This document shows, piece by piece, positions 1-64,000 of a stretch of 64,000 nt of DNA. The stretch covers positions 4,748,501 through 4,812,500 of the forward strand of contig NC_134028.1 of NCBI RefSeq assembly GCF_964204645.1, read 5' to 3'. The stretch comes from Tubulanus polymorphus. Its lineage: Eukaryota > Nemertea > Palaeonemertea > Tubulaniformes > Tubulanidae. Position 1 is the stretch's first letter, and the number at the start of each line of letters is the position of its first letter. Under the pieces are notes generated by a model. The model was given only the letters and a program-made list of their open reading frames with translations. It was not told the DNA's origin and did not search any database. Both the position numbers and the translations under genes were made by a program.

Positions 1-1024
1 TGGTAGTCAGGGTGGTAGTGTTGGTAGAGGAGAATCTGGGGAGATTGATGAAAGTAGAAAACAGCGATGGCCCGATCATCATCAGTTGTTCGTCGGTAAT
101 TTACCGTTGGACACGACAGTAGAGGAACTACGAACTTATTTTGAAGGTAATTGTCGAGTTTGAAATCTTAATGGAACTAGGAATGTCGTGGTCCTGATGA
201 TAATTTAGTTCGAGTCTACCTGTATTTGTATTTCCTCAATCTGAATTGTCTCTTTAATGAGTCGTGTGTTTTGTATTTGATAGATTTTGGAAAGGTTGTC
301 GATGTACGAATAAATACTAAAGGCACGGATAAAAAGGTAATTTCAGTTTCCTGATGCGACTAAACAATGAGCAGCATTTGTATGAGTTTTGAGTCACTGA
401 TTGCTTTCATTTATTTCAGCATTATGGTTTTATATCATTTGAACAAGCGAGACTCGTCAATGAAATACTTAAAAATAGAGTAAGTTTCAATTTAGATATC
501 ATTTTGTTTGATGGAGATGCGAATGTTTGTCACACTACTTTCTTAAGTGATGTCACGTCTTATAGTCATCAGATTTTACATATATAAACAATCGCGAAAT
601 GCATAGAATGTAGTAATGGATTGTCTTTTATCATTTCCACAAGAAATAGCATTTTGTACGTCACTGCGTTTCAGTGATTCTTAAACGCATTCTGTGGTCG
701 GGGATATTTGTTAGTTTCGTTAGTCACCAATAATAAGAGATCTGTTTGTTTCGTTATTTGCAGAAAGATTTAAAGAAATTCCGTAAAGATTACCCTCGGT
801 TAAACGTGGAAGAGAAGAAACCTCGCAGTGATCTCGGACGCCCGGGTAGCGGACTCAGGCCGAACATGCGCGGAGGTAGTATGGGATTAGGACGCGGTGG
901 AGGTATGAGAGGAGGTATGCGTGGAGGTATGTCTATCGGAGGTAACCCTCGAGCGGATACTCGCGGAGGACGAGGCGGTCCCCCCGGTACGGGCGGTGGT
1001 TTTAACGGACCACCGAGGCGTTAA
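1..1024 (+). CDS. G3BP: G3BP (Ras GTPase-activating protein-binding protein), C-terminal part
   Basis: The 5' part of the gene lies left of the window. Four exons are visible: 1-146, 284-336, 420-479 and 764-1024, all joined in phase by GT-AG introns, with stop TAA at 1022-1024. The product carries an RRM (RNP2-like LFVGNL, RNP1-like KHYGFISF) followed by RLNVEEKK, a signature of the G3BP RRM end, and then a Gly/Arg-rich RGG tail rich in MRGG repeats. A glycine/serine-rich stretch precedes the RRM. G3BP proteins are cytoplasmic RNA-binding scaffolds that nucleate stress granules. The NTF2-like dimerisation domain expected at the N terminus is outside the window. Family identity is well supported by the RRM-RGG order and the RLNVEEKK motif. 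The downstream AATAAA at 1239-1244 is a candidate poly(A) signal. Confidence 0.88.
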
Positions 1025-2335
1025 CAGGAATATCAGTGCTCTCTCGGAGAATGTATGCAATTCAAGCCCGCGTCGGACCAGGAGATATCGGTTGACACTA
1101 AATCGAGGCTTCGCGCGTTGCTCGCTTTGTCGTAGAAATGACTTTAACTCTCAGGTGTATATGTGCGTGTTGGAGTGTGCTAGGTGTTACGACGACAGGG
1201 CTGCGACGTGTTGAGTCTGGATTAAACGTAACTCCGGGAATAAATACATCAGTAATTCATTTGTAGATAAATTCACCGCTGTTGAAACCGACGCCTATCT
1301 TTAAACCAGTTCTATATTTAAACTGTTTTAAACCATTCCTCTGTTCGTCTTTATACATAAATCATTCGTATGGTTGTATATATCACAATTTGCAGATTCC
1401 TGATTTTTGTAAAGGTTAAGTTCGAAGTTTTTCGGGGTCCCCTATGTAACATGTGAATTTGCTCATGGTTGTCACGCGAACGATATTGAATCCTTCAGAA
1501 ATTTCGGAGAATAATAATTTGATTTGACGGTACGATTAGTTTCATCTCTGTTGATCAGTGGATGACGCAAGACCAAAACAAACATATATGAATTCTATGC
1601 AACATTTTGATTTGAAAATATTTTCATTTGTTTCGGGTTTTCTTTTTTTGTTCATCAGATTTTGAGATATCGTTATTATTCTCCGCGTGGCAATCGATCG
1701 ATAATATCATTAATGATTTCATAGTTTTGTTCAGTTGTTTATGAGTTTGATCAGTTGTGCATAATAGTTCTATCAGATATTTGGGTCCTATTGCTCATGA
1801 GTTATTGTCAGCGAACCTGTGGATAGCCGACTGGAGACAATTTAAACTGTATTGTCACCGGTCTTATTTATACGATGGTGGAACTTAAACCTATCGAGCT
1901 ATTAGTGAACCCTGCACTGGAGTTAATTGGGTTTGAATTATGGAATATAATCATGTATAAGAATAATGGCATTGGTTAAAATGTGCTACTTGATTGTAGT
2001 CGAATATTCAAGTAGACCCTCTTGAAAAAAGTAGTGTATAATAAGTGTTGAATCCGAGAGAGTACTAGATGTTGAGAGTGAAAGTGCCTGTCTGTGTCTT
2101 CATATCTAACCCGACATTTACCGGACGATGGTTGCTATGGATACTGCGACGAATCAACGTTCGTTGTCGTCGAGGAAAAGTTTTACGTGCGGGGAAAAAT
2201 GTGGGGTTTTCATCGTTTTGTGTCGTTTTATTTTATGTAATTAGAAAAAAAAAAGTAAAAGTTGTTTTTAAGTTTAGTGGTAGTTTGTAGCAGTTTGTAT
2301 GACATGTACTGTTTGTTTGTCGTATGACTCCTGAA

Positions 2336-2425
2336 ACTCCTCCTGGGGGTCAGTCTCTGGGCTGTCACTCCTCCTGGGGTCAGTCTCTGAGCTGTCACTC
2401 CTCCAGTGGGTCAGTCTCTGAACTG
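2336..2425. repeat. Short tandem repeat, about 30 bp x 3
   Basis: Three adjacent imperfect copies of a unit containing GGGTCAGTCTCTG, each ending in a variant of GAGCTGTCACTCCTCC. The copies differ by a few substitutions and one-base indels. No gene lies here. Confidence 0.8.
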
Positions 2426-5388
2426 AAACTTAACCGTTTATATCGGAAGTCTTGAGTGGTTGGAGCCAGCAGGCAGATCTGCTCCCGGTTTAGACTGACC
2501 CCGATACAACATGTGAGACGTTGTCTTCATGTGGCGTTTTTAGCTAAGAACTATTCACGATTATTAGTCATTAACAGATTATATCTCGAAAAAAAATCAT
2601 TAGTATTATGAGTGTTGCTAGGTGACGTGAGAGCGTACATGAGGGGTATCAATGCACCCATCCTCCCGTCCGTCTATACGGCAGTGGCGGGTAATTTTTA
2701 CTACTTTTGTAACCGGTTAGTTATATATATCGTATATAGGTGGCGTCTCGGTCATTTTCAGCAGAATTAATTCATTAATTTAAAGTGATTGTAAATATTT
2801 AAACGCTGTTCTCTCTGTTGGGGGTTCGCTGTTACACCTCACCGGTTGACCTCTCGCGTCATCTAGCCTTACGTGAAAATGGTAATAATAATAATAATAG
2901 TTTAAGAATAAAGAAAAGAGATATAGAGAAGAAGATATTATTTTTTATGCTTCAGTGGTTTGGCACACTGATATCAGTATCTCTCGATATCTATAGTGCC
3001 ATTTGTACAGGACGTAACTTATGTGTGATATTTATATATATATATTTTGACTGCCTTATACATTTGAATGAGGGGTTTATCCGATACTGAAATATAATTG
3101 ATGTAAAAATGATGATAATAGTAATAATGAAAATGATGTTAAATGAACAAGAAATTATTATTATTATTTAAGTTTAGACAATATGTGAACTTATGAAAAC
3201 AACATTTCCTGTTTGCCAAAATACTTAAACTTTACCCGGCTTGTTTTCAATAGATTTCGATAGTTGACATCAAAATTAGTGATTAGTTTTACAGCTTCGC
3301 ACTTTTCCTTCAAATGTGTCATATTCTACTGTAAAAAATTCTGTTTCGAATAAATAGACTCTGGATAAAGTTGTTGAATCCAAAAATGTTGAATCCAAAT
3401 CATTGAATAAGATGGGAATTTCAGATCAGTTCCAAAGCTTCAACTTAGATTTCGTTGGATGAAATAAACAGCAAATTGTTCAATATTTTCAATTCAATGT
3501 TTGGTATTACAGTAATTGTTGTTCTGATTTGATTAAGTTAATGACCTTGTCCTGGGTTAAGTTAGTTGTTTCTGCAAACGGTTACGGTCTAAGGTCATTG
3601 CGATATTAATCATCAGTTCATGTGAAAAATTAGTATATTTTTTTTAAATAGTTTTTTTCTCCGCATACCAGACGGTCCTGGTGTGCGTAATAGTCTTGCA
3701 TTTAAACTTAACTTAGTAATTTTAGCGAAGAAATCGGGCGTTGAAGTGAAAGAACCTCTGAATCGAAACCGGTTATACATCGCGTCTCTACCTTGCAGTG
3801 AATATTCGGGCAACACAGGGATAGGGAATTTAGATAGCTGTGATAGATTTCATAGCGGATCAAGTAATAATATGAAAAATACAATGTGCTAAGATTGTGG
3901 ACTTTTTCTAACCTGTATAAAATGTAATAGTTGTAGCGCTGATGTATTTTGTAGCTCACTCTTAACGAGCTTAAATCCTGTTTTCGATTTTGTAATTTTT
4001 AATTTCATTTTATTTTTGGTTGATTTCTAAATCTATTTTATATGATTCTTGTTCCAGTTGATATATTGCGGACAGTCAATCTGTCAATTGAAAGAACCCG
4101 GAGATTCAGGGTTCCAGTGTTCTCCACTACAGGTTTTAGAGGGGCAGCAACTCCTTTCATTTTTACATCCACTCCTCTGAAAATCTGCCACCCCTTATGA
4201 AACATATCTTGCCCCATTCAGAGTGGATGTCAATATTCTATCAATGCTGAGATTGCTTCGAAATATATCGAGTTAATGGAAAAAATAGAAGATAACACCA
4301 ACAACCAAATTATTGTATTTTTGGGGGATTGAAAGCCTTGCTACTAAAGCAGCCACGATGTCATACACCTAACAAAGAATGCAGCCCCTTAGAAATTCTA
4401 GTATATGGAGAACATTTGTGGTTCAATACCTAGGAATCAATCCTGAATATTCTTTCTCCTGTAAATAATTAAGAAATCAAAAATGCAGAATGCACTGCAA
4501 TCTTGATGATTGACAGATTGAGCCGATCTGATTGAATTCACAGTTATCTATTTATCCCTCTCTTTCTCCTGTGTTGCCCTGTAATAATAATATTGTAGTC
4601 ACTAATTCTTACTCTACCGCATGCTTTTTTAAATCAGGCAAAAATTGTTCGCTTTCTGAATTAGAGAAAAATCTGTTTATTCGCTCTCCGCATTATCATT
4701 ATTGTACCTTACTTTTCTTGAAAAGAAAAAGAGCTGTTAGATTTTGTTATGAAACGTGCTGTGTATTTCATCATTGCCGATGCCTTTTCATTTTGTGCCT
4801 GTACTCTTCTCCCCCACTGCCGATTGTCGGCACCAAACAAACAAGATGGTTTTTAAAATCTCCCAGCAATTATTTGTAGTACAGGGATTGTAATTATGTC
4901 TGGCTACAGATGTTTTGACAAAGAAAAAAAATTCCTAGGAAATTTTCTCAAAAAATATTCGATTCTCTTTGCTTTTACTTTCTTGCCGTCTTTGAGAGGA
5001 GCGTTCTAAGACAGGTGTGTTGGTGTGCCGACGTTATGCATGGTTTGTTATTTGGAAAAAAACTCGTGAAGACCCTCATATGTGCTTACTTTTCACAGAA
5101 AGTGCTAAAACTGGTATTTTTAACTCATAATCTGAAAAAATATTTGTCACAGCAATCGTATTCGTGGATACTTAGTGTTGATCAAATGATCCGAATGAAA
5201 TATCTGTATTCCTCACATCCCGCAGTAGAATTGCGAGGCTGTATTGGATCTCAACCGTTCAGTGCTGCCCCTATGAATAACGATAGCGGAATTTCTGTGA
5301 ACTAAAATATTCGCACTTATTTACCGCCGAAATATGAAATTTCCTTGTTACGTACAATACAGACCTGTGACACCTTATCATAATATGC

Positions 5389-5546
5389 GGTGGAACCTCG
5401 TTACAACAAACTCGGATACAACGATTCATCGGATATAACAAATATATAATCTTTGTCCCAAGTGATAAAATTTAATTAATTTCATACTGGATATGACGGA
5501 CACTCTATTTTCTGGTCCCGGAAGTTCGCTGTAACGAGTTTCCAAA
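5389..5546. mobile_element. Probable Tigger/mariner-type MITE
   Basis: The left edge starts GGTGGAACCTCGTTACAAC. The right edge reads GCTGTAACGAGTTTCC, whose reverse complement resembles the left edge. The interior has the repeated 'GATATAAC/GGATATGACGG' texture common in short non-autonomous Tigger-type elements. No transposase frame is present. Family assignment is from memory of such elements and is tentative. Confidence 0.5.
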
Positions 5547-6395
5547 GTATCAAATGATACTAGGAACCCGCCCTAAATTCGTAAATTGTGACTTGTAATA
5601 AGATACTTCCATATTTTTTTAGGTAACTGAGTTCTTTTTTTGCCAAAACTCACTTACTTATTAATTGGTTGTAGCATGAATTATTCATTCACATTATTGA
5701 ATGATCATTCATCGAAATGAAAAACTTTCACTCTTTTCCGACAAATACGAACAGACAACCAGTCTATGCCTGATCCCTGGTGGATTTTCAATGAACTAAT
5801 GGAGATAACCCCTTCTTGTGGAATTTTGATGAACTGAAGTGCAGACGCTTCATTCAAACCAACAACACACTATTTGTAATTCTCGATGGTCGCAGCTGCT
5901 CATTATACAAACAAAACTATTTTCGTCTATAACGTATGTCATTCATGCGTGCATTTTTATTGAAGCTTCTTTCACAGTTACAATGAGTACTAAGTCTGTT
6001 GACTCCAAACATTTTACTTTCTTGAATAAATGAATGACCCACGATTGAACTTAATCAATGTTAGCGGCAGAATGCTAGAAGATGACTGATTTAAGACCCT
6101 CTACAAGGGGAAGGATGCTCTGTAAATTGAATAAGCGTGTCACTCATTTCTAGTATTTACTCTAAAGCATACAAAAACGTTATACCACTGTGATTTATGT
6201 GATTATGAATGGATTCAAATATAATTCCGTGAATAAAGATTACGTAAGTTTACCTATGAGACAAGTAGTAATAAAGTTATGAATGTACTGATTTTATGGT
6301 AATTAGAATTTCATTTAACCCAATTAATGCCTTAATTAATCAACAAATAATAGTTTTAAAGATACATTCAAATCGTTAAGGAACAAGTATAAAGT

Positions 6396-8842
6396 TTATT
6401 TTGATGGTTCTTCGGGGGATGCCTCTTCGTCAGTTTCTCCTCGTGCCGCTGCTTCCTTGGCTAGTCTAGCTGCTTCCTTAGCCTGTCTCTCGCGCTGGAA
6501 ATCTCCGCATACATTCTTCACTTGATCTGGAATTAGAGAAGGGAAAAACAATTTTAAATAGCACCGATGATACGCACAAAAATTGCAAATTGCAAAGTCT
6601 GAGTCGAACTTCATATAGCTCTACTGATGCACAGTGTATGAACAAAAAAACTAAAATTGAAAATCCTCTCATATTATTTACCTTTTTCAAGACCCATACA
6701 TTCTCCCCATTCTGCTAGACTAATTCCTCCACCGCCTCCACAGTCCTTCAGGAAGTCTGTTATACAATGTTCAATTACCATCATAGGCACAGTTATCGCT
6801 TCCAATTCTTCTCCATTTATTTCACTGTGTTCAATTATTAGAAAAAGATGCATCATCATGGGGGGCTCTAGCAGGGGATGGGAGTGCGAACGGCCCGCCA
6901 ACTTTTTTTTAGAAAAGTTCTTTTGCTAGGCTGTTTTGAATATTTCGAATTTACCCATCTTCGTCGACATCTAAATCACAGAATTTCCACAATGTTGGAT
7001 TAATCCACGGAGTATCACTGCCTATTGCACCTCTAGCTAACGCGAATCCTGCTTGTCCCAATGTGCCTCTTCCAGCCTGAAAACAATGTGGACGCCAAAA
7101 TATTCTCATTCTCGCTCAAATAGGAAACTATCGGGTGAATATGAATTCAACACGTACCAAATCAAACATAGTAACAGTCATCCATCGTCTTATCCTTAAT
7201 GGAAATTCGTCCTTCTCATCTTGTGTGCACTCAGCGATATCTGTCAACAAAATCACAGCAAATAGTTTTTGAGAATCCACAGAACATGAATGTGTTCATT
7301 GGAAAAGATATGGGTCTTCGAATCATAGATATATTTTGCAGGATCAAAGGATGCTTGACCATGAACAGGGCACCTTCGAGCCGGATGCGAAAAGACCACC
7401 TCATGTAACAGTTTGTCCACTGGCATAAACTGCCTTTCTACATTTTGAACCTTACGAATGAGATGTTTAGAACGAAGGGTGGATCAAGGGTCTGATCCAT
7501 GGAGGGGTGCAATAGGGCAAGTCATGTATATAATGAAAAGAAAGCTCGTCGCAAAACATTAACCAATTTTCGAAAATACTGAGGACAAGCACATTTTTAG
7601 GAATACGTAGGTTAATTTTTTTCATTTTCCGTCAAATTTCAGGGCAACTTGACATTTCTAGGGGGTGGGGCACCCCCTGTGTTCTCCCCTTGGAACCGCC
7701 CCTGTTTCCGATATGCGACGTACATTGACAAGCTCCGTAATGTTTCAATCTGGCTGAACCTTTTCCATTGCAGCCGGGCTCCTTGTTTTTACACATACAA
7801 TTCTGTCGTTCCATCTCGCACAAACTCGCAACCGTTTCGTTTCGATTATTGCAGACCTAAGTAAACCATGTAGAAAAACACTTTTAACATCAGTTCTATT
7901 TTCTACGAAGTTGAAAAGGAGAAGACGTCTCTAAACAGTTCTCTTACTCGCATCCGTTGGTTGTATGCCGGTGGGCAGCTCGTTTGGCAAATACATTTAG
8001 CGGTGTAATCCTCTTGCGTTTCGCATTCCATACCTTTCGGACATTCTTTGGTCAAACAAGGGTCTTAACGATAAAGACAACACGAGAAAAGATAATTCAG
8101 GGAAATGCACAAAATCTAGCGATGTAAACTAAAACGTCGGTTGGAAAATTACTTCTAAGCACATGTATACAAGAAAGATTCTGTTTCTATACTGATATAG
8201 GTCCCCCTTCATATTTTACATTTATTTTCAAAAATAACTCATGCGATTATAAGTACGATGACGTCATCACGTCTGCGCGTAATGTATGACCTTGACCTTA
8301 CCGACTGGTTCCTCGGGACGTTTATAGTCGTACTCTTCTTCTTCCCCGTTCTCAGAACCGGCATCAGGTCCATCCTTTTAAACAATAATCAACAACATCA
8401 TATATGCACGTCAAGTATTTTTATACATAAATATCATGTTTGTTTAAAAATCATTTATTGTGTCTTACTAAATCTCCTACGTCTGGTTGTGGTGACGTCT
8501 GAAATTCGAGTAATATTCATAGTTTATTACAAAGAAACCCGAAACGATATGCATATGCGGGCACTAATATAAACATATGGAATTAAACAGTTTCATGTTA
8601 TTTTTTTCTATCATGAAATATTCCATGAAAAATTCTCATTATTTCACTTTTAACACAATCACTGAAAAATCGGTAATTTTGAATCGAAGATTAGTTCATT
8701 TACATACGTATGTTAAAACGTCTGCAGAACACGTGAAACTACTCATTTTATCTTGATGTCTGTTTGGCCTTACCTGAGAGCGAACGTACGTTAAAAGTAT
8801 ACTGCATAGGAGCAATGCCAGACTCCAAGATAAAACCTTCAT
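6396..8842 (-). CDS. SPARC: SPARC / osteonectin-like secreted matricellular protein
   Basis: Eight coding exons on the minus strand, all in phase: 8774-8842, 8302-8374, 7948-8063, 7724-7856, 7158-7240, 6955-7076, 6682-6824 and 6396-6526, encoding about 289 residues, close to vertebrate SPARC. The start ATG at 8842 follows directly on a splice acceptor (TTTCAG|G), so a 5'UTR exon lies upstream. The order is a signal peptide (MKVLSWSLALLLCS...), a short acidic segment (ENGEEEEYD), a follistatin/Kazal region with many cysteines (CPKGMECE, CICQTSCP), and the extracellular calcium-binding domain with FPLRIRRW and two EF-hand regions. SPARC binds collagen and modulates basement membranes. The first EF loop (DVDEDGEINGEE) is canonical. 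The second is shortened and glycine-filled (CGGGGGISLAEW). The C terminus is an Ala/Glu/Lys-rich extension. Identity is strong; the degenerate second loop is unusual. Confidence 0.9.
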
Positions 8843-10663
8843 CCTGAAACTAAAAAAGTTACGCATCTCGCTACAGTGCACCTCCACTACCGATTATCGC
8901 GACGGGTACATATCTTAACTCCAAGGCGTGGCCAGACATTTTATCTTTAGCATACAAATACATACTAAGTACATTTCAGGGTCAAATAGGATCGATAAGT
9001 CATTGCGAGCGGTCTGATACGCAAAACTTTTTGGTGGCCCGAAGTAAGTTGAGGCCAAAAAGAAAATGATCCCTTGAAAATTACGTTTAGCAATTCTAAA
9101 TATCTGTCTGCCGTAACATATTTTTCTTAAGCGTGTCGAGCCATCAGGTATGATACACGTTTAGCTACTGAATGATGTTTATTTTGGCTACAGTCTCTGC
9201 AGTCGAGTACAAAAAAGCTGAAGTCATCGTTTCTAAAATAACTCCCGCTCATCAGTACATACACGCAAAACGTGTAAGCCTATGTGTAATATACAAGAAG
9301 CTGTTTTTGCAGTTTTTTTTTAATGAGAAACGATAAGTTTTTCTACATGAGGGATATTACATCCATTTTCACCAGATTAAGAGAAAAAAAACCAGTAAAT
9401 TCAGCATATATTTGAGATTTTAAGATGATACAGAATTTTCGGCGAAAACCGTTGATCACATCTACGAAAATCTCAAAATGAAAGATGAATTTTGAAAGAT
9501 GAATTTTGTGGTTTTTTTAACAGTATTTCCGAAAAAGATATACATTTTTTGATAAACTTTATGGTTTTAGCATCGAGTTATGAAAGTTATTTAGCATTCA
9601 AAAGAATCTTTTACATATATGATCAATTCTATATTCGATGTACGTGCGCTCACCGCACAAGAAAGCATTCTTTAATTAACTAGGGTTAAATTCCTACCTT
9701 TTCTGATCTTTCTTTTCAATTCTCGTTATATCGACTAATTCTTATCGAATCCGTGCCTCAAAATCCACACCTAGGAGTTCTTTTTTATAAGGGAGAGTTG
9801 AAAGAAAGCTCTCCCAATGTCTGCAGTGGTATCTTGATGCGGAGAGAAGTGCCTTGAAGAATAAATCGACGCGGTACGTGGTTATTTTTCTTGCCTCGCT
9901 AAAGACGGGATACCAGCTCCAGGTAAATAAAAACTGTATGATCCAGACTATACACATCACGATTTACAAGGCTAAACAAAATGGATTTATTGTTTCTCTG
10001 TTTTTCTAATCGACCGAGGTTGAAGGGGCTGGGCGAAGAGAAACGCCTACTGAGCTTAGGTAATAGCGGCAATTCAGCACTAATTTTCTGTAAATTTGTC
10101 GACTTTAAGATTCATTGATATATGGATGAGAGGGTGTGGTACTTACACCAGCGTTCATTATTATATTTCATTTTTAGGCGCACTAGTCCGATCGGCAGCT
10201 TGCGTAGGGGAGGGGTCCCGGGGGCCTTAAAAATGTGGGAAAACTAAATTCCAAAACAAAATTATCATGCAATTAAGTTATATTAGCAAAAAGTAGGGCA
10301 CCCGGCCCGTGGAATCCACACTTATTATAAGTAAATTATTCATCACACCCGCAGTAATTACACTAGTTCCGAGAAATACCACTAGGATACCGTACGAGAA
10401 TGCTACTAAAATAAACCCCGGCAAGCGAGTATCAACTCCCACGATACAGCTTTGGCGGCATTTCTCCGAACCAATGAAATCAATACAAGCTCCGATAACT
10501 AAAAAAACGGCATATGGCATATTTATTCGATTCTTACAATTAATATTAATTTCATGGCATTATCAATTGAATCAATCTGTACTTATACCAAAAGAATAGA
10601 CTCAAATAATACAACGCTTAAAACAGAGAACAATTATTAACAATTTCGTGTGGTATGTATCCA
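8843..10663. other. Upstream region of SPARC; no firm gene
   Basis: AT-rich non-coding sequence containing the untranslated first exon(s) and promoter of SPARC somewhere above 8843. A minus-strand open frame at 10278-10520 would encode two hydrophobic segments, and another at 9742-9960 begins with a hydrophobic stretch. Neither has supporting splice partners or a recognised family, so neither is called as a gene. Confidence 0.4.
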
Positions 10664-10736
10664 GCCCTCGTGGCGCAACGGATAGCGCGCTGGACTTCTA
10701 ATCCAGAGGTTCTGGGTTCGAATCCCAGCGAGGGTG
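10664..10736 (+). tRNA. tRNA-Arg (anticodon TCT)
   Basis: A 73-base cloverleaf without an intron. The acceptor stem is CCCTCG pairing CGAGGG (outermost pair G-T), followed by a discriminator G. The A-box is TGGCGCAACGG. The anticodon arm is CTGGA-CTTCTAA-TCCAG, with anticodon TCT reading AGA. The B-box is GGTTCGAATCC within the T arm. A run of five T starts at 10741 and serves as the Pol III terminator. Confidence 0.93.
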
Positions 10737-10740
10737 AAAA

Positions 10741-10745
10741 TTTTT
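10741..10745 (+). terminator. RNA polymerase III terminator of the tRNA
   Basis: TTTTT a few bases after the tRNA 3' end, the usual Pol III stop signal. Confidence 0.7.
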
Positions 10746-10880
10746 CCCTCGTGAGCCGTCGACGCCACCAAAGACAGCAAACTTATTAACGTACTTTATC
10801 AGGCACCAATGAAATTCCTGTTATTTTGCGTAATTCCTCTGTTATTTCGTGCGTGTATACGTCAAACTATCAAAAGCACA

Positions 10881-11025
10881 AGGGGTCATTCATTTATTAC
10901 GTACGCATTGGGGAGGGGAGGTCAGTGCAATTGCGTACTTTAAAGCATATTAAAAAGTGGCTGATTTTGAGTACGGGGTTGAAAAATTCAAATTGTATGC
11001 GTACGTAATAAATGAATGATCCCCT
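10881..11025. mobile_element. 145-bp MITE with 28-bp terminal inverted repeats
   Basis: The left end AGGGGTCATTCATTTATTAC continues to GTACGCAT. The right end is its reverse complement apart from one extra base. The interior of about 85 bases has no coding capacity. The element lies between the tRNA and the 3' end of RPL18. Its left repeat supplies an AATAAA on the minus strand downstream of RPL18. The superfamily is not assigned. Confidence 0.85.
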
Positions 11026-11131
11026 AACACATAATGTCAAACAATCAAAGCCAAAGAGATATTATATTGTAAACCATGAAAGGTATTTTTTTTTCCTCAT
11101 TTCTGTACAAGACAAAGAAATCGATATAGAT

Positions 11132-13562
11132 TTAGTTTTTATATCCTCTGCTGGCACGTCGACCACGAGCGCGTTCGAATTTACGTCCCTTACTTCGAAC
11201 GAGAGGTTTCGAGTGACTATGAGGAACACCAGGAGCTCGGCCGAAATGTTTGTACGCCTCACGAGCTTTCCTCGGTCCTGCAAAAATAATCAAATCAAAT
11301 ATTAATCTATGTTCAATCGAAATCCAAAAACTGAAAAGAATTTACCAAGAGAGTTAGGATCAATTTAGTCTCACAATTGGAACCTTGAAAACAGGGCTTA
11401 TTTGGACAATAAATTCAATGGGCGAATTACTGGGTAATGCAGTAGACTGATCACAATTCAAACCCTGAAACCTAGTAGCTGAATTGGTTAGCTTCGTTTT
11501 ACTCAAAATTTGCGTTGAAACAATTTTTGACCCTAGTTCTCAACGTTACACCATCTGACTAGAGTAACCTCTACAACTGTACATTCCAACATTCAGCAGA
11601 TATCACTCTACGGTCAAAAGATCTGACTTGAGAGCAGAGTCTATTGCATCTTCTCACTCAGATATCTTTCTCAAATATAAAGACCAGACTTCAGAGGTGT
11701 CAACCGTATCATCCAACTCTGATATCACTCTCAAGTCAAAAGATCAGACTTGAGCAGAGTTTACTGTATCATCCTACTCGGATATCACTCTCAAGTCAAA
11801 AGATCTGACTTGAGAAGAGTTTAGTGTACCATCCAACTCGGATATCATCCTCAAGTCATAAGATCTGAATTGAAAGCAGAGTATATTGCATCCTTCAACT
11901 GATTCAGATATATCTCTCAAATCTTAAGCTCAGACTTGACTCAGATAACACTCTCAAGTCAAAAGATCTGATTTGTCAATTTACTGTACCATCCAACTCA
12001 CATTAATCTCAAATTCAAAGAGAGACTTGAGCGGAGTCTACTGTACCATCCAACTCGAGATATATCACTCAAATTCGAAGACCAGACTTGAGCAGAGTCT
12101 ACAGATATATCACTCTCAAGTCATAAGATCTGAGTTGAGAGCAGAATTGCATCTTCCAACTGACTCGGATATATCTATCAAATCTAAAGATCAGACTTGA
12201 GAGGTGTCTTTGTGTATTGTCCAACTCAGATATCACTCTCAAGTCAAAAGATCTGATTTGTCAATTTACTGTACCATCCAACCATCAAAGATCAGACTTG
12301 AGTAGAGTCAGAATCATCTAACTCAGATATCATTCAACTTGAGCGGAGCCTTATTTTTCATCCAACTCAGATATTACTCTTAAATGAAAAGATTTAACTT
12401 GATCGGAGCCTACAATAGAACTTAATCATTTTGACATAAAATAGAAAGAATTTTTTGTGAGTTTTATACCTTGCATGAGGACAGTATTCTTTCCCTTCGG
12501 AGAACGAAGCGCTAACTGATCGAATGTGATAATTTCACCGCCGTTTTCTAGAATTCGAGCACGAGCTCCTTCAGTTATACGCAGAGCGCAAACCTGAAAA
12601 ATATAGAAACAATTATCAATAACAGAATGACTGACTCGCTGTAGCTATCATTCATAGAACCCTGCCCGCTCCGCCATCTATGAATAAAGAAGTGAACTAA
12701 CCTTCAGTTTTGGAACTTTCATCAGTCTGACATCATCAGTTACAGTTCCGACGATGACTGCTATTTTATCAGCACGTCCGGGTTTCTTCATCATTCGAAC
12801 CTAGCAATTAAAACATAATCATTCATTCACTGCTGATCAGGAGCAACACGACAGACCACTATTGACCCCCCTTTCTCCCTATACGGGTCCTCCTTATTAC
12901 CGAGATGACGTAAAATATGACTCCAGCAGGTATTTATTACTGATATAATATGATTTCAAGTGTTAAAATCGATAAGGAATAAATAAATATGTTATATTTC
13001 ATGTCATCTCAGTTGATCTTGGCAATAAGGAGGACTGCCCTATACATCTCTCGTATCCTTAAACACTCCGTAAAATTGCACTAATGTGAAGCTCATTGGA
13101 AATGTGATTTGAAGGGACAAGAGATAATGTTGATTAGTAATGAATACTTACAAGACGAGCTATTGAAAGCGGTGGTCGATTGTTCTTGCTCATAAACAGT
13201 CGTTTCAGGATGATCTTATTGAACTTGGCGTTCGTTCGTCGAGCCAAGAATCTATACAGCTGAAAACATAAACCAAACTCAGTAAATCTATAACGTTAGA
13301 AAAAGCCACAATGAATAATGTTTGAAATATCGCCTTGTATCTCAACGGCAGCGCTTACCTTGACAAGCAGTAATAGATAAACATCCTTGCTTCGGGGTTC
13401 TTTTCGGACGACCTTACGGTCTTTATTGTGACGGATGTCGACACCCTAAAATAAGCACACATTTACGATGATATATATTAAACGGTTTTTGAGATTCTAT
13501 TGATAGAGGAATGAACGGATGAAAGAAGATTTGATTAAAATGTTTATTTTATTACACACCAT
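11132..13562 (-). CDS. RPL18: 60S ribosomal protein L18 (eL18)
   Basis: Six coding exons on the minus strand: 13560-13562 (the ATG alone), 13359-13445, 13152-13259, 12702-12800, 12470-12593 and 11132-11277. They join in phase to 188 residues, the length I recall for human RPL18. An exon carrying only the initiator ATG also occurs in vertebrate RPL18. The product starts [14 protein letters not shown] and ends with the basic [17 protein letters not shown]. It is a structural component of the large cytosolic ribosomal subunit. The pyrimidine-rich sequence just upstream of the ATG (TTCTCTTCTACTTCCTCTC) suggests a 5'TOP mRNA under growth control. That fits its ribosomal role, although the transcription start is not visible. 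The last intron is inflated by a tandem repeat. The gene is head-to-head with the TMEM130-like gene. Confidence 0.96.
11583..12412. repeat. Degenerate satellite-like array in the last RPL18 intron
   Basis: About a dozen diverged copies of a unit of roughly 60-65 bases, recognisable by GATATCACTCTCAAGTCAAA, then AGATCTGACTTGAG, then GCAGAGTCTA and CCATCCAACTC. Copies vary in length, and some lack segments. The array fills most of the intron between exons 5 and 6. The open frame across 11973-12200 is a by-product of the repeat. Confidence 0.85.
12886..13040. repeat. SINE/MITE-like repeat in an RPL18 intron
   Basis: The left edge GGTCCTCCTTATTACCGAGA recurs inverted at the right edge (TTGGCAATAAGGAGGAC). 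It contains ATGACGTAAAATATGAC on the left and ATTTCATGTCATCTC on the right. The same body sequence reappears at 61120-61160 next to a tRNA-like head, indicating a dispersed family. It lies in the intron 12801-13151. Confidence 0.65.
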
Positions 13563-13884
13563 TCTGATTCCGGGTTCGAGAGAGGAAGTAGAAGAGAACT
13601 ATGGGTAATTCGGTGTGGCTATGTGACTGTTGATGGCGCCACAGTCGTGAATCTGATATCTCATCTCGTTAGTCGATTGTCTAATATCTTGCAATAGTTC
13701 ACAAGCTCGGTTATAGGTGGCAGTACGATCGAACGCGGAAATGTAATCGATGACATGTGCATGTGCGGGTAAAACATGCGTTTTTCACTTCACAGAATTC
13801 GACGAATATCCGCTATAAAGTATGAATGATACGTAACAACAACCACAAAGACTGATGGAACCAGTCTGAGTGAACCATAGAATC
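13563..13884. promoter_or_regulatory. Shared upstream region of RPL18 (-) and TMEM130-like gene (+)
   Basis: Only about 320 bases separate the two start codons, so both 5'UTRs and promoters must lie here unless upstream non-coding exons exist. A pyrimidine tract precedes the RPL18 ATG. No TATA box is evident. The bidirectional promoter is inferred from spacing alone. Confidence 0.5.
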
Positions 13885-16600
13885 ATGTATCAAATATTGT
13901 GCTGGTCTATTCTTCTGATTTGGGTGAACAGACTCGATGGAAAGGATGAAAAAAGTTTCAGAAGTTTTGATTCTCCATCATCATCATCAGCTGCAGCGCT
14001 GACAGATTTTTACAACGACGAATCTCTATCTTATAGTGAGTTGGTTCATCTGCATCACTTTCCACCAGTCATTTTGTTATCTGATATATCCTTTTTAGAC
14101 TAATTAATTCAAAATTAATGTGAGCCTACTACCATTATTGTTAATCATCAATTTTCTAATGAACTACTAACTGTTCTTTATTTATTTTAGATGAAGAGAA
14201 GAGTTACTCATTGATATTAAATAATTCCGGTCCGGCAGTTCTGGACTCGACAGTCACATTCTCTGCGCATCTTATCGGAAAACATGCACCTGTTAAACCA
14301 GGTGAACTCGAATACCGATGGTGGGATGATATTGATCTTTTGCCAAGATATACATTTGGTGATTTAACCGGGACGTATAAAAGAGTTTATGAGTCGGTTA
14401 GTACGAAAAGTGGCAATTATTCGATGCAAGTGAAAGTATTCAAAAAGAATCAGATTTTATCGAAAGCGCTGGCGGAGGGCAAGATGTATTTCATTCTTAC
14501 AGGTAGCTATTACATTATTATAAAAAACCCACAATATTGAAGATTATTAAAGAAAATGAGTTTAACTGATTTTTCCTACTCATCTTCATAGATTTGTTTG
14601 AATGAAAAATAGATGTTTTTCTAATAGATATCTGAAGATAGTCAGTATAAAGGATTTTCATTGCTTAATTTCAATAATGTGGGTCTTTCGTACGACTCGA
14701 TCTTCATGCTCTTTGTGATTGAAATTACACTCCGATTGCCTGAAAATCATTCTTCCCAAAATTCTTCCCAAAACATCAGGGGCCGGTTGCTCAAAAGTTG
14801 GTTAGAGTTAACCAGTGGATAGTTGATATGGTGACAATTGAAATTTCATTGTTACTATGGTATTTAACAACTTGTTATCATTAACCAACCTTTGAGCAAC
14901 TGGCCCCAGTATGACAAATTAGGTCTTTCGCCTACACGAGACTGTGACGAGTCTATGTGATTTCAATGATGAAATCTTTATAATCTTTACCATTGACATT
15001 ATTTGTGGATTATTTAATTTCATGATAGATAAGCTGAATGTGGGAATAAAGGTTACTCAGAGAACATCTACTTTACAACCAAAAGTCGATACAGTTTCAA
15101 CAGCATCACCATTCACACTGACGGCTATCATCCGAGATGATATCAGTTCACCTAAACTAACGTATCAATGGAATCTAAATGGATCGACTCCAAAAAATAC
15201 AACGTCACAAAACAATCAGATCATCTTACATTTAAAAACGGTTGGAGTTTATAATATTGAGTTATACGTTAATGCAACATTCGAGGAACTTCCAGGATTT
15301 CCCATCACTAAATTTGGATATCTAAAACAAGTCTTATATGCCAAAGGTAAAATATATGATATTTCATATTACTCTATGTTATGTTTGACAGCTTATTCAC
15401 CAGAAACCATCATTGATTATTCCCATTTTAGATCCAATTAGTAACGTAGAATTTCCTGAAAAGTCACTTTATAAAGTTGGAAATGTTTTCAAGACGAATG
15501 TGACATGTAGTTGCAGGTAAGTCAATGACCGTCCAGTAATATGACTATTTCATATTAGCGGTCAAACACAGTAATAAGGGATTTACATGATGGAACCTTT
15601 TAAGTTTGTAAACTTAACAGAATCTAATTTCTGTCGATCAGCCATCTGAATCTAATCATCTTCCCCTTATCCTTAGTCACATATTAGTCTATATAACACT
15701 AATTATTTGTATTTATTTATGTCTATTGAACTGTTTAACAACCTTATAACAATTGAACTATAATCAGCAGGTAAAGATATCGAATTAGGCGATGTTGATA
15801 ATACACTGTGTTTATATAGTGACAGATTGTATATACATGTGAAACTAATTGAACGAATTGGAAATAAGTTGTATCCATCACCGTCCGAATCCAGTCATAA
15901 TCCATAACCTCATAATTCAATCACTCACGCACATACATTCTGTCTTTACTGTAGTAATCTGAGAAATTTTGTTTGTTTTCAGTCCACCATCGTCATTATG
16001 TTGGAATTTCCGTAAGAAAGGAACTCAAAGACGTAGACCAATGATGTGTTTTTACTTGGATAAAAATTGTAATTTTCCGATTGAACAGCAGTTTAATGAG
16101 AGCGGCATTTACTTTCTACATGGTATTCTATTCAATGATATCAGTATTCGATATTTGGCTGCTTCTTTCCAAGTTTACGATCCAAAAGGTAAAATGAATG
16201 AAATGTTTCTAAAACTAAAAGGATTTGTATATTTACCAGAATACATTTGATTTAAAGCCCTAGAATTATGTAACTGTTTTTGCAGGTAATTGTAATGTCC
16301 CTCAATATATTTGTAGAGGAATTAGACGCAGCTCCGATAGTAATCCCGATTGTATTCGGTGGTCTCGGAATCGTAGCCATCATCATCGCGATCGTTTACC
16401 ATTTTCGAGTGAACAGACGTCCCGACATCGAAGTCGCCAACTTCGGTTTCCATGGTCACCGCGTTCGAGAACCGAGGTGGTACGTTAAACTGAGTAGAAA
16501 CGCGACGAGATTTCTATCGAAAAGTTTCCATCGGAGGAATAACGCCAACGTACAAGAGTGGCAGGACACTTCGAGCCAATACGGCTCCACAAAAACATGA
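13885..16600 (+). CDS. Type I membrane protein with PKD/Ig-like domains, TMEM130/PMEL/GPNMB-like
   Basis: Six in-phase exons: 13885-14035, 14191-14502, 15029-15346, 15432-15516, 15983-16188 and 16317-16600, encoding about 451 residues. The start at 13885 precedes a signal peptide (MYQILCWSILLIWVN). The ectodomain has several N-glycosylation sequons and at least one beta-sandwich repeat. The features LILNNSGPAVLDSTVTFSA, LTYQW and VGVYNIELYV are typical of PKD-like domains in PMEL, GPNMB and TMEM130. A cysteine pair (TCSCSPP...SLCWNF) follows, then one membrane helix (IVIPIVFGGLGIVAIIIAIV) and a basic cytoplasmic tail of about 65 residues. By architecture I favour TMEM130; the melanosomal function of PMEL cannot be inferred. 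Using an earlier acceptor near 16285 for the last exon would shift out of the helix frame, so 16317 was chosen. A poly(A) signal is likely at 17177-17182. Confidence 0.75.
14779..14907. mobile_element. 129-bp MITE with inverted termini
   Basis: The left end GGGGCCGGTTGCTCAAAAGT continues TGGTTA. The right end GTTGAGCAACTGG-like sequence ending GGCCCC is its near-perfect reverse complement. It lies inside the second intron of the TMEM130-like gene and has no coding capacity. The superfamily is not assigned. Confidence 0.8.
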
Positions 16601-18017
16601 TTCACTATCGATGAATAGAATTCCATTATATATATTATTGTGACCATGCAAACTATACGCAACTTTCACAGTAGTTTTAGTTACTGGTATGTGATATATT
16701 TGATATACTGCTGTGCTCATCATACCGGTAATTACTATAAAGTAAGTAAATTGATACCTTGTTTCTCCTACAGCGTCAACTTTTAAGCTCAGCAGAAAGG
16801 AGAAACGAGGTATCATTTTTTTTCGGCCTAAGATGTTTCTTATTCACTAGCGGCTGTAAATATTTCACCAGAGTTCAGAAGAGTCGGAATAAAAATTCAC
16901 CAAGTAAGGCAATGTATTCATAACTATTCCTCTCAAATTGAACTTGCGAGATTAAGGTTCCACAGGTAATATGTGATAAACGGTTTGTAATATTCGGACA
17001 ATTTTGTCTTTAATGATTTCTATCAAGCTTGTTATTTGTATCTCAAATTAATATTTAGATTGTTAAAGTTATTTTTTAAATCAATGCATGATTATATATT
17101 ATTAAATGTACATGAATACGGAATCAACTTCAATTGTTTGTTATTTGTGCTATTTTCATATCAAATCAAGATGCCAAATAAAATGCATTATCAATGCTCA
17201 AGATTTTTCTCGTGCTTAATTCGTTGACATCCACTTTTAACATGTTGAGAAACTTGCAGGTTCAGGCCAGTCCTGGATACAGATGGTAATTCTGAGTGAA
17301 CCACCAGGGGGTGTTGTGTCTAAATATATCTGATGATGCCAAGGTCCTCGGTGGACCACCAGACATAAGGTTCTAGGTAAACGGCTATGATGCTCTCGAC
17401 GTACAATAAATCCTCATGCGGTGAATAAAAATAAAGGACGAACAAATGAATTTAAATCTTTACACTCAATTTATTTTAAACATATTACATATGTACAGAG
17501 AATAGTAGCTAAGGATCCCTGAAGTGATATTTAACCGGTAGTCGTTTGAGCAAGCATTAATAATAATAATAATGATAATCATAATCCTCATTCATTAGAA
17601 ATAAAATCTAATACATTTCATTCATAATTTACAGTAAAATCAATAACAATTGCAACATATATTTCATATTAACAGTATGTGTAGCCAGTTACACAAAATT
17701 ATGATTAGTCAGTCGTGATGACCTCATTTCTCATGATTCAATGTTTAATTCCTGATTAACTTCATGAAACTGTACTATATACATGTACACCGAAAACAGG
17801 AATAATACTAATGTAGTTTTTTTTTCTGAAATCGTTCAAAGTTCAAATATTTTGCAAGTACATTTAGATCAAAGCAAGCATAATATCAGTTGGGGATGGT
17901 AGGTAGTTGTCTCATAGCCTCCAGCAGGGATGACAGGTACAGGTAGTTGTCTTATAGCCCACAGGTGTTTGTCGTCAGTCAGCGTATACTTAATGCACAT
18001 CTATGATTCTTCTAATA
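16601..18017. other. Convergent 3'UTR region of TMEM130-like and Raptor genes
   Basis: No open frame with gene character. Candidate poly(A) signals are AATAAA at 17177-17182 on the plus strand (TMEM130-like) and its complement TTTATT at 17470-17475 for Raptor on the minus strand. This gives Raptor a 3'UTR of roughly 550 bases. A perfect-looking hairpin sits at 16752-16815. Confidence 0.5.
16752..16815. repeat. 18-bp stem hairpin
   Basis: The arm TGATACCTTGTTTCTCCT (16752-16769) pairs with AGGAGAAACGAGGTATCA (16798-16815), with one G-T wobble and a 28-base loop. It lies in the presumed 3'UTR of the TMEM130-like gene. It could be an RNA structure or a tiny foldback element. Confidence 0.7.
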
Positions 18018-21000
18018 TCATCGTTTCCATTCAGAAGTTGAATAAACGGATATGAAACCATCGGTACTACCAGCAGCTAGTTTCACCTATTGATACAAAA
18101 TACATCGATATATTAGAAATTCTTTCATACTCTCAAATGCTCATAATTACTACTGCCAGTCAAAACCTACTCGATATGGATGGAATGCCATGCAGCTGAT
18201 TGGACCAATTCGTTGACCCATAAATCCATCGTGATACTTAATCGTACTCAAAGTATCACCGGATTGGTTAAACACAGTAATCAGTTGATTCAAATATCCA
18301 CTGAAAAATAACAACGATCAACGCACATGAAAATATCAGTCATCATCACATCATCTTTTAGTCATCATCACATCCGAGATGTGTAATCACTTACCAGGAT
18401 AATACATCAGCAAACTGATGAATCTCTAAAGCTGTAAGACCCTGACTAGTAGAAATCGTTTTCACTGATTCAGCAAAACGTGGATCCCAAAATCGAACAT
18501 CACCACCAACACTAAAATATCAAATAACATAAACTACCGTGTAATACTGTATTCCAATTGATTGACACTTCACCTGTCCAGACCTAGTTACCTAAATATA
18601 TCCCTGTCATACCCCAAAACCCAGTTAACCTAGCACTTAAATGTATATCACACCTTTTTATTATCACCAATCATGATTTTGGACATCTATATTATTATCC
18701 CATCTTCCCATTTTTTTTTGTTCCTCTGAAGATGAGGTTTAGAATTAATCTCGAAACTGTTAGAAAATAAACATTTTCTACAGATCTACTGTGGGTTTTT
18801 ATTTGTTTACTAGAATTATATCAGTTCACCACAGTTATTTCCCATATTGGTAAACACAGGAGTATCAAATAAAATGACTACTAACACCGAACTATGTATA
18901 TAACACATGCACACACGTACCTGGCACTAATAATTTTTCCTACGGAGCTCTTTTGTAAATGCACTTTAACGACCCAGCCGCTGTGTTCTCTTAATGTCAT
19001 TACGCGACATTCAGCTGATGAGAGACGTCTATCGTACAATCTGACGGATCCATCTCCGCAGCCAGCAATCATCAGAGACTGACCGAATGAATCACAAGTT
19101 AAACTAGTAACACAACTATCAGCACCGGTAGGAATATCCTAAATATTAGAAACAATTCAATACATTAGTCACCGAATCTACAGTTCATGAACTCGAATCT
19201 GGGTAGGAGGTTCTTCTTTCTGGCTTCTCTGACTTTGAGGGGAGCCTGCTAATAATGCCCAGTGGCGCTCAGTACTCAGTAGGTTGAGGGGAACCTGCTA
19301 AATATGCCCTGAATGGCGCCTAGTGTGTTGAGATCCATATTAATATGAGCATTTATTTCATATAAAGATTCCTCGTTCACTTTGTGAATTCTCACCTGAA
19401 CTTTCAACTCTTTCTGTACGTCCCATACACGTATGTGACGTACGTCGCCGGAAGCGAGCAGAATTCCACTTTGTTGTTCCCAATTCAAAACTAAACCGGA
19501 ACCACGATTTGAAGGTAGCATATCCGACAACGCCTGCCAAGCGGTGACCAGTTTCTGACCCGATCCAAACATTGAACAATAATCTCTCCATATTCTAACA
19601 CTGCCATCATCTGAAATAATACAACTTCAACCGTACCATCTTCCAGATCATTCAACCATGGTTGAATTTTTTTCAGGAACATTTCATTGAAATACAAATG
19701 AAAACGTTCAAATAATATCAGTAATCAATGGTAAGACCGTCAGTAACATCTTTCATATTTCTGTACGCATCATATCAGCATTTGTCTGGATAAAAAGTAA
19801 CAAAATACTGATATTCAGGAAAAGTTGGCAACTCTGTTCAACTGTCACTTATTTCTTTATTTGGATGCAGAGGTTTTGTCATTTTGTTCATTACGAAGGA
19901 ACTCTTAAGACACTTACCAGACCCGACCAGTAGAAGACTCTTATCATGAGCGTTAATGAAGTCCATAGCGGTTATACGACTATTCTTCGGATTATGGTTG
20001 ACTAGATAATCTACTCTGGTTCCTTGTTCCCATTCCCACATACTACAATCAACACACAGTCAATCATTGAAAGTTGATATCAGTGATAAAAGTGGTTTAA
20101 ATATGTCTCAGTGTCCTTACAGATCAGGGAATCCAAAATTCCCTGATATTTTACATCCTCTTTCCCTAATCCTTAACCAAAAATTCTGTGATTAGATTAT
20201 AAAATATCCTCAGCAATAGATCTGTTTCAGATCAAGAGGTTCCTTGATCACCAACAAGTACCACAAGACAACAAAAATACAAATTCCCCGATTCGTAAGG
20301 AACCTGTTGTCTGATGGTATGAAATAAATACCTGACTCCCTCTTTATCAGCGACTGCCATGTACGTCTCATACGGGTGAAATTTAATCACAGTTGGAGTG
20401 AACTGGTTCCGATTAATAAATATCTGATCGTCCAAACGATTAAATCCTGCAGCCATAATTTAAATGCAACAGTTTTATTTTTGATAGTATGCTCTGCTTA
20501 AATTTGTTTCGTTCGTTAAGTATTTTTACGCTGTATATCATCCCTAGTTTGTATCATATCTGATTTCCTAAATCATTTCTTTATTCTGGATTGTATATAG
20601 AGCTCATAATTTTGTCATTAAAAGAGATTTCCTGAAGATGATTATTAGGATAAAGTCGAAACTATGAATAAACTACTAACTGCTCAATTAAACATTTTGG
20701 ACTCTAATTTTCTTGAGGTGTTCTTATATGATTGACGGATTCAAAGTGTCTCATGAGTGGTTAACAGTTTTAAATGATATGAAACTCGGAAGAAGCACTC
20801 ACCTGCTCTACGCTGCTCACTTTTCGCGGCAGAGCGAACCTTCGCGTTGCGTTCGTAACGCCACGATTTATTATGATGCGTTCTTGATTCTGTGTCCTGA
20901 TTATCGGGTAAACGCATCACTGATTCCGAGAAATGTTTACAGCACCACGGGAAGAATTCCGTTGACACAGTTACTTGATGTTTCGTTTGGTTCATGTGTA

Positions 21001-24000
21001 AATCTTCATCTTTTTCATCAATCTGTAAATAACAGCTTTGCATCAATAATTTGTTTAGTTTGTAACTAGTTTTATGCTGTATATCACAGAAGATTGCAGA
21101 AGATTAGATGAAACATAAGTTTTAGCTCAAGGAAACATTTCAAACTCCATTCATTCTCGGTGTGAGATTTTATATCATCTTTTTACAACTCGCATTCGGA
21201 GTGTTTCCTCAATGGTAAGCTGTTACTGATAAATTGAGGAATACTCGCGCTCACCATGCTTGGACCTTTATCGAATATCTTCCTCGATCGTGAGAACTGA
21301 GCTGAGTAAGGTGTATGCGATAGGTTTGCTGCAGCTGCCACCGGTCCTTTCAAACCTTTCCTCACATCTTCCATTCCGACTTGCATCGAGCCTCGTCTCA
21401 TATCCAGATATAACGGCCTCGACAGATCACGTGACCCCCGTCTCTCATAATTGAAATTCAATTTGTTATACGCCCTTTCAGTCTCCAACGGAAAACCATT
21501 TCCTTTCGGTGGTGTATCTCTGAAAATATCAATAAACAAATGTTCGTTCAAGATTTCTATTGGTACCCATTTGTAGTATCAGAAGATTCATGCTTACCCT
21601 ATTTGCATTGTAACTGGTTTATTTGATGGACTAGATGGAGCGGATAATGATGCCATCTCCTGACTCGACTGTAGCTGCATAGCTTTACTAGGTTTTGAAG
21701 TAGTTGCCTGTAGCAGCAAGAAACAGTTTTGAACAATTAAATCAGATGAAACCGAGAGCATTTTCTCAAAAGAGCAAAATCATGATCAGTTACTGCGTTC
21801 TTATGATTTATTACCAGAGCGCAAATATCAAACAGTGAATCAGAAGGATCAGCTATAAGGTAACTCATAGTGGAAATGATAGCAGAACCGGAACTAAGAG
21901 ATATCTTGACTGCAGATGTGATTTAACTGGCTTCTCTAATGACGTTAATAAAAATCATAATTTACCTTTAGTTTTATAGTATTCACCAGTGATTTCGCCA
22001 TTTCATGAACTCTAGGATGAGGGTCGTTAGTTAACTGTAGTAAATGTTTCCACACTGAAGTGTAAATATTACTATAACTCGCTCCTAACATTGAACTGAT
22101 TGATGAGGCAGACGCGACCCGTTTGATCGCGAGAACCGGTAGATTTTCAGCGCTTCCCGACGAACTGTCGAAACTTCCACTTCCGCTGAGGTTCGATAGA
22201 GGATTCATACCAGTACCTTACAGAAAGAGACAGAGATAGATTATGATAGACTATACCAGGAAAGATGGATCGACCAGAAAAGATGGATCGACCAGAAAAG
22301 ATGGATCGACCAGAATAGATGGATCTGTATTTTGTCTTGGAGCTAGTCAAATGTGGTCTGATATCAATATGGGCTGTATATCAGAGGTTGACTGTACAAT
22401 AGTGATATCTTATCAATGGCTGAATGAACTTATAATTAATCTAAGCCATTTTTCTTGATTAATGATTACAATACCAGTAAATCTTTTGCCAAATCATTAA
22501 GAAAGATTTTATCAACTTACTTGGACTCGCAGTCAACATGCCTTTAAGACTGGATCTTGATGAACTCTTTTTTATACCCGGTACATTCAGAGTCGACCCG
22601 ATACCAACTAGGTTTTCTGTAACATGCAGACAAGCGACATGCGGACATATTATTCAATAAGATCAGTAAATGCATTTAGTTTAGTTTTTCATGGTGACTA
22701 AGCAAAGTTTTCTGGAATTTCTATTATTGATGATCGATCTTATCGATGAAACATATTGCAGCAAGCATTTTGAGATTTTTGGAGGTTTGATTTGAAAACT
22801 GATGGCAAAAGCATAAACAAACATGAAGCCAATCACGGAACAAGAGCGAACAAAATAAATCAAGATTGCTTTTACAAACCTGGCGTTTGACTTGGATAAT
22901 TCAGTATACGCATTTCCAATAATTCTAGCAAGCAAATTATCAATAGGTATAGAATATAATAGTATAGAGCAAATAATCATAATCATGTGATCAATCCCCA
23001 AAAACCTATGTAACAAACCAGTAAAAACCACTCACACTAACACCAGCACTGTTTCAATTACCGTTCTATCAGCATATGACTAGAACATTACTGAATTTTA
23101 ACTGGGTTCAAAAAGTCAGATATCAATTTCAAAGAGTGTCTCAGCTGTACGGTATTTGAAGTAGTCTATAATATGTATATCATGTTTGTGTTGTGATGAC
23201 TTTCATGTGAATGTGCAAGGTTACACAGTTAATACCAGAGACAGAGTAAAAGGGTAAATTCAAACATCAAACCAATCAATAAATTAGATTCAAATTCAAT
23301 ATACCGGGTAGAGTATCATATAAAATATCACACTAAGAAATAAAATAGAGTCCGAGATGTTTCTTTGAGCTAGTAGTTTATTCAATGTTTCAACTTTATC
23401 CTAATAGTCATCTTAGTGTGGCATTTTATATCATAGTTACAACATGGACTCAATTCATCAATTGTTAAACTGCCCAGAGAGACTCCCTCTTACTCTACCT
23501 TTTAACCCATCTATTTATGAGAACTCAAATCAAATTCAGATTTCAAATCTCATTCTAGCCCACAGCTGTATTCAAAGTTTGATTGACTGAATATTGTAAT
23601 TTGTAAACAGCGTGGCGGGGAGCTTTTGTATTGAAATTAAAACAGTTAGAATACGGTGTAGACTGCAAACCTGTTGAAGCGTTAGATACGACATTCCACC
23701 CACCGGGGGCTACAGCTGCTACGACCGGGTTATTCTGATTCTGACGTTCCTCTTCGAGCAGTTGATACGCAACGGCGGTGAATGAATTCTCAAACTGCAT
23801 CACGAGTCCAGCCAGTGCAACGACCAATTCCTGAAAATCACAGAAACATTCATAACAAAACCTGACCTGATCTGCTAAGAATTCAATGAATTATCACGGT
23901 CAAATATGTAAGACTTAAACAGACACTGTTGGATTTTTTGCACAATCTGGCCATCTCAGCAAATTTCCCTAACTTTTAGCATTTTCATAAAATTCCCGGA

Positions 24001-27000
24001 CTATTCTCTGACTTCTATAAAGAAAAGAAAATTCCTCGACTTTTCCATGATGATAATCATCGGGAATTTTACCTGACGAACGAACGGACTTCCATCACTG
24101 ACGATGCTTAATAGCGTCATACCAACGCCGTGATCGATAGTATTAGCGTGATCGGTGCGCTCCTGACCGCTGTTATTCACAAAACTACCAAGCGCGTGTA
24201 CTCCTGCAGCTCGCACCTAACGATACAATATATATATATATATACATGTACTTTATTATTCATATGGTCATTCCTAATTATCAACATCAATCATTTTCTA
24301 TCATTGAAACTGTAAGTATCTCTGTTTATTATTATTTAATATTATATATATCATATCATCTTCAACTTTTTCACCATCATCATCAATTTTCAATCTATTC
24401 TATCTTTGGGGACAATGAACCTCCACTCGAGTACAGCCCTGAGGCTTGCCTATTGCCCTTTTTCAGGCCTATATAAACAACTATACATATTTATGTTAAA
24501 CATGTTATACAATTTTGTTAAAAAGGAGATAAAGAAAAATCGTAATACAATATATACAATATTCAGAAACTGATTTGTTGACGGCAAAGTGAGTGTTTAA
24601 ACTGTGAATACCTCGGGTTCTGGATCTTTCAGTAGTTCATAGATTTTCTCTTGAGCGCTATTGCGAACACCGGTCCATCGCGCTGCGTCAAAGTTTGTCC
24701 AGATCTGTAAGATAAACATCAACACATTTACAACTCGTGGAGAAATCAAGGGTTAAGAAAATCAACCCAGGTTATGTTCATACTTTTAGGAAATCTTATT
24801 TCCACAGTCTTTCTAGATATTTAGTTTTACCCTAATAATATTGGAGTCTTTTACCTTAGTATTTTAGGTATCTTATTATGCATAATGTCTTTATTGTGAT
24901 TATTGTAAAGCGCAGCAATCACCATTACTTATTAATTACTATCATCAAAATTGAATCGTACCTTGGCTAAACACAGAGTCAGCCACTGGCGTAGTAGAGC
25001 TTGAGAATCAGAGAAATGTTCTAAACAAATAGCTATCAGACTGCCTTGTAAAGCTGCCTCCTGCCCGGTCGGGTAATCATTAACAATGATTGCGAGTACA
25101 AACGCTGCCATAGTTCTGTGTTCAGACTGAAATTAGATAAATGGTACGATCGTGTAACTTTATGCGATTTGAAGACAAAATCTTGATCTATTTGAACTCT
25201 TCTTACCGGCATATATGGATCTGCTAAAACTTGTAAGAAATATTTGTGTCCGTTGTCTTTGACGAGATCTGCCTGACATGACTACAACGAAATAAAAAGT
25301 TCAGTCAGTTATTCAAATTGTCTCTCAACAAAAATCAGCAAAACTACATTCGAAATGATCAGTGCTAACTTACGGTGTCAACTGCTAATATTTTCGCCCA
25401 TATAAACACGAGTAAAGGTCGTAATTCTCGTGCAGAACTTTGTAACAATTTCAACACATACGGGAAGATACCGACTGACAAAGCCTGGAAAATTGAAAAA
25501 CAGTTACATACATTTGCAATGCCTTATAGCACACAAAATAATATCAGGATTTAGGATAACGGTTCAGCATAAAATTACTGCGAAATGACTTGATCTCATT
25601 AGTACTAACCAGACTGACAGCCCAAGGTCCGAGATCCAGAAAACGACCGAGCAATTCTAACGCGCGTAAACGATGAACCTGACTCAGTAATACCTTTAAC
25701 GAAATAAAATAACTAACTAGACTTAGGAAACCAAAGATCAGGAGCTGAAATACATCCATCATCCAGCAGGCAATATTGCTGTATGAATTTGATTTTTTGC
25801 ACTAATTCTACCTGAAGCACGATAGGTAATTGTTCCGGTGGACTGCGAGCTTCTGAACCGTAAGATAGCCAAACCTGGAAAGCCGTTAATTGTTCAGCGA
25901 AGAACGGACTGTGACGGAACGTAGCGCCTTCATCGAGTATAGCAGGAAGTTGTGACAAACACAGATCTAATGTTAAATCCCATGCTTGCCTAGAAAGAGA
26001 AAATTAGAAATGAAAATATTCTCATCCGTATCATTGAAAAGCACAGGGTTCTTACAGATCAGGGAATCCAAAATTCAGTAATATTTTCCTGACCCTTGAC
26101 CAAAATTACTTTGATTAAATCATAAAATATCCTCGATGGGACTGTTTCTTCTAAACGCTTCAATTTGCCACTCATCACCAGCAAAATTCCTTGATTTTAA
26201 AGAAAGGTCAGAAGTCCCTGATTTTTCCTGATCTGTAAGGACCCTGAAAGCGTCTTATTGGCGTCACTTACCAAATAGAATGCTGATAAGTCGGTGGTAA
26301 TTTCGGATTTGAAACCGGCGTACAGTTATATGAACGCATGATCCGTTCAGCAAGAAGGAAATTACGAAATAAACTCGCGACGAGTAAATCCTGACGGAAC
26401 AATTTTTGAAACAAGTCTGAAATGATGAATGAAATGAATATCAATCGATAATAATCACAGATCTATCACACCCTGGACTGGGTGTGAAACGAACAGATCA
26501 TTTGACATTTCACCTCAATTCAGGTGAAAGTTAATATCATTCTGTTTTCATTTTCAGAACTCATAGAATAGAATTGATTCAAAATGTTACTTCTCTCTAA
26601 TTGTGAGTCTTTTCTTTCAAATGAATCAAAGATAGTCAATTATCAATTGAAACCAATATATTCAGTTATTTACCTCGAGGTAGAGTATTCCATGCTATCG
26701 TATCAGTGATAGCTGTAAATATCCAATTCAATTCTCCTAACATAGTACGTCTATCATTCAACTGTCCAGGTATCCTTCAAATACAACATATTTTTCATTT
26801 TTACCGACTAAGATCATCACATTATAGCAATTTCAGAGACTGCGATTATGGAGAAATTCACTTACTTTTCTATCAGCTCTAACGAGATTCCGGGAACCAA
26901 TTTCTTAGTGTTTTGTAAAACATACCTAGATTATAATGAGAAATCCAGGTAAAACTTCAATTTTGACAAAATTTAAAATAATTAGTTTTTAATTGTTTCT

Positions 27001-28981
27001 ATGCTGTATATTATCACTTATTCTGAATTAATCTCTTTGTTCTGTATTGTGTATATGTATCGCATAATTCTGTCATAACATCAATATTCCTGATAATGAC
27101 TATTAAGACAAGTTGAAACATTAAATCATTAACTTGAACTCATAGAAGCAAATCTGCCTCTCAGCGTGAGATTTTACTTTTCCCTAAGATTATTTCGACA
27201 AATTTTTCTGACCAAAGACTCACCAACGAAGAGCTATTTTAATCGGTGTAGTCAAACATGAAGTGAATAAATCTGCCGGTAATTCAGGATTCATCGGTAA
27301 TAATTCATTAGGACTACACGCTGCTAGCTGTATACAGTTCTTCACCGATACTGGTTGCGTTGTTTGACCATTTGTTCGATTGTTCATCATAGCCAACTAC
27401 AAAATATAATACTGGCATATTCTTACACAAATTCATTCATTTCAATTACAGTACAGGGTGTCGCCCTTTTCTTCACAAAATTTTCATTGATTAACAAATG
27501 TTTGGTCAGTAGCACTATCCATATTCCCAGAATTTTCCATTTCAAGATTTTTCTGACTCCCTGAGTTTTCCGTTTTCAGGTTTTTCAAGAAGTTGATTTT
27601 CTTAACTGACCTCTATTTCTTGTTCTCGTTGGAGTTGAAATTGTTTGAATGATTCTATAATAACTCCAGCATTGGAGCAGTCGTAAACGTAAATAGACGG
27701 ACACAACATCCACGTCTGTAGATCATACACCGACAGCGGTATATACTGTGTATACGTCTACAAAATAGACAATACATGCCATAATAAATCGCAGGTAATT
27801 TTTATCCTGATATCATGATTATGTGGAAATTCACTGTATACCTTATTGAATACCCAAATTTCACCATTCATTGTTGGTTTTGGAACACCGTGTCCATTAT
27901 AATGGAATAGAACTCTTTCTTCCTGTAAAAACCAAACCCATAGGATTTGTATATTTCATCAATCAGCTAGGACGGCATTGGAGCCAGGGCTTGGATTGGG
28001 CTCGAGATACTTATTTCAAATACCTTTGCATTTCTGCGTAACGACGTACAGAGTTTTTTCACCTCTTCGACAGTCGGGTCGAGACTCTGTTTATATCGAG
28101 CTCGTGGCTGCCATCTTTCATATTGTTTTTGTAAATTTGCGCCGATCGCTTCTAATGATTTCTGAGGACTCATCGACAGTGGGTCTAAAACATATACAAA
28201 TACATATGTAGGCCTACAGTCTGTGAGACTTCAGACTCATTCAGTGTTCTTACATATTGGGAAATCCAGAAATTCCCTGATATTTCCTTGAAATTCCCAG
28301 AATAAACTAGTATTCTCTTGATTATCATACGATATCCTCAGTAGAGTGCGGGCTGTTTGTTTTCAAGAGTTTCCTTGTGCCACTCTTCACTCATCACTTA
28401 TTCCTGATATTCCCCGCGGGAAAAACCAAATCCGAAATTCTTTGATATGTAAAAACCTTAAGGATTAGTCACCTCTTACCTATCCAACATTCCATACGAG
28501 CACATGGAGAGGTTTTAACCACATCTGGAGGATCAACTCCAACGTTTAAACATAAAACTAGCGCCACGCTTACCGTCTTCATCTACAATACAACAAAACC
28601 ATTTCAATCATGCAATTTCAATTGCGCAGTTTTGTACAGTAATATTTCAAACCTAGGTGGATTAGAGCAGAAGGGTCAATCATTCCGAATCTGAGTAAGT
28701 CAGGGCCGGGTTTCAATAAATAACTCGGAACTTACCCGATCTTTCATACGCCACGAATGCGTCAATGTTTTTATACCCTCAATTTTTTCTAAATGACGTT
28801 TCGAGGTGAACGCGTTAAATAACTTCCAATCGGATTCGGGAGAATCGTTATCTTCAATGACCGAATCGGGATGCTGTTCAACGGCGGACATAGATCGAGG
28901 AGATGAGGAAGCAGCGATTTCTCTTGTTTCAATAGATTCAGTCGCCTCCTCAGCGACATAATGAGAATCAACAGCATTCAT
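18018..28981 (-). CDS. RPTOR: Raptor, regulatory-associated protein of mTOR
   Basis: Twenty-nine in-phase exons on the minus strand encode about 1,385 residues (human about 1,335). Exon 1 is 28736-28981, then 28480-28582, 28024-28184, 27842-27922, 27611-27757, 27224-27396 and onward. The C-terminal exons are 19396-19610, 18921-19138, 18395-18511, 18171-18300 and 18018-18086. The N terminus holds the conserved RNC region ([31 protein letters not shown], the caspase-like His/Cys positions). HEAT-type repeats follow ([45 protein letters not shown]). A low-complexity Ser-rich linker comes next, then about seven WD40 repeats ending [13 protein letters not shown]. Raptor scaffolds mTORC1, recruits TOS-motif substrates and places the complex at lysosomes through Rag GTPases. 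The Ser-rich linker is where vertebrate Raptor is phosphorylated; its sites were not mapped here. The start has no upstream in-frame alternative. Introns carry several dispersed repeats. Confidence 0.97.
20118..20310. repeat. Dispersed repeat family A, copy 1 (Raptor intron)
   Basis: About 190 bases beginning TTACAGATCAGGGAATCCAA and ending with an inverted-looking CCCGATTCGTAAGGAACC. The internal words CCTTAACCAAAAATTC and TATAAAATATCCTCAG recur in copies near 26050, 28250 and 59860. Termini are imperfect inverted repeats, suggesting a non-autonomous DNA element. Confidence 0.65.
20519..20705 (+). repeat. Dispersed repeat family B, plus-strand copy (Raptor intron)
   Basis: Contains CTGAAGATGATTATTAGGAT, then AAGTCGAAACTATGAATAAA, and starts with ACGCTGTATATCATC. 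A minus-strand relative lies at 23325-23435 and another plus-strand one at 26995-27150. A shortened form lies near 21070. There is no coding capacity. Confidence 0.6.
22258..22322. repeat. 18-bp tandem repeat in a Raptor intron
   Basis: Nearly four copies of GAAAAGATGGATCGACCA. The unit length is a multiple of three, which keeps frames open on both strands. The intron lies between 22217 and 22520, so it is not coding for Raptor. Confidence 0.85.
23325..23435 (-). repeat. Dispersed repeat family B, minus-strand copy (Raptor intron)
   Basis: Reverse complement contains GATGACTATTAGGATAAAG, then TTGAAACATTGAATAAACTA, closely matching the copy at 20519-20705. Located in the intron 22617-23670. 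Confidence 0.6.
26045..26249. repeat. Dispersed repeat family A, copy 2 (Raptor intron)
   Basis: Begins GTTCTTACAGATCAGGGAAT and ends CCTGATCTGTAAGGACCCTG, which are imperfect inverted termini. It shares CCTTGACCAAAATTAC and CATAAAATATCCTCG with copy 1. Confidence 0.7.
26995..27150 (+). repeat. Dispersed repeat family B, third copy (Raptor intron)
   Basis: Contains TATGCTGTATATTATC and later CCTGATAATGACTATTAAGA followed by GTTGAAACATTAAATC, parallel to the copies at 20519 and 23325. Confidence 0.55.
28246..28462. repeat. Dispersed repeat family A, copy 3 (Raptor intron)
   Basis: Starts GTTCTTACATATTGGGAAAT and ends GATATGTAAAAACC, with ATACGATATCCTCAG inside. More diverged than the other copies. 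Confidence 0.55.
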
Positions 28982-29391
28982 TATGACTACAGATCAGTGA
29001 GTTCTAATTGGGAGACGACACAATATGTCATGACATAAAACAGCAGGCGAATAAAACAATTTTTTATGATTGGGATTCGCAATTCCAGTTTAGAAGTGGC
29101 GTGAAGAGATCGCCATGTTTTACTATGTCGCAACGATTCGTGAAGATATCAACTCGTTTGTTGCGGCTGTAATCGAAGATTTTGAAAGGTATATGTTAAA
29201 AATTCCTCTCCTGCTTAATTCATTTCGTTTTATTTCTCATTTCACTAGACAACGAAACCTATGGAAAGCCTATGGAAAATACATATTTCTTCTATCACAT
29301 AATTTTATGTGACAGGTTTGAAAGCGCGCCTAGCGGCGGTTCCAAGAATCATCCTAAACATATACACTTGCATACATGTACATGTACAAAA
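28982..29391. promoter_or_regulatory. Shared upstream region of Raptor (-) and COX19 (+)
   Basis: About 410 bases separate the two divergent start codons, so this interval should hold both 5'UTRs and a shared or paired promoter. No TATA box stands out. The sequence GAAGTGGCGTGAAGAGATCG near 29093 is the most GC-rich part. The conclusion rests on spacing. Confidence 0.5.
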
Positions 29392-29989
29392 ATGTCCACT
29401 GGAATCACATTCAATCAGAAAAGATTTCAGACCAAGCCTCCAGATAAAGGAAGCTTTCCGTTAGATCATGATGGTAATGTATGATTCACAATTGATTTCA
29501 TAATTTGATATCTACTGATAACTTTTTTTCTAAATCTGACTGAAAATATTATTTCACACGTTCTAGTTCAGGGGGATCTCATTTCAGATTCATCTTTTTT
29601 CATTTATGGATAGAGTCAGGGTTTATTCGCATGGCCACAGTCCGGTTACTGGAAATGCTATCCTAATCTGCGACCTACATTTGGATAAGGGTCGAAGAGA
29701 AACACTTCGATTTATCATTATTTTCATTTCAGGTGAATGCAAACTGTTTATGATGAAATATATGAGATGTTTACGTGAGAATGAAATGCAAAATTCAAGT
29801 TGTCGCGAACAATCGAAAGACTATTTACAATGTAGAATGGACCGGTAAGTGTCTGTCCTTCTTCAATTCATATCCAAGCTGTTGCAGCTTTTGTTTGATA
29901 TGTTATTTCGTGATTTCAGTAATCTGATGAAAAAAGAAGATTTCAGTAAATTAGGATTTACTCCAGAGGAAGATCTGAAGAAATCCTGA
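29392..29989 (+). CDS. COX19: COX19, cytochrome c oxidase assembly factor
   Basis: Three in-phase exons: 29392-29473, 29733-29844 and 29920-29989, encoding 87 residues (human COX19 is about 90). The start ATG at 29392 opens [12 protein letters not shown]; the upstream in-frame ATG at 29272 would add a segment absent from the family. The CHCH domain has two CX9C motifs ([11 protein letters not shown] and [11 protein letters not shown]), the hallmark of Mia40-imported intermembrane-space proteins. It ends [12 protein letters not shown], which matches the family's C terminus in style. COX19 supports copper delivery and redox handling during complex IV assembly. A poly(A) signal is likely at 30066-30071. 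The gene is divergent from Raptor and convergent with MRPS7. Confidence 0.95.
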
Positions 29990-30687
29990 CCGAAGTAATT
30001 AATGGTTATTTTTCAATTTATGAAAGTGTTTGTATATGTTTGTATTATAGATATGTTAAATGTAAAATAAACAGAGTTTTCATTAAATTAAAGTCTGTAA
30101 ATTAGTTACATGTGTTTTGACTATCATGAGAGCGAAGGGTTCTCTTGCTCATATCATTCAGCATGGCTCTGTAGGAGGCAGGAGAACGAGGGGCCACCCA
30201 TGCTGAATACGGCTGGATGAAATTAAGGAGTGCACCGGAATAAGCCTTGGCCCATTACTCTGGCTAGCACAGCGTTCTGAGTCGAGGAAAGCTGTGTGGA
30301 GAACTGTGTTGCCTCAATGGCCACCCGGCCGAGCTAAGATGCATGATGATGATGTCTGTCTCAAGTGGTTGCATAGAAATGACAATTCTCATGGTACTTT
30401 TTATTTAAGATATAATCCTCGCTCTCAGTAAGGCAGGTTTTGATTGGTCTCTACTGGTTCCGTAATCCTCTCCTGTAGTATTTATTTTGATCAGAATACA
30501 CCCATTGTAGCATATAACCTGTAAACCTGATAGAAGCAGCCAATAGAGTAGGAATCCCCATTCCTAAACCTCACTACAGTACATTCATTCCATCATCAGA
30601 GAAATCCAAAATATCACAACAATTTTTATAATTTAAATTCGCACTGATATTTTAATTAATTAATTTGATACATGTTAAAAAGTTTGA
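29990..30687. other. Region between the convergent COX19 and MRPS7 genes, with a possible non-LTR retrotransposon remnant
   Basis: After the COX19 poly(A) signal there is a GC-richer patch, 30120-30355. One frame from 30270 reads RSESRKAVWRTVLPQWPPG followed by a run of Asp. This resembles the C-terminal end of reverse transcriptases of some non-LTR elements (an 'R..W..VV' tail), and upstream stops break the frame. The rest shows nothing. The remnant reading is tentative. Confidence 0.35.
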
Positions 30688-32159
30688 TCACCATCTGAAA
30701 TGAGCGTAAGCCCGATTAGCTTCACATTGTCTGTGTAAATCTTGCTTTTTCCTGACGCTTCGACCCTGAAAAACATTCACAATTAAATACATTACAAAAA
30801 CATCCACTGCATGAAAATAGTCAAACACTGGTCATTTCGTACCTCATTTTTGGCAGCCTCTAAAAGTTCCCAGGCCAGCTTATCGTGGAATCTGGTATTT
30901 CTATCCTTATCTTTACTCGATTCAATAATCCAGTTTATCGATTTAAAAGTTTGGAGCTTTTGCGGACAGGCGACTGGAACCTGAATCATAGGAAAATAAA
31001 TCAATGAGATACTGGTGGCACATACCAGAGGGCGCAATGCACTGCGTAATACATATTTTTCAATTCACACTCTAATTCAAATATCGTGCGTATTTCTATT
31101 ACTGACTTTTCCAATTTTCCAGTGCATAGAATAGATTTCACTGAACGTTGCTTTACTAATGAGAAAAGGTGATCAAAATTTAATTGAAAAGTAGAAGTTT
31201 TCGAAGCGTAGAACCACTAGTGACACCTGGTGGGGTGGTGTTTTACCTCGTATACGACTCCACCTTTCATTACTTTCATCAGTCTTAAAGCAGGTCGACA
31301 ATTCTCCACCGCCTCATAAAGTATTTTTACAGGATTCAGTTCTATCTGTTCCCTTTCTTCATCCGTCGTACATTTGTGATATTTTTCTATTTGTATCCTT
31401 TTTATATTTTCGAAAGCCTGAAGAAAATTATGGATGCTGATATTAGTGTATGGTCTGATTCAGGTTTCAATCATTTGCCTGTACCCACCCTGCTCAGATA
31501 TTTGGTCAAGTCTGGATGATCTGATTGAAAGTGCAAGGTGTGGGGGATACAGACAGCAGATTTCTAGCACTGAATTCTCATAACTTGCGTGAATACCTTA
31601 GACATTAAACTTCGAGCCAGTAATTTTCTTCCCTTTCTCATCACAATATTAGTGAATTTTCTTAAAACAGAATAGAACAAACATTTATGGAACAGTAGAA
31701 CATTTTACATGATCTTAATAAACGGAAGGTGTATTTACTTAACAAGAAGATCATCGTAAAATCCTGTGTGTTCATCTATTTTAGCTGCTTCGATTGGGCT
31801 GAAATTCCTGATGTCATCTTCAGGAGGAAGTTGTTCGAGGTCTATTTTACTGACGGTTGGAGGTTGATATTTAGGGCTGTATATTCGCCAGCGAACCTGC
31901 TCATAACTAAACAATAAAACATCAATATTAATCAATCACTGCCCAGCATGCCGTGTTGTGATGTTATACTTTGTTCACTGACACTGTAAACGATGTATGG
32001 GTCCGTATAAAGGTAAAGCAGTCAACAAGAAAAGTCTTAGTTGTTATACCTTGGCTTTACTGTTGATCTCTCATTTTGTAGAATTCCGCAACTATAAATA
32101 ACTGGAGTAATCTGTTTTATGTAAGCATATCTCGTCAGTCTTCTTAAAGAAAACGCCAT
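30688..32159 (-). CDS. MRPS7: Mitochondrial ribosomal protein S7 (uS7m)
   Basis: Six in-phase exons on the minus strand: 32050-32159, 31739-31906, 31597-31660, 31247-31417, 30843-30980 and 30688-30765, encoding 242 residues, the same length as I recall for human MRPS7. The N terminus (MAFSLRRLTRYAYI) looks like a mitochondrial targeting sequence. The uS7 core is recognisable: VRWRIYSPKY, KFTNIVMRKGRKLLARSLM, LNPVKILYEAVENCRPALR, YEVPVACPQKLQ, and the terminal QCEANRAYAHFRW. uS7m is an early-assembling head protein of the mitoribosomal small subunit that contacts the 12S rRNA 3' domain. The gene is divergent from the ROCO gene and convergent with COX19. Confidence 0.95.
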
Positions 32160-32893
32160 ATTTCAGCCTGGTTGCCGATAATGCCGTGGTCAGGTCACTG
32201 GTTGGTGTGGTTGGTGGGGCGGATGACGTTCCACTTCACACGCCGATTTCACTATTGTTTGCAGGTTTCAAGTGATGCTTTTTCTTGCAAAAGTAAATAT
32301 GAACATCAGAGATTCACTGACCAGTCTTAGAAAACGGAATCCAACTATTTTTTATGCTTTAAATAGGGGAAAGACGAAAAAATCGGCAGAAAAAAAGAAT
32401 TACGGGCAACGACCTTGAAATAAAGAGTCGAAAGCAAAAATTAATTATTTACCGAAATTAGCGGACTGTAAACCGGACAAATTATGGCTCTAACAACGAC
32501 GGCGCGTTCTTAGTAACGGGTCTCAATAATCGTGGTTTCGAAATGGGTAAATTAGTAAATGGCTAGAAACAATTATTTTTACATACATATTCAAATATTA
32601 CTAATAGTTATAGTTAGATTTACAAGTAGGGAGTCACTTCGAACTCCGACTGGACGTCGTGTTTCGCTTTCATCCTCAGCGCCGGCCGGACTGTGCACCG
32701 GCCCTTCAAAGTTGAACGGTCAGATTCACTGATAGCACTAAGGCTTTCTTATCAGAACCATTGATAAGAATAAAAAATGATCCATCATAAAGAGAAAACT
32801 ATAAAACAAAAGACAGGACTACCTATTGTCCTTAATCATCCATCCAAAAATGTCATTATTTTATTGCTAAAGTGAATTAAAGATTCTGTAATA
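32160..32893. promoter_or_regulatory. Upstream region between MRPS7 (-) and the ROCO gene (+)
   Basis: Holds the MRPS7 5'UTR and promoter and probably the 5' end of the ROCO gene. It has GC-rich patches around 32460-32540 and 32640-32720 against an AT-rich background, as expected of promoter DNA. No gene is seen. Confidence 0.4.
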
Positions 32894-35800
32894 ATGAGTC
32901 ATTTGAACGGTCCATTTGGTGGCTTAGTCCAATATAGTCAGTAACCTGTCTGTGGTTTAGTTTCACGATCGGATATTTTCACAAACCACATAATATAAGC
33001 CCATCCGATTATAAAAAGCTTACCACCAACGATTAGGTAACTAACTAAGTCCAATGGTAAGGACATGTCCCCCACATGTCTGATTCTTCCCCTAAGGTTT
33101 GTCCTCCAACCTTTGATGATCACAATTCACACAAATTAATTACTGATTAATTAATGTTCTTATAGGTAAAACAAAAAATGCTGCAACAAAAACCGAGAAA
33201 GGTATGATTCACAAGATTGTCCTCTAATTAAACACTGACCGGTATTTTGTATCTAACGATTTTTTATTTAAACAGAAGTGGTTCGGTACCAGAATCTGGA
33301 TAGGAAATTAATGTTTCATGTGAGAGGTGTAGTTCCTTTGGTAAGGCAAAAAAATATACAATTCAGACAAATCTTAAGAGTAGAAATTGATGAAATATAT
33401 ATAATTGGAATTAGTTAATGATCTATCTTGTATGTAGGCTATGAGCTGTTCACATGGGGATTGGATATCTTTCTTGAACTCCTCAATTTTTTTCTTTTGT
33501 TTAAAGAGTGCTGTTTCCAGTTTTGCTTCATCGTATGAATCGACATCAATAGAAGAAATACATTTTCCAGCTGAGAGTCATATAACTGATGCTGTTATTG
33601 AAATTCTATCACAACAAAAGGTATTCTTCTGAATTCTAATCTTAAGGTGTCTTTACTTGCGCAATTGTTTTGGTAATCCATCGCGCAATCTGCAGGAGTT
33701 TAAGGTTATGCTATGTTTTTATATTAGGAAGTCTTTTTTTCTCATGAATTTGTAGTTGGATTGGAGTGAATTAAGATACGTGAATCTTGGAGGATGTTTA
33801 AGTCTGACTGAATATGGAATAAATTGCCTGTGTGATATTCTCTGCCAATCCAATCAGCTAGAAACGGTATGTACAACTTAACTCCATAAGCAAACTAATT
33901 AAAAGCAAGTAAGTTAACAATATGTTAGATTAGCTAGTATGCTTAAGGAGTTAAGTTGATAATGATGTGATGATTATTTCTTTAAAAAGTTCCCTTTACA
34001 TTAAAACAATCTCAAAGATCTTTAAAACATTTAAGTTACTGAATAAGTTCAAGTTAGATCAGGAGCTGTACGGATTGTATGATTATTATTTGATCTGATC
34101 TGATCATCTGATTAATTTTCACTTTATTTCAGGTTGATTTGAAACATTTCCAACGCATCAGTGATAAAACACTGATTAAAATAGCAGCCAGTGTCACTAG
34201 TGATTATATCAATGTATTGATAGATGGTACAGATATAACTCATATTCCTCCAGATATCAATAGATATAATCTGTTAAATCTACAATTCAATCATTGCCCG
34301 ATATTGTCGCCTTCTGATGGTAAGTTTTTCAGTAAAAGATTTTAACCAGCTAATCAGAAAATATTGGTAAATGGTAAATTTATGTTTTTTAATATTTTAG
34401 GTGAATTGGAATTGTTCCATGTTCCGTATAGTCATGTGATTATTTGCCCATCAGATGAACTGGAATACAGTGTTACTGATTACCTGACTACTGGCGAATT
34501 AAATACAATCCAAGATGTCGGCTACGCTCGAGATTTCATCATTAGCGAACAACACCTGACACTAACAGAACTTAAACTTCATCATGTAAGAATCACTTAC
34601 GTATAAATGAACTAGATGAAAATCAACTTTATACAAATTAAAAGGATTATAAATGAAATTGATTCATTAAGAATTACAATCAAAGATTAAATGACACGTT
34701 TCAGACTCAGTTTCGGAACGTACTTTTATTTCAATTCTTCATGAATTGAAATTTTGTTTTTAAATCTTTCAAATTTATATATGCCGGTTGATTATCTATT
34801 CTCCATGTCTGAGTGTACGGGAGCTATAGAAACTGACGTTTTGATGCAGTTTAGATGTTTATAATCGTTTCAGCCTTGGTTTGAATATCTGTCTCCCAGA
34901 CGACCTTCTCAAGTTATTATTCCATTCGATTCATCGTTAAAGGAAAGTGAAATAAATGAACACATTCAAAAAGTCGTCCATCACTTCATTACTAAAGTAA
35001 GTTCTGTAGAGGAGCCGTGTGAACTTGATGTCAAATCAGTAAATTTTAAGACTATGCACTAGTAGGGAAAGCTGGTATTTCTAATGAAATCAGGTTAACT
35101 AATAACGTACTATGCTAGCTATCTTCTCATTAACTGAAAAAATTCTGTACATATTGCAAAATGTTTTATGTCTAAACATTTTTGAATGTGTTAAATGAAC
35201 ATGTTTGTAATTACAGGGTCCAGTTCTATCGGATGTTCAGTTGATGTATGGAGTTAAAGTGTTTGAACTAAGGAACTGCAGTGTGGTTGATGATTTAATC
35301 AAGTAAAACATACATTCTCATTCTTTCAACCTAATTCATTGTAAGTATAAGTAATCTGTGATTTTTTTTAATCGAAGGTTTGAAGATGATGGTGAAATTG
35401 TGATCGATTATGAATTGGATTTAGAGAATAAGAATCGTAAATGGCATGTGAAATTAGAAAGTTGTGATAGAGAAGAAACTGCTGCAAAATTCTATTTGTA
35501 TGTGATGAAAAATGGAAAACCTGACAAGTGAGTCACAGTGTTCCCTTTCAGTTTTTCACATGTTAAATTTCACTCATTGCTGTCTCATTGCGATTCTATT
35601 ATTGATCCTAGTTCAAAAAGTAGTTCTTGTTTTTATCTGTGAAATTCGCTCAAAATTTCAGGATCTCTGGAATGTCTCTGGATATGAGAACTAGCGATGA
35701 AATCATATTCAGTTTTGATGAAGAATCCGATGAAGCCATTTTAACAGTTGTAAACAGAGGAAAAATCTACACGGTAAAAACCACCAGAACCTGATGATGA

Positions 35801-38800
35801 TAGATGTTTGTTTACGCTTAAAGCCCAGCAAAAAATGTTCCACTATAGGGATAGTGAGGTCATGATGTGACACGCAGTATCTTCATATAAAACCAGAGTG
35901 ACAAATAAGACCAAACGTCTTCAATTTGTATTTGTTAGGGTGGTAGATTGAACCTTCTATCCAAAAAAATATGTTCTCTATTCACTATAGAGAGGTTTTC
36001 ATTACAGGGAGGTACTGTACTGATGTATGTACAGTATTTCAGATAGGAAAATTTTTGGATTGAGTGAATGTTGTTTACTGAACGAGTTTTACTGTGTGTA
36101 TACATTATTTCAGGAATCTATTAAAGATGCTGATGATGAAAAGATTTATCCAGGTTTGTCTGTGAAACGAGCTTGTACTCTTAGAGCCATGACCCTGTCA
36201 CCCATTGTACAAAAACCAGTAAGTTCAATTCCGAGTATTCTAATTGATTATTCGATTTCATCTTGATTTTACAAGAAACTTAAATCTCTCTCCCTCCGTC
36301 TGTTTTAGGCTGAGAATGAATCGTTGTGGTCCGGATATAAATTCATGTTAGTTCCGGTGATAACGAATGGAGACAATTCTAAAACAAAAATGTCACATCA
36401 CAGCAACATAGACTGGGAACCTTACATTGATCAACTTACAAAATATATTGATCTACAAAAAAGGTGATAGTTTACATGTGAATGAGGGGATGGGGTTTAG
36501 AGGAGGTGGTGTTTGAAATTGTCGTGAATTAACTGTGATTCATTGATTTGTAGTGAAATGAGTAATGATCGATTAAACCAGATTCAACTCAGTGAAGCTC
36601 TTAAACAGAGAAGTAACATCATTCACTTCGAACGAGACTTGAATTCATTCTTCTCGCAAGAACTTGATTTTAAAACCGGTGTCGTAAGTTATTAACTTCT
36701 CAAATAGACCGAATATCAGTAATCTTTTATGATTTGGAGGAAAAAAAGGGTGATCTGGCTCTGTTTTCAGGGTCGAGATGAAATTCTGCAGAAACTCGCG
36801 AGCAATGCGCGTTTAGATCAGAAAACAACACCTTACAAACATCAAGTCAGTTCTGATACTTACACAGCTCTTACACAAATGATCAACGGAATGAATCAGA
36901 GGTCATCATGGTTAACAAAACTAGATGAATTCACAGAGAATCCGACCAGTGAATTCGCTGCTAATAAAATCAATCATCCTCACAAGTGGAAGTTGGTTGA
37001 GTTGTTACAAGAATGGGTAAGCAGTGTCTAACAATCAACGTTGAATTGACTCAACCTGGCTTTAACTCTTGTATCTCTCTCTCTCTCTGTATTTCTAGGG
37101 ACTGTGTTTATTGCTGCCGTATAAAGGTCTCACTCTAATTATCACTGATCCGAAGAAGTTTTACTCTACGCTGAACAGTCTCAGTATCCTCGACGAAATC
37201 CCTCACGCCGATATCAGTTGTTTACCTGATAATGTGAAGGGAATCACAAACAGTAGAATGTTTCAACTGCTTGTGGATATCGGCTCGTCCAAACTCACTC
37301 AGGTAATGACAATTCATTGATGACAATTCATTAAAAGAGCGAAACATGAATGCTTAATGTTATTCGCTGAATCAGTTAATCTGAGGCTGTTTTTTCTATA
37401 ACCAATACTATCAGACCACTAGAACTGTGGAACTGGGTCCAACTTAAATGATAAAACCTTAGATTAGATGTAGTCTTAAAAAGCAACAACTTGTGGAATG
37501 TTATCTAAATTTCATGATGTAAGATGCGTATTGGTCCAATTAGAAATCATCTCAGTATTTGTATGTTACATACAGGAATTACTTGTATTTTCATTGCTTT
37601 CTCTGATGTTGTAGGCTGTTGCTGACACTCTATCCTATATAGGACCACTAATGGCTTTACCTTGTCTCTGTACATCTGAAGATGATGTTAAATACATCTG
37701 GACAACTGTAAAACATATCACTGAACCTGTTGTATCCATTGTATGTTTCATCAATTATTTCAACGTAAAAATCTTCTTAAATTAACTTGAAAATGAAGAA
37801 AATTGTGTTGTTTTACAGGAAAAATATCGAAATGTGGATAAAAGTGAGAATATTTCCACTAAGTCTTCAACATACTCGCTGTATGGATCAATTCCACTTA
37901 CTTTCATGACTTCTTTGACGACACTGGTCTCGAATTTCTTCCAATTCACTGTTGTATGGAATAGTGGATATGTTATTCATATAGGAGCAATGGAAGTGTT
38001 CGTTATTCAAAATGGTGAGATTTCTTTTTTCTCTTAGGAATATCAACATGTGTCCATGTTGGGCCTGGTTTCATAGACTGAGTAGAAAGTTACCTCTATG
38101 TATAAATCATTAACCTATGGGCTCTGAAACAATATATATGATGGATCTATGAATTCAAGTGGCAATATTGAGGCTATGCTGTGTATAAGATGCAGTAAAT
38201 TTTGTGAATTTCAGATGGAGAAATCTCTATTCAAGTTTCAACTGCTGATCTCAGTGCGAATATTGATGATGAAAATATGAAGATGAAAGAAATGAAATTG
38301 ATTGAAAGACAGTTAAACAGTTTACTGTTTATAAATATTGAATTAGTCGAGTTCGTACTTCTAAAAGCTGGAATATTCTTCAAAGCCACGAAATTCCTCG
38401 GCAATGACAAAGTTTGTGAGTTCGATTTATTTGTTTTTCCCCATAAAATTATTACATAACTGCTTATTTAGGAAATATCATGAGATGAAAATATTTCAGC
38501 TATTTTGCACAATCGAACAGAGTATTTTCCATCGTCCATTTTAGACTATCCCAGTATTTGTAGTAAACACCAGTGGAAGCGCCCGGCTGTGAGTGGTAGT
38601 GATAATCTGCCGCATATATCCGTATGTACGTTATGTCAGAATTGTACCTATAGAGGGCGTGACTGTCCACAAAATGGAATCCCGTGTGATGTATACAGAC
38701 AGTGTATGTGTAATACTGAGGTTTCGTTCGGTTGCTGGGATTGTGGAATTTGTCAACGTTGTGCTGAAAAACTATGGGTAAATATACGATTTACAAAAAT

Positions 38801-41800
38801 ATGAGGCTTTCATTTAATTGTTCACATTTTAATGGAGGTCTATGCGGTATTTATGCAATTTGTTATACATGTAAAAATTTGTTGGTCATGAAAGTATCAT
38901 AGAAATAGGCGCAGTGGCTGATGAGTGGTTTAGGCCATCAGTTTCTTGCCAATCCCGCATTCATTGGGTCCAGTTATGGTGGTGGTAGGGTTTCTTGGTT
39001 GAAGGTTCTTCTCTGGCCTGGTGATTTGAGTGGAAACCTGAGTGGTGCTCAGCTGGTCAATGTATTGATTTGTGTTACTTTTTATTTAACAGGAAATTCA
39101 CACATATTTAAACCCATCTCTCGGTGAGTCATCGTTTCCAGCTTTAGGAGCAGACGTATTGGACATCGTTCTCATTCCGGTCCCGATTTCACCTCTTAAT
39201 AATGAATTCGCGATCAATTTATACGGCGAAAGTGCTCCTCAAGTCGGCCTAAACAAGTGAGTTTTATTTAGCTGTTTCATCTGAATGATTTAGAATCTAT
39301 CTAAAACTGAATAAATGTGTATGTACCGTTGTTATAGAATTTGATGAAGAGAGATGAAATATTTGGTAACTACAATGTTTATTGTGAATTGGTGAATGTG
39401 AGCAATTCAAGTTTATGTTTAATTTAGATGTTTATAGATCCTGTTGATTATTAGGTGTTCATTGCTTTTGTATGCTTCTTACATCCCTGCGGAGCTGCCA
39501 ACTGTTCCCGATTTTCAGTATTTGTTACTATTTTGTAATGAGAAAAACTGATTTGATTTCATTCATGCATACAGAAATATGAAGGATGTTACTGAGGGTC
39601 TTACTGTTGACTACTGATTAATTGAACAATTAATTTTTCTTCCATATTTCAATGAATCGTTCCTTGAAAAAATTCAACTTTTGTTACTGATAGCACTTTT
39701 TAGAGGTTGGCAGCCCTGTCCCTGGCAGTTTAAACATTTCTGTATTGTCACTGTATCTTAAGTTTCGTGATTATCGATTCCCTTTTCTGTTCTCTCGCTT
39801 TCTATGTAAGATAAAACCCTGAATTTTATGCCTGTTTCTTCTTCAATTAAACCAAAACTTAATTCCCTAGTTTCAATGGCGCTATGGAACTCTTTCCTGT
39901 AGAATGGTCTGGCATCGGAGCTAGACTTGATCTCAAATTCTTCTGGCCTCAGGTATTTTTACATACGTAAACTAATATCTTCATCTGTACATTCGAATTT
40001 CAACCTATATCTTAAAGGAAATTTACTTTTTTTACGCGTAAAAAGGAGAATGTAAAACCTAACCGACAGATAAATTCTGCTCAACCAGATCTTTATCAAA
40101 CAAGTATCAAGCGTCGAGTTCACTTGTGTCAAGCGTTAGGAATAGCGGCGTAAGTGACAGCTTCATTTAGAATTGAAAAAGCTGGTTTAGATCTGTGTTT
40201 GTTTTTCTAACTGTGTATTTTCTAATTGTATATGAATAGGTATACTCCGTTGAGCTCTCGTCCGATGGTCGGTCTTATCGCAGCGAAATGTCCATTTACT
40301 CCCGAACATAACTCATTCAAAATCAGTAAGAATCATCATCTTTATATGAATCAAAATGAAATATGAAACTGTCATTGAATGTAAGATGATAAATGAATGG
40401 TTATAGAATAGAAAACCCACAATCATTAGAAGAATGTCAAAATCTGGTTCTTACGCTTCTTCCCTTCTTCACAGTTTATTCAAATGTTCAATTATAAAAT
40501 TTCCAAATCTTCTAAAATGAAGATTGCTATCAGTCAACAACAATCTCATTGATTAACGAATGTTTCTTGTAATTGATCTCAGATTTTTACTTGCTTTAAT
40601 GGTATGATATCTACCTGATTTCAGGGATTTTAAGTCGCGGTTCTAAAGGTACGATGTCTATCGGATTTGTCCCAAAAGATTACGCCGATGATAATCAAGT
40701 TGGATGGAGATCGTTCTCAGTTGGTTACCACGGTGATGACGGAGGGTACGTTTATCTATATTGTTGTCGCATGACTGGCTCATTACGTTGTAGGTAGGGT
40801 AACAACTGATGTATTTATATTTTTAGCGTGTATCTCTCATCTGGTTGGGCTAAACGAACAATGGAAGAATGGCACATCGGTGACGTTATTGAATGTGGAA
40901 TTGATTTTAACCATGATGCAACAAAAAGCATTTACTTCTCATACAATGATAAGGTAAGGTTGAATTCACTTGGTCAGTGGTTCTTCTCTGTCCTTCCCTG
41001 TACCTAAAAACCTGAACATTTCACGGTTAACCTCCCTAAAAGCAAATGCTTCTAAAACCCTAAGTGAGATACATACCTACTGATACTCAGCAAAGAAGAC
41101 TTTGCTGAGTAAAAGAAGACTTCCCAAAGAAGACTATGGACAAAGTGTTTCATCAATGGTTACCTGCTGGTACTGTTAGAATGTATATTCTCTGATGTAT
41201 ATTATAGAAAACTTACGTTCTGACGGGAGTTGATCGATTACCTAAGGATTTATATCCCGCAATCGGATTTCATTCGAGTCGGGAATCAGTGGAACTTTTA
41301 ACTCCTGCGACCTGGCGACCACATGACATTGCGCAACCTGTAAGTTTCACGATAACCATTACTGTACTGTTTATAGATATTTAGGTTAAAGATGTTTTAT
41401 GTTTGACTATTTCAGGATCCAACAACTTTTGTTGACCACAATACTCGAATTATTGATGATAATCTAATGATCTGGTAAGATATATGTATACATGTACACT
41501 GGTTGTAGAGAGTATTTGATTATTTGCTCATTGAAGTCATTTACATTTTTCAGTCCTAACTATGAGCTTTATTTCGACCCTCGTTATGACACCATTGAAG
41601 ATTCAAACTCTGGATTTGGTGTGATTTTCTTGAAGAATGTGTCTGAGAAAGATTTGGAGATAGCAGTAAGAGATTAGACAAGTCTCTCGAAAATTGATAT
41701 TCAATTCTGTTTGACTAGTTTTCAAATTTATCATCATCACTTGAATTGATAATTGCAGATAACTGATGTAAGTGGTAACTCAGAAATAGAATTCAAATTC

Positions 41801-44800
41801 GACAGCCCAATAACAGTAAAAGCTGCAAGTCACAAAGTCATTCATGTTGGAATTCAGTTTGAAAACTCATCTGGTGAGTCATACAGTTTATAAAAGGTTT
41901 TGATACCATGAACTTTTTCAAGGGTCGAATATGGTTCTAACTTACCTCAATTTGTGTTTGATTTGTTAGAAGCAAAATCTCTGATGAAAGAAGCGTTGCT
42001 GAAATTACAGTGGAGAGAGAATGAAGAATCAGAATTTACAGCAGACAATAAGCACACGTAAGTCACACGAGCCAGTTACACAGTTAATAAACAAACCGGC
42101 CTCAAATGAAGAAATCTAATGTTTGTATTTCTAACAGTTTCAAGATTTATCTGATATACAGTAAACATCATTACTGTTTTGCTGTTTCTCTGAAGATGAG
42201 ATTTAGATAAATCTTGAAACCATTATAAAATACATCTAATAAACTTTAGATATCATCGATTGTGGGATTGTCGTGTATTATCTTCTACATGAGTTAATCT
42301 GTCAGTTACACTGAATGTGAATGATTATTGTTTACAGATTTAGATGTAACTGGAGTGGTATCGAGGTTAAATCACTGATAGAACGTTGGGCGCATGGATC
42401 GAAATATAAAGAGGTTGGTGCTCCTGTTTGGATCGGTAACATTTTACTGAAAATGTTCAAATACACAATTCATTGACATCCTTCATTCCAAATATAGGAT
42501 TCAGTTATTGCCGAGTTGAGAATGAACAATGAAGTGATCAGTCATTTCTTCGTCCGGGATCATTCACCGCTTTATCTATATGTGGATAGAAGAAGGTGTA
42601 AAGATGAAGAAGGGGCGTTCATTCATGCTCCAAAAGTTCCGGTCAGTATAACAACGTGTGTTATGCAAGCTATAGGTAAACAGCAAACTCAAAGAGTAGT
42701 TTACTGTTCACCGTGTATGAGGAGACTATTGAAATACATTTTGTAGTTGTATGCATGTATTGATGTTTAAAGATTTCATTTCTGCAATAGTAAATAGATG
42801 TGTATCTCTTTTTCATGCAGAAAGTTGAGTTTCCATTTGAGATTGAGAAAGGAATGTATGTAGCATATTTGAAAGATGACCAACCAGTCGTGTCGTAAGT
42901 TTTTTTTTTTCAAATTCATTTCCGCCAGGAGAAAATATTATGATAATGTTGTCATTACTTTCGACATACCGCTTTATCACTGTACATGTTCAAGAGGCGT
43001 AGTAGAGGAGCTGTTCTAACCTGGTATCGAACTTATCTTGGATGTCAAATGTGTAAAATCATCATTTGAAGATCTTTCTCTCATTATGGACCAAAACTTT
43101 TGAATGCCATCATTCATCACATCATTAAAATGGAAAACAGTGATCCTTTTAATAGGCAATCTGATCTATTTATACAGGGTATAAAGAGACATAGTGCAGT
43201 GAACGCGAAGTGGAATGGCACTATATAAAACCTATTATTATCATTAATATTTATTATAACCTTAACCTTTTTATTGCCTATTTCTCTGTAGACATCCAGA
43301 TTTCTCAATGATAAATCTAATGATGCTGAAAGATGACGTGTCTGAAGACGGTGAAATGAATCTTATGCCTGTTAGTGTAACTGAGAAATCAATAACAATT
43401 CAAACTGCAGTTCGTCAGACTGAACGAATGTATTGTGTGGCAGTTACTGAAAACTTGATCAAGTCTTTTAAACATGGAATCGATATTCTCTTCAAAATGG
43501 CTCCACCGACATTATTTTCACAGGTAGAGCTTTTTCAAAACTTCTCAAGTAATATCTACTGGTATGTCATTATTATACTCGAGATGTTTAAATTTTCAGA
43601 CTCAGTTGCATCCGACCGCTGCTTGGCGTGGTATCTACAGGAAGGGACATTCTTGTAGTAAAGCACCATGGCTTGTTACGAGTAAGCATCGGTTTTATGT
43701 AACAATATCTACATGTACTGGTAGTACAATTCTACACTTGTATATTGTCATCATCCAATCTATAGTTATCAGGGCTCTTCGTCCACTCTGTACATAGTAA
43801 CAGTTTTCAGGCTCTGGACGAGCGAGTCTTTCATATTCATCATAATATTTTGTAAAAGAAATCATACGTAATTAGGCTACTTCTGCCTCAGCTATCCGTC
43901 AAAATCTTAAAGATTTTCATGACACAATAACAGGTAAAGATTTTTCATAAAAATGTTCTCATTCTACCTTATTTTTAGCATCTGAAGCTAACAATGTGAA
44001 GGTTACAGTTGATTATCTACTGCAGACGGTTCTCCGTGATTCTATTAGTTACAGCGTTGTTGCGTTTCTTCCTGCGGAATTGAATCAAGAGAAACTGCTG
44101 TATCCGAGTTTACTGGATTTCACGGATATAAATCGACTAGCTGGGTATCCATTGTGTTTTTGCAGAATTGTCAATAGAACTCCTGTCATGGCAAGCACTG
44201 GTAGGTAGACACTACAGCTTCAAATCCAGGACACAGTTCTACAGGAATGAGATCAGATTCTAGGGTTAAGAAACCTGATTTCAACTCTTTAATGAGAACT
44301 GAGTCCAGCTTTAAAACAAAACTCCCAAAAATCTTAGTCAATTGCGTCATAAATTTCATCGTAATTTATTTCAGAAAATGTAAATTTAGGAATCGATCGA
44401 TTCATCCCTCATTTCATCGATCATTCAGGGATTAAACCTGTTCTTCCTGCAACGGAAAATATCAACTTGATTTTCCGTAGTATCGAATCATACTGGGCCT
44501 ATTCTGTTATATCTAAAGAGAAGGTTTGTATCAGAGTTTTACTATCAGTATTTCATGCACTTTACGTCTATGATATAATGAAACCTCCTTTTACTTCAGT
44601 TGAAACTTGCTTCGTATGACCGTATGCTGCAAGGTGAACCTATGAAAGTAAATCAGGTTAGTTCATTGTTAGTTTATTGGAATACTTTAAGATTTTTCAA
44701 ACAAAATGTAGTTTTTCTCAGTTCTGAGTTTTAAAGTTTTACTAATTTCAACTCGGGATCTAGTTCCAAAGTGATGAGTCGGAATTGATTCATTTTCAAT

Positions 44801-47800
44801 GAGTTTCAATTCTTTACTCGGACCTAGTTCTGGAGTCAGTCAGTCCGTCACTCAGATCTCTGGAACTGGATGCAATAGTTCTTATGTTACTTTTCTAAAT
44901 GTAATCAGTTTCATCATGTGTATCATTTCAAAGCATCTATTTCTCCTCTGTTCAGGTTGAATCTGGTCTGAAGAAAATCTTGACGATATTTGCGTCGATT
45001 ACGCACGCGTTGTGTGGGCAGTATAAATCTATTCACGATATACCGGAGGGAGACATGTACGAGAAGATATGTGCGAATGATGTCGATACCTATATACCAG
45101 AAATATCAGTAGGAATAGAAGGATTTCGTCGTGATCAACTCGTTCACAACGGAATCGAAAGTTTGTGTTCTGCTCACTACTTCGCGACGCCGAATTCACT
45201 GACGACCGCCCCGAAGGATGACTCGGTTCAAATGAATCCACAGATTCTTTCTCCATATGAATCGTACGTCCATATGTTACACTGGGATCTCACAGGAACT
45301 ACAGTTTATCCTAATGACATGTTCTATAGGATGCCAAATTTACAGGTAAAATATCAGCTCACAAAATACAGGATCCAGTTCCACAGTTTTAGAAGCGACT
45401 AAAGAGCGGAAAATGAAATGATTACAACACGTATTATATTCCATTTCTACTCTTTAACTCGCGACTATTGAACTGGATCCAGGGGTCAGAGATACATCTA
45501 ATGAAATCTCCTTCAAAAGTCAACTAGTGTGTATTAGGTAAAATCAGCCATATTTTCTTTATTGCAGGTTCTTCACCTTGAAAACGCATGTGATATTCAT
45601 GAAAATCCAATTCCGGATATTCTTAGTTGTAAAAAGTTGAATCATATCTCGATAACAAACTCAAATCTAGCGGAGATTCCGAACAGTTGGGCGAATTTTC
45701 AACTGAAATCAATGAATATAACGAGCAGTAGAATCAGCGAGATTCCAACATTTATGGCAAACCTAAACGCTTTAGAAGCATTGACTTTAGAATACAATCA
45801 AATCTACAAATTAGCCGATAATTTAGATCGGTTAGTTCATCTGAAGAATCTCACAATCACAGGTATAAAAACATCTACAGAAATGAATAAAAATTCAGCA
45901 AAGATTCATTGATTTAGTTAAGTGATTGATTTTGTTGTATTTTAGGTGTTTTGCCTGATTCATCGTTTTGGTGCAGTGATATTTTACGTAGAGACTGGTA
46001 TAAAATGCATGGTAATAATCTCGACAAATTGCTCGGCGTTCAGGTATGAGTGTCTTAACTGCATTAAATTCCCACCTCCATCTTGCAGAGCTGCCAACTG
46101 TTCCTGTTCTTCAGTATTAGTTACTATTATTGTATTGCTACTATGTACTAGAAATACTGATGAGATACGTTTGATGCATGAAGAAATGTGTTAAGATGTT
46201 AGTGAAGGTCTTATTGTTGATTACTGATTAATTTGAACATTTTCTTTCATATTTCAATCGAATGTTACTGAAAAAAATTTGTTACTGATTTTTCAAAGGT
46301 TGGCGGCTGTGCTTGTAGTTAGTCGTATGAAATTATCATTATGTTGATGATCTATATTTCAGAAATTGAATGAATTGTTTGATAAATGCGACTTGGACAA
46401 TAATAATATTCTAGATCCAACAGAAATTCCAGCGTTCACCGCTGAATTATTCTACGCTGTGTATAGATTTGGTCTTGAATGGTCTGAGAATGGTATGTAT
46501 GTAGATGAATTATCTTGAATATTTCTTGTTCTAATGCCGTTGATGTAACTTTTAAATGGTTACTTTGAAATTTTGATTCTGTGTAGGACCTCAAGCTGCT
46601 TTAGGAGGATTCCCGGTGGAAGTGTGTTCTATATCGTCACTAGTTCATCTCAGTTTAAAGAATCATGCGTTTCGTCATGTTCATGCTAGTATCGCATATC
46701 TAAAGAATCTACGAACTCTGATTCTCGATGAGAATCCTCTACTTGAAACGTTACCAGCTTCGATGGCTGATATGAAGAAACTTGTCGGTAAGTTCTCAGG
46801 GAAACCTCATAAAACTCTGACAGGAAATTTTCAAGGATATCTCAGTTTCGATGCACAGTAGAACTTGCTTACCTCAATTATTTCAGCCAGAATTCTGCTC
46901 GCCTCAGAAAAAACTTTTGATACTGCTGTAAGAGGTTTTCACTGAAGCCCAAGGCACACGATGCAGGGGATGCAGGAAAACTGCGTCATGTGTGTTGGGC
47001 TCATCAGTTAGTTCAGACAAGTGTCCAAACCCTTAGATTCTGAGGTATACAAGTTTATTTTTGATCGTAGGATAGGGATTGACACTGTTGTTTATTTGAT
47101 TGGTAGATTCTGATTTCTTTTGATTTGGTGTCCCTTACAAACCTACCATACCTGCCGGGAGCAAAACAGGGGGGTTTCCTGTATTTGTAAGGCTTGTCTT
47201 GATAATTTGAATCAAAGATTTTGTATATTCAAGGAATGAACATCGAATCTTAACTAATAGAAAAAATTTCTAAAATTTCAGATATATCTGTGCGTGGTTG
47301 TTCATCGTTGAAAACGCCTCCCTTGGAGATATGTCGGAGAGGAAGAGATCCAATAATCGCCTATTTGAAATATCTGAGTGCGAGTTATTCCGAGTGTCAT
47401 CGTACAAAACTCATGTTGGTCGGACTCGGTGGTGCTGGAAAAACAAGGTACGTAGGCTGTTACCTGTTAATTGACTCATTTATAGGTATCAGAAATTACA
47501 GTCAGAAATAGAAGTTTGTTTTACTATTCTATATATTTGAAAAATGTAAAGACAGGCAGTACTGTAGGTTAACAGCTTTTGTAAGCTTTTGCTGCTAGAG
47601 CAAAATAGCTTCATCATGAGTAAAGTTAATCAACCAGTATTTATAGAATGTCCAATTAGACTCACTCTTCCCATGAATAACTCATTTCTAATAAAATCAG
47701 TTAACAGTTAAACCTGTTTTCATGTTAAATAGTATACTCATGGACCGTTCTAATCTTATTGTTTTAACGTGGCAAAATCTCTAAATATTGTCACGATTTA

Positions 47801-50800
47801 TCTTTTGGAAAATAGTTTACTTCGTGCATTGACGAGTAAAACAGGAAAAACCAAACAAATAGAAGGTGAAGAAATAACGAATGGAATTGATATAGGAACA
47901 TGGAACGTTAGTTCAACTGATCAGTCGCATACTGTTTACTTCAGTACGTGGGATTTTGCTGGACAAACTGTTTATTACAATACTCATCAGGTTAGAATCA
48001 AACCCATCGATCTTCATTCTTGGACTAAACTATGAAAACATAAATCAATTCATTCTTCGCTCTTTTCAGTTTTTCCTCTCTTCAAGAGCTGTATATTTGC
48101 TTTTATGGACGACTCGTCTCGGCTGGGAACACGCAGGGTTAGATTTCTGGCTTAGTTCAATCTCGTGTCACGCTCCGAAGGCACCGATATTCATCATTGG
48201 AACTCACGCTGATCTGGTCAGTGATCTTAGAATTACTGAGTTCTGACTTTAAAAAGCTGGACCTGGATCCACTGTTGTTCGGTTAAAACTTGGAAATGAC
48301 CTAATTTATTGATTCTTGAGTCAAACTCCACAACTGTGGAGCTGGACTGAACCTGTATACGAATAACATAAGTGAAATGTTTTATAGGTTCACAAGAAGG
48401 AAATTCCTGAACAAGCCCTGAAGGAAAGATACCCTCAGATAGCAGGCTTCCATTTTACTAGTGCTATTTTAGGACAGGTAAACTGTTGTTTGATATAGTT
48501 CTATGAATCTACATTGCTCAGTTTTAGTTAAGATCGGTTATGATTTATAGGGTATCAGTGATCTGAAGGAAGCAATCGTTCTTGAGGCATCTAAACAATC
48601 GTATATGGGTGAACGCATACCGGAAATGTGGCTTTCATTTGAGAGTAAAATCATAAAGTGAGTAACAGAATTTAGAAAGAGAACGATGTCATTTTTATCA
48701 TCAACACGTTTATATTCAGTTGTTTTATTCCACAGAAAAAGAGATGAGACATCGGTAATGGCGTGGGAGGATGTTGAAGAAATGGCTTTAGAGACTGGAA
48801 TTTATGAGGAAAAAGATGTGAGTATTTTCATATGGCTCTGTAGTTTTTCCCTGTGAGCTTACATCTTTGAAAATAAGCATCATCCATTCGCACCAGTATG
48901 TTGCAGGTGCAGTTTTGAACATGTAAATTGTAGTTTAAAATGCCAGGATCTAGTTCTGTAGCTGTAAGTCTAGTTTAACTGAAGAATTAGAATTAGTTAA
49001 TTTCCAATATTTTGAACCTAGACTCAAATCTTAATGGAGGACTTAGGAACTGGGTCCTGAGATATCGATTGTATTCTATTCTGTTTGAAAAGGAATCTCT
49101 ATTGTAGATTCGTCAAGCCGTGATGTTTCTACATGAATTAGGAACAGTTCAATATTTCAACAGTGAATTTCTACGTGATCGAGTAGTAGTGAATCCACAG
49201 TGGATCGTCGATGTCATGTCTTCTGTTGTTTCGGTGAAAGAATCCGCGATCGTGGTAAAATATGAAACGATTGTCTCTAATCAATCGAGGCTCAGCTGAA
49301 GATAATGTTTAGAGATCGAATTGTCTGTCAAAGTCACAATCAACAGCCATTTGACAAACGATATGATGCATTTCAACTATACATGTGACGTCCATGAGAC
49401 CGTGGTTTTTATATACCAGGGTGGCCACTCACTTGGAAATCAGGGAATAGTCAGGAATTCTCTTCTCTTTTAAGATATCAGGGAATAGTCTGGGAATTTG
49501 GTTTAAAAAAAGAAGCTAAAAATCAGGAAAAAGTTGGGAAATTTTTTTAATTCAGGGAAAGAGCAAGTCAAATCAAAGTGGTCACAAATAGAGGAACTAA
49601 TGATTGCTTACTCCATTGTATTTAGGATGGAATATTTAATCACAGCGATATGTCGATTGTTTGGGATAAAGAACCTCCTGAACTTTATAACTGGTTGATA
49701 CGATTAACTGAAAAGTTTGATTTGACTTTCCCGATGCCAAACGAATACGCGAATATGGTACCGTGTTTGTTACCAACTCATAAACCAGAACTTATCGAGG
49801 TAATTATAACTTCATGGAAAAAACTTAAAAGTCATGCTTTAGAATTCTGAAAGCCTGTGAATCTTAATGTTTTGAATTCATTTTATTTATAAATAGCGTG
49901 AGTGGCCGGTGATAAGTGAAGGATCTGATGTCAGGGAAACTAAAATGGTTTATGAGTTTCAGTATTTGCCGGCAGGATTATTCAATAGAGCTCAGGTTTG
50001 TGGTTTACACACTCATACACATACGGATTCTGGTAGTGAGGTTTATGACTCTATTTTACGATATAAAATCTCAAACTTTCTTCAGGTCAGATTGTTTGAG
50101 TTCTCTGATAGCCGAGGAATCTGGAAACAAGGTTCTTTGTTGAAGAAAAATGACCACATCGCTCTTGTGCAGCAAATAAAGTCAGTACCCGCTTTACCGA
50201 CAGTAGGTTGAGTTCAACTCATTAGATTCTAAAACACTCCTTGTTATTATTTACAGCGATAAAACTCTAGTGATTCGAGTTCAAGGTTTACGACCACAGA
50301 ATATTCTGTTCTTGATCCATGAAATCATTGAGAATCTCGTGCTTGAATCTTTTAATGGAGTGAAATATGATTTATTTCTACCGTGTCCGGATTGTATCGA
50401 TAAAAATGCAAGTACAATTCAATACATCTCGATACAATATCTCAATACGATATCTCGAGCCGTGTGTAAGATTTTCATGCGATGTTCAACTTAATCCTAA
50501 TAGTCATCTCCAGGAAAACTTAAGTTACAACAACATTAAGATATACAATCCAGAACAAAGAGACTTATTGAGTAATAAGATGTGACTTGTAAGTTATTCG
50601 TTGGCTTCATCACAGACAGAGTGTTTCATTAAAGGTTTTCATCATTATTTGTAAATAGGGTACGAAAGATCCTGCATTATTGGAACAAAGGCTGATCAAG
50701 AAAGCGCTCAAGATGAACGCACCATTTCTTCAGTGCCGCAAATATTTCCATGTTATTTCCATGTCCGAATTACAAGGTAAGAAACCACCGATCCTAGATT

Positions 50801-53800
50801 CACAGTTCTAAGTTTCTTACCGACATCTTGATTATTATCAATGATTTTGTCACCGCAGCAGGTTATACCATTTACTAGTTTGTTCTAATTACTTGAGCAT
50901 AATATGGATGTAAATTGACTCATTAGAACTGTCATATTTGTAGCTGTATTTCCACCTGATAGTTCACAAGAATTTGACATTCAATTTGGGAAACTTGTAC
51001 AGAATCTACAGGATTTAAGGAATGAACTTTCAGCAGACGTGTTTATCTTATCGTGTAATACGTGTGGTAAAGATGATCCATCAGTCGTTTCGGCGGAACA
51101 GGTGAAAAACGATCTGGAGAAAGATGGTTACAAAGTGTAAGTGGACTCTATAGATAAATAAAGAATGTATCTCATGAATGATTGAGTTTACTGCAGACTT
51201 AACTGTAAAATCAAACAGTTTCCGGCTATGTCTATTGGATTCAAAATGTTCAAAATTCAATTTTCAGCTTGATGTCTGGTGAAATGAATGTGCAAGATAT
51301 TGCATTATCTATCAAAGATTCGAAGGTAAAAGTCATCGTGATTCCTTGAATTTTCTCTAATTTTGACTTGTTTTACTATTATACGCTTTTTCGTGTTCAG
51401 GTTGTCGTTATTTTTGCGTCTAAAGAATTCAATGAGAATGAACAATGTTGTCAGTTTGTATCGTACACTAGAGATATGCTTCGTAAGCCGTCTGTGTTGT
51501 GTCTTCATGGTAACGATTCATCGTGGTTGAAAGGAGGGGACAGTGGAGCTCTGAGTATGATGATCGGTCCTGATGAGGTTTATGTAAATTTCATACAAGC
51601 CGAACAATACAATGCTAAACTCGTGGAATTGAAGAAACAAATAGATTTACGAATTTCACAATCAAAGTCTCAGGTACAGTTAACAAAGACTTGTTAGTAT
51701 CTATATTCAATGACTTTTGAATTTGGTGACTTCAAAATTTACTTTCAAGAAGTGAAATTCTGAAAAATGAATAGAGAATTCAACAAATGTAATAATGAAA
51801 GTATTGAGCAAGTCTCTTGATGCTTTTGGAAGAAGCTTGGTATGTTAATGAGTGACAATCTGTATGTATCCCCAATTTAACAAAGTTCTTGTATTTTAGG
51901 AAGCAATAACTCCACAAGTTTTCCTTAGTTATTGCTGGACAAATTCAAAGATGGCCGTCGAAGCTCACGGTTTACATAAGAATGAACTGGCATTAGGTTG
52001 GGGTGACCCTCGTGCTTTAAAACAATATCTTGAGGAAAATGGAATTTCCTGTTGGTTGGATATTGAACAAAACATGGTAAGTGATTCTAGAATTCAATGA
52101 AGACTTGTTCATGATTTAGTTTAGTACCGGTATCTAGTTCTGTTGTTCTAGGGGTAACCGGTAAGATCATTCAAACTGTTGTAAGAGTAACCTGTAAGAT
52201 TAGTTGGTATTTAGATTGTTCTAGGGGTATCCTATAAGATTTTCTAGTATTCACACTGTTCTTGGGGTAACCTGTATGTAAGATTGTCTTGTATTCTAAC
52301 TAGTCAGCTTTTTCATTTCTGTTGTAGTTTTCACTAAAATTCTGGTTATGATAGTTTGTAAAATCTTCTTGTAGACTCGGCTGTTTGAAGATCTTTGTGA
52401 AGGAATTAAGAAGACTGATATTATAGTCGCTTGTGTATCTGATGAGGTACATATTGTATTGCTATTTATTATTGTTAGTCACTGACCTGTGCAGTTTATG
52501 AAAACCTAATTCAAATGATTATATTTTCAGTACGCTGAATCTGATAACTGTATGATGGAACTGAGGTTCGCGATCGGTACGTTGAAAAAACCGGCGGTAT
52601 TCATCGTCGTTGGGACAGGAGATGATTGGGAGTGGACAGAGATCGGAATATTGAAAGATCGTCTGCGAAGTCCGAAAGTCGATTTTCGAGAAGAAAGTAA
52701 TCACTCGTACGAGAAACTGATGAAGCACGTTCAACTTCAGTTAAAAGCAGCGAAAGAAAATCGGCACCAGACAAAAAAACCATCTGCAGCAACTCAGAAA
52801 AAAATACCAAAGAAAGAAGAGAAGAAAATTGCGTTTAAGGTTAGAAATTGAGGCATTCTCTATCAACTAATGTGACCTATAGATATCATAAACATGTCCG
52901 TCTGTTTTGTAGGAAGATTATGAACTTTTACAACGGAAATTTCAACGCCAAATCGCGATATTCGCACAGACTATGAATATCGTGTATCCACGATTAATCA
53001 TTGTTGATTTTCTTGAAGAGTCTGAACTGAAGCAGCAGGGTAAATACTGGTTCTTATCACTTTTTCACTTCAGCGTATGAAATGTACTTGGAATTTATGA
53101 GTTTGTATTTTCACAGAATCGAAAAGAGATGAAGAGTTGAATGAAGCTGAAGCGGCTCGAAAAGCGGAACAAATCCGTCTGGAACAAGAGGAACAACAGT
53201 TGGCGCAACAACAAGAGATGAGCGACCTGATAAACCGTGAAGAAATCACTTTACAAAGACAAAGTGAACTCATTGATGATGAGAGAGAGGTATCTAGAAA
53301 ATACTCATGACTCTACAGTCAGTGTTTTAATCTTATTCAGAAATATTTACAGTCCATGATCCAGTTCCAGGCTTCTCGGTTGAATTTGACTCTAGATAAT
53401 TACAATGTATTCTTTTCAAATATTTAAAATGATTTTTGCATTTTAGGAAGAAGATGAATGGAAAAGTAGTAAATTTTGTTTTCGTATTTTGTGCGAGAAT
53501 GAACAAGGCTGGCATTGCCACGGTAAACCGCTTCCGTACTTAGTATCGCAAGAACGACGCATCTTATTCCTCACCCTCGTCGCTCCTTATTTATATCGGA
53601 TTTACAACTTACTGAAAAACAGCGGAATTCAACTTCACTGTTTAGGAGACTCGGTGAAGGCTCAGAAATTCCTTGAGTTCATCAAAGAGGTCAGTACACT
53701 GTAGTTTGATAACTCGGTATATTTGAAAATTCCAAAAATACATAAACATAATTTCATAATATATATGTTTTGTTGTAATTTCAGCACGCGAGTGGTGAAT

Positions 53801-54991
53801 TCCAAGCTGCATACCGTCACTGTAGAGATGCTGTTCATAATTATGATCCTGGACGACAATTGGGCTCTTTACAAAGGTACTGGTGGGGACCAGGCTACAT
53901 CGATTTGAATATGTCAGATATTTTTGATGAATCATGGGTTGGCTCGTCTTCACCCGTCAAGGGATTCGAACTCACTAACTAAACCTGTTCCCCGAACGCT
54001 GTTGGAAGCAAGTTCGGGACCGATTCCGGGCCCCTTGCAAGCGAGGATAAGATTGGCTGGTATACCAAATAAAATGAGATGTTATTATTTTTCAGGTGTT
54101 ATTTGCCGAGTGGTAAAATTAACTGGCTGTGTGAAACCGATCATCAGAAACTGAGAGTTTGTATCCTCTCGTCAGACGACCCGGGTTCAGTCAACGCGTC
54201 TAATATCGTCAACGATAGCGATATTCGATTGCGTGTTGCTCTGACTGATGACCCGGACAGGATGGCTACAGTCGCTAGGAGATACCAATCGATTATTAAA
54301 GGAAATCTACTGAAGAAACCACCGCCTGTACCAACTATTGAGAGAGTAGTGTCTGATACTAAACGTCCTGTACTCACTAAACGTTCATCTTCATGTAAGT
54401 TTGAAATCTATTTATTTGCAGAAATAATGATGCGATCAGCATGTAATGATTGATTCTAGTCTCTGTTATCCTTCTGTAAGGCTAAAGAAATGATAACTTG
54501 TTTCTCCTAATCGGCCGAATCATTTCGTAAACTGCAATTAAATTTGTAATCAGTTCATTTCTATAGATGCTGAGTCAGGGTCAGCTTGATCATGATTTAA
54601 AAAAGAGTAATGTACTGAGTACATAGGCGCCCGGCAGGGTCAACTTATTTAACGCAGCTGAAATGAGAAGCAAGGCATCAATTCTTTTAGCCTAACTTCT
54701 ATTTTGATTCTGATTTTGTACTTGTTCATTCTTCTGGCAGTGTTAGTAAGACCGATTGCTCCTGCAAAATTAGGTGATGAATTTGAACCCGAAGAGGACA
54801 GTGTTAAGGAGGAACAGGAGCAGCAGGAGCCAATCAGACGGGCGAGTGAAACAAGTCGACGGGTTAAAGCTAAAAGGCGTATGAAAGCAGCGGGGAATGC
54901 GGCGCTGGCAGCAGCCAGATACGAGCATCAACAATCTGACGAAACTTCGAATAAAACTGAGAGTAGCAGTAAAGTGTGTAATATCTCATAG
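32894..54991 (+). CDS. Giant ROCO-family protein: LRR, Cys-rich, SPRY, LRR, Roc-COR, TIR-like, TIR
   Basis: About 67 exons from 33166 to the stop at 54989-54991 join without a phase error and encode about 3,320 residues. The first exon is uncertain: 32894-32918 fits in phase but has a weak donor; otherwise the first in-frame ATG is 33311. Approximate domain order: LRR-like (80-150); long region of unknown fold; module with 12 Cys (890-940, exon 38500-38777); SPRY (1065-1215, with WRSFSVGYHGDDG and GWAKRTMEEWHIGD); LRRs (1800-1910 and 1995-2090) flanking an EF-hand loop DLDNNNILDPTE (46393-46425); Roc GTPase (P-loop GLGGAGKTS spanning exons at 47282 and 47816, G3 WDFAGQ, G4 GTHAD); COR (to about 2570, exon ending 50407); TIR-like domain (exons 50944-51673); clear TIR domain (exons 51900-52839: VFLSYCW, CWLDIEQNM); coiled coil; C-terminal domain with WHCHGKPLPY and WLCETDHQK; acidic/basic tail. 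By analogy this is an intracellular GTPase-switched receptor in innate immunity or cell-death signalling; ligand and partners are unknown. A poly(A) signal lies at 55900-55905. Confidence 0.85.
39486..39718 (+). repeat. Dispersed repeat family C, copy 1 (ROCO intron)
   Basis: About 230 bases starting GAGCTGCCAACTGTTCCCGA and ending GAGGTTGGCAGCCCTG, so the ends are inverted (GGCTGCCAAC-like). Internal GTTACTGAGGGTCTTACTG and CTTCCATATTTCAATG match the copy at 46087-46312. It lies in the intron 39257-39870. Confidence 0.75.
46087..46312 (+). repeat. Dispersed repeat family C, copy 2 (ROCO intron)
   Basis: Same orientation and layout as 39486-39718: GAGCTGCCAACTGTTCCTG at the left, GTTAGTGAAGGTCTTATTG inside, and AGGTTGGCGGCTGTGCT at the right. 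It lies in the intron 46044-46362. Confidence 0.75.
46946..47001. repeat. 21-bp imperfect hairpin in a ROCO intron
   Basis: AGCCCAAGGCACACGATGCAG pairs with CTGCGTCATGTGTGTTGGGC plus T, with a short loop containing GGGATGCAGG. It may be the remains of a foldback element. Confidence 0.6.
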
Positions 54992-57900
54992 TAACAGTAA
55001 ACCCTCGGTTTTCCACCGAATTTCTTGGTTACAAACTAAGTTCATTCTCAATTGAAATGATGATCGATCCTGATGAAGCTTATGAGAATTTCATAAGTGT
55101 AGTTATATATATCAGTGGCAGATGATTAAGAGTTGGCCGAGAACTATCAATATCTCAGACTCACTTAGTTTTCCGATATAGAAATCAAGACACGCTTCTC
55201 TTACTAATCTTCTACTAATTATAGTAAAGTTGTATCAGCTCTGTGGAGGCCAGGTCCAATACAATTAAGATTTGACAATCAAACGCTAACTGAGGGTTAG
55301 ATTTGACCCTACAACTGCGGAACTGTGGCCAGGTTTAATGATAAAACTTATCCATGATTTGATTGTAAAGGCACTATAGAATTTTGAGGGTTATTTGTGT
55401 TTAGTCATGTGTATCCTTTATCATTATAGTCATAATCCGTCCAGTTTTCTAAATTCATGAGTTATTTTCGATGTGATATCATTGTGGTTATGTATATTTT
55501 TCGAGATGTTTTTTTTATACACTCTAACTTTAATTGAATTTTTGCCAAAATGTGATCTTCTTTTGCACCTAATCTGACATTATATTCGACTGAATTTATA
55601 ACACTATAGTTAGTAAGTCATAATTGCAGAGATTTTGTCATATTTGATTATGATAGACAAACTGTGACATCTGCATTATCATTTTTGATAGAATTTACTT
55701 GTACACTTTATTTACACTTGTTATGTAGCTATATTCAATGAAGATATTTTACATCTCGATCGGAAATTACCTTTGTTTGTGGTATCTATTGGTTTTACGT
55801 TGTAAAGCAAAGCGATTATTGTTATAATTATCATTATTATTATATAACATGTTAATGAATATGAATGTAATGCATCGTAAATTAACGTAACTTATCACAA
55901 ATAAAAATTCTATATTTGACGTGGCATCTGCGTTTACGTGCTTTATCTTACTACTGCAAGCCTACATCCTGAGTGAAATGGAGTGTTCTAAACGCATGAG
56001 TCTACAAAAACAAGAGATGTTAAAAGAACCAAATATAATAACCCGAAACAGAATTACAACTAAACACATATTAATTCCATAAACATATATACCTTTTATT
56101 TTCAATCTTGAATATCATTTGAAGTAAATATCGTTGTATAAAGAATGTGTGCGGTAATATTATCACGAGTGTAATATCATCTCATTGTTTAAAATGGTCC
56201 CTTTTAGTAGTAATACATGTATAAACATTTCAATTTATAGCTTAGCTGATTTAATATGAATCTACACATATGTCTTACCAGTAGACATTAATCATTAGAA
56301 ATATGGATGGAAGAATGGATCAAAGTATCCATAGCTTACTGCATGGATGTAAGATTTAATACTAGTCTTAGTTCCGCTGATGTGAATTCAGATTTGACTT
56401 GGTTCTAACTGAAACTCGCATTGAAAATCATAACTGTGGAACTGGATCGGCACTAGTCGTTCTTAAATATCATTATATCATATCAAATTATGAGAACAGG
56501 TCTCTAATAAACGTAATGTCGATAATCAGAATACATTTAACACTTTCGCTGCAAATTAAGAGGAGTGAATTCATTTACACATATGAAACACTCCCTGTTT
56601 ATCACATTCTCACAGTAACTGTCAATGGAAGGAAGCACCATTAGATATTTCAATCACAGAGAAATGTACTTTTTGACAAGCTCCAGTTGTTTCATACAAA
56701 ATCTATTTATTCAAACATCGAGTTCTCTTGGATCCGGCTCTTTTAAACAATACAGCGATAACAACCATGGTAACGCTCTCTCAAAACAATCGGCCGAAAT
56801 CTGAACTGAACTGAACCAAAAACTCTGTTTAAATCAACTGTAAATAGTTTGAATTGTCAATCAGCTATTCTCCGACGCAATTGGGGGCATCAAATTCACT
56901 CAAACACACATACAAAATTTGGGGATTGTATTCATATTTGAGCTTCGTTCATCCAGCAGTATAGCCGCCCTCGAGCCGTAACGGTGGTACTCCAGATCCA
57001 CCAGTTTCTCTAGGGTATCGTTAACTGGGTTCACATTAAACCTCACCCAGTAGGAAATAGCAGTTCATGAATATAAAGCACCACAGGAAAATACCGTATT
57101 CAATAAAAACCTTTTCAATGATTCGAAACCTTCATGTATCAAAATAATACAAATAGATCGTGGTAAACTATATAACATACTGTATAATTTATATATAACA
57201 AATAGAAATGATGAAACTCTGATGATTAATAATAAACACTTTAAAATTCTCTCTCTCTCTTAAATTGCAGGTGGGAAACGTTTGCAAATATATAGATTTT
57301 ATCAAAATTACACTTACAATATTTACTTTTACAACATGGATCAAAAGATTGAGCTAAAACATTTTGTTAGTGGGAACCAGTTATTCTCTTGATTAACAGT
57401 CAATACAGGATTCACAGAAATAAGGCGGAGGCAAAAGTATGCACTTTTAAGCCCAGTTTGATAAGTGGTGAGAGTAGCAGATATAAGCACTTTTTAGCAC
57501 TTTCGTAAGGCAAATGTGATACCTTTTCTCATCATTTAAGACCAGGGCCCTCATTCTAATCCATAAATCATCGAAAGATAATTTGGAATGCCTACCGGTA
57601 AATTCAAAAGTAAGTACTGTTAGGAATTTGTGTGAAAAGTAAGGACTTTTTAAAGGCCTAACTAAAAATAAGTACACACTTTTAAGCACTTCGGAGATTC
57701 ACTATGAACTCGGATATTGAACATCTACATAAAACAAAGAATGACAATTTCAATCAATTCTTCATGTGACGACAGACAATGAGCTACTTGGTTATTCCAA
57801 ATTGATGCAAAAAATAATATTTTCAATAACAAAGTATAAGTTGAGCTCAAATTGGTACAGTAGACTGCGCTTGCCACAGAGCCGAATGCCTCAGACTATC

Positions 57901-58719
57901 AAAAGCCCTGTTTGCCCTACTGGATGGATGTGTAAAGTTTTCCTACTCCAAGTCATACGATGAGGACCCATCATCGCTCCGCTTGCCCCGCAATTTGAAT
58001 ACCTCAAGAGATTGTCAATTGGTCCTACGAGATCCAAGGCAAGCAGTCTTCTGAGTAGAGAACATAATTCATAGTGTGAATTTCAATTATTTTCGTTGTG
58101 ACCAGAAATGAAATGATTTGATAAATAAATAGAAGTACTGGTCCATAATCAGTAACGTTCATGACGAAAATAACAAATGTGTTACAAGATGTTTACATGA
58201 TCCACATCCACAATCTCTGTAGAAATTTCCTAATAATTCATACAATTATACAGATATTTGTTTCTGTCTGTTTGATAATAATATCTCTACCCAGTAATGA
58301 TTGGGTATAAAATCTCAGCCAGAATTTCCACGAGACAAAAACCTGAATTTCCAGTTCATAAAATGACACCAGCGACAATGACATACCGGTATGCAGTATT
58401 TTCAAGAGGTGTCCTAGAGACACGAGGTCTTTATATCTTACTATTGACGATCATTTTATTTTCAGCATATTAAGGGCTGAATTACCACGTTTTCGAACCA
58501 TAAAGTGGGACACTGAAATTATTGAAAAATATAAACAAATATTACAAGTTCAAACCCACTAAATAGAATTCATGAATGATTTAGCTTAGCAATAGGTTAT
58601 ATCAAGTGCATGGGGTTCATGCTTTATTACATCATTCCAGAATTTGAGGAATATTCAACAAGTAAATGGCTAAGAATCGGCAGTGCAGGCAAACTCTAAA
58701 AGTATGAAGCCTAGTACGG
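54992..58719. other. 3'UTR and intergenic DNA between the convergent ROCO and ADAP genes
   Basis: The ROCO 3'UTR probably runs to the AATAAA at 55900-55905, followed by a GT-rich stretch (GTGGCATCTGCGTTTACGTG). Beyond it there is AT-rich DNA with no credible gene. Copies of a short dispersed word, AACTGTGGAACTGG, occur near 55310 and 56430. The ADAP 3'UTR occupies an undefined part of the right side. Confidence 0.5.
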
Positions 58720-63239
<4,520 letters not shown>

Positions 63240-64000
63240 TTTCAAGACTTCCGGGTTGGTTGGCTCGACCTCTAAATTCAATTAAATTCAGTTTAGTGTA
63301 CGGAACATTCATTTTTGATTTTCCGGTCAACAGATTGTTTATTAGTATAATATAAACATTGGTTTTACTATTTACCAGCTATAAATACTGTAATCCAATT
63401 ATAATCTGCATCATTAAACGGGAATAAAGTTTTTGATTTTTATCCTTCCTAATCTGGCAAGTGAGGGTTCAATTCAATTCAATTTAATAGTGAAGTGACC
63501 CATGCATAGGCGGCTCTAATATTTCGACCTACGCGAAGTGAGCATGTTATTCCAGCCTCGTATTCAGATATAGTGTGTACACACTGAACAGCTGCATGTA
63601 GATACTGGTTGATGTGAAATGTATAACTCGGCATGACGGAGCGATGATGTATATATAGTACAGCATCAGATACTGCATGGCTAATCCGTCCCAGAATATT
63701 TCTAAATATGATGAAGTAAAAATCCGCAAACCTATTCTATCTAATGAAAATATTAGCCTAATACCCTACTATCAGATCTCAAGGAAAATTTGGCAGTGTA
63801 TTTCCAGTGGACTGAAACATAAGTCTTCGAATAAATTGGTCAATCAATGCAAATAACCATAGAATAGCGATATACGATAGATGGACATTTCCAATAATAC
63901 TGAATATTTTGGAATTAGGCCATTGAAAAATGATTTCGACTTATTCCAAAATTGAGTATTTTGATAAGGCAACTCTTTCTAAGAGGCTATTCTTTTAAGT
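63240..64000. other. Region upstream of ADAP; no gene seen
   Basis: Expected to contain the ADAP 5'UTR and promoter just right of 63239. The remainder is AT-rich, with no recognisable gene or repeat. Confidence 0.5.

Follow-up and report, generated by a model that had tools for sequence, protein, structure and literature searches.

ROCO proteins that carry a TIR domain have been listed for several invertebrates since 2014 (PMC4104024 and later). In Trichoplax, ROCO proteins include LRR, MBT and TIR domains (PMC4104024 Fig. 1), and two LRR-TIR proteins of ca. 3,000 residues with several further domains and no transmembrane domain have been described from this animal as ecTIR-DC 14 II (PMC6321704). 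LRR-Roc-COR-TIR proteins were found in all sea anemones examined; in addition, Roc and TIR are combined with C2 in oyster and with MBT in Trichoplax, and the order Neuralized-Roc-COR-Death-TIR was noted for centipede and oyster (PMC5094078). Aplysia encodes proteins with LRR, Roc, COR and TIR domains of which LOC101845043 also carries an EF-hand and LOC101848126 an MBT domain (PMC9334734), and a TPR-ROCO-TIR protein is known from the red alga Chondrus (PMC11378527). Roco proteins tie their GTP/GDP cycling to a monomer-dimer change via Roc-COR (PMC6337361), though the literature that we searched held no functional study of any ROCO-TIR protein.

Here, we describe a gene in a window of 64,000 nucleotides on a chromosome-size contig of the nemertean Tubulanus polymorphus (NC_134028.1, positions 4,748,501 to 4,812,500), which, judging from its sequence, very probably encodes a giant cytosolic ROCO-TIR protein and is present in a single copy. 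A search of the 268 Mb genome detected no second copy of either its C-terminal or its N-terminal half. The first-pass annotation of this locus had taken the known animal ROCO proteins to end in a kinase, a death domain or nothing, which is wrong given the TIR-bearing ROCO proteins published for Trichoplax, sea anemones and Aplysia, and its proposal of an undescribed receptor type fails because LRR-Roc-COR-TIR proteins are already in print (PMC4104024, PMC6321704, PMC5094078, PMC9334734). The gene is real and well read, and it is a further example of the giant ROCO-TIR proteins known in non-vertebrate animals, perhaps a variant of them that is distinguished by the joining of a SPRY domain.

Gene model and domain architecture

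An exon-chain predictor, for which the window itself and two long single-frame genes of ROCO type from this genome served as training data, joins ca. 66 GT-AG exons in one frame on the forward strand between 33.44 and 54.99 kb (Table 1), with median exon and intron lengths of 128 and 129 bases, respectively, and a stop codon at 54989-54991. The encoded protein has 3,254 residues when read from 33507 and ca. 3,276 should translation start at 33441, where an ATG lies in frame, which bears out the ca. 67 exons and ca. 3,300 residues in one frame that the first-pass annotation had proposed. The start that it had placed at 32894 probably runs into the upstream neighbourhood, where the reverse-strand Ribosomal_S7 gene lies. 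When gene starts were made dear, the predictor extended the gene upstream to 28.9 kb, but this output was ruled out by the CHCH-domain and Ribosomal_S7 genes located there. The interval of the ROCO-TIR gene is bounded by the Ribosomal_S7 and ArfGap-PH-PH genes, both on the reverse strand.

The forward strand of 33-55 kb reaches a coding score of 522, whereas the reverse strand scores 24 and 12 shuffles that preserve dinucleotides score 5-21. This argues that the exon chain is not due to chance, though this control is rather generous with a predictor that was partly trained on the tested stretch. The Pfam matches are independent of the predictor, and many of them cross exon junctions and therefore give independent support for the splices, barring a few edges in COR and TIR that were picked with the domain in mind. 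These choices set by domain logic concern COR-A, for which 49108-49254 was taken in place of 49482-49532, the exon 49897-49995, which was left unsplit, and the exon 52375-52446, which was added for the TIR; the exons 41759-41873 and 43292-43523 were taken in their longer form.

Table 1. Features of the ROCO-TIR locus, its neighbours and related genes of the genome (positions refer to the window unless a contig is given).
Feature	Position	Strand	Evidence
SPARC	~6.4-10.9 kb	-	
Raptor	18150-28981	-	Raptor_N 6e-75
CHCH-domain gene	~29.3-30.0 kb	+	
Ribosomal_S7 gene	~30.2-33.1 kb	-	
N-terminal region, ~950 residues, 18 exons (33441/33507-33620 to 39093-39256)	33441..39256	+	Gene model; candidate ATG 33441 from frame
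Linking exon between N-terminal region and SPRY part, in-frame, phase 2, AG/GT sites	39871..39952	+	Gene model; weakest join
SPRY, four exons (40240-40325, 40625-40745, 40827-40953, 41208-41339)	40316..41297	+	Pfam SPRY 7.4e-13
Linker, ~590 residues	41416..45345	+	Gene model
LRR block	45568..45862	+	Pfam LRR_8 9.1e-12, LRR_14 1.3e-11
Probable single EF-hand between LRR blocks, loop DLDNNNILDPTE	46363..46492	+	Pfam EF-hand_6 E=0.009, below cut-off
Second LRR stretch running into Roc	46587..47350	+	Pfam LRR_8 7e-4, LRR_14 6e-4
Roc GTPase: P-loop GLGGAGKT, switch DFAGQ, THAD	47407..48213	+	Pfam Roc 6.8e-21; LRRK2 alignment
COR-A	48620..49772	+	Pfam 2.7e-30; exon matches in genome scan
COR-B	49936..50661	+	Pfam 4.4e-26; exon matches
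Degenerate TIR-like domain; Phe at catalytic Glu column	51034..51673	+	Pfam TIR_2 6.2e-5, 23.9 bits, below cut-off; alignment
TIR, three exons (51900-52076, 52375-52446, 52531-52839)	51915..52719	+	Pfam TIR_2 3.5e-18; PDB Cat1 alignment
GAA codon for Glu in SDNCMMEL, aligned to NADase TIR Glu column	52558..52560	+	Alignments
C-terminal tail: Lys/Glu/Gln-rich stretches around folded-looking segment	52720..54991	+	Gene model
ArfGap-PH-PH gene	56.7-61.4 kb	-	
Second ROCO-TIR gene, Neuralized-Roc-COR-Death-TIR	contig 2, 30232001-30249000		Pfam Neuralized 1e-37, Roc, COR-A 7e-21, weak Death, TIR_2 9e-24
Third, diverged Roc-COR-TIR gene	contig 3, 3304001-3314000	-	Roc 2e-9, TIR_2 4e-8, COR-A weak
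Two intronless LRR-Roc-COR genes, uninterrupted about 880-1,041 codons	contig 1, 27165078-27168494; contig 9, 10259159-10262413		

Above curated cut-offs, Pfam detected SPRY, LRR_8/LRR_14, Roc, COR-A, COR-B and TIR_2 in this order. The combination of SPRY, LRR, Roc-COR and TIR that had been read from the sequence before is right, and the domain search came out positive for each of them. Our analysis adds the weak EF-hand and the degenerate TIR-like domain of Table 1, neither of which the first-pass annotation had listed. The closest solved relative of the SPRY domain is SPRYD3 (PDB, 2.9e-21), followed by RanBP9/10, and no Pfam domain was found in the linker behind it. As is characteristic of ROCO proteins, Roc is directly followed by COR, with COR-A and COR-B in order, and the GTP-binding motifs P-loop, DxxG(Q) and THxD are all present. 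Over 360-440 residues, Roc-COR can be aligned to LRRK2 and bacterial Roco structures (E of 1e-37 to 1e-32), and its closest matches in the PDB are LRRK2 and Chlorobium Roco.

The Glu of the second, clear TIR lies within the S/T-x2-C/W-x2-E motif of NAD-cleaving TIR domains (SDNCMMEL) and aligns with the Glu of the CRISPR-associated TIR Cat1; the same column holds Glu in alignments with AbTIR and a plant TIR, and a profile including this domain matches the NADase TIRs Cat1, AbTIR and SARM1 as well as those of plants. In the first TIR-like domain, NEQCCQFV stands for SDNCMMEL, so that the Glu has been lost. From WLDIEQ to the next TIR helix, the stretch lacks ca. 4 residues compared with the remaining TIRs of the genome, suggesting that an exon edge may be off. 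No Pfam match was obtained for the C-terminal tail. We note that one of its exons (53447-53689; RILCENEQGWH...LVAPYLYRIYNLLKNSGIQLHCL) looks folded while matching no Pfam family and is perhaps a domain that has not been catalogued.

Other ROCO and TIR genes of the genome

Two further ROCO-TIR genes are encoded on contigs 2 and 3, and the model of the latter is interrupted by a stretch resembling a membrane protein, which probably belongs to a different gene or reflects a wrongly called exon. Two LRRK genes were detected away from the window, besides the intronless LRR-Roc-COR genes, both with uninterrupted frames that exceed 1,000 codons; the one on contig 1 has an MFHAS1-like layout. In a Roc-COR tree of seven genes of the genome, only the LRRK pair was resolved, and the tree therefore says nothing on whether the ROCO-TIR genes form a clade. 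All three ROCO-TIR genes have a His (SCHAPK, HAHAAK and FAHAHH) in the column that we take to be R1441 of LRRK2, going by the LRRK2 alignment and the numbering of LRRK2, while the two LRRK genes keep the Arg (QARAPD and HARAPG). Three natural ROCO proteins with His at this Parkinson site provide a comparison point for LRRK2.

As observations on TIR genes elsewhere in the genome, contig 11 carries a gene (7168001-7177000) in which a stretch resembling a death fold precedes two intact TIR_2 domains, much as in conserved invertebrate TIR adaptors, and contig 10 carries a cluster of intronless frames of ca. 765-785 codons with TIR_2 at ca. 1.3-3.5 Mb that is perhaps an expanded family of Toll-like receptors.

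Proposed function and alternative readings

On balance, we consider it probable that the gene encodes a ROCO-TIR protein of known type in which binding by SPRY and LRR acts through a Roc-COR switch on a TIR output. The mechanism that we propose in detail is more tentative. By analogy, the SPRY and LRR modules would bind a ligand or partner, and binding would alter the GTP/GDP and dimer state of Roc-COR, as is known for ROCO proteins elsewhere. Once Roc-COR is rearranged, the TIR domains at the C-terminus would come into contact, and the TIR, again by analogy, might either nucleate TIR adaptors or cleave NAD+, with the degenerate TIR-like domain serving as a scaffold or brake. An immune role of the Tubulanus protein is suggested by analogy only. 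With its complete Roc-COR, its tandem of a degenerate and an intact TIR, its SPRY domain and its single copy, this protein would be a good test case for the question of whether an animal Roc GTPase gates TIR enzymes.

It is quite conceivable, if short of probable, that the protein is instead a catalytically silent adaptor of which the TIR binds TIRs of the MyD88/TLR type, with Roc-COR as a mere scaffold and no cleavage of NAD+. The authors of the Aplysia study indeed read ROCO-TIR proteins as TLR-like or MyD88-like (PMC9334734), many other TIR_2 genes are present in the Tubulanus genome (several with open frames of ca. 770 residues), and the Glu is missing from the degenerate TIR-like domain; yet the second TIR retains it, and Pfam found no death domain in the protein. 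That the Glu is also kept in TIR domains without known activity counts against the reading that we favour. At the other extreme, the protein might be an NADase that is gated by GTP and senses via SPRY and LRR, with the ROCO switch restraining both the dead TIR and the live one that follows it in tandem, and the His at the R1441 position setting a slow GTP turnover. We regard this reading as improbable, but if true it would make the protein an animal counterpart of plant TIR-NLRs on another NTPase. Only slightly less doubtful is a cytoskeletal, trafficking or developmental GTPase akin to the LRRKs with no immune role, as might be suggested by LRRK2 being the nearest solved Roc-COR and by the gene being single copy, unlike fast-expanding immune receptors. 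Against such a role, the TIR domains of animals act in immunity or in the death of cells or axons. In addition, the vertebrate LRR-Roc-COR protein MFHAS1 is reported to modulate TLR signalling (PMC4658032).

A different kind of doubt concerns the extent of the gene. The part from SPRY to TIR fairly safely belongs together, but the join of the N-terminal ca. 930 residues to the rest is the weakest point of the model and not safe, and this region could be a separate gene. The N-terminal region begins with a stretch that looks LRR-like by eye, followed by a beta-rich and a Cys-rich stretch (38545-38777), and its first ca. 900-950 residues have no Pfam match. The N-terminal LRR-like segment claimed by the first-pass annotation was thus not recovered, since Pfam gave no LRR match within residues 1-877 even at a cut-off of E<1. 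When a gene break was forced at every intron, most breaks lowered the score, but gains of 7.7 and 5.1 units, before any prior on gene boundaries, were seen at 39.26-39.88 kb and 42.90-43.32 kb, respectively; breaks within the COR domain gained up to 1.4 units, and gains of about this size are therefore noise. Two genes would comprise an LRR-like, Cys-rich protein of ca. 930 residues (33.4-39.3 kb) and a SPRY-LRR-Roc-COR-TIR protein of ca. 2,300 residues from an ATG at 39884, and a predictor with cheap gene starts splits the chain exactly at this junction, where the larger gain is located. We nevertheless think that two genes are unlikely, since the linking exon, flanked by AG/GT sites, keeps the frame from one side to the other and reads from its acceptor to the ATG at 39884 with no stop, a single gene wins at moderate start cost, and relatives of ca. 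3,000 residues have been published (PMC6321704). The SPRY domain lies downstream of the weak point at 39.3-39.9 kb.

Comparison with known systems

The favoured reading as a ROCO-TIR protein of known type agrees with ecTIR-DC 14 II of Trichoplax, which shares LRR and TIR together with several further domains in ca. 3,000 residues and compares with the 3,254-3,276 residues of the Tubulanus protein if it is one gene; SPRY and EF-hand are not named in the accessible part of that description (PMC6321704). This match rests on reported size and domains, and orthology with the published ROCO-TIR proteins is likely. The order LRR, Roc, COR, TIR that Pfam finds on our gene model is also that of the Aplysia proteins, among which LOC101845043 has an EF-hand like the probable one here while no SPRY is mentioned (PMC9334734), and of the sea anemone Novel Gene 1 (NG1; LRR-Roc-COR-TIR_2), of which the LRR resembles F-box/LRR proteins but which is much shorter (ca. 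1,300 residues for the longest protein in the figure) and has no reported SPRY (PMC5094078). Across the literature searched, SPRY is not named in any ROCO-TIR protein, though this is a weak absence. Bacterial and red-algal ROCO-TIR proteins similarly combine Roc/COR with TIR but have other partners such as TPR in Chondrus (PMC5094078, PMC11378527).

LRRK1/LRRK2, MFHAS1 and DAPK1 share the Roc-COR core and, except for DAPK1, the LRRs, but have a kinase, nothing or a death domain where the Tubulanus protein has its TIR; the kinase and WD40 features of LRRKs were indeed absent when Pfam was run on the gene model. In TLRs, the order of domains differs from the Tubulanus protein, in which LRR and TIR are split by Roc-COR, though the 5' end of our model is uncertain. 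The parallel to plant TIR-NLRs drawn by the first-pass annotation, with LRR as sensor, GTPase as switch and TIR as output, is reasonable as an analogy and holds as nothing beyond that: plant TIR-NLRs and animal SARM1 would resemble the Tubulanus protein in joining a sensor or regulator to a TIR output with its Glu, but they do so with NB-ARC or ARM/SAM instead of Roc-COR.
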